Below, piece after piece: positions 1 through 64,000 of a DNA stretch of 64,000 nt. The number at the start of each line of letters is the position of its first letter. Position 1 is the stretch's first letter. A program made the translations under genes and the position numbers. The notes below the pieces were generated by a model. That model searched no databases. It was not told the origin of the DNA and saw nothing but the letters and a program-made list of their open reading frames with translations. This DNA comes from Chaetoderma sp. LZ-2023a (lineage: Eukaryota > Mollusca > Caudofoveata > Chaetodermatida > Chaetodermatidae): positions 59,622,369 to 59,686,368 of the forward strand of contig CM067370.1 of NCBI GenBank assembly GCA_034401795.1, read 5' to 3'.

Positions 1-1600
1 ATGGCTCATAGTACAAATGGAAAGTCTGATATTACTGATCGCCACTAGCATGGATTAAGGTGATCTAAATGTTTTATTCAACCATTTAATGAATTTCTGT
101 CGTAAAACGAATATTCGCCATTTGCAAAATGGAATTCCCAAAGCTCAAATCTGATTGGTTAAGATGGAAATATGTCTAAGGACATGTTCGACTAGGCAAA
201 TATAGTTAACTACCAGCGACTTCTCCAGTTGAATGCACTATTATCGACTGGCAAATAATCGGGTCAATTATATATAGTTAGCCAGTTGAACACGCACTAG
301 ATCTGCATTTCTAGGAAAGCTGGCTGTGCGATTGGTTACGATTAACTTTGAGTCTATGTACTATACATCAAAGCGAACTGCCGCTGAAGGCGTGAAGCTA
401 ACACATTTCATCCCATAGGCTTGCTACAAAGTATAAAATATATAATTCTAAAATGGGCACTGTTTATGCTATTAGAATGTATAAGATTAAAAAATTTCCA
501 ATCTATATAATCAATATAATCAGCTAGCCAGTCCGATTGATTTTTTTTATCTAATTTCTAACATTTTAATATAAAATATAATAAAGATTTTAAAAATATT
601 CTGAATGACGGTTATTATCGCTAGTCTAGTGGTAGACGTCTACTGGTCCAATTCTCGCATGTTCACCCACTAATCCAACAGGCATTCCTATTGATCTAAG
701 ACGCCGCCAGTTGTGACCCATTCATGGTCATTTAACAGATCGAGTAAAGATCAGGGGATATTACAGTAGTGGTTTCCTAGATCCGAGCTAAGTTTTGTTT
801 TAAACAACATTCTCAAAGCAGAGCTATAATATATCCGCTAGCCGATATTAGTTTGCATAGTGTAATGACGTCATCAGAATGGTATGCGAAATGAAAGCGA
901 GGCATGCTGTCAAGATGGCAGCGTATTTTATTTCGCGGAGATAGAAATAATTATTGGATGTTTTAGTGTTTATTATCATGTTTATTCTCATGAAACATTA
1001 AATAAAGCGATTTAATTGAAGATAATATGAGGATAGCACACTGATACAACACACAGGCGGATATAGGGTAGTTTATTCAAACCGACGAATTGACGTGACA
1101 ATGATAGACATGTGACAGAGACTAGTTAAATTTGTTTATTTGGTGAATTTATTTTATGAAAAATACAACTGATGGTATTGGCGGTATTGACGGTAATTAT
1201 AAATGTAACGATAATGGTAATATTGCGCTATTCCCGATGTATCGCGAAATCGGCCAGCTCTAAACCACATTCAGCCAATCAGAGAGCTAGTCTGAACACA
1301 TTCTATGAAAGGAGCAGACGCATTCTTTGAGAGGTATAGCAGAAGAATCATTAACCATGATGTGGCAAGCGCCTCAGCAAATGGAAGTAACTCCAGCGAA
1401 TTACTATAGGGCTCTTCATGACATAGAAAAATACTCTGGAGATACAGGAAGTAGCCTGCCTGACTCAACACATGAAGAGGATTCTACTGCTTCGTCAGAT
1501 AATGCATTTCCAATTTTTGCGAACTAGATTTCTTTCTCATAATGCATTGAGCTAAAGTACATGGTGATGTTAAGAATATAACATTACTAAAGCATATGAC
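1..1600. other. Upstream AT-rich stretch, no gene recognised
   Basis: No exon, repeat family or RNA gene could be supported here. It should be intronic or upstream of the transporter gene whose first recognisable exon begins at 9318, and missing N-terminal transporter exons could lie here or before the window. An open frame at 1327-1527 has no recognisable motif and an overlapping antisense frame of similar length, so it is not called. The only notable local signals are a CRE-type site and a YY1-type site listed separately. Confidence 0.4.
866..922 (+). promoter_or_regulatory. CRE/ATF site followed by a YY1-type initiator motif
   Basis: A full CRE octamer TGACGTCA (866-873) lies about 40 bases before AAGATGGCAGC (912-922), which matches the YY1 consensus found at starts of many housekeeping animal genes. 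The embedded ATG at 915 opens only a very short frame. The pair resembles a TATA-less promoter and could belong to the transporter gene or an unseen transcript. Both motifs are short and can occur by chance, so this is tentative. Confidence 0.2.
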
Positions 1601-1602
1601 AG

Positions 1603-1666
1603 GCCCCCCCCCCCACACCCACCACCACCCCACCCACCACCACCCTTCCAGGGTGGGTGGGTAGGG
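1603..1666. repeat. C-rich simple repeat with a canonical G-quadruplex motif
   Basis: A poly-C and CCA-rich tract (1603-1646) is followed at once by four G3 runs at 1651-1666 with loops T, T and TA. The two halves are partly complementary, so the site could form either a hairpin or quadruplexes on both strands. Apparent open frames across it are composition artefacts. Confidence 0.7.
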
Positions 1667-2029
1667 ACATCTTGGTTGTTTTGTCCCTGACTTGAACTGT
1701 GTGTGTATTAGAGTGATCCACATGTATGTGTGTTTGTAATTACCCTCTCCCTGGAAATGGAATTCAGTATGGTATTCAGGTCTGTCTGTCTGTCTGTCAA
1801 CAGAGACTACTGGTCTGAAATGGCTCACAGAGGAAAGGATGTGACTGTACACTAAGATTCTGCAACTTATGTCTGACCCGGTATTTCCATCATTTCCCAC
1901 TGTCCTTGGAAATAATAGTATTTCCTAGGAATTTGCCAACCCTGTTGTGTCAGGTCTTATAAATCTGGAAAATATTTAAAAAAAATAAAAATCGGAAAAA
2001 TGTTTTACGGTGTGACAAAGAGGGGATGG

Positions 2030-3080
2030 GGAGGATCTGCAGTGTGCAATTCCGTTCGGACTTTGATTTCCCGATGATAACTCGAGTTCTGTTGGAGGGA
2101 TTGTTATCAATCTGTCGTGGGAGCTTGTCCTTGGTGGTACAAAGAACCCTCTAAATTTTGGCATCAATGGTCAAGGTCACTGTGACCTAATTAATTATGT
2201 AATATTGCGTTTACGAATGATAACTCGAGTTCTATTGAAGGGAGCTTTACCAATCTGGCATGGAAGCTTGTGCTTGGTAATTCAAAGAACCCTATCGACT
2301 TTAGCATCAAACAACAAAGTCACAGTGACCTAATTAATTACGTAATATTGCATTTCTGTATGATAACTCAAGTTCTATTCAAGGGATCGTTCCCAATCTG
2401 GGTGTGGGAGCTTGTCCTTGGTGGTCCTAAGAACCCTATCGATTTTGGCGTCAAAGGTCAAGGGTATGGTGACCTAATTAATTATGTAATATTGCGTTTC
2501 CGGATGATAACTCAAGTTCTATTGAAGGGATCATTACCAATCTGGCGTGGGAGCTTGTCCTTGATTGTCCGAAGAACCATATCGATTTTGTCATCAAAAG
2601 TCAAGGTCACTGTGACCTAATTAATTTTGTAATATTGCGTTTCCGGTTGATAACTCAAGTTCTATTGAAGGGATCATTACCAATCTGCCATAGGAGCTTG
2701 TCCTGGGGGCTCCTAAGAACCCTCTCGATTTTGACGTCAAACGGTCTAGGTCACAGAGACCTAATTTATTACATAATATTTCGTTTCCGGATTATAGCTT
2801 GTGTTCTATTGAAGGGATCGTTACCAATCTGGGTGTGGGAGCTTGTCCTTGGTGGTCCTAAGAACCCTATTGATTTTGGGGTCAAAGGTCAAGGTTACGG
2901 TAACTTAATTAATGATGTAATATTGCGTTTCCAGGTGATAACTCGAGTTCTCTTTAATGGATCATTACCAATCTGGTGTGAAAGCATTTTACTTGGTGGT
3001 CCGAAGAACCCTATCGATTTGGGGGTCAACGGTCAAGGTCATTGTGATCAATCTTGGGTGGGAGGTTGTGTTTGGTGGAA
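2030..3080 (+). repeat. 143-bp tandem repeat, about 7 units
   Basis: The landmark GATAACTC recurs near 2076, 2219, 2362, 2506, 2649, 2792 and 2936, a spacing of 143-144 bp. Each unit runs through a GTGGGAGCTTGTCCTTGG block, an AAGAACCCT block and a TCAAGGTCACTGTGACCT block. The last contains a palindromic nuclear-receptor site: perfect in units near 2172 and 2602, decayed in the others. Long open frames at 2270-2620 and 2635-3108 merely read through the repeat. Related fragments lie at 8725-8985 and 12290-12620. Confidence 0.85.
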
Positions 3081-3734
3081 TAGGTGGGTCATTAGCCACA
3101 TACTTTAGCAATCTCTGATTGTCATTCTTGTTTATGTTATTTCTTGTCGACAGGCAAGTTTTGTTAATATCATGGTTTATATTGGTCAGTGCCTTATATT
3201 TTTGGCAAAATATGTTTTTATTTACTATAGTTCTCTGCGGTGAAAAACTTAAAAACATCCATCCATTTCTAGAATGCGAGATCTTGATGACCTTTTAATC
3301 TACACTGATTTCATTTTCAATGGATATATATGGGAAAACAGTCATGATTTCGTTCAGACAAAAATTATCTATACTCTCCTAAGTAATCACCCCTTAAAAT
3401 ATAAAGTAATCAAAATTTACTTGTCCGAGCCAGACATGTAAAATATCTAGAGAGTTTTGAGCCTACTGTTGTGATTCTTTTTTTAAGTGGATATATTAGG
3501 GGGAGATGCTATGTCATTTATTTATTTATTTATTTATTTATTTGTAAACAGCTGAATTACAGTAGATAATATCTAGTTCTAGCATTTTTCGATTTGATTC
3601 AATTAACCATCGACGTTTACAAAACCATCTTACTAATAGTATGTTATGACATCACTCAGTATATGAACAAAAGAAATATTAGACTACTTGAAGGAGGTGC
3701 TGACTCAAACCTTTTCGTTCTATTTTGCCAATGC
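3081..3734. other. Repeat-flank and unique DNA with a (TTTA)n microsatellite
   Basis: The first part (to about 3180) is the downstream flank of the 143-bp array; a similar flank recurs near 12600, so it belongs to that repeat family. A (TTTA) run of seven units lies at 3516-3543. I see no gene. Confidence 0.5.
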
Positions 3735-4580
3735 ACTTAGTGAACCTGTGACCTAGATATTTAATACTTTGGCATGAAACACAAATCTCTGTTTTGCTGC
3801 AATGTGATTGTATGTGCCAAATTTAGAATTTTGGCTGTCTTATATTCCCAAGTCATAGCCAAAAATGTATATTCACCTATTACTTAGTGACATCATGACC
3901 TAGATATTTGACCATTTAATCTGAAAGTTAAACTCTCGAGCTCGCATATTGCAATATGATTCTATTTGCCAAATTTAGTATTTTACTCTTGCATTCCCAA
4001 GTTTATGACCAAAAATGTGTATTCTAGTATGTACTTAGATGTTTAACCATTTGATCTAAATCTCAAACTCTTTCTAGCCAGCAAAAATATGAATGGATGG
4101 CCCAAAGTTAATAATTCTACCTTTTTTCATTCAACAGTTATGACCTAATGTGTGTAATTTGGTATGAACCTAGTGGCTCCATGACCTAGATGTTTGACCC
4201 TTTGACTTCAAAGTTAAGTTTTCTCTATCCAACCACAATATGATTAGATGAGCCAAATTTGGTGATTCTACTCAGTTGCATTCCAGCGGTGTGGCTAAAC
4301 ATGTGTATTTCGGCATGAACCTAGTGACACCATAACCTAGGTATTTGACATTTCATCTGAAACGCAAACGATTTCTAGGCAGCCTCCTTTTTGTACTCCC
4401 AAGTTATGGCCAAAGATGTGTATTTTGGTATGAACCTAGTGGACTAGATATTTGACCTATAGGCTATTGATCCATGACTCAAACAATTTCTAGCCAGACA
4501 CAATATGAATGGAAGCGCCATATTTGGTGAGTCTACCTTCTTGTGTCTCGAGTTAAAGCCAAAAAGGTGTACCATTTTGA
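3735..4580 (+). repeat. Degenerate tandem repeat of about 150 bp, 6 units
   Basis: The phrases TATGAACCTAGTG, GACCTAGATATTTGACC, CCAAATTTAG and CCCAAGT recur in fixed order with starts near 3750, 3898, 4035, 4183, 4334 and 4441. Units are strongly diverged and some carry deletions, so the array is old. It carries no coding potential. Confidence 0.65.
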
Positions 4581-4739
4581 TTCGAGGAAAGGATGCAGTT
4601 TTTTGGTCATATTACATGTTCTAGGAAGGGGGTGTGTCCTATAATCGAGTACATTCTTTGAGTACATTTTTTTTGTCAAGTTTCGTAAAATAAAAAACAT
4701 ATATAGCACAAAAATTTAACTCATTTTCGCATGGTACAA

Positions 4740-4825
4740 ATTATAGGCGCTTTACCACTATGTTTAATGTATTCCTCAAAACATCATTGCGGAAGTGAAA
4801 TTATTAAATTGGAGCGCCTAAATAT
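4740..4825. repeat. Short hairpin-ended dispersed repeat
   Basis: Arms TAGGCGCT and AGCGCCTA bracket about 70 bp. The interior (about 4757-4806) is closely repeated near 33516-33566, just outside the left end of DIRS fossil C, where the arms are decayed. It looks like a small dispersed element. The overlapping open frame at 4731-4952 is not supported as a gene. Confidence 0.4.
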
Positions 4826-5660
4826 TGCGTATCCATTAATAAAGATCATTTATTACATCAAAATTAATCCTGAATTTGACAAAAAAATGGTGTCCAGAAA
4901 AGATATAAATCATGTGATTTGCCTCAAATCGCAAAAGATTGTTTTTAATTAGAGCGAGTACTCGGATAAAATATTTTGGAGTCGGAACTCTGAATATTTT
5001 ATATTATCATTGCGTGATAGGAACTAAGTATTGTGCTTTAGGTCTGATCTGTACCCGTTTGATAAACAACTCCCGTTAGCATATAAGATCTCGCAAGATC
5101 TACCTGTAAGTAAACTTGTAAGAGAGAGAACACGGCGCCTCCAATCGCAATAGAGTTAGTGGCTCACCAACATAAGAAGCGCTTTATCTCATTTTAATTC
5201 TTGATTCCGTTTTGGATCATTTAATGTTGATCGGCATTACAAAATTAATGCACAATACAAGAGAAAACACTGTTCCAGTATAAATTTTTTCTGAAGAGAA
5301 ATATTTCTCTGTTCTGATTGGATAAATTCTCCCATACAAGCCAATGAAAATAGAGAATAGCAGATATTAGAAGAAATTTGTGTATTTTCTCGGCAACAAT
5401 TTATGTCAAAAGTAGCATTGATTTTGATGTAGTAATGATCTTTATTGAAGATACACGATATTTAGATGGTCCCGTTAATATTTTCACTTCTACAATGATA
5501 TTTTTAGGTGTACATTAAACATAGTGGTATGGCAGTAAGCATGTGTATGGAAATTGCATTCGATTTCTGTGGTCGGTTCTATACAAGTTTTAACCATTTT
5601 TGAGAACGGATTTCAATTTCTCTATGCATCCTTTCTATTGGTATAAGGAGCTTTAGCCTG
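4826..5660. other. AT-rich intervening DNA, nothing recognised
   Basis: No exon, tandem repeat or terminal repeat was seen between the hairpin repeat and the hAT-like element. Confidence 0.4.
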
Positions 5661-5689
5661 TGTCCAATCAGGCTTGGATACAAGTGCAT

Positions 5690-5845
5690 GGTATTGCATT
5701 TAAATGCAAATACAAATGTTTGCAAATGATTCAAATGAAAATGCAAGTGCAAATGCAGCCTAGCTCAGTTGCATTTAAATGCAAATGCAAATGTTTGCAA
5801 CTCTTTCAAATGCAAGTGCAAATGCAAATGTATTTACACACCTCT
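5690..5845. repeat. Left subterminal ATGCAAAT array of the hAT-like element
   Basis: Repeated ATGCAAAT / ATTTGCAT and near variants (GCAAGTGCAAATGC) run through this stretch, mirrored at the right end (7836-8045). The core equals the POU/octamer binding consensus. The open frame over it (5660-5938) is an artefact of the hexamer-like repeat. Confidence 0.75.
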
Positions 5846-6219
5846 GGTACTGAAATTCTGGAACACTGTAGTATGCATCCTATGCGTCTGCTGAGAGTGA
5901 GTATCTTTGGGAAAACATTTTGTAACATAATCATGTAGTGGGTTCTAACGTATGAGAAATGATTTGACTGTGGGTTTTTTAAATAAGCACTGTTGGAAAT
6001 TAAAGTAATCCATTTTAGTTTTAGAGATTATTAAAGCATGATCTTCTTCTTTTCGATCGCTGGTATCACACTTGGAGAGCCATTCTCAAGATGAAATGAA
6101 ATTAAAGCATGATAAACAACAATACATGTACTATAGAATATGAATAATAGAATAGCATATTATTATTAACTCAGGAATGGCCAAACTGACCAAACACGGC
6201 TTCTGTATTGATCCTAAAG

Positions 6220-6345
6220 AATGTCAATTTTCAGACCAAGAAAACAATATTTTTGAAATTTTAACACTGGAATGACTGGCTTGCTTATCGAACAAGTCAT
6301 TGCAATGTAAAATTTTCACAAATATTCTTTGTCTGCAAATGGAAC
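6220..6345. repeat. Foldback repeat type 2 (ACTGGAATGACTGGCTTG family)
   Basis: A left arm with ACTGGAATGACTGGCTTG is followed after a few bases by an approximate inverse (CAAGTCATTGCAATG) and by inverse flanks, so the 125-bp unit folds into a hairpin. Related copies lie at 6855-6975, 9062-9215 and 62310-62455. Confidence 0.6.
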
Positions 6346-6414
6346 ATTTCTATGAAAGAAATAATACTTATTTCACCTTTAAGAGGTAACCATTAGACAA
6401 TTTAATTTTCAGAT

Positions 6415-6650
6415 TTTTTTGCCTATTTTGAAAGTAAATTCACTGATCGCTATTGTGTCCATAGAAACAACACATGCCAGTCAAATTACTTTCAAAATAA
6501 TTATTAAATATAATGTTGAATATCTGGAAGGTAATTTGATTGATAGCCGCTGTTGTGCCTATGGCAGCAACAGTTCCAGTCAAATTACATTCAAAATACA
6601 GCTGTAGGCAAAGGTTTCCAGTCAAATTTGTTTCAAAATATTCTCAGCTT
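6415..6650. repeat. Foldback repeats type 1 (TTTGAAACTAATTTGACTGG family), about two copies
   Basis: Two adjacent palindromic units, each with a TTTGAAAGTAAATT-type arm, a loop rich in GCTGTTGT / CCTATGGCAGCAACAG, and the inverse arm CCAGTCAAATTACTTTCAAAAT. Other copies: 7760-7830, 13190-13250, 30050-30110, 32139-32226, 32872-32970, 33078-33140 and 60241-60333. The family behaves as a small foldback MITE. Confidence 0.6.
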
Positions 6651-6854
6651 GTTCAATAACTGAATTAAGATTCTCACATTTCCTGATTCAAATGTTTAAA
6701 TGTTAATTCCTATGGCTGAGATAACACATGACTGAGTATGTGTGTATGGTGAGACTAAATGACAAGTGATTCTAATCACAATGGGTGAACAGTAAATTAA
6801 CCCATGTCATGCAGGATTATCAGCATCTATTATTTATTGATCTTGGTAAATGTC

Positions 6855-6975
6855 TATTTGCATTCCAAGAAGATAATCTTTGAAGATTTACCACTGGAAC
6901 GACTGACTCGATTACCAAGCCAGTCATATCAGTCATAAATTTTCAAAGATTGTCTTCTCTTGTAATGCAAATGGA
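6855..6975. repeat. Foldback repeat type 2
   Basis: Arms around CCACTGGAACGACTGACTCG and its inverse (AGCCAGTCATATCAGTCAT) with matching AGATAATCTTTGAAGATTT / AAATTTTCAAAGATTGTCTT flanks give a hairpin of about 120 bp. Confidence 0.6.
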
Positions 6976-7835
6976 CATTCAAAATGCCAATCTTGACAAA
7001 TAAAGGATTAAGAGATTTCTGAATGAATGGAGTTAACAACACAATACCATATTCGTAGATTGAGCAACCAGAGATATATATTACTAAGCTCACACTAATT
7101 ATTTTGAAAGGATCTTGACAAAAAAATATAGGTTAGTACTTGTTGAACAGATTGTACAGTCAAAAGTGCTCTAGTGACCACCTGTATCTTGAGGCCACTG
7201 GATTGCGGTTCTTTAAAACAGATGGTTGTATGAATATTATTAATTTTCCTGAAAATCAACATATTGATTAACGCAGCAACAATGTTTAGTCCAATTGTTT
7301 TATTAACCATTTTATGCCCAAACCGGAAAGACCAGCCTTTGTCGTGGGCTTTACAAATGCCCATTTGCTGACCGAGAGAAGAGGATCACTTAGCCATGAT
7401 TTCAGTGGTTTTGTATGTACGGGTTAAAGGGTCAATACCTTGGACAAGAGAATGGAAGCACCCATTCCTTACTATTTAGGTGATCATATTTATTATACTC
7501 TAGAGATATGTTGCTGTTGATTATCTTAGAAACAAATTACTGTAACTAAAATGTGTTGGTTTGCTAAGATCTCAACTGACAAGTTAGACTAATTTCAAAA
7601 TATACATGATTTTGCACACACATATATGTATATTTATGGCTGAGAGCTACATGTTAAGAAATTCAGAGTAAAATGTGTTAATAATTCAGAGAATGAAATT
7701 TAATTTCTAATTTCTAGCAACAGAAATCCCATTTTTATGATTTAACAAATAATTTGGTTGAACATTTTGAAATTAATTTGACTGGGTGCTGTGGCTGCTA
7801 TTTACAGCCGCAGTAACTAGGCTCCATCCTATTTT

Positions 7836-8045
7836 GAATGCAAAATGAAAAAAGCAGTGCCTTTGAAAAAACTCAAATCCATTTGAAGACTCAAATGCAA
7901 ATGCAACCATTTTTATGCAAATGCAAATACATGAGATTCAAATGCAAGTGCAAATGCAAATGCGTCAGAAATTTCATAATTGCATTTAAATGCAAATGCA
8001 AGTGCAAGTGCATTCAAATGCAAATGCAAATGCATTTGCACTTGT
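7836..8045. repeat. Right subterminal ATGCAAAT array of the hAT-like element
   Basis: Dense ATGCAAATGCAAATG-type repeats, the mirror of the left array at 5690-5845. The frame 7838-8185 reads through the repeat and is not a gene. Confidence 0.75.
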
Positions 8046-8056
8046 ACCCAAGCCTG

Positions 8057-8206
8057 TGTCCAATACAAGCTAGCATATTTTCCTCGAATAAAAACGGTAT
8101 TTCAACATTTCAGGCATGTACTCATGTTGGGGGAGATGTGGGGTTGAGTGGGTGTGTGTGCGTGTGTGTCTGTCTGATCTATTAGAAAGGTGTTACTCTT
8201 ATTATT
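8057..8206. other. Target duplication and short unique spacer with (TG)n
   Basis: Starts with the right copy of the 8-bp hAT target duplication (8057-8064). A TG/CG-rich microsatellite-like tract lies near 8140-8175. No gene. Confidence 0.5.
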
Positions 8207-8724
8207 AGCTCACCTGGCCTGAAAGGCCAAGTGAGCTTATGCCGTGGCGACTGTCCGTCGTGTGGTCATCCGTCGTCCATCCATCCATCCATCCGTCAAC
8301 TTTTCCTTTAAACGACTTCTGCGCAAGAACCACTGGGCCGATTTCAATTATATTTGGAAGGAAGCATCCTTAGGGCATAGGGATCCAAGTTTGTTCAAAT
8401 GGAGCCAATCGGCCAATTTGGCTGGCAGCCATCTTGGATTTTGGCCGGTTTTAGGAAACGTCTTTAAAAATCTTCTCCGAAACCACTTGAGGAATCGATT
8501 CAAAACTCATGAAACATCATCTAGGAAAAGAGGTAAGCCAAGTTTGTTCAAGAAGACTTGATTGACCAAATGGTTCGGTGGCCATCTTGGATGACCTAGT
8601 TTTTCCAAAAACGACTTCTTCAGACCCACTGAAGGGATCAGGCCGAAATTTGGGAGATATGATCAGGGACTAAGGGCCATTAAAGTTTGTTCAAGGGAAG
8701 TTGATCCGTCAAAAAATGTGGCCG
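8207..8724 (+). repeat. Hairpin-capped repeat (AGCTCACC family), 5' part only
   Basis: Starts with the diagnostic hairpin AGCTCACCTGGCC / GGCCAAGTGAGCT, followed by a CCGTCGTCCATCC tract and the family body (AACCACTGGGCCGATTTCAA, GCCATCTTGGAT, CTGAAGGGATC). The family 3' end is absent; the copy gives way to 143-bp-type repeats near 8725. The open frame 8244-8561 is the repeat body, not a gene. Confidence 0.8.
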
Positions 8725-8985
8725 CCGTGATGGTGACCTAATTAATTACATACTATTGCGTTTCGGCCTGATAACTCGAGTTCTATTGAAAAGATCGTTA
8801 CCAATCTGGTGTGGGAGCGTGTCCTTGGTGGTCTGAAAATGTTCAACGGTCAAGGTCACTGCGACCTAGTTAATTGCGTAATATTGTGTTTCCGGATGAT
8901 AACTGTAGTTCGATTGAACGGATCATTACTAATCTTGGGTGGGAGCTTGTACTTGGTGTTGTGAATGGCCATTCCTCACCACCGC
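8725..8985 (+). repeat. Fragment of the 143-bp repeat family, about 2 units
   Basis: Carries the same ordered blocks as the array at 2030-3080 (GACCTAATTAATTAC, GATAACTCGAGTTCTATTGA, GTGGGAGC). One unit holds AGGTCACTGCGACCT near 8864, one base from a perfect palindromic receptor site. Confidence 0.75.
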
Positions 8986-9061
8986 TGCAGAGACCATTTT
9001 TGACTGACTTGACCATTAAAGTGGTAATGGTAAAGAAATTTGAGTTTTTACTTAGCCAGTG

Positions 9062-9215
9062 ATCATTTAGAGGCCAAAAAGATAAGATTTGTGAAAATTT
9101 ACCGCTGAAATGACTGGCTTAGTTAACCGAGCCAGCCATTCCAGTGATAAATTTTCCAGAATACTCTTATCTTGTTCTACAAATGGATACTCCTCAGGAC
9201 CACTGCAGAAGCTGT
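9062..9215. repeat. Foldback repeat type 2
   Basis: A hairpin of about 150 bp: ACCGCTGAAATGACTGGCTT then AGCCAGCCATTCCAGTGATA, with complementary outer flanks, followed by CTCCTCAGGACCACTGCAGA, which also follows the copy near 62310. Confidence 0.6.
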
Positions 9216-9317
9216 TTTGTCAAACTTAACAATTAAAGGGCTAAGTTTACACAAGAGGAGTTAAGATGGGTGTTCATTATGTCTTACATAAGTAACATTT
9301 TGAAGATTTCTTTGCAG

Positions 9318-9492
9318 CTGATTTGAACAGAACAGTTTTAATATTGATGGGCATTTATGTGGCTGGATCACTGGCAGGCATGTTCCGGGCTTGGCTGTTC
9401 ACCTTAGCTGGTCAGCGACTTGTGGCACGTCTTCGTAAAGAACTCTTCTGCAGAATCATAGAGCAAGAAATAGCATTCTTTGACACTAACAG
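9318..9492 (+). CDS. ABCB-type half transporter, membrane-domain exon a
   Basis: First recognisable exon of an ABC transporter of subfamily B, a membrane exporter half with one transmembrane domain and one ATPase domain. The acceptor TTTGCAG ends at 9317 and the donor GTAACG starts at 9493. The exon enters after codon position 1 and leaves after position 2. It encodes 57 full codons: a hydrophobic helix (LILMGIYVAGSLAG), then RAWLFTLAGQRLVARLRKEL and QEIAFFDTN. The run AGQR.V.RLR..LF....Q.IAFFD is the hallmark leading into the first intracellular coupling helix, and from memory the closest match is plant TAP2/ABCB27 and animal ABCB10. The exact orthologue cannot be settled without the ATPase half. 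The upstream exon was not found in the window. Mitochondrial or endomembrane location is plausible but unproven. Confidence 0.9.
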
Positions 9493-9839
9493 GTAACGTC
9501 AAAATGATGATGATGATGACGAGTGACTGTGTTCAGCATCCGGGATGAGCTGCAATCCGTTTTCTTCAGCCTTCTCCACTATGTCTTATGTCGAACCCAG
9601 TAACCTAAACACCCTTCGTGTCTTTTCTAACTTTAGTGTTCCTAGATTACGATGATTGAAACGGTGTTATAATATCCTCTATATACTTGTTACTTAAAAT
9701 TCTAACCCTTTATGAGCAGGTGTAATAGTGTATTCTCTGGTATTCAAAGTGACGAATAGAAATAGCATGAAAGAAAAGCTTGCAAAACACGATATCATTC
9801 CAACTTGTCACCAACAAAACCTCTCCTGTTATCAAAAAA
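9493..9839. other. Intron DNA, nothing recognised
   Basis: Follows the donor of exon a and contains a short (GAT)n run near 9504-9520. No repeat or coding signal was recognised. Confidence 0.4.
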
Positions 9840-12165
9840 AGGACATGGCTAAGGCGAGCAGACAAAATCTGAATTTATTGCGCCACTCTTCGAGACCTCT
9901 CCCTCTGATCCTTGTGGGTCCTGCGAGGTGCATGCTCATAGCAGTTGACTGTGATCTGTATAGTTGTGCAATCTTGAATCGAGACTCTGTTCCAACCTAA
10001 ACCGTATCTTAAAAGTTGGTATCCTACACGTCGTATTCACTGCAAGACAGTTGAAGACAGCGGTGCCGACACATAAACCATAGAGAGCAGCATGTACTTT
10101 GGTGCAATGCTGCGAGGAATTTATGGTGGAAGGCATTCAAGAGGGACTTGAAATACCACATCATTAATGGTCTTCTCATCATCATGGTGAACTGATGATG
10201 AAGTTTGATTCCATCATTGGTGAACTTTCACCTGAAACAGTGGAAGCACGCTCTTCGCGAGTGAAATCTTGAAGTTGTTGAAATCTTCATCGATATTCAC
10301 TCATATTATACCGCTTAAATTCAGAAGAAAGAGAAGGAGCAAGGAATTGGTGAGCTGGTGTAAGCTTCTAACATGACAATGCATTAAGAGACAAAGAGAT
10401 TGAAAAGAGGCATTGTCTGGTACACTCAAGATGATGCTCTGGATAGGCTCATTCACAACACTCACCTCGCTCGAAGTGTCAAGCAATTCTTGTTCAACTT
10501 TCCCCACATTTTACAGAACTCTACCAACGATGAGGAGCACTATCAGCTTTGTGGAAACATCCCCCTGTGTTCTAGTCAGAATGTTCTCAAGCTCACAGAC
10601 TGTTTAGCACCTCACTGTAATGGGAATCCCTATGTGACCGTAATTCCTGTCAAGAGAACTGTCTCCTCTGAACTCATCCCATACAAAGCAAAACAGAACA
10701 TCCCCAGCTACACAGAGCAAGGTCAATAAAGGTATGAAGATTTTGTTAAAGGTCACCTCAAAACAATCATAACGTTTATCTGGGTCTCAAGCTAAAAGCA
10801 TTCTTCAACTGGATTGCCAATACCCGGGTGATAGCTCATGATATGAACTTGAGAGCATGAGTTGGTGGCACGATTTCTGATCATACAGCAATGCTGGTCG
10901 GAGCTTGTGCTCAGGCTAGAAGTGATGATCAGCGAGTAGGAGATGGTGTTGGTGCCACGCTCCATAATTTGTGGATGTCTCCCTGCTCCTCTGCAGACAA
11001 GGTGAGCCTCATGTAAGGCCTCGAAGCAGCCGCTTCCACTATCTCCACTATCAACAGACTTCTCAATCTCTAGTTCCACCTGATTACATGCTGATCATTG
11101 ATCAGTGTTACAAGCCATGAAAAACCTCTGGGCATAACAAAGATATCTCATGTCAAGGAAACTTTCATCAAATGAATCAGCAGTGTTGAATACCTGTGAG
11201 AATGCGCTTCGACTGCTATATCGATATGAGCTTGAAAGCGAAGACAGGGATAAAAAAGGTCACTTATGCTGCAGCTGTTAGTGTCGATTATGAGGTTCAT
11301 GGGGAGATGAGTAATCACCTTCAAGAAGCTTCTCTCAGCATACAAAATGAATAAGAGACTATGCAAACTCCTAGCTCCTAGCTCTGTTGGAGCACTTTGA
11401 ACGATTCTGGTTGTGGTGGCCCACAGCACACTTATGATTGTCAATTCACCTCATACTTTCGAAAACAACATCAGAGCTGACAGTCTATTCAGAGAGGTTC
11501 TGATTCTGATGTGTTTATTCTCTTGATGGACCGTGACTCTAATGGGCATCTGGGTTCCCTCACTCAGCTGAATTTCCTCACTGACAAGAGTTTGAAATAT
11601 AAAGAAATTGATATGCAAAAATTGAATGGTTAATGTGCAGGTAATTGGTCTCAGCAGCCTACCCAACTTCTGTCTTTGACTTGAATTGGAATTTCATTAG
11701 AATCTCGAAAAAAGTATATCTAATCTATCCCTCGCTCAAAGATGATGATTCTATCAGCAATTGCTTTCGCAACCTTGCCAAAGGAGCCCTGCCATCTTCA
11801 GAGTTGGTGAGAAGGGAACTCCCACAAGAAATGAAAGTGTTTGATGCGCTTGTCTGCAAAGTGCATTCACCAAACGGTCCGACAACTTTGCCTGCCATTC
11901 ACTAGGAGCTCTTTAGATAAAGAAAACGTGAACCTCATATGCTTCCTTCCCATTTCCACACTCTGATGTTGCACGTTGTCGTGCGATTCTTGAGCTTGTC
12001 TAGTGAGGATGGTGAACATTATGCCAAAGAAATTGCTCATGCACCAATACCAAATTGTCTGGCACTCATTGCAACTGTTTCAATTCACATTGTGAAAACA
12101 GCCCGCAAGATGATGATGATGGTGACGGTGATGATGATGGTGATGATTAATGGTTATGAATAAAC
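9840..12165 (+). pseudogene. Probable decayed mobile-element gene (same superfamily as the 14.4-16.3 kb ORF system)
   Basis: The stretch has coding-like composition but only short frames. The clearest reading is 11645-12160, where LAKGALPSSELVRRELP, FDALVCKVHSPNG and a later LPSHFHTLMLHV resemble the C-terminal part of the large uncharacterised proteins encoded by marine-invertebrate transposons (pattern: FV..VY..., LF..K, LPPT..AL..H). The middle frame 10400-10729 has no motif I recognise. It may be an old transposon copy inserted in the first intron; no terminal repeats were found. A (GATGGT)n-like run near 12110-12150 closes the region. Identification is from memory of sequence style and is weak. 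Confidence 0.3.
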
Positions 12166-12289
12166 TGTTCAGTTTGTTGGATATGAAATTGTTTTCTACT
12201 TATATTGTATTGGCAACCATGACTGATTAATATTGACCTCGAATTGATCTGAAACCCTCATGATTAGAGTCAGGAGTTAGACACTGGGA

Positions 12290-12620
12290 TCATAAAAGTC
12301 CGCTAACGATAAACTCAAGTTTGTTTGAAGAGATTTTCACCAGATGTTGGTGTGATAAAGCCCTCAGTGTTTAGAAGAATGCTACTGATTTTAGGGTGAA
12401 GGATCATGGTCCAATTACTGAAATCATTATGCATTTCCAGACAATAACTCAGTTTTACTAAAGTGATCATCCCCAAACTTAGATGGTAGGTTGTCCTTGG
12501 GGATCGAAAGAACCCTATTGATTTTGGTCAATTGCTCAAGGATCATGGTGACCCGATCAAGGAAAGTGTGTTGATGCGAATGGGAGCACAGATTTTAGAG
12601 ATCTCTGATTCTTATTCTTG
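12290..12620 (+). repeat. Diverged fragment of the 143-bp repeat family
   Basis: Contains GATAAACTCAAGTTTGTTTG, GGTTGTCCTTGG, AAGAACCCTATTGATTTTGG and GGATCATGGTGACC in family order. It ends in the same downstream flank (ATCTCTGATTCTTATTCTTG) seen after the array at 3110, which supports a shared family boundary. Confidence 0.65.
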
Positions 12621-12938
12621 TTTTTATTATTTAGAAAAAAATAGACATAAAAATATAAATACTGATACTTTTGAAGCTAATTATGTGTAAAAAAAATTGT
12701 AAATCATTGTATCAGTCTGAGCCCTCTCTGAAGACTGGCTACTCTAAATGTATTTATTTTAGCTGAGGGTAGTGGAACTGTATGACCACAATATATCGCC
12801 TCCAACTCGTGACAAAACTACTGTATTAGCATTCAAGGATATTAATTTGTAAAATTTTAATTAATTTAATAATAATTAAATAAATGTATAATAAATAAAG
12901 TTTTGAACTGGATACTATCATACTATTCTACATTTCAG
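12621..12938. other. AT-rich intron DNA before exon b
   Basis: No repeat family was recognised. The segment ends in a pyrimidine-rich stretch and the acceptor CATTTCAG at 12938. Confidence 0.5.
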
Positions 12939-12999
12939 AACAGGTGAATTAATGAACAGGCTTTCATCAGATTCACAAGTGTTACAGAACGCAGTAACG
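12939..12999 (+). CDS. ABCB-type half transporter, membrane-domain exon b
   Basis: A 61-base exon between acceptor CATTTCAG and donor GTATGTG. It completes the split arginine codon of exon a and then encodes TGELMNRLSSDSQVLQNAVT, leaving at phase 0. FFD...TGEL..RLS.D...L is the conserved first intracellular loop of ABCB exporters, contacting the ATPase domain. The next exon is 46.8 kb away but starts in phase 0, and its product continues the family alignment without a gap. Confidence 0.9.
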
Positions 13000-13064
13000 G
13001 TATGTGACAAGTCATATAAGAATCTATATGTCAAGAATTAACCCGTTCAACTTTGAAAACCAAT

Positions 13065-13395
13065 AGACCTTTCCACATTTAGCTATTCCCTGCCCATCTC
13101 AATCTAGGCTTCACCAACACGTTCATGTTGGGATCGATTGATCTCTGAACTCCTTGACTATCAATTTCCAAAAAACTATGCAGGTAAGCTGTTGAATATT
13201 TTGAAACTAATTTGACTCGACAGCATATTTATTAAATAGCAAAGACTTGCAATTCATACAACGTGTCAGACTATTAAGCATTAAAGACTGACTATTTCGA
13301 ATCATTCATGACATCATGATATTGACGTCAGCATACACATCACTTAGTTAATTATGGCGTCAGATGATCGATGGATAAACTGGAAAGGTGAATTT
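13065..13395. mobile_element. Small MITE with ACCTTTCCA / TGGAAAGGT ends, copy 1
   Basis: Starts GACCTTTCCA and ends TGGAAAGGTG about 330 bp later. It holds one arm of the type 1 foldback (TGTTGAATATTTTGAAACTA) and conserved blocks (GATCGATTGATCTCTGAACT, TGTCAGACTATTAAG). Homologous copies lie at 29927-30290 and, inverted and interrupted, at 60062-62226. No target duplication could be fixed. Confidence 0.65.
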
Positions 13396-13704
13396 CCTCA
13401 GCTACTTAAACAAACATTCAGGTAACTTTTGGAACTAATTTGAAATCAAAATTTAGCTTATCCAGAAGCATTTTCTTACATCATGGGAAAGTTGTCTTAT
13501 CTAGTCTATAGGATATTTAGTAATTATTTTCTCATTATAAATCTGGATGTAGGGCTGGGGCATTGATAACTGGTGGATGATTGACAGGTCATGTTTTCAT
13601 ATGAGTGCTGGTTGGTGGAACTTCCATTTTTCTCGCCTTCACGAAGTGAGGGGAAAATCTTGGGAGAGGGGGGGGGGAAATGTCGGCATTGGCATCCGTT
13701 CTGA
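13396..13704. other. Intron spacer with a short G-tract
   Basis: No gene or repeat family was recognised. A run of about ten G with purine flanks lies near 13664-13677. Confidence 0.4.
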
Positions 13705-13870
13705 TTAAGCTTTGTTCAAACAACATTTAAATCAAAAAGGGGATATCAGATTTAAATAAAACTTCACAGATTTGTTCTATATGTCAGTATATGACGCTTA
13801 TTTCTAGTCCGCATCCAAACTATATTGATTTTCAAGATTTTTTCCATACTTTTACCGTGTTTGAACATAT
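13705..13870 (+). repeat. One unit of a 180-bp repeat, left of the TIR transposon
   Basis: Closely matches the first unit at 18425 onwards in the same orientation (CAAACAACATTT, AAAACTTCACAG, TTTGTTCTATA). The TIR transposon at 13871-18390 therefore sits inside this repeat array. Confidence 0.65.
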
Positions 13871-14190
13871 TAGTCAGGGTCACAGTGTAAAAAATATTTT
13901 TTTCGTTCAGAATTTTTGGGTATTTGTAAAACTATATATTTTCGGAAAGCTTTTAATGTGTCAATTTCAAAAACCAATGTTTGCATTTGCACAAAAGTCT
14001 TCATGGCGGCCATCTTGAATTTCAAAATGGTCGCCATCGAAAATGTTTGAAATCCAATATATCTGCAACCATATGACCTAGATTAATAATTTTGATGTCT
14101 ATATCTATGGTTTCTGGGTCAGTGAATGCATTGGTAACATTTATAATAAACTTCAAATAACAGAAATCATGTTTTGGTAGATAAGTCCTG
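13871..14190. repeat. Left terminal inverted repeat of the 4.5-kb transposon
   Basis: Inverse of 18076-18390. It contains the near-palindrome CATGGCGGCCATCTTGAA, so YY1-type AAGATGGC sites point both ways close to each transposon end. Confidence 0.75.
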
Positions 14191-14388
14191 ACTTAATATG
14201 TAATTTACAGACAGCATCTGCAAATTTGTAACTTTTTGTGATAAAGTTGCAATGATGAATTTTATTTGGCATATAACAGAGTTATGTCACCAATTTAATC
14301 TAAGTATTCAAGCAACAATCAATGTGCTGCATCAGTTGCTGTCTACCTAGCAACATTGGCGTCATCTTCATCATCTGATATAGAGACA
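14191..14388. other. Transposon interior, downstream flank of the large ORF
   Basis: Short non-coding stretch between the left terminal repeat and the stop of the minus-strand ORF. A CATCTTCATCATCTGATATA tract lies just after the stop. Confidence 0.4.
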
Positions 14389-16332
14389 TCAAGCTTTGTC
14401 ACGAATACGTACTGTTGTCTTTTTGTTTCCAGATGTATACATATTGTTTTTCTCATGCTTCACTGGTGCCCAAAGGCTTACCTCTCCATTAATGCGCTCT
14501 TTCACATACTCTTGATATAATGTCTGTCCTCTTTCGTCTACATCCAGGATTTGTGGTACCGACTCTTGTGGTACATAAGCAAGTGAGATAATGTTGTAGA
14601 TCATGTCACCTTCAGCAGCGAAAGGATTACCATGAGTCAGTATGGCAGCCTTTATCTTGTCGATTGTGGTGTGTTCGTGTTTAACAGCACTTGCTCCAAT
14701 GCCATGGTGATCTCTGACCATGTCTTCTTGCAAATCAAATTGACACTTGAATTCCCGGGATAACCGTGACAGTTCTGGAGCAGCGAGGAAAAATCGCTGT
14801 CTCGCATTTGCATTGTTAGATATTCCAATTAGTCCTGAGTGCACTTTCGTCATTTTGTTCAGATGCTCACATGCATGATCCGCACCAATTGAAGTGAATG
14901 GAATGTCATTCTTAGTAACTGCAATGTTTTCAGTTTCAAATTCTTGCCATGTGTCTGGATGATTCTGCTTGAGTGCATACATATCTGCTATGTATCTTGG
15001 CCAAAGACGTTTGTATTTGATTCTATCAAAAGCAAAGAATAACTTGCTCAGTGCTTCTCCAGCTTCAAGATGAAGGGTCAGATCAGTATTTCGGGATGCT
15101 GCGACAAAGAAAAGGATTGTTTCCACACGGTGCAGATACTTCATTAATGACTTGAACATCGCATGTTGGGACCTCTTTGTCACCCATGTCTGAAAGAGAT
15201 TCAGCATATCAGTATTAGACAGCACTTGGAGAAGATTGCTATGAGCCGGCATCACTGATTCTGCCCGGCTGGCTTGGTTTGATTTACTGCATGCCTCTTC
15301 TATGTCATCTGTAGCTGATATGCATGCATCCCTTAGATTTGGATACTCTTTGAAGAATTCGTCTAAGACCAGTTCATACAATGCGATGTAAGAGTAGATA
15401 TGAGCATGAAGAGAACGTGAGTAGCGCTTGCATTTCAGGATTTGTGTCGTTGTGGTAGAGCTAAAGACATCAGCCTCGATCCATGCATCGTCTATTCCGG
15501 AATTCTCAATAGAAGTACCGAGAGCTCTCAATGCAGCCATGACGACATGGAGTTCACCAAGTCTTGGGATAACACCACTCTTTAAATTGGCGTTGACATC
15601 TACAAGCTGCACTGCTTTCTCATACAGGGCCATGTCAAAAGTAATGACTGTTAGATGGTCTTTACCAACAGCCATCTCCTTCAATGTTTGTGCTTGTTTA
15701 ATTACAGTCATTAGCGTTGACCATTCATGATCCAGCTCTGGGAGAAGAGGCAATGCACCAACATTGGTTAGAGATCTACTTGATGACAGGAGTGAATTAT
15801 ACCCAGCCCACCCAGGAACCAAACACATCTCTTTCCTTTCATCCATCCTCGCAACAACAGATGCTATGACCCAACCCATATGGGTCAGCTGATAAGAGTC
15901 TGCAACACCGGTTTTACTCAACACAAAATTACTTTGCATTCCAGGTTGAGCCTTTGGTTTGACGCATGGCAACATAGATGTGTGTTGTGGTGTAATGGAT
16001 AAGCTCTTTGCATCACTAATGTTTAAAGGTGGTGCAATGGATTCCCCGGGTGCAGAAGCTTTTTGATAGACCGCAACAATTGTTCCATGTGTAGTACTTT
16101 TCCCATCAATGGTATCCTCAGCAAAATCAGTGTTGTTCACAGCAAAGAAAACAAATGTCCCTTTCTTTAGAAATGGTGGTACATACATATTATTGAATTG
16201 TCTCATGTTTTCGACAACCGAGTTAGCTATTGGTGTTTCTAGAAGCATGGTATGGTGGTAGGATATGCAACAGTTCTGTGCATGAAGAACACTCTTCTTA
16301 TTCCTGGTGTCGTGATGCACAGATAATGCCAA
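14389..16332 (-). CDS. Transposon-encoded uncharacterised protein, 647 residues
   Basis: Open from an ATG at 16332 to a stop at 14389, by far the longest frame in the window. I recognise it as the central and C-terminal part of a large uncharacterised protein family found in many copies in cnidarian, mollusc and lancelet genomes. Family-like stretches are LVPGWAGYNSLL (near residue 195), LTVITFDMALYEKAVQL (225-241), LGELHVVMAALRALGTSIE (257-275), GADHACEHLNKMTKVHSG (about 500) and the tail HGNPFAAEGDMIYNII and SLWAPVKHEKNNM. Known relatives continue further past the equivalent of RIRDKA, so this copy seems shortened at its C-terminus. The start may be internal: homologous reading continues upstream in decayed form to 17557. 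No catalytic residues can be assigned. Mobile-element origin is supported by the flanking long inverted repeats. Confidence 0.75.
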   Translation of the reverse strand: MALSVHHDTRNKKSVLHAQNCCISYHHTMLLETPIANSVVENMRQFNNMYVPPFLKKGTFVFFAVNNTDFAEDTIDGKSTTHGTIVAVYQKASAPGESIAPPLNISDAKSLSITPQHTSMLPCVKPKAQPGMQSNFVLSKTGVADSYQLTHMGWVIASVVARMDERKEMCLVPGWAGYNSLLSSSRSLTNVGALPLLPELDHEWSTLMTVIKQAQTLKEMAVGKDHLTVITFDMALYEKAVQLVDVNANLKSGVIPRLGELHVVMAALRALGTSIENSGIDDAWIEADVFSSTTTTQILKCKRYSRSLHAHIYSYIALYELVLDEFFKEYPNLRDACISATDDIEEACSKSNQASRAESVMPAHSNLLQVLSNTDMLNLFQTWVTKRSQHAMFKSLMKYLHRVETILFFVAASRNTDLTLHLEAGEALSKLFFAFDRIKYKRLWPRYIADMYALKQNHPDTWQEFETENIAVTKNDIPFTSIGADHACEHLNKMTKVHSGLIGISNNANARQRFFLAAPELSRLSREFKCQFDLQEDMVRDHHGIGASAVKHEHTTIDKIKAAILTHGNPFAAEGDMIYNIISLAYVPQESVPQILDVDERGQTLYQEYVKERINGEVSLWAPVKHEKNNMYTSGNKKTTVRIRDKA

Positions 16333-17080
16333 TCCTAGAACCTAAGAATTTTCTCTTTGCTGGGATCTGAATTTTTCAGAAGAGGCAGCTTTAGGTTTAT
16401 GCATCACTTGCCTATCCGATTTAAGTCCAAACATGAGGGTTTGACACGATGTAAGCACTGCTCTATCAACGAGACACTCTCTGGTTTTGCTATCCAAACT
16501 ATCTACAGGTCCAACCATTATCCATCGTATCAGTGTGTATAGTTCACATGGGATGTCATCCATATTGCTGGAAACAAGGACTGAACCAGGTTCACCATCA
16601 TTCTTAGTGAATGTTGTGATGCTTTTTCGAACAATCTGCTGCCCTATAGATCGCCTTCATGCCTTCCATACCATCATCTTCACACATCACAGAATGAACC
16701 ATTTCTTCCTCACCTGCTTCTAGCAAGTACAGAACGGCACACTTGCGCCTGTCCTTTTGAAGGACAGATCTTACATGATTTAGCTCAGAAAGGATTTTCT
16801 CTCAGCCACTGCCTACTAAATGTAGCTGAATGATTGTCCAAGGATTTACGGTCAAACATGTTTATATATGTTATTTCTATGTCAGCCATAGACAGATAAA
16901 CCCATTTCGGGTGTGTGTATCAACAATACGGATAATTTCAATCAGACATGCCATTTGCCGGGAGAGATCATTCTCAGCATTTCTTGTAGTATCTGAATCT
17001 CGTAAAATGTGGGAAACATGCTTCCTCCAGCATGGCTTGTGATACCGGACATCAATTGCATGTGCATCACACGGGGAAAG
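16333..17080 (-). pseudogene. Decayed middle part of the transposon gene
   Basis: Between the N-terminal block and the 647-residue ORF, minus-strand reading shows recognisable but interrupted coding (DAHAIDVRYH-like and CW.KHVSHI-like words follow the N-terminal block). Several stops and frame changes separate the pieces, so this copy probably makes no full-length product. A short open piece remains at 16342-16563. Confidence 0.5.
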
Positions 17081-17557
17081 CTAGGTATTTAATCTAGTAA
17101 GTAATGCTGTATCTTGTGCTATTTCCAATGCATCTCTTAGGGCTTTACCAGCATTATGAGTTCGTAATTTGAACAACTGCTGATTATGATCGTGTGTCTG
17201 GCAGAAGAAACACAGTTCCTTACACAGTGGAATTGTCGAGGAATGTGTAAATACTGAAGTTGATGTCGATGCCTCATCAATAGCACTTTTCCTCTTTATC
17301 CCACGTTTCTTAGTAATGTAAGACCCACTAGATAGTGCATCCTCTATGCGATTTCGTGCATGTCGTATTTCTTCTTTGTTAGTGGCAGTAGAGTAACAAC
17401 TGCGATGCCAACCCGCTTTATGTGAAGATAGGTCACCATATGTGCAAAGTCTAAGTCTTTTCTGAATTTCAATGTATGAACCATCTTTCAATGTTGCTCT
17501 CTCTTCGACTGCTTGCAACAAATTGGTAAATGAGTCTATTCTTGGATGCTGCACCAT
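17081..17557 (-). pseudogene. N-terminal zinc-binding-like block of the transposon gene
   Basis: A 158-residue frame. Cysteine and histidine spacing such as LCTYGDLSSHKAGWHRSCY and LCKELCFFCQTHDHNQQLF matches the N-terminal double metal-binding region of the same family, where WHR.CY and LC..C.FC are conserved. It starts with ATG at 17557 and ends at a stop where family members read on. It is best seen as the 5' exon-like part of the same ancestral gene as the ORF at 14389-16332. Confidence 0.55.
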
Positions 17558-18075
17558 TGGTCCTTTAACAGTAGCATCTGTGGCATAAAATGCATAGCTT
17601 CCAGTTTGTTAACTCCGGTGTTGCATCAAGCTGTACATCGCTCGTGATTTACTCAAATTTGATGACAAAATATATTTGATCAATGCTTATTGCAAGATTA
17701 CAAACGATAATCCTGAAGATTATTGCTGTCTGATTATGCTTATTGCAAATCTATGAGCAGACGATCATTTGAACAACTTTTCTGCAAAAATTTGCTTTCA
17801 GTTTACTTTTACTGGTGAATTTGAAAATTACCCTGGACCATCCATTATTGTAAAATTGTGACACGCCGCTCACCATATACATACTCTGTCATAATATGTT
17901 TATTAATAAACATGATGACAATGTGATTACGTAGATAACAGGCCATTGGGCTATATCGTCATTCTATCCCCTCTATAGGATTACTATGGGCTACTGTTAC
18001 CATTAAATATTGTAACAAATATTGATTTAGAAAAAAGGTGCGACATTTGCAGAGTTTGTGTGAGAATTGCTTATT
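17558..18075. other. Transposon interior upstream of the coding block
   Basis: AT-rich, no frame of note. It should hold the promoter of the minus-strand transposon gene, but no clear TATA or initiator could be singled out. Confidence 0.35.
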
Positions 18076-18390
18076 ATTTTGGGAATTATCAACCAAAACA
18101 TTATTTCTGGCACTTGAAGTTTATTATAAATGTTACCAATGCATTCGTTGACCCAGAAAACCTAGATATAGACATCAAAATTGTGAATTTAGGGTACATG
18201 GTTGCAGATATATTGGATTTCGAAGGATTTAGATGGCGGCCATTTTGAAAATTCAAGATGGCCGCCATGAAGACATTTATGCAAATGCAAACATTGGTTT
18301 TTGAAATTGGCATATAAAATGCTTTCCAAAAATATATAGTGTTACAAATCCCCAAAAATTCTGAACGAAAATACATAGTGAACCCTACTA
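18076..18390. repeat. Right terminal inverted repeat of the 4.5-kb transposon
   Basis: Inverse of 13871-14190, ending in GTGAACCCTACTA. It carries GGCGGCCATTTTGAA and AAGATGGCCGCCATGAAG, opposed YY1-type sites. Confidence 0.75.
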
Positions 18391-18424
18391 TATACTATGG
18401 GTCCATGGTAAGGGTTTTGCTGCG

Positions 18425-18960
18425 GTTAACATGGTTAAGGTTTTTTCAAACAACATTTGCATCAACAAGGGGTTATCCGATCTGAGTAAAACTTCACAGT
18501 TTTGTTCTATACAATGCTTAGGACTAGTCCACATAAAAAAAACAACAACATTTTTTCCATATTTTTTCGACAAAACTTTGATTATTTGAGGGGTGATTTG
18601 CATCTAGGTTAAGCTTTTTTTCAAATGACAAAATAGTGAACAAGGGTGTATCCGATTTGATTAAAATATCACAGATGCATTCTATGCCATGATTACATCT
18701 AGTCTGCATGATAAATAAAATGATGTTGAAAATTTTGGCATTTTTCGTGTGTTTGATCCTTGATTATTTTAGGGCTGACTTACATCCAGGTTGTGCTTAT
18801 TATGCTGTAGTTAGTTTTTCAAATGACATTTTATTCAGCAAAGACGTATCAAATTTGTATAAAATGTTTTGAGTTGCTCTATAGACTTCTGAAATGTAGT
18901 CTGCATCATATTAAAATACTTGAATTTGAAAATGCTTCTACTTATGATTAGACCATTTTC
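18425..18960 (+). repeat. Tandem repeat of about 180 bp, 3 units
   Basis: Units begin near GGTTAAGGTTTTTTCAAA (18431), GGTTAAGCTTTTTTTCAAAT (18606) and GGTTGTGCTTATTATGC (18790). Each runs through TATCCGAT or TATCAAAT, a TTCTATA block and AGTCTGCAT. A fourth copy lies on the other side of the transposon at 13705-13870. Confidence 0.6.
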
Positions 18961-19329
18961 CTTTCGATCAGACTTGGTGTACCAGTAGTCATTGTACTGC
19001 AGGTTGTGACCAGGCAGTGAGGCTTTACAGTTCAGTCTTAAAGCTATGCTTCTCTAAAGCTATGCTTGCCCATTGGGTAGTAACATGGGTATGTTAATTC
19101 GACATGTAGATTGTCAAATTAAAAAAAATGTATCTAGTTGTCCATCATACCCTGTGATAAAATACATGTAGTCACAAAATGTTTGCATAACCAGTTTTTG
19201 CGATCATTTAACTTTCAAGCTTTTAAGACAGTGTAAAAAACCCATAGCTGATTTATAGGCATTAGAAGAGTTGCAAACACGATTTACCATTCAGTCTGAG
19301 TTAGATTATAAGCATATGTACATGTAGCG
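18961..19329. other. Intron spacer, nothing recognised
   Basis: No gene, tandem array or element end was seen. Confidence 0.4.
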
Positions 19330-19570
19330 TATATGTCCCATTGGCTAAATACAGAGCCACAATTGTTCAAACGAAGCTGATTTGTCCTTTTGAGTTGCAG
19401 CCATCTTGGATTTTGAGCTATTTTTTAGAAACACGTTTAAACACCTTCGGAACCGCTTGAATGATTGATTTAAAACATAAGAAAATCGATCTAAGCAAAG
19501 AGCTGAAGTAAGTTTCTCCAATTGATGGTTGCTTTGTCTGGCAGCAATCTTGGATGACCTAGCTTTTAGT
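19330..19570 (+). repeat. Diverged fragment of the AGCTCACC family body
   Basis: Matches the family interior (TTGTTCAAACGAAGCTGATT, CAGCCATCTTGGATTTTG, GAACCGCTTGAATGATTGAT, CTTGGATGACCTAG) without either end. Confidence 0.6.
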
Positions 19571-19574
19571 TATT

Positions 19575-20120
19575 GTGATACCTGTGCCTGTACCATCCGC
19601 ATCGTCTGGCTGTGGTCATGGCACCTGCAACGATAGTGACTGCAATACTGATGGTGGCATCATCATCGAATTTGCCGTTAGGTCAAGTTATTAGTTCATA
19701 TCTCATGTTTGGTTAATCGTACTGGCCTAAGATTTTCTTTATAAAGAGAGTGCAACATTACCTTGGGGCATAAAAGGTCATGGTAATTGTCACTGATGTA
19801 CAGACTTTGGGTTTTTCAACTTTAACATTTTGCATTTACCTCAAATTAGCAGTTCATACCTCATGTTCAGTTAAGCATACTGAACCTAAGCTTGGACACA
19901 CTTCCTTTTAGTGAGAGAGCATCATGCAATGATCTTGGTGTCAAAATTTTTTTCTTCAGCATTGGTTAACATTAAGTATTCTGAATCCAAGCTTGGACAC
20001 ATTCTTCCTTATAATGAGAGGGTATCACACAGTGACCTTGGGTCAAATGGTCACGGTCACTGTGATCTTGGTAAAAACTGTTTTTTTGTGTTTAGCTCAA
20101 CTTCGCCATTTATATCTCAT
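19575..20120 (+). repeat. Receptor-site-bearing repeat interrupted by DIRS fossil A
   Basis: Units contain CTCATGTTCAGTTAAGCATA, CTAAGCTTGGACACA and GGTCACGGTCACTGTGATCT. The unit broken at ...TTATATCTCAT (20120) resumes after the fossil as GTTTGGTTAATTATTCTGG (29581), so the insertion point is visible to the base or nearly so. A related segment recurs at 63650-63865. Confidence 0.65.
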
Positions 20121-20458
20121 TTTCACATCAAGAGTATACTTACTACCCTGATACTCTATGATATTTCCTAAATATCGACCTAGTTTCAATAATACTCAGA
20201 ATTAAAAAGAAACCGCCCCCACTGGGCAGGTTACTCAACTGACAGATCAGCGGATGTGTGGCCAAAACTCGCGCATGCGTGGGGCTGTCTCATTCTCTTT
20301 CCTAAAATATTGACCTGCCATTGCAACACGCTTTCTAGCCTTGCTTTTGCCTTCGATCTTTTTGAAGCTTTAAGTTGTTTTGCAACTTGATTTTGACTAA
20401 TATTAGTATATCTGACGCTGCCAAGTCGCTGAAGGATGCTTCCGGTCCAAGCCATCAG

Positions 20459-21239
20459 GTGTACTTTAGTAAATTTATGAATAAAAAATTTGCGTGTTGA
20501 CTCGGATGGTATTTCCAGGATTCGCGCTAACTCATGGATACATCTTTATTAGGCTAGCTCTTTTTGGGGGAGGCCTATATATTAACTAGCGCATGTTGTG
20601 CTTTGTATTTTCAGACACATGAGCTGCTTTCTGAAGTGTATCCTTTGTTTGAACAATATTTATACTTAGTTTTCTGGGTCCATCTAATTTATTATGAGTT
20701 TGCAGAGGGAATTATTACCATAAGAAGTAATTTTTCCGCATTCTCCCCTCCCCCTCCCCAACCCCCCCCCCCCCCCCCCCACCACCACAGGGTTTTGAAT
20801 TCAGGATCAGGTATTCCTGTCATTGTTCATCAGACTTGATTCATTCTTCAGGAGTCATCTTCTGAGGTTTATTTTGGAGAGAGAAAATGTTCATTTTATT
20901 TCTAAATTTTTTTTAGAGATTTTATGACTGATTGTTGAGTTATTTATCTCTCTTGATGGTTTGCATAGATTCATTGTGTTTATAAAGTTCAACTACAAAT
21001 GAATCTTTGTATTAAGCTGTGGAGTCGAAAATCGCCTCTCAAGTATACAAGTATGTCTCCCTTGTCTTCTTAAAAGAAGAATAAGAAGTTTTTAGGATTT
21101 GGTTATGTTCAGTCAGGGCCATAGTTTTTCTCTATGGCCCTGGCTTATCTTTCATCTTATGGAACTTATTAGCCTTCTGCAATTGGTTTTTTGGTTCATC
21201 ATAACTAAAAACTAATTGTTTCCGTTTGTGTCGTTTCAG
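20459..21239 (+). other. Candidate intron of DIRS fossil A
   Basis: The three DIRS copies share a short open first exon ending in codons for Ser-His-Gln, immediately followed by GTG, and a second coding segment beginning right after a TTTCAG tract. In A the first exon ends at 20458 and the acceptor at 21239. Spliceosomal introns are reported in some DIRS1-like elements. The poly-C tract at 20761-20780 lies inside the intron. Confidence 0.55.
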
Positions 21240-21388
21240 AGGGTAATTGAGAACAAATGCCCTTCCTGCCACCGTTTCGTGAAGGCCTGCTTTTTCCCTC
21301 ATGACTGCACTAGTTGCAGTACGTGCGGGGCCACTTCTAAATAGCCATGTGTGTGAGTCGTGGCCGGTGGAGGTTATGACTAATTTTT

Positions 21389-22692
21389 AGCTCACCTAGC
21401 CAGAATGGCCAAGTGAGCTTATGCGATGGCGACTGTCCGGCGTTTGTATGTCGTCTGTCGTCCGTCAACTTTTTCTTTAAACGACTTCTTCTCAAGAACC
21501 ACTGTGCCGATTTTAATTATATTTCACTTGAAGCATCCCTAGGGCATAGAGATTCAGGTTTGTTCAAGCGAAGCCGATCGGCCAAAATGCAAGATGGCCG
21601 CCGGCCAAAATGGCCCATTTTCAGAAACACTAAAAAATCTTCTCCGAAATCGCTAGCGGAATTGATTCAAAACTCATAACACATCATCTATTGCAACGGT
21701 AGACCCAAGTTTGTTCAAGGCAACCTGATTTGCCGATTTGCCTGGCAGCCATCTTCAATGACCTAGTTTTCGCGAAAACAACTTCTCCCGAACCGCTGAA
21801 GGGATAGAGCTGAAATTTTATAAATATCCTTAGGAACTAAGGGCCTTTCAAGTGTGTTCAAGGGAAGTCTGTTCGTTAAAAATCATGGGTGCCATCAACC
21901 AATCAAAATTTAGCATTTGTTGGTTATATTGGCTTTTTTTGTATTTGATGTATTTTGATGGCGAAAATTGCTTTATATATGCTTATCAGTGTGGCGAGTT
22001 CAAATATACCACTTTCGAGACTGTCGGATAAATGGTGTGGCTGCCGTCTTGGTTTGTTTTCCCGTCATAGCCTCCCATAGTAAAGCAATGGGCCCATTGT
22101 AAAGCAATGGGGAATTCTTTAAACGACTTCCTCTCAAGAACCACTGGGGCAATTTCAATTATATTTTGGAGGAAGCATTTATAGGGCATAGAGATCTAAG
22201 TTTGTTCAAATGAAGCGGATCGGTCAAAATCCAAGATGGCCGCCGGCCAAAATGGCTGATTTTTAGAAACACTAAAAAATCTTTTCCAAAACCGCTGGAG
22301 GAATTGATTCAAAACTCATAACACATCATCTGTGGCAATGGTAGACCCAAGTTTATTCAAGGGAACTTGATTGGCCAAATAGTTTGGCAACCATCTTGGA
22401 TAACCTATTTTTTGCCAAAATAATTTCAGAACCACTGACTGAGCGGATTGGGCAGAAATGTGGGCGATATGATTAGGCACTGAGTGCCATTAAAGTTTGT
22501 TCACGGGAAGGAGCTTAGTCAGAAACATGGCAGAAGTGGACCAATCAAAATGTAGCGTGTTTGGCGGCCATATTGGATGTGCAAAAATGTCCACAAACTC
22601 ATTTAAAAGACTACTCCTAAACCACTCGCCAACAATTTTGACAAAAATGCACAGTGCTCCAGGTGAGCGACACAGGCCTCTTGGGCCTCTTG
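21389..22692 (+). mobile_element. Hairpin-capped repeat (AGCTCACC family), complete copy inside DIRS A
   Basis: Begins with the 5' hairpin (AGCTCACCTAGCC / GGCCAAGTGAGCTT) and ends with CCAGGTGAGCGACACAGGCC then GGGCCTCTTG. Two diverged body units lie between. The corresponding position in fossil B (about 42820) is uninterrupted, which gives an empty-site comparison. Left flank TTTT and right flank TTT hint at a very short T-rich target. Confidence 0.8.
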
Positions 22693-23047
22693 TTTAAATC
22701 AGCAGGTGAAGGACTGGGCGGCAGACGAGAAGAGGCGCCTGGAAAAAGAGTGTGGTAAGAAAAGGAAGGCAGACATGGAGGCCTTCTCTTCTGTCTTGAA
22801 ATGATGGGAGAAATGAAGAAGACAATCACGGATCTTGTCCCGGAGTTGCTTTGCAGCTTGCTTCCCGCTTCAAGTTCGTCATTGTCTTCTTCATTTTCTC
22901 CGGGACAGTGTTCCCGTCTCTGGTTCTGGTTCTCTTAGTAAGCCAGTTTTCGCTATAGACACAGAGACGGCTCCTGTTGGTCCAGCGCTAAGGTTTGCCT
23001 CACCCGTGGACTCGTGAGTGAAAGCCATGGCCTCGGGCGCTCACTTA

Positions 23048-26000
23048 TCTGGTTTATCTGGCCCGCAGTTTTCTCATCAGTCACAACGTTCAAGAAGGGT
23101 AAGTTTTGCAAACCCAGTTTCTTCAGTCCATTTATTTTCTGATATTTCTGGTTCTGTTTTTGATCATGACTCATTGGCGTTTGAAGTTGCTAAGGACGAT
23201 ATTATTCGTGAAATCACCCTTATGAATTTGGATCCATCTCAGTTTCATATTTTCTATCATCATGATTCACTCAATCCCTTTATTTCAGCTAGAAAATCTT
23301 TGCTAGCTTTATTACTTTCAAGTGTTTTCTTTCCTCGTCAAGGCTCAACTGTTCCAGTTACATCAATCTCAGAAACACCTCAGACGATTCCTGATCCAGT
23401 GAATTCCATTCCCACGCCATCTCTTTATCCTTCCGATAATATTTCTTTTGACGATGAATCACTTCATGATGACCACGATAGATTCTGATCCTGGTCCGGA
23501 GGATTCATTTTCCATTTCATCCCCTCCTCTTATTTCAGATGGTTCCTCATATAATTCCCTATATCTTCTTTTCAGGGCCTCAAAACTCCAATTGGTATGA
23601 ATCTTTTCAATTCATTTCACAGTCTTGCAAAATTCCATTAGTTCGGGAGTCTTCCTCTCAACATTCTTTTGTTTCCCCATTGGTTCAACCAGTCGTTTCG
23701 GAATCTCAACCTCGCCTTCCTATGGATTCACTATCAATTGATATGCTGGATTTTTATTCAAAGGCTATAACTTCTGCTTCTCATGTTCGTTTGGTAGCCC
23801 CAGGGTCCCACAAAGTGTTACATTTATTCAAGGTTGACTTCGATAATGTTGGTTCAGTCCAAACCTTTTTGGGCCCGACCTCAGATCTTATTGGGTCTCG
23901 GATTCCTCAATCATCTTCCATTGCTGCTGGTCAGTCTGATCTGTGTAGCTTGGAAAAGGCTTTTCGGAATTTGTTCAAACTTTCTAATTTCCAATGTCTG
24001 TTAGCTGAGTCTCTCCTTAATTCATCTAGTTCTGATCTGGTCCTGGCCTCTATTTATAAGTCCTTGGCTGATTCAACAAGAGCGTCTCTTAATGCAATCG
24101 CTCATTCCTTGGCGTTTATTAATCACACTCGTAGGAAAGCTTTTGTCTTCTGCATCTCTATCCCGTAAACTAAAAAAACAGCTACTGTCTGCTCATCCAT
24201 TTGGTCACGATCTTTTTGGAACCTCAGCTCCTTCATTAATCCAAAAAGAATCTACTCAAAAGTCATTAGCTGATGCTATTATTCCTAATATCACATCCAA
24301 ACGTCGTTCAGATATTCCCTTTCGTACTTCTGATCATTCATCAGCTAAGAAGTCTAAGCCTTCCCAATCCTTTCCATCCAGGATTTTTGTTAATTCAAAT
24401 CGATCCCGATGCTCGAGTCCCTCCAGTCGTAGGTCTGCCTCAGATACCTCCAGTTCTCCGACTTCATCTCCTCCGACTCAGAAGAAATCATTGTCTTCAG
24501 TCTATGGCCAGTCCCATTTTGATAAAATAGTAGAAGCTCGTCCTTCTCCTCAGTCTTATAAGCCTTCCTCCGGCCGGTCTTCCTCATCATCCAATCGTGG
24601 GTCGTCTTCTCGAGGCAGAGGTCATCGTGGTTCATTCAAGAACTCTTATCAACAACGTTTTTGACGGTCCGGTCTCGCCACCCCCTTCTCTGCCGGTGGG
24701 TCTTCTATGTTCTCATCCCTCCATTCCTGTAGGGTCCCGCCTGAGTCACTTCTGGCATCAGTGGTCCCCCCTGTCTCGGGACAATCAGTGGATTATTTCG
24801 TTCCTTCGAGGCAGTTATTCTCCAGAATGGATTCAGGAGCCTCCTCCTTTATCTCTGATCCCAAAATGAACTCCCATTCCCAAAGACTCCTCCCAATTAG
24901 CAACCTTGGAAGAGGAGTTTCAGTCGTTAGTTCAAAAGAGGAGGTCCTGGATTGGTAAACCAATCCAGGGTATTATTCCACCGTGTTTCTAGTCACAAAG
25001 AAAACTGGGAGGTGGCGCCCCATCATCAATCTCAAAACACTCAACAAGTTCATATTGACTCATTCATTCAAAATGGAAACCATCCAGTCGGTGATTTGAT
25101 CCCTAGATATCGGTATGTGGACCTGCTCAATCGACCTGAAGGACGCTTACTTCCATATTCCAATGCACCCATCCTTCCGGCCATGTCTTCGTTTTGCCTA
25201 CAGAGACAAGGTGTGGCAGTTTCGTGCTCTTCCCTTTGGCCTTATGACTGCCCCATTTCTATTTACTCAAATAGTGTCTCTGGTGGCATCCTTTCTTCAT
25301 CGCCGGTCTATACACCTCTGTCTACATAGACGACTGGCTCCTCAAAGCGTCATCGGAATCAACTCTCAACCAGCAGTTAGTTTACATAATTCCCCTAATC
25401 ACCGACTTGGGCTGGATCATCAATCTAGAGAAATCCAGCGTCTCTCCTTCTCAACTTTTCAATCATCTCGGAGTTCGATTCAATCTAGTCCAAGGGAAAA
25501 TATTCCCTACCGTTTCCTTGCTGGAAGCTCTCCAGTTTGCGGTTTCGATTCTTGTCAATCAAAAGGAGGTATCAGCTCGCTTTTTTCTGAGACTCCTTGG
25601 TCTCATGGTGTCAGTCGAAAGAGTTATTCCTTGGGCAACATCCATAAGACGTCCTCTCCAACTCTATCTCATGTCCCTTTGGCACCAATCCAGGGATCCC
25701 CTGTATCAACTGATTCCGATTCATCCTCCTCTCCTGGAATTTCTTCCGTTTTGGCTAGACTCCAATTGTTTCTTGGTAGGCGTCCCTCTTCGGAAACCTC
25801 TTCCATCGGCAACTATTTTCACCGATGCCCCCCTAGACAGATGGGGAGCTCTTTGGGACTCCCGTCGCCTTTCAGGTCTTTGGTTCCATCAAGATTCTCT
25901 TCTTCATATCAATCTTCTGGAACTTTTAGCTGTTTTGAAAGCCCATCATTCTTGGGTTCATCTTCTTGTGAATCAGCACATTCTATTTCGATCAGACAAC

Positions 26001-26199
26001 ACAACGGTAGTGTCTTACCTCAACTGCCAGGGAGGTACCAAATTCCCGTCTCTGTGTGCCAGGTCCTTTCATCTTCTGATGTGGTGCCGAGATCACAACA
26101 TTTCCCTCTCAGCAGCTCATATCCCCGGCCGTCTGAACTTCATTGTCGATCAACTGTCCAGAGCAAACAAATCTGCGCACACAGAGTGACAACCTCAAA
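23048..26199 (+). pseudogene. Foreign DIRS block inside fossil A: gag-like region, RT and RNase H of a second lineage
   Basis: Up to about 23047 fossil A matches fossil B; from there to 26199 it does not, and matching to B resumes at CCTCTCAACAGGTTTA. The block has a T-rich, Ser-rich gag-like part (about 23060-24664), an RT with LKDAYFHIP and PFGLMTAPFLFT words (from about 25115) and RNase H with RSDNTTVVSYLNCQGG and AHIPGRLNFIVDQLSR (to 26189). It is more open than the backbone, with only a handful of interruptions. It has no terminal repeats of its own, so template switching between two DIRS RNAs fits better than simple insertion. Confidence 0.75.
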
Positions 26200-27290
26200 C
26201 CTCTCAACAGGTTTATCCTCACACCAAGTTTCAAAATGGAAACTGTAAGAATGGTGTTAGCAGGATTGAGGAAGGGAATGTGGACAGCATAAATAAATCT
26301 AAAAGATGCCTATTTTCGTATTCCCATTGCGAAGAGCTTTTGTCGGTTCCTGAGATTTGCATTCCAGGGCCGCCAATGGCAATTCGGTGTTCTCCCATTT
26401 GGTATATCGATGGCTCCACGGGTCTGGTGGTCCAATCTATGATGTCATACCTCCGCAGGAGACACATAGCAATCCACACATACATAGACAACTGGCTGTT
26501 AAAATCACACAATCAAGAAAGTCTGTCAGCAAATCTGGAGATAGTTTTGAAAACTCTTACAGATCTAGGCTGGATAATCAACTTTAAAAAATCAGAGCTG
26601 ACTACATCCCAGAAGTTTGTTTACCTGGGCATGTTCTTCGATCTAGAGGTAGGGTATGTTTACCCATCTCAGGAGAGAGTAGAAATACTCATCTCAGTCA
26701 TACAGTCAGTGTGCAACAGTCATCATGTCCTGGCACGGGTCTACTTGAGAATGTTGGGGTTACCACAGGCAGCCTTACGGTGGCGGCCGATCCAGTTATT
26801 TCTCATGACGCAGTGGACCCAGAGTACGGGTTTCCTGGACTCAAAGGTGTCAGTGTTAGAACCTCTTATTCACCACCTTCAATGGTGGATGAAGAGAGAG
26901 AATCTCCTGGCAGGGGTGACGTCATCTCCCCACCCTCAGTTAATGATGTACACAGATACATCAATGGAGGGATGGGGAGCTTGCCTGGAAGAAAACAAAG
27001 TATCAGGGCTTTGGAATTGGGATCAGTCACAAGAACATATCGATCTGCAGGAAAAGCGAGCAGTAGTCTTAGCCATGGAACACTTCCTAGAGACGGTCAA
27101 AGGAAAGAGTGTTCTGGTTCGATCAGACAATACAACAGTAGTGACTTGCATAAACTGCCAGGGCGGAATGAAGTTTGCCTAGTCTCTGTATGATGACATG
27201 GAAACTGCTTTGCTGGTGCCTAGATCATGGGATTTCCCTGAAAGCAGTTCATATTCCGGGAAGGCTAAATCTATTTAGCCGACTCATTGG
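26200..27290 (+). pseudogene. Backbone RT and RNase H of DIRS fossil A
   Basis: Parallel to 44925-46050 in fossil B and 49760-50760 in C. Recognisable words include the palm-domain region around WIINFKKSELT and FVYLGM, and RNase H with VLVRSDNTTVVT. It is broken by several interruptions. Confidence 0.8.
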
Positions 27291-27779
27291 GCCGTAGGAT
27301 GAGCATTCTTCCCACAGACTGGCAACTAAATCAATGTGTGATGGACTGTCTGTTCAACCACTGGGGCAAGCCCAACATAGATTTATTCGCAACGAACAAG
27401 AATGCGAAGATGACGACGTACTTTTCTCCGATTCCAGATGCGAGCGCTATCGCAATAGATGTGCTAGCTATCAGCTGGGAGGGAATGTATGCATACGCAT
27501 TTCCACCAGCAATCATGATTCCAAAAGTTCTCCAGAAAATCAGGCAGCAGGAATGCCAAGTGCTTCTGATCGGCCCAAATTGGCCAAGCCGATCATGATA
27601 TACGGATCTGCTGGACCTTCTGGTCTGCAATCCTGTTCCTCTGCTTCAGATGGATGACCTAATCTTCCAGGGCATGTTCCAATTGACTGTGTGGATGTTG
27701 TCAAGGAATCGGCAGTTAAGGAGGGCTTTTCTGAGCAAGCAGCCATGGTTATGGCTAAAGCCAGAAGGCGGTCAACCTC

Positions 27780-28640
27780 CAGAGCATATAATTATAAAAT
27801 CAACAGATTTGCTGAATGGTGCTAAAAAAGTTGCATTAATCCATTGGATGCATCTATTCAGGTAGTAGCCGATTTCCTCTGTCACCTTTTTTATGCCTAT
27901 AGCCTCAAGCCTAACTCTATTGCTGGCTACAAGTCAACTTTAATGTCAGTTATCCCTTGCTTGGCTAATAGGGGAAGTGATGCAGTATGTAATCTAAATA
28001 CTTTAATCAAAGGCATGGGTAATCTTAGACCAAGGAATCCACCAATGATTCCGTCTTGGAGTTTATCGTTAGTACTTCAAGTATTAGCGGATAAACCCTT
28101 TGAACCACTAAGCTCCATTTCCATGAAAATGTTGACACTTAAAACAGTTTTTCTGATTGCTGCAGCTTCAGCCAGATGAAGAAGTGAAATACATGCTTTG
28201 TCAGCAGAGCCAGAGCGTTTTGTGGTTACAGGGGAAGGCCTCAGGCTTCTATGTAGAGTTAACTTTATGGCGAAAAAACAGTCTTTAAAATATCCTGGTC
28301 AGCCTATTGTTTTACCTGCTTTGACTAGGTTTGATGCATTAACACGTTATAAACAACGTACAGGGGAATGGTGGGTGGACCGTAGTGCTTTATGGCTATC
28401 TTAAATTGAACCCCATGAGAGAGCTACTAAAGATACCATTTCGAGGTGGATTGTGGAATGCATCCAGCTGCCACGGGAAAACAAGTTGACATGGCCAAGG
28501 CTCATAGTGTCCATGGCGTAGTGGCATCCACGGCTCTGTTTAACGGAGTGCCGGTGGATGGCATTATGTCGGTAGCACAATGGCACTGTGAGTCTAGTTT
28601 TGCAGAACATTACCTCTGTGACACGTCTAATCTGCTTGCC
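27780..28640 (+). pseudogene. Tyrosine recombinase of DIRS fossil A
   Basis: Parallel copies occur in B (46560-47440) and C (51300-52233). Family words are PNSIAGYKSTLMSVIPCLA, SWSLSLVLQVLADKPFE and LKTVFLIAAASAR, the last being the region of the first catalytic arginine in DIRS-type recombinases. This enzyme inserts the circular DNA copy, which is why DIRS elements lack ordinary target duplications. Broken. Confidence 0.75.
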
Positions 28641-29206
28641 TGATCGAGTTTACATAAACGTTAACCTGTATATATTTTTGTAAATATTGTACATACATGT
28701 AAGGCCATTGACTCGCACACAGTGCAATTTAGTGGGGGAATCCCCGCTTTTCCGTACCGTGCCTATCATCGCCAGCGCTGATTAAAGGGAATCTCATCAA
28801 AATAGGTTAGTCCTATATTTGGTGATGGTTATTTTTTGTCACGTTCATTTTACTTTCTAAAATAGTGATGGTTTGTGCACTTTGTGGTTCCATCTAAGAG
28901 TATACGAAATGAAGCTTTCGTCCGATGTCTTATAGTACTTTAGCACGAGTACATAGAGAGTGTATAAGACATTGAGGTCATTGCTCCCTCTTTAAAAGAG
29001 GGGGGGGGGGGGGGGAGCGAATGTTAAACGATCTTTACTCTCAACATCGGTCGTGTTGTCCCATGTCCAAATCATTTCCTGATTGTGTTTACATATGCAA
29101 TTTCAGATGTTTTTTGTGCTCCAAAAGCAAAAGAGCTTGCTCTTCCAGGGATGAGCCGGTCTTCTGACCTTTGCCTCCCTCCCGCCGAATTCTCTTACAA
29201 ATTCTG

Positions 29207-29310
29207 ACTATATCATAGAGTATCAGGGTGGTAAGTATACGCTTGATGTGAAATAAATGAAATCACAGATTTCTTTTTTCACAAGAGAGTTGATACTTAC
29301 CACCCTGATA
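29207..29310 (+). repeat. Internal complementary region of DIRS fossil A
   Basis: Inverse copies of the two element tips lie head to tail: GGTGGTAAGTATAC...GATGTGAAA (inverse left tip), then AAATCACAGATTTCTT...TTGATACTTACCACCC (inverse right tip). In DIRS replication this region templates the ends before circle formation. Confidence 0.8.
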
Positions 29311-29689
29311 CGATCCCGTCCTCTCCGCCCCTTAGAGGCTAAGGCTTTCGGCATTTTATTTTGCAATTATGTCAGCCAACATTTTGGAATAAAATGAGAC
29401 AGCCCCGCGAGTTTGGGCCACACATCCGCTGATCTGTTAGTTGAGTAACCTGCCCAGTGGGGGCGGTTTCTTTTTAATTCTGAGTATTATTGAAGCTAGG
29501 TCGATATTTAGAAAATATCATAGAGTATCAGGGCGGTAAGTATCAACTCTCGTGAAAAAAGAAATCTGTGATTTCATTTAGTTTGGTTAATTATTCTGGA
29601 ACACATGGATCCTTATAATGTGTAAGCATGATACAATGTCCTTCAGGGGCAAAAGGTCACGGTCATTTTGATCTTGGTAAAGACTTTTT

Positions 29690-29926
29690 CACCAGGCATA
29701 TTCCAATATCACAGAAAACCAGATCAAAAACAAGAACACCTACACATCGAAAAATCTCTCCTAGCCAATGATTACACATCCTGGATGAGAAAGCCACTCC
29801 CCCCACCTCAAAAGAAACAAGCTGACTCAGATTACTGTATATTTCCATGTGTGAGCTGAACCCCTAGAGATTTTTCAGTCAGCATGACATCAACACTTAC
29901 CACAAGCCGGTGAACACAATTGCAAT
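29690..29926. other. Spacer between DIRS A flank and MITE copy 2
   Basis: Open on both strands for about 60 codons (29663-29859) with no recognisable product. The A- and C-rich plus strand has a protein-like flavour but nothing is identified. Confidence 0.3.
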
Positions 29927-30290
29927 AGATCTTTCCATTTTAGCTATGCCCCGCCCATATCTACCTAAGCTCCACCCACACCTCATGCGTGTTGGGATCG
30001 ATCGATCTGTGAACTTCCTGACTATCAATTTCCAGAAAACTGTACAGGTAAGTTGTTGAATATTTTGGAACTAATTTGACTGGGTGCTGTTGCTGCCATA
30101 CAGCATGTTTATTAAACAGTAGAGACATTCAATTCTTACAATGTGTCAGACTATTAAGAGTTAAAGGTGGGCCTAATAGAATCATTTATGACGTATTGTT
30201 TATGACGTCATCCTACATGCCAATTAGCTGAGTATGACATCATATGACATCAAATCATCGATGGATACTCTGGAAATGTGAATTAGTCAC
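29927..30290. mobile_element. Small MITE, copy 2
   Basis: Left end GATCTTTCCATTTTAGCTAT, right end ACTCTGGAAATGTGAATTA. The interior matches copy 1 in order: CCCGCCCAT, GGGATCGATCGATCTGTGAA, GTTGAATATTTTGGAACTAA, TGTCAGACTATTAAGAGTTA. Confidence 0.65.
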
Positions 30291-30299
30291 ACCTAAAAA

Positions 30300-30760
30300 G
30301 CTCACCACAAGTGAAAGCTACGGAGATGAAGACATCTGTAAAATCCAGCGTGACCAATGTGATTGCGCGTATATGGGCAAAACTAAAAATCTGCTCAGCA
30401 CTAGAGTGAAAGAACACCACAAATCCAATTCCAACTCCTCTGTGGCAGAGCACACAGATAACATTGAACACCATCCCTGCCAGCAATGCCCCTGTCATTA
30501 ACATCGAGCCTAATTTGTTCAAAATGGAAAGTCAAGGATTCTATTCAAATTTATAAACACCAACCAACTATGAACCAAGACAAGGTCTAACATATACCAG
30601 TGGTTTACCAATCAATTCTGCCACATGACTATATGAACTAACCCGAGTGATGTAGCCAGTGCCTGTCCGTTAGTGCTGAAGAAGATGATCACAAAAGCTA
30701 CACCAAAGCAAATCCAACAACCCAAAGAAGTAACTAATTTGTCTTATTATGAATTACCTT
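30300..30760 (+). pseudogene. Penelope-like element fragment: GIY-YIG endonuclease and 3' tail
   Basis: The frame 30244-30501 contains CDCAYMGKTKNLLSTRVKEH followed by SSVAEHTDNIEHH, the C-terminal GIY-YIG endonuclease of Penelope-like retroelements (family form: C..YVG.T...L..R..EH and AEH). The continuing + strand then carries words of the family tail (SIQIYKHQPTMNQD). Only this 3' part is present; the reverse transcriptase is missing, so the copy is truncated as well as decayed. It may be related to the hammerhead-bearing pieces at 34.4 and 61.3 kb, since Penelope-like elements are known hosts of hammerheads. Confidence 0.7.
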
Positions 30761-30796
30761 GAGATCGGGACCAACAATTTTATAAATATGTTTATG

Positions 30797-30853
30797 CATC
30801 TCTGAAACCTTGACACATCTCTGAAACCTTGACACATCTCTGAAACCTTCACA
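30797..30853. repeat. 19-bp tandem repeat, three units
   Basis: CATCTCTGAAACCTTGACA is repeated three times, with a single change in the last unit. A small local slippage array of no clear function. Confidence 0.85.
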
Positions 30854-30869
30854 CATAGTACCGCTTGGT

Positions 30870-31218
30870 TGATTGATCGCGAAATTAAGTAACATCAAGA
30901 ACAAGAGCTGAAACTAGTTCGTTAAGCACAAGCTAACTTGAATGAACTGAGCTTTGACAAAAACATTGTTGTCTCCTCCAGAACTAGTGACGGGTTAGGG
31001 CTGAAACTTGGCAGATACATGTATTATTAAGGACGAAGGGTCATCCAAGTCTGTTGTGATATTGGTACATGAAACAACATGTGCTTCATTTCTGACATAA
31101 GTGTTCATGTTTGTTTTTTCAAAATTGTCAAATGTAGAATAATAATTTCAGAACATTTGTCATATATTTCATGCTCCTAATTCAAATACTTATCTTGCAG
31201 GTGAGTGATAGAGCCTCT
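30870..31218 (+). repeat. 3' fragment of the AGCTCACC family
   Basis: Family words (CCAGAACTAGTGACGGGTTA, GGGCTGAAACTTGGCAGATA, AGGACGAAGGGTCATCCAAG) lead to the decayed family end GCAGGTGAGTGATAGAGCCT and CTTG. No 5' hairpin is seen. Confidence 0.6.
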
Positions 31219-31852
31219 TGACTATTTATTATCCAACTAAAATTAACTAGAATGATTTTGGCATAGTAGGCTATAGAACCTCAATGGGGAAATTTGATTT
31301 GTCAATTCTTAAAGTGGCCATCTTGGATTTTCGAAAAAGCATATAAAATCATTTAAAAGACTGCTTGCGTCTCATTAACTTCTAGTTGATTTTTAAAACA
31401 AACTAGTTTGGAATAAACCTATCATGATAGGCTTCATAACTTTTGAGCAAATTAATTGGTCATTGTATAGATTTAAAAAGTGTCCATTAAGTCATTTAAA
31501 GGACTACTTACTTACTGCTCGGTTGATTTCAAATAAATTTGGCTAGAAGGACTATATCGACATATGCAAGAAATCTATTTTTGTTTGTATTCAAGTATTA
31601 GACATTAGCGTGTATTGGACGCATTCTAAATTTGGCCTAAAACCTCCCCAAAATCTCTTTGCTCATATATAGGACACATAGAATATATCGGAAAGCTGCT
31701 AACAAGTATTCCACCTATTAGTAGCCTTGGCTTCTATTAGGACAAGAAGTTTTCAATTTCCACACCAACATCTCTGAGAAATGGGGTAGGCTTAAATATT
31801 ATGTATATGTCAAGAAAATCTTTTAATCCATTATCTAAAATGGTTAAAACTC
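31219..31852. other. Repeat-like intron DNA without assigned family
   Basis: Contains a GGCCATCTTGGATTTT word and repeated ATTTAAA(A/G)GACT(A/G)CTT phrases, so it is probably an eroded piece of the hairpin-capped repeats. No gene. Confidence 0.4.
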
Positions 31853-32138
31853 ATAGACAGCAGGGATGGGGTCAATTACATTGCATCTATTACTATTACG
31901 CTTACTATTACTTTCAATTCATTCTATTACTATTACAATTACTTCAGATTTGATTTATGACTATTACTATTACTCTCATAGATATTACTATTACTATTAC
32001 ATTTGAGCCATATGTATCGCTCACACACATGCACACCCACATACATACACGCAAATGAAAACAAGGCAGACATTTGGATATTAACCCTTTCACTGATGAA
32101 GCCCCTTTATCTCAATTTCATTGAAACCAAATAGGACA

Positions 32139-32226
32139 GCTGTTGAATATTTTGAAAATATTTTGACTGAAGAGCATTGTTAAAGAAAGTAATGTCTTCC
32201 AGGCAAATTTATTTCAAAATATTCAA
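32139..32226. repeat. Foldback repeat type 1
   Basis: Arms GCTGTTGAATATTTTGAAAA and AAATTTATTTCAAAATATTC face each other across a short loop, inside the second hAT-like element. Confidence 0.6.
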
Positions 32227-32871
32227 TTGATTGTTTCTTACATCGTAAACAAGTTGTTACATGGGTTGATGATAAGAGTAATGAGTGTAGACTCTTACCT
32301 ATAAATTCCACCAGTTCATCATACATGTTTTATTTACTGATACAATGTTAGGGAATAACAGACTTCTTCAGATATGGTCACATAATAGTATATGCTTGAA
32401 TGATTTTAACCAGTTTAGCTCTCTGGGCAAATCTCTAAATTCTACAAAATCAGGAAGACCACAGAATATTATGAAATTTATGTTGCTGAAAGTAGTTGAT
32501 GTATATCGAACAGCAACGTACAGCAATGTCAATTTTAAATGGAACTTGAACATTGGTTAATAAAGAATATACAGTTATTCGCCCAATGATATTTCAGAAG
32601 TACATGTAAATAGATTAGTTATAGCCACAATCTCTGTTCCCCAGACACCATGCTGGGAGTCAATTTGACTGGAATTAAACCTTTAACCATTATGTAAGCT
32701 ATAAGGAGATCTGTTGAAAGAACAGATGTTAGTAGCCTATTCACCTTTTCACAGCCATGCATAATTTGTTTATTTATCTACCTAATGCCTATTTAAAATA
32801 TAACATGTTGTTTAAGAATGAACCCTTTCACCTATGCAAACCAGATAATCAAAAATTTTTATCCTGGAGAA

Positions 32872-32970
32872 AATATTCTATTTAGTACTTTGAAATAAAT
32901 TTGCAATGAAGCAGTTGCTGTCTTAGAAAGCAACAGCTTCTGGCCAAATTAGTTTCAGAATATTCAACAA
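32872..32970. repeat. Foldback repeat type 1
   Basis: The left arm with TACTTTGAAATAAATTTGC, a GCAGTTGCTGTC / GCAACAGCTTC loop and the right arm CCAAATTAGTTTCAGAATAT form a hairpin of about 95 bp. Confidence 0.6.
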
Positions 32971-34215
32971 ATGTCCTATATGGTTGCTTGGAAATTGATA
33001 GTGCTTCATCAGTGAATGGTTAACCCGTTGATTCTAAAACACTGGAGTATAAGGGTCAATACAAAAACTATTCTATTGAATATTTTGAAACCAATTTGGC
33101 TGTTGCTGCCTAAGGTTTTGCTGCAAACTGTTGTTGTCTTACAAAACGACAGTTTAATGCACACAGAGACATTCAGAATTAAACAGTTAATCAGCAGATA
33201 CAATGTTTGGCTGTTTCATTCTGTCCGTTACGTATATTAAAAATATGTGGAAGCAGAATTTTGTGGCTTGTGTGCTGAGCATATAAGATACCACTGTAAT
33301 AGACAAGTAATAGGCTATTGCCTATTAGTTTTCAATCTATTACTATTACATTGTAAAATTAATGATCTATTTCTATTACTATTACATGGAAATTGCTGTA
33401 ATAGCCTATTACATATTACTATTACCCCATCCCTGATAGACAGTAACACACAAATTGTCATAATTTGTCATAGTTTGCAATTTCTTCGTACAAATTCTTA
33501 CAGTAATAGCACTATTTTTAATGTATACCTAAAAACATCATCGCAGAAGTGAAATTATTAAATGGGACCACCTACATGTAATTCCACTTCAAGAGTATAT
33601 TTATTTCCCTAACACACTTTGATACTTCCTAAATATCGACCTTCACTCCTTAAACCGCAGATTTAAAAAGATAGGTGCCCCTACTGGGCAGGGAGTCAGT
33701 TGACAGTCCGGCGGATGCCAGCTGTAACATCGCGCATGCGCATACTGATACTTCCTCTTTCCTGTATATTGGCCAAGACACATGAAGCTCAATTTGTTTT
33801 TGTTTTTCCATATATAAGTGTAATAGTCGAGCTTAATGATGTCAGATCATGCTAAGACGCCTGAGGCCATGCCGGAATCAAGCCATCAGGTGATTTGTAT
33901 TACATTTTTGTCTAATTTCGTCATTAAATGGACGTTGTTATGTGTTTCCGTGATGCGATTTAGATGTGATAGGCACCTAGAAACTGGTAAAATATAATTT
34001 TGGCGCCATGAAATGCTAATCTCTCTTCGCGATCCTGATTCCACGGAAGCAACGTCTATCCATAAGGAACGCGAGAAATTCTGGATCCACCAGCTACATA
34101 GCATGGACCCAATTGGAATTAATCACGCTGATTGGTGACAATCTCTACCTGAAAGTAGTACAATAAATACAATAATTAGCTACCTGTCACCACGCTCCCC
34201 CCTTGGAGATGCCTA

Positions 34216-34236
34216 TGACGTAATCACATTACGTCA
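34216..34236. promoter_or_regulatory. Perfect palindrome of two CRE/ATF half sites
   Basis: Arms TGACGTAAT and ATTACGTCA face each other around a 3-base spacer CAC. Each arm is an ATF/CREB or C/EBP-ATF type site. It may be part of the promoter of the neighbouring hammerhead element or of fossil C; function is not shown. Confidence 0.4.
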
Positions 34237-34454
34237 CACCTGCATGATGTCATAAGGACGTCCCTAACATTACAAACTATCTAACGATTTTAACTTCATA
34301 ACATTAGTAGCAATTATACTTGGACGAACTATAAGAAAAATGGCACACAGCAATCTTAACACACGATAAAAACTTTATCATCTTAGCTACTATACAATGA
34401 TTTTCAAATATACACATCCCAGTAAAAACTACTGTGACAAAGTGTCTACACATT

Positions 34455-34505
34455 TCCTCTGATGAGTATAACCCAAACATGGGTACGAAACGCCAGGAGT
34501 CTGGA
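34455..34505 (+). ncRNA. Hammerhead-ribozyme-like motif, type I, all core bases present
   Basis: The core CTGATGAG (34459-34466) is followed by a stem II candidate ACCC/GGGT (34471-34474 with 34481-34484), then CGAAAC (34486-34491), a 7-base loop and GTC (34499-34501), the expected cleavage triplet. Stem III is only A-C with G-T, the very short form described for Penelope-like and retrozyme hammerheads. Stem I is limited to CCT/GGA-type pairing (TCC at 34455-34457 with GGA at 34503-34505) next to one mismatch. Activity, if any, may need a dimer. Confidence 0.6.
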
Positions 34506-34843
34506 TCAAATATGGAAAGGCCCACTAACAAATGGACCACTGCCACTATAACCTTTTACTAAAGATCTATCCCTTAAACCCAATGTATAAAACCATACAT
34601 TTCGGGTACGCATTTATTCCCAAACCGGGTACATTCGGGTACACGCACACTCTGGTACACCAATACACATTTAAAACAAACACTCGGGTACACAAAACTC
34701 GGGTACATAAAGAACACAGATTGTTACCAAATCGGGTACAACTACACATCAAGTCGGGTACAAAAACGACAACAACAATGGGATGTATCTACCAAATCCG
34801 GGTACATACACATGGGATCGGGTACAATCGGGTACAAGATTAC

Positions 34844-34856
34844 TATAAAAGGAGCG
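34844..34856 (+). promoter_or_regulatory. TATA box after the CGGGTACA array
   Basis: TATAAAAGGAGCG is identical in both element copies (second at 61833-61845), with conserved CATCCAGACTCAAC roughly 30 bases downstream, where a start site would be expected. Confidence 0.5.
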
Positions 34857-35019
34857 CGCAAACAGTGCATCGGCATCCAGACTCAACGGACACTAACCGT
34901 TAGCGTCAGGACAACATAGCATCTTACAAGCTTTTTACAAAAATATCTCTGTTTTTGTGTCCACCGGTTCCTGTTGTGGATATGGTTCACATATGGGATT
35001 TCTTTTTCTCCACCATTGC

Positions 35020-36200
35020 CCCATTTTTATACCCCGGCAAAAAATTTTGCGGGGTATTATGTAATGGCGCCATACATCCGGGCGGGCGGTCGGTCGAGAG
35101 TGCGTGCCGCAGAGTGGTTCCCGTATGATAACTCCATTACCCTTTGTCGGATCACATTGAAACTTCATACAGGGGTTGGACTAGGTCTTGGGAAGAAACC
35201 TATCCAAATCAACAGTGATCCAAAATCCAAGATGGCCACCAGCCACCGGTGGCCATCTTGAAAATCTATTTCTGAATGATAACTCCGTTACCGTGTATCG
35301 GATCTCTTTGATACTTCATGGAGTGGGTGGACTAGATCTGGGGAAGAAACCTATCGAAATTGACAATGATCCGAATCCAAGATGGCCGCCAGCCACTGGT
35401 GGCCATCTTGAAAATTTGTTTCCGGATGATAACTCAGTTACCATTTATCGGATCGCTTTGAAACATCATAGAGTGGTTGGACTAGGTCTGAGGCAGAACA
35501 CTATCGAAATTGACGATGATCAGAAATTCAAGATGGTGCCAACCACAGACAGCCATCTTGAAAATTGGTTTATCGGATCGTTTTGAAACTTCATAGAGTG
35601 GTTGGACTAGGTCTAAGGAAGAAAGCTATCGAAATCGACAATGATCCGAAATCCAAGATGGCCACCGGCCATCTTGAAAATTGGTTTCCAGATGATAAAT
35701 GTTATCGTTTATCGGATCGCTTTGAAACTTAATAGGGTGATTGGACTAGGTGTGGAGAAGAAACCTATCGAAATTGACAATGATCTGAAGTTCAAAATAT
35801 CCGCCATCCACCATTTTGAAAATTGGTTTCCCGATGATAACTCTGTTCCTGTTTATCAGATCACTTTGAAACTTCATAGGGTGGTTGGACTAGGTCTGGA
35901 GAAAAAACCTATCAAAATTGACGATGATCCGATCTCCAAGATGGGCGCCAGCCATGGGCTGCCATCTTGAAAGTTGGTTTCTGGATGATATCTCCGTTAC
36001 CATTTGTCGGATCACTTCCTAGGGTCGTTGGAATATGTCTAGTGAAGAAACTTTACGATAATCCAAAATCCAATATGGCCGCCAGTCAGCGCAGCCATCT
36101 TGAAAATTGGTTTCCGAACCATACATCCATGATCGTTTAACTGATCGCTTTGACACTTTATAAGGATGACTGGTCTGATGGGTCTGAGGAAGAAATAAAT
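35020..36200 (+). repeat. Hairpin-started tandem repeat (ATACCCC family) with paired YY1-type sites
   Basis: Starts with a hairpin (ATACCCCGGCAAAA / TTTTGCGGGGTAT), then a CGGGCGGGCGGTCGGTCG tract and about seven units of roughly 150 bp marked by GATAACTC near 35127, 35278, 35428, (35570), 35694, 35836 and 35987. Most units carry CAAGATGGCC facing GGCCATCTTG; at 35228-35260 the arms CAAGATGGCCACC and GGTGGCCATCTTG are perfect. A second copy of the family start is at 63864 onwards. Confidence 0.75.
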
Positions 36201-36631
36201 ATTTTCTGATAGCGCTTATTCATTGGTTTGTCATCATGGCGGGATATTATGCGCCATTTGCGGAGCTCTTGTTTATGTTAGAAAGCATCTATGCCCAGGA
36301 TGATTGGGAGCTCCCATAAGAGCGAGCTCTTCATTCTGCCCTGTGGTCCCAATAGTATTATGGTGGAGAGGCATGGCAGTGATGGTGGATTACTCAAGAG
36401 CCCTGGATATGGCAGTATGGCTATTCTAAAGATGCAGGTACTCTAGAGTTATGTAGAATGGCACTCTAATATATTTCAAAATTTTTAAAATATTTGCCAA
36501 TATTCTCTGTTTTCTCTGTTTTCTCTGATGGTTGGCATAGGATATTACTTTATTCATCACTAATGATTATGCTTTTGTGTGTTGAATACAATTCATCTTC
36601 ACACCTGGATGATGTTTTCTGTCGGATTGTT
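36201..36631. other. Spacer inside the intron of DIRS C
   Basis: No gene recognised; mixed composition with a TTCTCTG triple repeat near 36504-36528. Confidence 0.4.
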
Positions 36632-36859
36632 AGCTCACCTGGCCAGAATGGCCAAGTGAGCTTATGCCATGGCAACCGTCCATCGTCTGTCCATCCGTCT
36701 GTCCATCCATCCATCAACTTTTGCTTTAAAATGTATCTCCTATACCGCTTGGCAGATTTTAATCAAATTTGGCTAGAAGGATCCTATGAAGGTAGGCTCT
36801 AGAACCTCTAATCATATTTTTGATTCGTCAATTTTTTGGGTGAAAATCTTAGATTTTAT

Positions 36860-37580
36860 AAAAATTTACCGGAAAGTGTCAAAACACATCTCCTCCTTAG
36901 CTTTTTGACAGAATTCAGCCAAATTTGTCTTGAACGTTCCTATAGTGGTAGGTTCTAGATATTGTATTCAGATTTTTGATTCGTCAATCTTTTGGCTCAA
37001 AATCTTATATTTTGTAAAAAAAATGTACCGGAAAGTGTCGGAGTGTATCTCCTCCTTAACTTCTTGACAGATTTCAGCCAAATTTGTCTTGAAGGATCCT
37101 ATGGAGGTAGGCTCTGGAACCTGTATTCAAATTTTTGATTGGTCAATTTTTTTGGTTAAAATATTTGATTTTGTAAAAAATTTACTGGAAAGTGTCAAAA
37201 CGTATCTCCTCCTTAGCTTCTTGATAGATTTTAACTAAATTTGTGTGAAAGAATTCTACAGTGGTATGCTCTAGAATTTCTATTCAAAATTTTGACTTAA
37301 ATCTTTTGGGGTCAAAATCTGAGATTTTATAAAAAATTTACCGGAAAGTGTCACATGTCTCCTCCTTAGCTTCTTGACAGATTTCAACTAAGTTTGCCTG
37401 GAAGGATCCTGTAGTGGTGGGCTTTAGAACTCCTGTTTAGAATTTTGATTGGTCAATTTTGGGGGTGAAAATCTTAATTTTGTAAAAAAAACATGTTGCC
37501 AGAAATTGTCAAAATGCATCTCCTCCTTAGCTTCTTGACAGATTTCAACCAAATTTGCCTTTAAGGATTCTATAGAGGTA
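36860..37580 (+). repeat. 157-bp tandem repeat, about 5 units
   Basis: CGGAAAGTGTC recurs near 36870, 37030, 37187, 37342 and (changed) 37499, each followed by ATCTCCTCCTTAGCTTCTTG and AAGGATCCTAT. Confidence 0.8.
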
Positions 37581-37581
37581 G

Positions 37582-38590
37582 GCGTTAAACAAAAGTTATT
37601 GCTTTATATCTCATCAATTCTTGATCCAATTGGAACCAAACTTGGATAGATGGAGATATACATCGAAAGGAAGCAGCACGCTGATGCAGGCATCATGAGT
37701 TCAAGGTCATGGGGTCAAAGGTCACGGTATAATCTTTGTTAATATTTTACGTTAAGTTTTTGCGTTAAACAAAAGTTATTGTCTTATATCTCAACAATGC
37801 CTTATCCAATTGGAACCAAACTTGGGTACATGGTGATTTACATTTAACGGAAGCAGCATGCTGATGCAGACATCATGAGGTCAAAGTTATGGGGGTCAAA
37901 GGTCACGGTATAATCTTTGTTAATATTTTACGTTACGTTTTTGCGTTAAACAAAAGTTATTGTCTTATGTCTCAGCAATGCATGATCCAATTGGAACCAA
38001 ACTTGGATACATGGAGATATACATCGAAAGGAAGCAGCACACTGATGCAGGCATCATGAGTTCAAGGTCATGGGGTCAAAGGTCACTGTATAATCTTTGT
38101 TAATATTTTATGTTAAGTTTTTGCGTTAAACAAAAGTTATTGCCTTATATCTCAACAATGCCTTATCCAATTTGAACCAAACTTGGGTACATAGTGATTT
38201 ACATTTAACGGAAGCAGCCCATCACTAAACCGGTTATGATGTCAAGGTTATGGGGGTCAAAGGTCACAGTGTAATCTTTGTTAATATTTTCGTTGTGTTT
38301 TTGCATTAATCGAAAGTTATTGCCTTATATCTCAACAATGCCTGATCCAATTGGAACCAAACTTGGGTACATGGTGATATACATCAAAAGGAAGCAGCAT
38401 GCTAATGCCGACATCATGCAGTCAAGGTTATGGGGGTCAAAGGTCACGGTATAATCTTTGTTAATATTTTACTTTAAGTTTTTGCGTTAAACAAAAGTTA
38501 TTGTCTTATATCTCAGCAATGCCTGATCCAATTGGAACCAAACTTGGGTACATGGAGATATACATCGAAAGGAAGCAGCACGCTGATGCG
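37582..38590 (+). repeat. 181-bp tandem repeat with five perfect DR1 receptor sites
   Basis: GCGTTAAACAAAAGTTATTG starts units near 37582, 37762, 37943, 38123, 38303 and 38484. GGGGTCAAAGGTCA, the textbook HNF4/RXR direct repeat with one spacer base, occurs intact at 37711, 37892, 38072, 38253 and 38433. The spacing is 180-181 bp. The sixth unit is cut short. Confidence 0.85.
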
Positions 38591-39330
38591 TGACCTTGAT
38601 ACAGAACTCTGTTATTTCAACATTAAGTTTTTGCGTTTGACAAAACTTTTCAGCTTATATTTCAGGATCGATTAAACCTATTGCAACTAAACTTGGCTAT
38701 GAGGTGCTTATGCTGTTAGAAAGCATCATGATGATACTGAGGTCACATGGTCAAGGTGATCGTGATATAAAACTCTGCTTTTTTATTGTTAAGTTTTTGC
38801 GTTTAGTAAATCCTCTGGCGTATCTTTCTGGATTGGTTAACCTTATTGGAACTAAACATGGATAACTTGTTACCTATAATGTTAGGAAGCAGCATGCTGA
38901 CACTGAAGTCACACCGTTGAAGGTCAAGGTCATTCGGACCTACAAAACTTTGTTGCTTTTCAATGTTAAGTTTTTAGGCTTAGCAAACCGTATCATATTA
39001 TATTTCTGGATTGCTTAACCCAAATGGAACACAACTTAGGTACACGGTTGCTTATGCCAAGAGGATACAGGATGGTGACATGGAGGTCACCAGGACACAG
39101 GTCAAGGCCATTCTAATATTGCTATTTGAACTCTGCTTTTTCAACCGTAAGTTTTTCCATTCAGCAAATCAGTTATATTTTAGGATTGGTTAATCTTAAT
39201 GGAACTAAACTTGAATATATGGTAGCCTATAATGTTAGGAAGCGGCATGATAACACAGAGGTCACAAGGTCAAAGGTCAATGCTACTGTGACAAACAGGA
39301 GACAGGCGAGACATTTAATTCCGCAGAATT
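38591..39330 (+). repeat. Tandem repeat of about 175 bp, 4 units
   Basis: GTTAAGTTTTT or a close form recurs near 38620, 38797, 38965 and 39147, each followed by a GGATTGGTTAA(C/T)CTTA block and AAGGTCAAGGTCA-like words. Related to, but distinct from, the 181-bp array. The frames 39011-39193 and 39126-39338 read through it. Confidence 0.65.
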
Positions 39331-41970
39331 CTTGTTAATAACGTTGAATTGGTAATAATATGAGTCCAAATTATGTTCCTTATTTAATGATAGTAATCTT
39401 CCGACCAGATGTCTTAATGAAGCGCCTTATTTTAAATCCAAAAAGTATATGACAAGTTGAATTCTCCTGTCTTTACCAGTAATTCATTGACTAAGTTGAT
39501 CTAGTGACCACGTTTGCGAAGTGCTTTTCAAAATTTCCATACATTTATTTCTGTCACTAATGTCATTGTAATTTTGTGTTGCATAAAATGCTACTATTAC
39601 ATAACGTTACCTGTTATACAATATTCTTGTTCACGTTTGTTAACCCTTTACTCACAGCATGCACATAGTGAGAGGTAGTGGAGATGGAATGACAAGTTTT
39701 TACAATGACATGCATCATGATATCAGTTAGAATTTGTAATCCATGGTCAGTAATTACTTAAAAGTAAATGCTGTCTGTAACTTAGCAATGTCATCTGTTG
39801 TTGTATAGTAAGTACAACTTCGCATAGTGCCACCTCTATGTCACATTTCATATACTTCATCCGAACCATCATTCCAGAATTAGTCTTATTCAACTGTACT
39901 TCATGTGTCCATTATCTCTTACCAACATAAAATTGCCCATGGATGAGCATGAAATTCAGTTGACCCTAACACCATGTCATTGTCATTAATGTCCAAACAT
40001 GCCAAAGAACATGACTGTCATATGAGTCAACACAGACCAAACTTGTTAATTTTGTTATTCCATTAACATTTTTTGCCAAATCAGATAAAAAAATTGGCAC
40101 CTATCAAAGTTATAAATTCAGTTTATTATCAAATTTATACACACCTAGTGAACACTATAATTGGAATTATCAAGTCATGAGATTTTACTCTAAATCGTTA
40201 TCGGCAGGGATTATAGAAATCGTTTTCATGCGTGTAATTCTGTTTCCACTCGAAAACTTGACGATTCACTTCATATTTTGAACATGAGAGATGAGACCTT
40301 GACTGGCATTCAGTTTGGCTAAAATACAACTGCAGTTATGCGCTTGAATTCTTGACAAAAATTGTCAGATTTATTCACTAGAGTTCTTGAAAAATTGTAA
40401 AATATTTGGATTCAAAATTGGAGTACAAACATGATTCTTAGGTCAAATTGTCATGGTAGATTTACTAAGATCTTATTTCGAAGATTATTCCGTATTGAAA
40501 CATAGAATCTATCTGTCATCCTGTAGAAGTTTCACAAAATATATTTTCATGAGATATGAACTACCCAGTATTTCAAATGCTAATGTTGCAGGTGAGCGAC
40601 AGGTCGTTAGGCCTCTTGTTTTCATGTATTTTGGAGATATGACATCATAATCAACCTTGTTATTATTATTAACACTTGTCCAGGCTGATTTATCTTTCTT
40701 AACAACTGTCCTTTATCTAACTCTGATGTTGCTCCTTTTTTATATGGGTTTTAGTTTACTAACTTAAAACACATTGTCTTCGTCTTATGGCCTTTCAGAA
40801 ATCAGATTGTGTTTCCTGTGGTAATTTTCTGAAGCCCAAGTTCGCCGCCATGTCTGTACCAAATGTAGCATGTGTGGTCCATTGCTTAAATGTGATGGCT
40901 GCAAATAGTGGGGGTGTCAACTTATTTTCTGAAGTTTTAATCTTACAGGCAAAAGATAAGGCGAGCGAGGAGGAGAAGCGGGTGAAGAAAGACTGAGTGT
41001 AAGTGGTAAGGGTAAGAGATGATGGGGGAGATGAAAAAAACAATCAAGGACCTGGTACCAGAGTTACTTCGCAGCATGCTTCTTGGTCCAGATAATTCAT
41101 TGTCTTCTTCATCTGCCCCCAGATAGTCCCTGCCTCTGAATCTAGTTTCCATAGGGGTTTGCCAGTTTTCACTAAAGATTCAGAGGTGGCTCCAGTAGAA
41201 CCCGGCCTGAGGCTTGCCTCGCCGTTTGATCTGGGTGTGGCCCTAATTGATTCCTGCTGGAGGCTACCTCGTCTGTTGATCTTGAGGCAGGAGTGATGGA
41301 CCCAGGTTCCTGCTTTATGGGCTCTGTGGAGCGTCCACACTTGTGTGGTACTGTACCCTCTTATGGTACCTTCCCTGGCCAGTCTGGGTTAGCGCTCTTG
41401 GCCAACCCGGAGTCTAGTCTTTCTAGCCAGGAGGATGAGGACTATCTGCTAGGGTCATCCGATGACGCCATGGCCATAGAATTGGACTAAAGTGCACCCC
41501 TTGTCAATGGCCACCCGTATCGCATACCACGGCTTGCCGATGATATAGCACCTGCCGGCCTGTGCCATGGCGTGGTACATTATAACCCCCACGATGCCAT
41601 GGCTCCGGCTCCTGGTCTAGCTATGGTGCAAACTATGCCTGCTGTCTCGGGCACACATGTTTTCACATCAAGAGTATACTTACCACCCTATTACTCTATG
41701 ATATTTCCCAATAAGACTCAGAATTAAAAAGAAACTGCCCCCACTGGGCAGGTTGCTCAACTGACAGTCCAGCGGATGTGCGGCCCAAATTCGCGCATGT
41801 GTGGGGCTGTCTCTTCCTCTTCTCAAATTATTGGCCTGCCATTGCAACACACTTTCTAGTTTTACTTTTGCTTTTGAAGCTTTAAGTTGTTCTTCAACTT
41901 GATTTTGACTTGCTATATTATGTCTGACACTGCCAAGTCGCCAGAGAATGCTCCCAGTTCTAGCCATCAG

Positions 41971-42680
41971 GTGTACTTTAGTAAATTTATTGATACAAAA
42001 TGTGCGTGTTGACTCGGATGATATATCCGGGAGTCGCGCTAACTCGTGGATACGTTTATGTTAGGCTAGCGCTTTTTGAGGGAGGCCTATACATTAGCTA
42101 ATGCATGTTGTGCGTTGAAATTTCAGACACATTTAGCTGATTTCTGACAGTATCCTTTATTTGAACAATAATTTATACTTGGTTTTCTGGGTCCATATAA
42201 TTTATTATGAGTGCAGAGGGAATTATTACCATAAGAAGTAATTTTTCCGCATTCTCCCCCCCCCACCACCACAGGGTTTGGATTCAGGATCCGGTATTCC
42301 TGTTCATCAGACTTCACTCGTTCTTCAGGAGTTGTCCTCTGAGGTTTAGTATGGAGAGAGAAAATTTTCAGTCATTTTATTTCTAAAAATATTTGCATTG
42401 CGCAGGGCACTAGCACACATATATATGTTATTTATCTCTCTTGATGTTTTGCATAGGTTCATTGTGTTTATAAAGTTCAACTACTAATGAATCTTTTGTT
42501 TTGAGTGTGGAGTCTAGCATTCACCTCTCAAGTATTCAAGTTAAAATTCTAATTATTCCTATGTAATTCATGTAGGAGAATAAGAAGTTTTTAGGATTTG
42601 TTTACTTTTAGCCTTCTGCAATTGGGTTGTTTTGGTACGTCATAACTAAAAACTAATTGGTTCCGTTTGTCTCGTTTCAG
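41971..42680 (+). other. Candidate intron of DIRS fossil B
   Basis: Follows a 17-codon first exon (41920-41970) ending in Ser-His-Gln, with GTGTAC at the donor side and TCGTTTCAG at 42680. Both sides are phase 0. The downstream segment begins RIIENKSPSCHHFVKAR and carries further cysteine pairs (CTRCSTCG, CHVCE), so the acceptor restores a zinc-binding-like region. An (AC)- and poly-C-rich tract lies inside, as in fossil A. Confidence 0.6.
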
Positions 42681-43328
42681 AGGATCATTGAAAACAAAAG
42701 CCCTTCCTGCCACCATTTCGTGAAGGCCCGCTACCTCTCTCATGACTGCACTAGGTGCAGTACATGCGGGTCCTTACTAAATTGCCATGTATGTGAGTCG
42801 TGGCCGGTGGTGGTTTTCATTGATTTTATAATTCAGGAGGTAAAGGACCGGGCGGTGGATGAGAAAAGGCGACTTGGCAAAGAGTCATGTGGTAAGAAGA
42901 GGAAGGCATCCATGCCAGACATGGAGGCCTTCCGTGTTGAGATAATGGGAGAAATGAAGACAATCACGGATCTTGTCCCAGAGTTGCTTCGCAGCTTGCT
43001 TCCCGGCTCAAGTTCATCATTGTCTTCCTCATTTTCTCCAGGATGGAGTGTTCCCATCTCTGGGTCTGGTTCTGATAGGAAGCCAGTTTTCGTTATAGAC
43101 CCAGAGACAGCTCCTGCTGGTCTGGCGCTGAGGTTTTCCTTGCCCATGGACCCGGGAGCGAAAGCCATGGCCTCGAACGTTCGCTTATCGAATGTTCTCG
43201 AGCAGCCTATGGCTAAGGGTGTCAGCACCTTACGCGGTGCCCCTCCTGCCCAGGCCGAGCTTGATCCCTTTTTAAGCTTGGCATCTAATTTTTCTGGGGG
43301 AAGAAGAGGACACTGTTATGGCCGATGA
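42681..43328 (+). pseudogene. Gag-like region of DIRS fossil B, N-terminal part
   Basis: The longest open piece of the gag-like gene, about 216 codons after the acceptor. It has three cysteine pairs near its start, a basic stretch (KKRKASMPDM), then EIMGEMKTITDLVPELLRSL and a Ser-rich segment. The matching part of fossil A ends at its mosaic junction near 23047. Confidence 0.6.
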
Positions 43329-44924
43329 CCATGGAAATCATCCATCCGCCGCCCGCCCTCCCCCGAGGGCCCATGGGTGACCTTTTCCATGGAACTACTT
43401 CGGGGGTAGGTTTCACAGCGCAACGGCTAGGCCCGCTAGGAGCCGATAGCCATCCATACCGTGTCCCTCGACTTGCCGAGAGTTACCGTGAGGAAGGCCC
43501 GGACTATGACATCATGCATTTAGCCCCCCCATGATGCCGTAGATCCGGCTACTGGAGTAGCCACGGCACAAGCCATGCCAGCCCTTGCAGGTCCATATGG
43601 CTTCCCTGAGTATCCCCACCAGTGAATGTTGTTGAGGATGACGAAGACCCTAGGCTCATCGAACATTCACAGGTGGCCACCGAGGAGGAATGGCTGGATG
43701 CTTGCCAATGGTTGCTGAACATCAAGCCAGAACTCCCAAGTGGATCCACCATCTTCCCAGTGGGTCCAGCGGCCATGGTTGGGAGGGAAATCGGTGACGA
43801 GCACTGTGGCATCGCTGCGGCAGAGACGTACATTCAGCCGAATGGACGCCTTGCGAAGGCCCCTCGCGAGGGGGCACGGCGCTGCCATATCAGGTCTGAT
43901 CTGTATCAGGACGGTGTCATCCCAAAGCCTTGCATGGATGACCGTGCGGCTTTGGGCGAAGGCACTCGGCCTATGTCCCAGTCTGACACAGGACCCTTGT
44001 GTGCTAGTGCCCTGCGCAATGCGAATTTCGAGCTGCGGGACATGGAGGAAAGTACGAGGAGCCATCTCGGCCCTCGCACATTTCTCAGCTGCTACAGGGT
44101 GTAGTAGCAGCATCCGTGGCCCACCAAGCTTCTTCTCTTACAGTCCAGAGAGCCATCCAGGATGGCATTAGCCTGGCTCTGGACTGTATGATGAGATCCA
44201 TAACCAGGAGTTTACGGCGGAGGCACACATTTGCCCTTGACAATTTGTGCCCCTCGCAGGACCTGTACACTCGGCTTCTTGGGATGCCGATGGCAGGTCC
44301 AGGTTTGTTTGGAGGCGAAGGATGCCTGCACCCCCAACAAACTGTAAACCTGGTAAATAACCAGAGGGCGCTGCTCCGCAGCAGGCTAGAGGTGGTGGTG
44401 GCCCTGTCAGAGGCCAACCACCTACGCAACATCGGCTACGGCCACACCAGCGTAAGCCAGCTAGGGGAGTGGGGTTGGGAACGCAGGTTCCTCCAGCGCA
44501 ACCTGCCAAGCAACCCGCGTACCAAGGTGTGCGTGGCGCTGGCAGAGGAGTGCGAGGTTCTGGTCATGGGATGGGCCGGCTAGGACAGTCACCAGAGATA
44601 GGGCAACTCTTGCACTATTCGGGTCCACCTCAATCCTTAGGTGCACCCGTGGGAGGCCGTCTGGCCTGCCACATACAAGAGTGGGAGCAGATTACTCAGG
44701 ACCGCTCAGTCTGCCGATGGCTTTCAGTTGTTTACCATCCCTCTGAATATCAAGCCAGCCATCGCGCCTGTCTTTGGTTCCAATCTGGACTCAAAATCCA
44801 TGAGATCCAGATCAGGGGTTGTGTATAGAGGAAGAAATTCAATCCCTCATACAAAAACATGCAATTCAACCTGCACAGAAATGTCCGGGTTATTATCCAA
44901 CCATGTTCCTAGTGACAAAAAGCA

Positions 44925-46050
44925 CCTCTCAACAGGTTTATTCTCACACCAAGTTTCAAAATGAAACTGTAAGAACGGTATTAGCAGGATTGAGGAAGAG
45001 AATGTGGACAGCATCAACTGATCTAAAAGATGCTTATTTTCACATTCCCATTGCGAGGAGCTTTCGTCGGTTCCTGAGATTTGCATTTCGGGGCCGCCAA
45101 TGGGAATTCAGGGTTCTCCCATTTGGTATATCGATGGCTCCTCGGGTCTTCACTCGAGTGGTCTAAGCTATGACATCATACCGCCACAGGAGACATAGCA
45201 GTCTACACTTACATAGACGACTGGCTGTTAAAAGCACACAATCAGGAAAGTTTATCAGCAAATCTGGAGATAGTTTTGAAAACTCTTACAGATCTAGGCT
45301 TGATAATAAACTTAAAAAATCAGAGCTGACACCATCCCAGAAGTTTGTTTACCTGGGCATGTGCTTCGATCTAGAGATAGGATATATGATTACCCATCTC
45401 AGGAGAGGGTAGAAGTACTCATCTCGGTCATACAGTCAGTGTGCATCAGTCATCATGTCCTGGCACGGGTTTACTTGAGAATGCTGGGGTTGATGGTTTG
45501 TTTGGAACCAATCATTCCACAGGCAGCCTTACGCTGGCGGCCTATCCAGTTATTTCTCATGACACAGTGGACCCAGAGTACGGGATTCCTGGACTCAAAG
45601 GTGTCAGTGATGGAACCCCTTAATCACCACCTTCAATGGTGGATGAAAAGAGAGAATCTCCTGGTGGGGGTGATGTTGTCACCTCCCCACCCTCATTTAA
45701 CGATGTACACAGATGCATCAATGGAGGGATAAGGAGCTTGCCTGAAAGAAGACAAAGTATCAGGGCTTTGGAATCAGGATCAGTCAAAAGAACATATCAA
45801 TCTGCTAGAAATGCGAGCAGTATTCTTAGCCATGGAACACTTCCTAGAGAAGGTCAAGGGCAAGATTGTACTGGTTCGATCAGACAATACAACAGTAGTG
45901 ACTTACATAAACTGCCAAGGTCGAACAAAGTCACCCAGTCTTTATGATGACATGGAAACTGCTTTGCTGGTGCCTAGGTCATGGGATTTCCCTGAAAGCA
46001 GTTCATATTCCGGGAAGGCTAAATCTATTAGGAGACTCATTGAGCTGAAG
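44925..46050 (+). pseudogene. RT and RNase H of DIRS fossil B
   Basis: Words typical of DIRS reverse transcriptase (LKDAYFHIPIARSF, QWEFRVLPFGISMAPRVFTR) are followed by FVYLGM and then RNase H words (YTDASMEG, VLVRSDNTTVVTYINCQG). Broken by several interruptions. Confidence 0.8.
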
Positions 46051-46559
46051 AATGAGCATTCTTCCCATGGAATGGCGACTAAATCAATGTGTGGCGGACC
46101 GTCTGTTTAACCACTGGGGCAAGCCCAACATAGATTTATTTGCAACGAACAAGAATGTGAAGATGATGACGTACGTCTCCGATTCCAGATCCGAGCGCTG
46201 TCGCAATAGATGCCTTAGCTATCAGCTGGGAGGGAATGTATGCATATGCATTCCCGCCAGCAATCCTGATTCCAAAAGTTCTCCAGAAAATCAGGCAGCA
46301 GGAATGCAAGTGCTTCTGGTCAGCCCAAATTGGCCACGCCAATCATGGTATACGGATCTGCTGGACCTTCTGGTCTGCAATCCTGTTCCTCTGCCTCTGA
46401 TGGACAACATAATCTTCCAGGGCAAGGCCTTGCACAACAACCTGTCAATGTTCCAATTGACTGCGTGGATGCTGTGAAGTAATCAGCAGTTATGGAGGGC
46501 TTTTCTGAGCAAGCAGCCATGTTCATGGCAAAAGCCAGAAGGGGGTCAACCTCCAGAGC

Positions 46560-47440
46560 ATATAATTATAAAATCAACTGATTTGCTGAACGGTGCTCAA
46601 AAAGATGTATTAATCCAATGGATGCGTCTACTCAGGTAGTAGCCAATTTCCTCTGTCACCTTTTTGATGCCTATAGCCTCAAGCCTAACTCTATTGCTGG
46701 CTACAAGTCAGCTTTAATGTCAGTTATCCCTTGCTTGGCTAATAGGGGAAGTGATGACGTATGTAAACTAAATACTTTAATCAAAGGCATGGGCAATCGA
46801 AGACCAAGGAATCCGCCAGTGATTCCATCTTGGAGTTTATCGTTAGTACTTCAAGTATTAGCGGATACACCCTTTGAACCACTAAGCTCCATTTCCATGA
46901 AAATGTTGATGCTTAAAACAGTTTTTCTGATTGCTGCAGTGTCAGCCAGACAAAGAAGTGAAATACATGCTTTGTCAGCAAAGCCATACCATTTTGCGGT
47001 TACAGGGGAAGGCCTTAGGCTTCTACCTAGCGTTAACTTTATGGCGAAAAAACAGTCTTAAAATATCCTGGTCAGCCTATAGTTTTACAAGCTTTGACTA
47101 GCTTTGATCCTGATTCAAAGGCTTGGTGTCCTGTCCATGCATTAACACGTTATAAACAATGTACACACGAATGGCGGATGGACCCTAGTGCTTTATGGCT
47201 ATCTTACATTGAACCCCATGGGAGAGCTTCTAAAGATACCATTTCTAGGTGGATTATGGAATGCATCCAGCATTGCCACAAAGCCGTCATGGGATAACAA
47301 GTTGATATGGCCAAGGCTCACAGTGACAGGGCTCTGTTTAATGGAGGGCCAGTGGATGACATTATGTCGTTAGCTCAATGGCACTGTGAGTCTACTTTTA
47401 CAGATCATTACCTCCGTGACTCGTCAAATCCGCTTGTTTT
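46560..47440 (+). pseudogene. Tyrosine recombinase of DIRS fossil B
   Basis: Contains PNSIAGYKSALMSVIPCLA, SWSLSLVLQVLADTPFEPL and LKTVFLIAAVSARQRSEIHA, matching copies A and C. Broken. Confidence 0.75.
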
Positions 47441-49759
47441 ATCGATATAAACGTTAAATCTGTATATATTTGTAAATATTGTATATAATACCGTTGATTC
47501 ACACACAGTGCAATTTAGTGGGGGAATCCCCGCTTTTCCGTACTGTACCTATCATCACCAGTGGTGATTAAAGGGAATCTCGTGAAAATAGGTTAGTCCT
47601 ATATTTGCTGATGGTTATTTTTTGTCACAATTTTTATTACTTACTAAAATGGTCATGGTTTGTGTTCTTTGTGGTTCCATCAGAGAGTATACGAAATGAA
47701 GCTTTCATCTGATGTCTTATAGTACTTTAGCATGAGTACATAGAGAGTGTATAGGACATTGAGGTCATCGCTCCCTCTTTAAAAGAGAGGGGGATGTGAT
47801 CGAATGTTAAACGGTCATTACTCTCAACATCGGTCATGTTATCCGATGTCCAAGTCATTTCCTGATTGTGTTTACATATGCAATTCCAGATGTTTTTTGT
47901 GCTCCAGAAGCAAAAGAGCTTACTCTTCCAGGGATGAGCCGGTCTTCTGCCCTTCTCCCTCCCGCCGAATTTTCTTATGAGTTCTGGCTATATCATAGAG
48001 TATCAGGGTGGTAAGTATACTCTTGATGTGAAACAAATGAAACAGATTTCTTTTTTCACGAGAGAGTACTTACCACACTGATACGATCCCGGCCTCTCGG
48101 CCCACAGAGGCTCGGTCTATCGGCGTTTTATGTTGCAATTATGTCAGCCATTAATTTGGAACAGAAAGAGACAGCTCTGCACATGTGCAAGTTTGGGCCG
48201 CACATCCGCTGGACTGTCAGTTGAGTAACCTGCTCAGTGGGGGAGGTTCCTTTTTAATTCTGAGTCTTATTGAAGCTAGGTTGATATTTGGGAAATATCA
48301 TAAAGTATCAAGGTGGTAAGTATCAACTCTCTCGTGAAAAAAAAAGTCTGATTTCGTTTATTTCACCGGCTTAGTAGGAGTATCCATGGCTCCAGCCACA
48401 ATTACACCTGGGAGTGCTCTTGAGGACGATTAAGGCCCGCGCCTAGTCGAGCACTCGCAGGTGGCCACAGAGGAGGATTGGTCTGATTGTTATCAATGGC
48501 TGGTAAGCGTCAGACCAGAACTCAACGTGGAACCATCGGCTTCACAGCGGACCAGCGCCCGCGGTTGGTGGGGAAGCCGACGATGTCCGTCATGCCATAT
48601 CGTTGATATGGTTGCGGCGGCAGAGGCGTCCATTAAGCCTAATGGACCTCTCGTGAAGGCCCCTCGCAAGGTGGGAAGGTGATGTTGCATCGTAACTGGT
48701 CAATACCAGTAATACGGTGTGTTGCCGAAGCCGTGTGTTGGTGACCATGGTGCGCTAGGTAAGGACACGCGGCCGGGCTCCCGATCTGACACTGGAGCGC
48801 TGTGCATGAGCGTGCTGCGTAGTGCAAGCACCACGTTGCACGATGCAGATGAAAGCTCGAGAACGTCGATAGCGGCCCTCTCACACGTCTCTCAGCTGTT
48901 GCAAGGGGTAGTGACGTCACGGCCTCTATACCGTGCCAGACACGCCCCGTCTCAGTCCAGAGAGCCATCCAGGATGGAATAAACTTGGCTCTGGACTGCA
49001 TGACATGGTCTCTCAATAGAGGTGTCCAGGCAAGGCACACATTTGCATTGGACAATTTGTACCTGTCTCGGGACCTGTACAGTAGGCTGCTGTGAATGCC
49101 AATATCAGGTCCTGGTCTCTTTGGGGGTGAGGGATGTAAGCACCTCCAAGAAACAGTCACGCTAGTGAATAATCAGAGGGTGCTACGCGAACAGTTCGAG
49201 GTGCTCCGTAGAGAGCACGTTCGCGCGGCACCCTCTGTGTTCCATCCTTAGCAGGCCTGAGGTGGCCGTGGTCAGGTCAGAGGCCAGTCACCAGCACAGC
49301 GTAGGCAGCAGCCATGCCATCACCAGGTGGTGTGCGCAGGCTCTCCAGCACAGCCAGACAGCCGCTCAAGCACCGAGGTGCACACAGCCCAGGGCATGGC
49401 GCACGAGGATCTGGTCGTGGTAATCGTGCCTGATGGGACGGTTGCTATGGGGACCACTCCACTGCTACTAGAGCTAGAGACAGTGCCACTCTTGCATTGC
49501 TTATGTCCACTTCTCTCCCGAGGTGGACCCGTGGCAGGTCGTTTGATCTTTCACAAGCCAGAGTAGGAGCGGTTGACTCAGGACCGCTTAGTCTTGCGAT
49601 GGCTTTCAGTCGGATACCATCCCGACTGAATAATAGGCCTGCCATCGCATCTATCTCTTGTCCCGATCTGGACTCAAATTCCAAGAGATCCAGATCCACG
49701 GTTGTGTATCGAAGGTGAAATAAATTCCCTCAGACAAAAAGGAGCAATTCAACTGGTAA

Positions 49760-50760
49760 GTTCATAGACACACCGAGTTTCAAGATGGAAACAATCAAAA
49801 CCGTGTTGGTGGGGTTGGAGAAGGGAATGTGGACACCATCAATAGATCTGAAGGATGCTTATTTCCACATTCCAATTGTGAGGAGTTTTCATCAGTACCT
49901 GAGATTCACGTTTCAGGGCCGACAGTGGAAATTCAAGGTTCTTCCTTTTGAAAATTCCACGGTTCCTCGGGTCTTCAGCAGGGTGGTCCTTGCTATCACA
50001 GCATACCGCCGCAGGAGAAGCATAGCAGTCCACATAGATGACTGGCTGTTAAAAGCACACAATCAAGAAAGTCTATCAGCAAATCTGAAGATAGTTTTCA
50101 AAACTCTCGCAGACTTATGCTGGATAATCAACTTTCAGAAATCAGAGCTGACTCCATTCCAGAAGTTTGTTTACCTGGGCATGTTCTTCAATTTGGAGAT
50201 AGGATATGTTTATCCTACTCAGGAGAGAGTAGAAATACTCATCTCAGTAATACAGTCAGTGTGCAACAGTCGTCATGTACTGGCACGGGTTTACTTGAGA
50301 ATGCTGGGGTTGATAGTTTCTCTGGAACCAGTCATTCCACAGACAGCCTTATGCAGGCGGCCAACCTCCAATGGTGGATGAAGAGCGAGAATCTGGTGGT
50401 CATAATGCTCACCGCTCCCCACCCTCAAATGACGATGCGTCAATGGAGGGATGGAGAGCTTACCTGGAAGAAGCCACAGTATCAGGGCTTTGGAATCTGG
50501 ATCAGTCACAAGAACATATCAACCTACTGGAACTACGGGCAGTAATTCTAGGCCTGGAACATTTCTTGGAAAAAGTACACAGCAAGATAGTTCTAGTTCG
50601 ATCAGACAATTAATCAGTAGTGACTTACATAAACCGCCAGGTTGGAACGAAGTCTCCCAGTCTCTGTATGATGACATGGAAATTCCTTTGCTGGTGCCTA
50701 CATCACTTGATCACCTTGAAAGCAGTTCATATTCCGGGAAGGTTAAATCTGCTAGCAGAC
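49760..50760 (+). pseudogene. RT and RNase H of DIRS fossil C
   Basis: Open for 198 codons (49785-50381) with SIDLKDAYFHIPIVRSF, HIDDWLLKAHNQES and WIINFQKSEL, then RNase H words near 50440-50760 (HIPGRLNLLADSLSR). More diverged than A and B. Broken. Confidence 0.8.
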
Positions 50761-51299
50761 TCATTGAGCCGAAGGATGAGTGTTTTACCTACGGAATGGC
50801 AACTAAATCAATGTGGTGCGGATCGTCTGTTCAACCACTGGGGAAAACCCAACATAGATTTATTCGCAACAAAGAAGAATGTAAAGATGACAACGTACGT
50901 CTCTCCGATTCCAGATCCGAGTGCTATCGCAACGGATGCGCTAGCTATCAGCTGGGAGGGAATGTATGCATACGCATACCCGTCAGCAATCCCAATTCCA
51001 AAATTCTTCAGAAAATGAGACAGGAGTGCAAAGTGCTTCTGATCGCCACGAATTGTTCAAGCTGATCATGGTATACGTATCTGCTGGACCTTCTGGTCTG
51101 CAATCCGGTTCCTCTGCCTTTGATGGACAACATAATCTTCCAGGGCAAGTCCCTCCACAACAGTCCGTCAATGTTCAAATTGACTGCATGGATGTTGTCA
51201 AGGAATCCGCAATTAAGGAGGGCTTTTCTGAGCAAGCAGCCATGTTTCTGGCAAAAGCCAGATGGGTGAGGGGGGGGGGGGTGGTCAACCTCCAGAGCA

Positions 51300-52233
51300 T
51301 ATAATTATAAAATCAACGAATTTGCAGAATGGTGCTCAAAGAGATGTATTAATCCAATGGATTCATCTGTTCAGGTAGTAGCCGATTTCCTCTGTCACCT
51401 GTATGACACCTACATCCATAAGCCTAATTCTGTTGCTGGATACAAGTCAGCTTTAATGTCTGTTATCCCTTGCTTGGCTAATAGGGGAAGTGATGAAGTA
51501 GGTAGTTTAAATACTTTGATTAAAGGCATTGGTAATCTAAGACGCAGAAATCCATCAGCGATTCCGTCTTGGAGTTTATGAAGTGCTTCAAGTTCTAGCT
51601 GATAAACCCTTTGAACTGCTACGTTCCATTTCAATGAAATTGTTGAGACTTAAAACTGTATTTTTAATTGCTGCAGCCTCAGCAAGGCGGAGAAGCAAAA
51701 TTCATGCCTTATCCGCCGAAGCAGACTGTTACGTGGTTATAGGGGAAGTCATTTGGCTCCTACCTAGGATTAATTTCATGGCTAAAAATCAGTCATTGAA
51801 ATACACAGGTCAACCTATAATTTTATCAGCTTTGAATAGATATGATCCTACTTCAAAAGCTTGGTGTCCAGTCTGCACATTAAATCAGTAAAACAATGTA
51901 CAACTTACATTGGCGTACTGCTAGCGTACAGCGTAGTGGCAGACGGATGCTACTTCATTATTGTTGTTGTATATTGAACCCCGTGGCAGGGCATCCAAAG
52001 ATACCATTTCGATGTGGATTGTGGAATGCATTCAGTTTTGCCACAAATCCACCACTGGTAAACATGTTGACATGACAAAGGCTCATAGTGTCCATGGTGT
52101 AGTGGCATCCACCACCCTGTTTAATGGGTTACCAGTGGATGACATTATGTCGGTAGCCCAATGGCAAGAGTCAAGTTTTACCGACCATTATCTTCATGAC
52201 ACCACTAATCCTCTCACCTTATCGATTTTGTAA
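51300..52233 (+). pseudogene. Tyrosine recombinase of DIRS fossil C
   Basis: Words PNSVAGYKSALMSVIPCLA, LKTVFLIAAASARRRSKIHA and MSVAQWQESSFTDHYLHDT follow the order seen in A and B. Broken. Confidence 0.75.
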
Positions 52234-52972
52234 AAATGAATAGGTGTACATAGCATTGATGCAGTTTTCTCGCTGTTTGTAGACAGCACATTTAATCAAG
52301 GGAAACAACCATTTGACCGTGCTACATCATTCTTCACCGAGGGGAAGTTGATGTCCATGGCAAAGATTTCAACATCAGTCTTGTATTGGGGTGTTTCGTT
52401 TTGTTATTGTCACGTTACCCGTTTCTAATATGGTGATGTGTCATGTTTTATATGGTTTATTTCCTGAGAATATACGAAAATGAAGCCTTTCGTCCGATGT
52501 CCTATAGTACATTAGCACTAATACTTAGAGAGCGTATAGGACATGAGGTCATAGCTTCTCCTTTCCCAGGAGGGGATGGTGGGGAAACGCATTTGGCAAA
52601 TGGTCATTAATCTCAACCATCGGTTGTGTTATCTGATATTCAAATCATTTCCTGGTTGTGTTATACACAATTTCAGATGTTCGTGCTTCAAGCGCAAAAG
52701 CACTAGGGAATAGTTTGTCTGTTGACCTCGCCTCCCTCCCGCCGCATTCACTGACGAATTCTGGCAATATCAAAGAGTGTTAGGGAGGTAAGTATACTCT
52801 TGGAGTGAAATCCCCTCTGCACCACAGAGGCTTGGTCTTCAGGCTTGTAAGTTGCATTGTGTCGGCCAATAGTACAAGTCGAGGAAGTGTCAGTCTGCGT
52901 ATGCGCGTGGTTGGGCTGGCATCTGCCGGACTGTCAACTGATTCCCTGGCCAGTAGGGGCACGTAACTTTTT

Positions 52973-53750
52973 ATCCCCCCGGTCTGGTAGGCGGGGGTAT
53001 ATAGCGATCAGCATGTCCATCCGTCTGTTCGTCCATCCGTCCCCGTCTTGTCAACACAATTCGTAGAGGTCTCAATGGATTAACTTTTAATTTTATCCAC
53101 ATTATCAGGATCATGTGCAGATGTGCATGTGCTTTTGTCGCGGCAAAAAATGGTTCATTACAGAGTTATCCCCCTTTAAATAGACTGCATTGCCAATCAT
53201 TTCTTGTCAACGCAACTCCTACAGTTTAGCTCCGACTCTTGAAACTTGGTATGTGTTATCATTACCACCTGAAGGTGTACATGTGCTATCCATATATATG
53301 TACATCCATCCATCTGTCAAAAATGTATTTTCATCTGTCGGTCCATCCTTGTCAATGCAACTCCTACAGTTTAGTTACAATTCTTTTGAAATGTGGTAAA
53401 TCTAGTCATTACTTATGAAGATGTGCATGTGCTTTTTGCGTGGCCAGAAAATTATTCATTACATAGTTATCCCCCTTTAAATACCTTTAAGCCGATATAT
53501 GAACTGCAGTACCAATCATTTCTTGTCAACAACTCCTACAATTTAGCTGTCATGCTTTTGAAACTTGGTACGGGTTCTCATTATCACTTGAAGATGTGCA
53601 TGTGCTATCCGTATGCCTGTACATCCTCCTGTATAGAATGTATGTATGTCAGTCTGTCGGTCCGTCCATCTCTGACAATCATTTCAAGATGTCAACACAA
53701 CTCCTACAGTTTAGCTACGATGCCAGAAGTCTCTGTTTGATTGACAATAA
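52973..53750 (+). repeat. Hairpin-started tandem repeat (TATCCCCCCGG family)
   Basis: Begins with TATCCCCCCGGTCTGG pairing with GGCGGGGGTATA, then CCATCCGTC-type tracts. Diverged units are marked by CAACTCCTACAGTTTAGCT near 53212, 53356, 53530 and 53698, and GATGTGCATGTGCTTTT near 53117, 53420 and 53593. It starts exactly where the right inverted repeat of DIRS C is cut off. Confidence 0.65.
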
Positions 53751-54806
53751 GGGAGTCTACTCCATCCTGGACTAGAGTAGAGAGTTGTGGTTCTTGCATT
53801 AGAAGGCATTAAATGTAAGATTAGAAATCTTTTTCTGGCACTAAATGTAAGTAGCTAGGTAGTTTAGTTGGTTTATTGACCGCTCACGCCTAGATGTATT
53901 TGGGCCATGTGACTCACTCTGAGAGGTGCTTCCCTGAAGGGTTGCGTTGCTCCCCCGAAGGGTTGCTATAAACAAATGGCAAAACTGAAAAAAGTTGAAA
54001 AATTAAGTTGTTGCTGGGAGTGTGTTGCCTGATGTTGCCTAGTGAACTGTTGTTGGCAGGTGTCAATGTTGTATGCCGTGTTGAGGAGGGGGTGGGAGGG
54101 GGAATTACTTTATTTCTCATGGAGGTGGGATGGGGTGGAGGGCAGTCTGTAAAATAAAATCTCAAAACAGGAATCAGGAAAATTTTTAATAAAAAATATT
54201 ATGACGAAACTGAATGATAATACTATCAACTAAGAATAAACAAATTAAAATAATGGCCAGTGATTAAATAAACAAGAAACGGGGAAAGTTAAACTTAAAA
54301 TCCAGTGTTTGTAAACTAGATATCCAAATTTAACTTAGAATTATAACCTGTTGCTATTAAAAATAATAGTTGAATGCATGTGGCACTATTTGGGAGTTAA
54401 AATGGGCCTAATAGTCACGTCATCAAGTCACTAAAAAATCCTTTCATACTTATGATAAAACATTGATCCAGCGCTGAGCGAAAGGAGAGCAAAGCAGGGC
54501 GACAGCATCTACATCAAAAGCAAAGCAACGTCAATCACGACCTCCGTGTCCAGTTTTCGTGTTTCCACCACCACTCACCAACGTCTTCGTCATTGCATCA
54601 TCAGGTGAATCATCACCGCGGATCGATGTGATAGTGCCTCCAAACACAAAAGCAGTTTGATCTCTTCTGTGATTGGAGACACATATCCGCAAGCAATCTA
54701 GGGTGATTATGTCAATGTTTTGTGTTCATGAATGAAATCACATGATTATGAATGTGCGATAAAAAAAAAAAAGCAGAAATTTGGATTTCAATTTTATTTC
54801 CTCATG
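53751..54806. other. Intron spacer, no gene supported
   Basis: A G-rich (minus C-rich) stretch at 54080-54140 and a GC-richer patch at 54470-54700 stand out, but no exon or repeat family could be supported. A 20-codon minus-strand frame starting near 54597 with an internal GTGAGT was considered and not called. Confidence 0.4.
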
Positions 54807-57800
54807 AGCTCACCTGGCCTGAAAGGCCAAGTGAGCTTATGCCATGGTGACCATCCATCGTGTGTCTGTCCGTCGCCGTCCATCGGTCCATCAACTTTTC
54901 CTTTAAACGACTTCTCAAGAACCACTGGGCCAATTTCAATTATATTTGGCAGGAAGCATCCTCAGGGCATAGGGATCCAAGTTTGTTCAAATGAACCCGA
55001 TTGGCTAATTTGGCCGGTGGCCATCTTGGATTTAGGCCGATTTTAGGAAACGTCTAAAAATCTTTTCTGAAACCGGGGATTGATGCAAATCTCATGAAAT
55101 ATGATTTAGGGCAAGAGCTGAACCAAGTTTGTTCAAAGGAGCTTGATTGGTCATCTTGGTTGACCTAGTTGTAGCGAAAATTACTTCTCCAGAACCGGTG
55201 AAGGGATCGGGCCAAAATTTGGCAGATATGATTAGGGCCTAAGGGCCGTTAAAGTCTGTTCAAGAGATGATCCGTCAAAAAACATGGCCGCTGTGGGACA
55301 ATCAAAATATAGCATGTTTGGCAGTCATATTGGATTTTTTTATTTGAGGGATTTTGAGGCTGAAATTGGTTTTGTATGTGTTTTGTGGTATTCTGATCAC
55401 AAATTTGCAATTTTCGAAACTGTCGGATAAATGGTTTGGCGGCCATCTTGGATCATTTTCCCACCAAAAGCTCCCATACTAAAGCAATGGGAAATTGAAA
55501 ATGTTTTCTCGAGAACTACTGGGCCAATTTCAGTTATATTTCGCAGGAAGCATCTGTAGGGCATAGAGATTCAAGTTTGTTCAAACGAAGCCGATCGTCC
55601 AATTGGGCCGGCGGCCAACTTGGATTTAGGCCGATTTTTGGAAACGTCTTTAAAAATCTCCGAAACCGCTTAGGGAATTGATGCAAATCTCATGAAATAT
55701 GATCTAAGGCAAGAGCTGAACCAAGTCTGTTCAAGGGAACTTGATTGGTCAAATGGTTCGGCGGCCATCTTGGTTGACCTAGTTGTAGCGAAAATGACTT
55801 GTTCTCCAGAACCGCTGAAGGGATCGGGCCGAAATTTGGCAGATATGATTAGGGCCTAAGGGCCATTAGAGTTTGTCCAAGAGAAGTTGATCCGTCAAAA
55901 AACTTGGCCGCCGTGGGCCAATCAAAATATAACGTGTTTGGCGGCCATTTTGGATTATTTATTTGATGGATTTTGAGGCCGAAATTGGTTTTGTATGTGT
56001 TTTGCGGTATTTTGATCACAAATTTACAATTTTCAAAACTGTCGGATAAACGGTTTGGTGGCCATCTTGGATCATTATCCCACCAAAAGCTCCCATACTA
56101 AAGCAATCGGAAATTTAAAATGTTTTCTCGAGAACTGCTGGTCCGATTTCAATTATATTTCACAGGAAGCATCTTTAGGGCATAGAGATTCAAGTTTGTT
56201 CAAACGTAGCCGATCGCCGGCCATCTTGGATTTTGGATGATTTTTAGAAACGTCTAAAAATCTTCTCCGAAACCACTTGGGAGATTGTTGCAAACCTCAT
56301 GAAATATGATTTATGGCGAGTGCTGAGTCAAGTTTGTTCAAGGGAACTTGATTGGTCAAATGGTTCGGAGGCCATCTTGGTTGACCTAGTTATAGCGAAA
56401 ATGACTTCTCCAGAACCTCTGAATGGATCGGGCCGAAATTTGGCAGATATGACTATGGCCTAAGGGCCATTAAAGTTTGTTCAAGAGAAGTTGATCCATC
56501 AAAAAACATGGCCGCCGTGGGCCAATCAAAATATAACGTGTTTGGCGGCCATTTTGGATTTTTTATTTGATGGATTTTGAGGCCGAAATTGGTTTTGTAT
56601 GTGTTTTATTTTGATCACAAATTTACAATTTTCAAAACTGTCGGATAAACGGTTTGGTGGCCATCTTGGATCATTATCCCGCCAAAAGCTCCCATACTAA
56701 AGCAATCGGAAATTTAAAATGTTTTCTCGAGAACTGCTGGTCCGATTTCAATTATATTTCACAGGAAGCATCTTTAGGGCATAGAGATTCAAGTTTGTTC
56801 AAACGTAGCCGATCGCCGGCCATCTTGGATTTTGGATGATTTTTAGAAACGTCTAAAAATCTTCTCCGAAACCACTTGGGAGAGTGTTGCAAACCTCATG
56901 AAATATGATTTATGGCGAGTGCTGAGTCAAGTTTGTTCAAGGGAACTTGATTGGTCAAATGGTTCGGAGGCCATCTTGGTTGACCTAGTTATAGCGAAAA
57001 TGACTTCTCCAGAACCTCTGAAGGGATCGGGCCGAAATTTGGCAGATATGATTATGGCCTAAGGGCCATTAAAGTTTGTTCAAGAGCAGTTGATCCATCA
57101 AAAAACATGGCCACCGTGGGCCTATCAAAATATAGCATGTTTGGCGGCCATTTTGGATTTTTTTATTTGATGGATTTTGAGGCCCAAATTGGTTTTGTAT
57201 GTGTTTTGGGGTATTCTGAGCTCGGATTTGAGATTTTCAAAACTGTCGGATAAATGGTTTGGTGGCTATCTTGGATCTTTTTCCCACCAAAAGCTCCCAT
57301 ACTAAAGCAATGGGAAATTTTAAATGTTTTCTCAAGAACTGCCTGGCCGATTTCAATTATATTTAGCAGGAAGCATCCTTATGGTGTAGAGATTCAAGTT
57401 TGTTCAAACGTAGCCGATCGGCCGATTGGGCCGGTGGCCATTTTGGATTTTGGCCGATTTTTAGAAACGTCTATAAAAAATCTCCGAAGCCGCTTATGGG
57501 ATTGATGCATACCTGATGAAATATGATTTAGGGCAAGAGCTGAACCAAGTTTGTTCAAGGGAACTTGATTGGTCAAATGGTTTGGCGGCATTTGGGTCCA
57601 CCTAGTTGTAGCGAACTTCTCCAGAACCACTGAAGGGATCGGGCCGAAATTTGGCAGATACAATTAGGGACTAAGGGCCATTGAAGTTTGTTCAAGGGAA
57701 GTTGATCCATCAGAAACCCTTGACACCATGAGCCAATCAAAATATAGCATGTTTGGTGTCCATATTTGATTTTTTTATTTGATGTATTTTGAGGCCGAAA

Positions 57801-57952
57801 TTAGTTTTATGTGTTTTTGGGTATTCTGATCTCAAATTTGCAATTTTCGAAACTGTCGGATAAATGGTACGGTGGCCATCTTGTTGATAAAGAGCATTCT
57901 AGTTGAAAAACCTATGGTCCAGGTGAGCAATACAGGCCCCTTGGGCCTCTTG
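54807..57952 (+). mobile_element. Hairpin-capped element (AGCTCACC family) with about 605-bp tandem units
   Basis: 5' hairpin AGCTCACCTGGCC / GGCCAAGTGAGCTT at 54807; 3' end TCCAGGTGAGCAATACAGGC then GGGCCTCTTG at 57952. AACTGTCGGATAAA recurs near 55428, 56037, 56636, 57241 and 57850, giving units of 599-614 bp. Each unit carries GCCATCTTGGAT words, ACTGGGCCAATTTCA and CTGAAGGGATCGGGCC. Short frames within (such as 56055-56240 and 56654-56839) are repeat shadows. Confidence 0.8.
56020..57200 (+). repeat. Nearly identical pair of 599-bp units
   Basis: The unit at about 56030 and its neighbour 599 bases later differ at only a few positions, while outer units are clearly more diverged. This points to a recent local duplication or gene conversion. 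Confidence 0.8.
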
Positions 57953-59304
57953 TCTATAAGGTTGTGCGTATGCTGAATTAAAATGTGCCAGTTTTGAAAC
58001 TGTCAGATAAACCAGTTTAGCGGACTTCTAGGCTATTTATTGCACCAAAAACTCCCATAAGAAAGCAATAGGAAATTTAAAATGTCTTCACCAGATTCAC
58101 TGGGCTGATTTCAATTATATTCAGCTGGAAGCATCCTTATGGCATAGAGATCTATGTTTGTTCAAACAAAGCCGATCGGCCAATTGGGCCTGTGGCCATC
58201 TGGGAGTTTGGCAGGGCCTTAAAACATCTTTTAAAAATATTTTCTGTAAACATTTGGGAGATCAAGTCGAAACTCATGAAACATCATTTAGGGCAACAGC
58301 TGAACCGAGTTCAAGGGAACTTGATTGGCCATATACTTAGGCTTGGATGAGCTAATTTTCACAAAATCAACTTTTCCAGAACCACTGAACGGATCTGGCC
58401 AAAAGACATGGTTAGCGACTAAGGGCCATCAAAATTTGTTCAAGAGTAGATGATGCACCAAAAAACATGGTCAACATTGACCAATCATATTTTGGTGGCC
58501 ATATTGAAATTTTTCATTTGATGAATTTTTAAGCCGAAACTGTTTTGTTTAGTTTTTTGGGTATGCTAATTTCAAATTTGCCACTTTCAAAAACAGTCGG
58601 ATACAGAGATTCCCATTTGGCAGTCAATACAAATAGGCAAGCAACAAGCAAGCACAGCATGAATGATACAAAAAGTACTTACAATGTTTACAAGCTGCGC
58701 ACGCACGATTCTGACCATGTATGTTTGTTGTCCTCAAGACATAGTTGACTATGACCGTACAAATAGAATGTTCATGAAGTCCTCTACACTTTTCCGTCCT
58801 CTAGATGTGATATAGTTGTCCTCTAGACGAATTCCCACACAATGACCATGTAATAGCATCCACTATGAGAAATGATCCTCGAAATCTTTGATAAAAACTC
58901 CCGATTTAATTCCACAACCAAATTCATAAATATAATACATGTGTTGCTATCATAAAATGATAAACGAGAATGTCGGAAGTCCTGATATATCCTGTGCACT
59001 TCCGATGTAAGAAAAGATTAACTTAGGAATTTTATATTACATTTTTAGGGATTTCTAGCGAACTTTCCAACACAACTTTAGACCTGAATTGTTTCAAATT
59101 CTAACATCTTGGATTTTTTTCCCGCCAAATAAGTTTAAAATGTTTTCTCGAACCACAGGGGCAATTTTAGCCAAATTTGGTAGGATGCATCCTTCTTCTT
59201 GTGGCAATTTTGTCCAGTGCCTTAGGGTTATACATATAGGCGATGACCTTTCTAGTTGAAATGCTATGTTCCAGATGAACAATACAAGCCCCTTAAGCTT
59301 CTTG
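57953..59304 (+). repeat. AGCTCACC family, 5'-truncated tandem copy
   Basis: The family body resumes directly after the previous 3' end (GAAACTGTCAGATAAACCAG, TTCACCAGATTCACTGGGCT) and closes with TTCCAGATGAACAATACAAG and CTTCTTG at 59304. Between about 58600 and 59080 the match fades. Confidence 0.6.
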
Positions 59305-59781
59305 TTTTGAAATTTAGATTCTAGGAATTCATGGTGCAGAGCGTTAACATGTATTTAATCACATGCAGAAAGTAGGCGGAGCTAAGCTCATCTATTCTCA
59401 ATCCATAGTGGTAATTAGTATGATTAATATGAAAATGCTTGTTTATCACATCATGGTCTTACTTATGCTGACATGAAGAACTTGATAACATAGATGATTT
59501 GATGTAAGAGAACCATTGAAGGGAGAGCTTTACACTGATCCCGTAATTCCACCCATGACAGTAAAATTAATCTTTTGCAACAAGAAATCCTGTGTTTAAT
59601 ATTCTGTTATTAATTTTACGTGAGAGTATTTTTTGCATAGGCAGCAACTAACACCATTCAGATTAATTTCAATTTATTTAACAGGTTATCGGTAGTTTGA
59701 AATTGAGACCTACTGGGATTTCTTGGGTGAGTGTTATTGTCAAATTAAGATTATATATTTCATTGGTTTTATTCATTTCAG
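59305..59781. other. Intron DNA before exon c
   Basis: No repeat family was recognised; it ends in a TTTTATTCATTTCAG acceptor. Confidence 0.5.
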
Positions 59782-59917
59782 GTGAATATTTCCATGCTGG
59801 CTCGACAGTTGCTACAGATAATTGGCTCTATTGTACTCATGTTTGTGCTTAAACCAGACCTGACTGGAGTGCTTCTTGCCGTTGTGCCTATCATATCTTT
59901 ATTAGCTGTTCAATATG
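59782..59917 (+). CDS. ABCB-type half transporter, membrane-domain exon c
   Basis: A 136-base exon between TTCATTTCAG and donor GTAAGC. It enters in phase 0, encodes VNISMLARQL through LLAVQY (45 codons), and leaves after one base of a glycine codon. Two hydrophobic stretches (LQIIGSIVLMFVL and GVLLAVVPIISLLAV) are separated by the KPDLT turn, as between transmembrane helices 3 and 4 of ABCB half transporters (PNL.T / W.LTL in relatives). It joins exon b without a gap in the family alignment. Confidence 0.9.
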
Positions 59918-60061
59918 GTAAGCTCTATTCAAGCTTGAGGTTAGTTCTAGTTAGTTAGGGCTAAATACAAAATTATGTTAATGTGTGGATGTGTATTTGA
60001 AAACATAAATCTGCTTGCCAGTACTTCAAAAACACATATGTACACAGTATATGCTAAGGTC
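59918..60061. other. Intron DNA after exon c
   Basis: Short unique stretch leading into MITE copy 3. Confidence 0.5.
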
Positions 60062-60240
60062 AATTCACCTTTCCAGAGTATCTACCCATCATATGATGTC
60101 ATAATCAACTGCGTGATGTGTAGAATGACACAATGAATGATGTCATGAATGATGTCGATAAGTACATCACGAACGCATATTTAAAGATGGTCTTATGCGT
60201 TGTTGTACAAATTGTAAACCGTTACTATTTAATAAATATT

Positions 60241-60333
60241 CTGTTGAATAGTTTGAAAGTAATTTGACTGGACGCTGTTGCTGCCATAGGCAACAACATC
60301 ACCCAGTCAAATTAGTTACAAAATATTCAACAG
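60241..60333. repeat. Foldback repeat type 1, best preserved palindrome
   Basis: CTGTTGAATAGTTTGAAAGT faces ATTAGTTACAAAATATTCAA plus CAG; the central part pairs GCTGTTGCTGCC with GGCAACAACA. A hairpin of about 93 bases with few mismatches. Confidence 0.75.
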
Positions 60334-61316
60334 CTTCCCTGTATAGTTTTCAGGAAATTGATAGTTAGGGCATTCGGGGATCATGGTGCAAAAGACCTAC
60401 CACTTGATATCAGGTTAAAATTTTTCAATTCATATATTTTACCTCATTTTGATTTTTACCTTGGAGTCTGGGGAAACATTTGTAAAGAACACCAATTAGT
60501 CAGACTCCCTAAAATTACAAAAACGTGCTGCAAGAATCATCCTTTCTAAAAAATTTAGTACACCCTCAAAAATCTTATTTGAAAAACTGTAGTGGATGTC
60601 AATACATGAGAGAATTAATTATAAAACTTGTTGTATAGTATATAAATGTGTTAGGAATGAAAACCGAGAGTATTTGTCTAAATTGTTTATAAAGAGCTCA
60701 GATTCCCATAATCGCAATTTGAGATCTGTTGAAAACATTCAGGTTCAAATTCCATTAGCTAAAGGTGTTCTACATTCCTCTAGCTTTGCGGTAAAAAGGT
60801 TAAAATTATGGAATTCCTTAAAAATATCATTTCGAACAGTCTCTTCCTTGACTGTTTTCAAATCACAATATATGGCAGATCAACTAGGAAAATAAAGAAA
60901 AATTATGCTTTAAATATCAGCGTGACCAAAGATCTTGTAAAATATATAAACATGCTTTATCCCTTATACTGCTGAATTGTCAGATTAAATTATTTAATTA
61001 AATAACATGATACCTGGTATTCATTCTGAAAGCTGTTTTGTCACAAGCAAAGATATAGCATCTTTGAGCAAGCGGGTTCTCAAAATGCACACTAGGCTTT
61101 CATCCACCCGTGTGCTAATAGCTTGCTATTAGAGAGCTGCAGCATATGAGTTAACTCTTGCCACTCTGATGTCAATATTCTATCTTTTACCGTGTCAATA
61201 GGAGAGAAACTGGTGTACATTTTTCAACAGTTTTGGTGGACGATGTTGCTTTCTATGACAGCACCATCTTCAACAAAATTTGTAGAAAAATGAACACCAA
61301 TTCATCTTTTAATTTA

Positions 61317-61933
61317 CATCTTACGGAAATATTCTGACTCAGAATATGTCAGTCCTCTGATGAGTTAAGCCGTAACAATGGCACAAAACGCTAGTAGTCT
61401 GGATCAACTTTGGACCATTTTCGCCAACACGCCAAACAATGACCGACATACTCCTTTTTACCACACAAATGAAATCTGCAAACTTAGCAGAACCACAAAA
61501 AAAACACTGTCATCCCCCCATTCTTCCCTGCGGAAACACTACCCGCCAAGTATACAAACAGAAAGTGTATAAAAATCAACCCACCAATTATGTATATAAC
61601 CAACCGGTTATATGTAATTCACAAAATACACATGTATTTACACTTCTGTGCATACAAAAAACAACCAACCGGGTACAAACGGGTACAACCGGGTATACAG
61701 GAAGCATACCTACACCCAAACGGGTATACAATGACAAAAACAATTAAAAAACTACCCCAACAAACGGGTACAAGTACACACCAAAACGGGTACAAACAGG
61801 TACAAACAGGTACATTTGGTGTAGCCAAAGGGTATAAAAGGAGCGTGCAAACAGCACATCGACATCCAGACTCAACTGTCACTTCAGTTTGCGTCAGGAC
61901 AAACCAGAAGCAACGCATCAAGCTTTAAAGAAA
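61317..61933 (+). mobile_element. Hammerhead/CGGGTACA element, copy 2, with 18-bp target duplication
   Basis: The sequence AATTCATCTTTTAATTTA occurs at 61299-61316 and again at 61934-61951, flanking a 617-bp insert. Inside, in order: a hammerhead-like core (61353-61403), six CGGGTA boxes plus two CAGGTACA variants, TATAAAAGGAGCG (61833-61845), CATCCAGACTCAAC, GCGTCAGGACAA and AAGCTTT. The long duplication implies target-primed or similar retrotransposition. No protein is supported; the overlapping frames (61378-61572, 61590-61928) read through the boxes. Confidence 0.75.
61353..61403 (+). ncRNA. Hammerhead-ribozyme-like motif, probably inactive copy
   Basis: CTGATGAG (61357-61364), stem II GCC/GGC (61369-61371 with 61380-61382), then CAAAAC where the core needs CGAAAC (61384-61389), and GTC (61397-61399). 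The expected core G12 is A; G12 acts as general base in hammerheads, so cleavage should be lost. The stem I words TCCT and TGGA are the same as in copy 1. Confidence 0.55.
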
Positions 61934-62118
61934 AATTCATCTTTTAATTTAATTTGAAAATTTAAAATTTTGACAGAGTGCTATGGGTTAGAAGATTGTA
62001 TATATTTGTATATTGTGTACATAAAATGTATATATTGTACATATCAAAGCTGTATATATAAATGTAAATAATTGTTAAGTATAGTCTGAAGGCTCCGGAG
62101 TTACCTTCATTAAATAAA

Positions 62119-62152
<34 letters not shown>

Positions 62153-62226
62153 CCCAAAACGGTGAGGTGTGGGTGGAGCTTAGCTAGTGATGGGCGGGGC
62201 ATGGCTAAAAATGGAAAGGTCAGTTA

Positions 62227-62954
62227 TAGACAATAAATGTGACAGCAAGCAGTCTACTGTAACTGTTTAATGGCTAAATTTGATCACGAACACAAAAATA
62301 TCTGTTTATTGAATGTCCATTTGCAGGCCAAGAGAACACATCTTGACTATTTACCACTAGAATGACTGGCTCGGTTATCAGGTTATCATTCTTGTGGTAA
62401 CTTCAAAAATTGTCTCTTGACCTGCCAGTGGATATTCCTCAAGACCACTGCAGAGGCTGGATTTGGTGATGACCATTACTAATTACTTTGAAATCAATTT
62501 AGCCTAAGGCCATTGCTGCCTATGATTTTCAATCTAATACATATGTATTACATTTTTCCGCATCATCCTTTTGTCCTATAGTACATTAGCATGAGTGTCA
62601 TTGCTGTGTCATTCACATTAAAGTTTTTATTAGCCTTATTATTCGCCAATGGCTCTCAGGATTTCATTGAACCTTTAGAGTTGTTTTATGCCATGCTGCG
62701 ATGTGATCTTAATCAGGACTAGTGAGAATCTTGGGAAAATGTTGATTTTTTGACACTGTTTTGGACTGACAATTGTACATAGTTTTTTTTGTGTTCTAGT
62801 TTTTTATTTGCCTTAGTTTATTATTGTTCTATGCCATTCATAGATGTAATTTTTCATCATATGATTTTTAGAACATTTCGTAATTAAGAATATTTTGTTT
62901 TCGCATTGTTGTCATCTTCTTTATCTTTGTTTCACTTTGCTTTTTACATGGCAG
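62227..62954. other. Intron DNA with a foldback repeat, before exon d
   Basis: A type 2 foldback lies at 62310-62455 (CCACTAGAATGACTGGCTCG facing ATCATTCTTGTGGTAA), followed by the same CTCAAGACCACTGCAGA block seen near 9200. The rest is unassigned and ends in a pyrimidine-rich tract and acceptor. Confidence 0.55.
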
Positions 62955-63143
62955 GTAAATATGTCAGGGACCTTCGTAAAAACTTTCAGGATCGTTTAGC
63001 AGATGCAAGCACGACAGCAGAAGAGAGCATATCCAGTGTTCGGACAGTTCGTTCCTTTGCTGCAGAGGGAAAGAGTCAACGTTTATATGGCACTGACATC
63101 GACAAGAGCTATCAAGTCGGCAAAAAGTTAGCATTGGCTGAAG
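62955..63143 (+). CDS. ABCB-type half transporter, membrane-domain exon d
   Basis: A 189-base exon between acceptor ATGGCAG and donor GTACTA. It completes the glycine codon of exon c, then encodes 62 residues including KYVRDLRKNFQDRLADAST, AEESISSVRTVRSFAAE and YQVGKKLALAE, and leaves after one base. AEE.I..VRTVRSFA.E is the second intracellular loop (coupling helix 2) shared by ABCB10, ABCB9/TAP and plant TAP2-like transporters. The rest of the membrane domain and the ATP-binding domain should lie beyond the window. The frame continuing past the donor to 63289 is intron read-through. Confidence 0.9.
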
Positions 63144-63649
63144 GTACTATAGATGTATTTTATTTTTTATTTTATGCTTACAGTGAAACTAGACTGATAG
63201 AGACAACTTCTCGGATAAACACGTCTGATGTAGTTTGTAAAATATGTCAACAACTTGACTGCAAGCTTGGAAATAACATAGCAATTTAATAAGCAACTTG
63301 TTTATCGACTTTTGCCCCCCTCCACCCCCCCCCACCCCCAAATCTTACTCTGCCCTTGTCAACTTGTAGCAGTTAGCATCACACGTGGGGAATATATTTT
63401 CCATCATAGGTCTTAGCTATATTGCGCAATCCTATATATAAAAACTGTCGGATTTACAGATACCTCAACCAGGATGAGCAGCACAAACTACAAAGACATC
63501 AGACTTCTGAAGTCAAGGTCATTGTTATCTTGAAACAAATCTAGATTTGTATTTGGAAATGCATAATGCCAAGATTTTCGCCAATATCCCATCAGTGTAA
63601 CACTGAGGTCTCATTATTGGTGAAAATCAGAATCAGTCTGTCTGTCTGT
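63144..63649. other. Intron DNA after exon d
   Basis: A C-rich tract lies at 63316-63340. No gene or named repeat was recognised. Confidence 0.5.
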
Positions 63650-63865
63650 CTTTTTGTTTGTCGGCTTCCAATCTCAGTTAACTCTATAAAGCTATTTTTA
63701 CAGTTAAGTTTTTGGTTTAGATCAACATATCGTCTTATATCTTGGCCTGGCTTCACCCTATTGGGACTAAGCTTGGACACACGCTTCCTTACATCAAGGG
63801 ATGGAGCACAATGATAATAAGGTCATGAAGTTCAAGTTCAAGGCCACTGTGGCCTTGGTATAAAA
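63650..63865 (+). repeat. Receptor-site-bearing repeat, one unit
   Basis: Shares GGGACTAAGCTTGGACACAC, CTTCCTTACATCAAGGGATG and AAGTTCAAGGCCACTGTGGC with the repeat at 19575-20120. Here the palindrome reads AAGGCCACTGTGGCCTT. Confidence 0.6.
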
Positions 63866-64000
63866 CTATTTTTATACCCGCCAAAAAAATTAGTGAGGTA
63901 TTATGTAATGGCATGGTCCGGGCGGGCGGATGGGCAGGCGAGCGACAGAGGGGTTTCCGGATGATAACTATTGACATTTGTCGGATCACTTTGCAACTTC
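63866..64000 (+). repeat. Start of an ATACCCC-family hairpin repeat, cut by the window end
   Basis: TTTTTATACCCGCCAAAAAAATT pairing is decayed, but GAGGTATTATGTAATGGCA, CGGGCGGGCGGATGGG and TTTCCGGATGATAACT follow in the order seen at 35020-35130. Confidence 0.65.

Follow-up and report, generated by a model that had tools for sequence, protein, structure and literature searches.

What kind of element brings together, on one short unit, a hammerhead-like ribozyme core, a row of CGGGTACA boxes and a TATA box, and what could a ribozyme do upstream of a promoter? The question arises from a window of 64,000 nucleotides of Chaetoderma sp. LZ-2023a, the whole stretch of DNA analysed here, in which an earlier note had placed such an element at 34440-34930 and had seen the same order of parts recur 27 kb away. 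The window holds two related copies of the unit about 27 kb apart, copy 1 at 34433-34944 and copy 2 at about 61317-61933, both on the plus strand (Table 1), and in both a hammerhead-like block is followed by the CGGGTACA array and then by the TATA block. The recurrence is borne out on the same strand: with +1/-1 scoring in blastn, the block round the hammerhead words (62 bp, 79% identity) aligns at E 4e-11 and the box array together with the TATA block at E 7e-28 (66% overall), while from the TATA box onward the copies are 80% identical over 105 aligned positions (E 7e-18). The place given for copy 1 is right, except that its start falls inside the 5' hairpin and its end omits the last ~15 bp of similarity. 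Outside the unit, no similarity between the copies was found at E up to 0.01 (34300-35060 against 61200-62200). A model built from the two 69-nt hammerhead-like blocks (R1) scores copy 1 at 95.0 bits and copy 2 at 94.5 bits, matches that follow from its construction; its next best score is 12.5 bits, and no third copy was found in the window. The comparison is thus one of two sequences only.

Table 1. Features of the two copies, in window coordinates
Feature	Position	Strand	Basis or detail
Copy 1, imperfect hairpin TGTGACA / TGTC-TA-CACA just 5' of the hammerhead-like block	34433-34452	+	sequence; predicted fold of 34432-34520
Copy 1, hammerhead-like three-helix RNA block	34452-34520	+	shared fold; R1 match by construction
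Copy 1, CTGATGA	34459-34465		
Copy 1, stem II	34466-34486		
Copy 1, GAAA	34487-34490		
Copy 1, stem III CCAG/CTGG	34493-34504		
Copy 1, candidate cut	after 34507 or after 34501		AUC register or GUC register, respectively
Copy 1, box array	34603-34836	+	nine CGGGTACA, one CGGGTACG, one CTGGTACA
Copy 1, TATA box, initiator-like site and conserved downstream block	34844-34944	+	TATA box 34844-34850; initiator-like GCATCC (A at 34875)
Copy 2, 5' flanking repeat, candidate target-site duplication	61299-61316	.	exact 18-bp match
Copy 2, perfect palindrome ATATTCTGA-C-TCAGAATAT near the 5' end of the unit	61329-61347	+	19 bp
Copy 2, hammerhead-like block	61350-61418	+	CTGATGA 61357-61363; stem II 61364-61384
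Copy 2, box array	61670-61814	+	four CGGGTACA, two CGGGTATA, two CAGGTACA
Copy 2, TATA box, initiator-like site and conserved downstream block	61833-61936	+	initiator-like ACATCC (A at 61864); block runs to AAGCTTTAAAGAAA
Copy 2, 3' flanking repeat (18 bp)	61934-61951	.	exact match to the 5' repeat

Does the hammerhead-like block encode a structured RNA? The words that suggested a ribozyme lie in copy 1 where they had been noted, with CTGATGAG at 34459, CGAAAC at 34486, GTC at 34499 and TATAAAAGGAGCG at 34844. The type I hammerhead of Schistosoma has the word order CTGATGAG ... CGAAACGC ... GTC ... TGGAT; the order here is the same, with the difference that the GUC register sets a U-U beside the core in stem I. 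The scan patterns and the box set were picked after the sequence had been seen, and it is in this light that the pattern CTGATGAGN{8,30}CGAAAC is expected 0.01 times in the window and CGGGTACA 0.47 times, against 14 occurrences of the latter, a number reached by 0 of 100 shuffles.

The 69-nt blocks of the two copies align without gaps, and in each of them stem II is a 21-nt hairpin between CTGATGA and GAAAC, in which a 3-nt bulge separates two pairs from the five that close an AACA loop. The copies differ at eight of the 21 hairpin positions, six of these being paired, and three pairs have changed on both sides while none of the seven is broken. This number of shared pairs is equalled by 2 of 5000 column shuffles. 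Random substitution of eight stem II positions leaves all pairs intact in 10,850 of 2,000,000 trials, and 1,005 of the 2,000,000 combine intact pairs with three or more double changes; if the same eight positions are kept and only the new bases are random, all pairs survive in 8.8% of trials. The consensus fold of the whole block comprises 17 pairs; four of them have changed on both sides and none is broken. In a control that counts pairs, 26 of 500 shuffles reach the observed value, close to the lowest fraction attainable when four pairs change between two rows. Measured against column shuffles, in which dinucleotides are not kept, the consensus fold has a z of -5.6 on the plus strand (reached by 0 of 1000 shuffles) and of -1.7 on the minus strand (60 of 1000), and the TATA-block stretch, folded as a control, has a z of -1.3 (117 of 1000). 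With the core held unpaired and its columns fixed, z is -7.1 (0 of 1000), and the consensus consists of UUCC/GGAA, the stem II hairpin and CCAG/CUGG, three helices that follow the order of a type I hammerhead and are joined by the junction strands U-CUGAUGA, GAAACG, and AUCA plus five bases. Folded singly, the sequences are no more stable than their shuffles, with z values of -0.22 and -1.82 in the longer blocks and of -0.36 and 0.19 in the 62-nt stretches, so that the structural evidence lies in the sharing of pairs and not in stability. We conclude from these models that the 62-bp block encodes a predicted RNA structure common to both copies. Chance hammerhead words were rejected as an explanation of the block on the strength of this shared, strand-specific fold.

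Is the shared structure that of a hammerhead? In copy 1 the type I core (C3 U4 G5 A6 N7 G8 A9, G12 A13 A14, A15.1, U16.1, H17) is complete in two registers, GUC and AUC. The core of copy 2 fails at G12, where the copy reads CAAAAC in place of CGAAAC and thus carries an A; since G12 is the general base, as stated in an excerpt of PMC6155905, the candidate ribozyme of copy 2 is probably inactive, judging by its sequence. The note's impression that boxes, TATA box and ribozyme words look conserved holds for the boxes and the TATA box, and not for the CGAAAC word. In the AUC register the pairs 10.1-11.1, 1.1-2.1 and 15.1-16.1 all form and stem III has 4 bp, but stem I then contains a 5-nt bulge, and stem III a CG/A internal loop. 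The GUC register has a U-U at 1.1/2.1 beside the core in both copies and a stem III of two pairs, and stem II is the sole helix changed on both sides that it uses. A hammerhead filter described in an excerpt of PMC3088659 requires the core residues and the same three pairs, and rejects a U-U mismatch next to the core; the bulge and the internal loop of the AUC register may lead it to reject that register too. A reference title cited in the available part of PMC6155905 mentions the lack of AUC in most natural hammerheads, and the exact pairings of copy 1 have poor energies of -1.7 (AUC) and -4.3 (GUC), both far from -14.3 kcal/mol, with GUC rated above AUC; without the isolated core-adjacent pairs, the shared helices of copy 1 have -13.2 kcal/mol. 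Because the AUC register uses all three shared helices, the modelled folds are suggestive in its favour. Of the original hammerhead reading, a hammerhead-like RNA in two copies has stood, whereas the shared fold, with its 4-bp stem III, points to an AUC register rather than to the GUC register with a very short stem III.

The covariance-model check proposed in the note went against both copies: Rfam hammerhead families match nowhere in the window at gathering score, and neither copy at E up to 10. Copy 1 has a weak Rfam match to SNORD50, whose 13.8 bits fall well short of the gathering score, 42. Moreover, the unconstrained lowest-energy consensus pairs U4-U7 of the core (UGAU) with AUCA, for which reason an inactive relic stays a candidate reading. 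More broadly, the block could be a conserved three-way-junction RNA other than a working hammerhead, either such a relic or another RNA, for example a C/D snoRNA, a proposal consistent with the Rfam results and with the fact that copy 2, which lacks G12, still keeps the shared helices. We consider it unlikely, given that the consensus with the core forced open is nearly as good as the unconstrained one (-14.45 against -15.55) and has the better z, and that CUGAUGA, GAAA and UC occupy the three junction strands in hammerhead order. The D box motif of C/D snoRNAs is CUGA; none lies near the 3' strand, the internal helices are strong, and a box C/D snoRNA, raised by the SNORD50 match, was rejected because of the missing D box. 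Dimeric, double-hammerhead action through a palindromic stem III loop found no support, as 36% of random loops equal the loop of copy 1 in self-pairing, and 16% equal that of copy 2.

How are the boxes arranged? Thirteen of the 14 CGGGTACA occurrences fall in the two arrays, all on the plus strand. Allowing at most one mismatch gives 11 boxes in copy 1 and eight in copy 2, 19 in all and in one orientation, and between ribozyme block and TATA box neither copy has a box on the minus strand. The ten CGGGTAC boxes counted earlier in copy 1 are found as nine CGGGTACA and one CGGGTACG, to which one CTGGTACA is added. When positions are counted from the TATA box without gaps, four of the eight boxes in copy 2 fall no more than 1 bp from one in copy 1 (p 0.009), and the four box pairs at these shared positions agree in 29 of 32 bases, against 39 of 109 in the adjoining ungapped spacers, in keeping with the strong divergence between boxes that had been remarked on. 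Anchored at the TATA box, the 19 boxes suggest a helical phase with a period of about 10.7 bp (the best within 10-11 bp; R 0.69), with p 0.0006 under random placement and p 0.025 when boxes that follow each other at 10 bp are placed together as blocks; unanchored, the corresponding values are 0.0046 and 0.077. For the pooled boxes, period ranges outside 10-11 bp score lower, whereas the 11 boxes of copy 1 alone place periods near 8.1 and 16.3 bp slightly above 10.8. In view of these periods and of the block-kept p values the helical phase is not firm, and a setting of the boxes in helical phase from the TATA box is suggestive.

A decayed minisatellite in front of an ordinary TATA box, with hammerhead words present by chance, would account for several boxes standing 10 bp apart in tandem-like fashion, where Tandem Repeats Finder also reports short arrays, and for the p values of 0.025 (anchored) and 0.077 (unanchored) once runs are treated as blocks. 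It would account neither for helices common to the copies with changes on both sides, nor for box positions shared relative to the TATA box, nor for boxes at those positions that are kept while their spacers are not, and we regard it as very improbable. The related suggestion of a random microsatellite, named in the note as what would undo its proposal, is disfavoured by the single orientation of 19 of 19 boxes, the four of eight shared positions, the same contrast between boxes and spacers, and the suggestive helical phase. We know of no factor for CGGGTACA, and a literature search on GGGTACA, TATA box and transposable element returned nothing relevant among the matches listed.

Where does the unit begin and end? 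Copy 2 is flanked on both sides by AATTCATCTTTTAATTTA, an exact 18-bp repeat that occurs just twice in the window. In 2000 shuffled pairs of copy 2 flanks the longest common word is 13, although 18-mers recurring 300-1000 bp apart are not rare, with 1114 such pairs window-wide and 45 outside tandem arrays. The unit between the repeats measures 617 bp and runs CATCTT...AAGAAA. Its palindrome, which starts 12 bp inside the 5' end, is one of seven perfect palindromes in the window with arms of at least 9 and a spacer of up to 3. The imperfect hairpin of copy 1 lies at about the same place, with a different pairing chosen when 40 nt are folded. Copy 1 has no flanking repeat, the longest word common to its flanks being 6. 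Two further inverted sequences lie outside the units: a palindrome TGACGTAAT-CAC-ATTACGTCA at 34216-34236, about 200 bp upstream of copy 1, and an inverted repeat of about 95 bp (76%) at 61208-61302, in the 5' flank of copy 2.

These boundaries bear on the kind of element involved. The LTRs of LTR retrotransposons have TG...CA ends and a target duplication of 4-6 bp; the ends of the copy 2 unit and its 18-bp duplication do not fit, and a classical LTR was rejected. Nor do the copies appear to be the two LTRs of one 27-kb element, being only about 66% identical over the array with compared flanks that differ. A third candidate, in which copy 2 is part of an apparently surrounding retroelement, was dismissed on the ground that copy 1 is without those flanks.

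Our preferred explanation, which we hold with about as much belief as doubt, is that each copy is a terminal-repeat unit of about 500-620 bp from a hammerhead-bearing retroelement, most likely the solo pLTR of a Penelope-like element. Here and below, published systems are compared as excerpts of the cited reports describe them. Hammerheads have been reported in pLTRs (PMC7761336, PMC11167929), and the minimal type I hammerheads of Penelope-like pLTRs (PMC11167929, PMC7761336, PMC3846280) resemble our case in placing a hammerhead-like RNA in the repeat unit. Rotifer pLTRs have a TATA box with an initiator, 5' palindromes and solo copies (PMC3846280), and a TATA box and initiator in a pLTR are thus already described; the units here resemble them in the TATA box with an initiator-like site, and copy 2 also in a 5' palindrome and a flanking duplication, while solo units such as the two copies would be exist there too. 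The TATA box and initiator-like site are found in both copies, and the perfect palindrome and the 18-bp repeat in copy 2 only. There are also differences. The shared fold has a stem III unlike the minimal pLTR hammerheads, a row of boxes precedes the TATA box and no Penelope-like protein was found nearby; the copy 2 repeat is longer, at 18 bp, than the 8-10 bp duplications of rotifer Penelope elements (PMC3846280); and the ribozyme stands upstream of the promoter, whereas the Anolis Penelope-like element carries it where the ORF begins (PMC11167929). Pfam, in a partial search, recognised neither a GIY-YIG domain nor a Penelope-type reverse transcriptase among 16 distinct frames (13 of the 51 in one frame list and three more, given as 17 stretches); a solo unit would not carry the protein in any event.

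What would the ribozyme do in such a unit? In both copies an initiator-like CATCC follows 31 nt after the first T of TATAAAAGGAGCG, with the same spacing, and the similarity between the copies persists to about CAAGCTTT. The hammerhead core lies upstream of the TATA box, its start being 385 bp away in copy 1 and 476 bp away in copy 2. The transcript of a unit's own promoter therefore cannot contain the ribozyme, which could act only in RNA coming from an upstream unit; this is the logic of a terminal repeat, and it fits a Penelope-like pLTR best. From this arrangement we infer transcription, cleavage and the parent element in the following model. A host factor would bind the successive CGGGTACA boxes, for the most part along the same side of the double helix, and would thereby direct RNA polymerase II to start some 31 nt beyond the first T of the TATA box. 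Where units follow one another, as pLTR-body-pLTR or in tandem, the ribozyme would act in RNA reading in from the upstream unit, and its cleavage would detach that RNA from the promoter unit that comes next. The role of minimal hammerheads in Penelope-like elements has been called still a mystery (PMC7761336, in the part available). With ribozyme-like RNA, box array and TATA box conserved together, the separation of readthrough RNA from the next promoter by the ribozyme becomes a testable model, and the boxes offer a handle on the host factor that turns the element on. Only tentatively, and with more doubt than belief, do we go further and propose a family of ribozyme-bearing retroelements with its own polymerase II promoter and a near-identical box array lying mostly on one helix face, in which a type I hammerhead upstream of the promoter, non-canonical in its AUC cut site, its bulged stem I and its real stem III, would cut only the neighbour's RNA.

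It is conceivable that the units belong instead to a non-autonomous, retrozyme-like element, with a monomer of about 600 bp and its own polymerase II promoter, that moves via RNA circles made from transcribed and cut tandem units. Metazoan non-LTR retrozymes, known from a mussel among other animals, are likewise short units with type I hammerhead-like RNA and without a long open frame, and their flanking duplications, when present, exceed 4 bp (PMC7229834), as does that of copy 2, which looks like a complete unit between its two 18-bp repeats. Those retrozymes are arranged in tandem, however, and give RNAs of ~170-400 nt (PMC7229834), whereas the unit here is longer, at about 600 bp, carries a TATA promoter and a box array, and occurs in the window as two single copies 27 kb apart, neither of them in tandem. 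Retrozymes do not seem to harbour promoters according to the excerpt of PMC7761336, although the LTR promoter of a plant retrozyme has been mapped (PMC12029980). Plant LTR retrozymes such as NbRZ1 combine hammerhead and promoter in one terminal repeat, as here, but their hammerheads are of type III, they show LTR features with duplications of 4 bp, and their ribozyme lies within the promoter's own transcript, unlike here (PMC12029980). On balance, a retrozyme-like element seems to us a rather doubtful account of the two copies.

The individual pieces of the unit are known, and their combination, with the details of the fold, is absent from the reports compared, in the parts available, which does not establish its absence from print. 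Literature searches found no report of a retrozyme with a promoter and a TATA box; the combination is not described in the titles and abstract starts retrieved for hammerhead with oyster, or with dimers and stem III, nor among the matches listed for Penelope, mollusc and hammerhead and for Penelope-like hammerhead pLTRs. In sequence collections, the TATA pattern had no match in viral_contigs and its downstream part none in genome_contigs; the hammerhead-word pattern had none in viral_contigs, and blastn against phages gave no match. These collections are nearly without animal DNA, so that such misses say little. A looser hammerhead-word pattern matched six bacterial contigs and the box pattern two viral contigs. 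R1, run with default filters and E up to 10, gives a score to none of these eight, and the bacterial six contain no Rfam hammerhead at gathering score, for which reason we take them all as chance matches.

The window has a eukaryotic look, with split coding regions and retroelements, and its repeats resemble those of molluscs. Copy 2 sits, in sense orientation, between two stretches with Pfam ABC_membrane matches (positions 117-168 of the domain within 59749-59955, and 160-234 within 62942-63199), whose best solved relatives are headed by ABCB9 and include ABCB10; the two stretches look like successive exons of an ABCB-type transporter gene. The frames just upstream of copy 2, which have no Pfam match, resemble the C-terminus of a LINE reverse transcriptase, and a (TAT)n run follows downstream at 62119-62150; with LINE-like frames on one side and this run on the other, copy 2 may have landed in the 3' end of a LINE. 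Two open frames on the minus strand, of 650 aa at 14389-16341 and 175 aa at 17081-17608, are without a Pfam match. Tandem repeats in long arrays, with unit lengths near 150, 156-159, 180 and 600 bp, extend over 35117-38589 and 54840-58344. Finally, three related retroelement copies lie at 23018-28522, 42657-47325 and 49719-52090; of their frames, two that were tested have RVT_1 in Pfam, one of them just under the cut-off, and one has a sub-threshold RVT_3, and these frames look DIRS-like.
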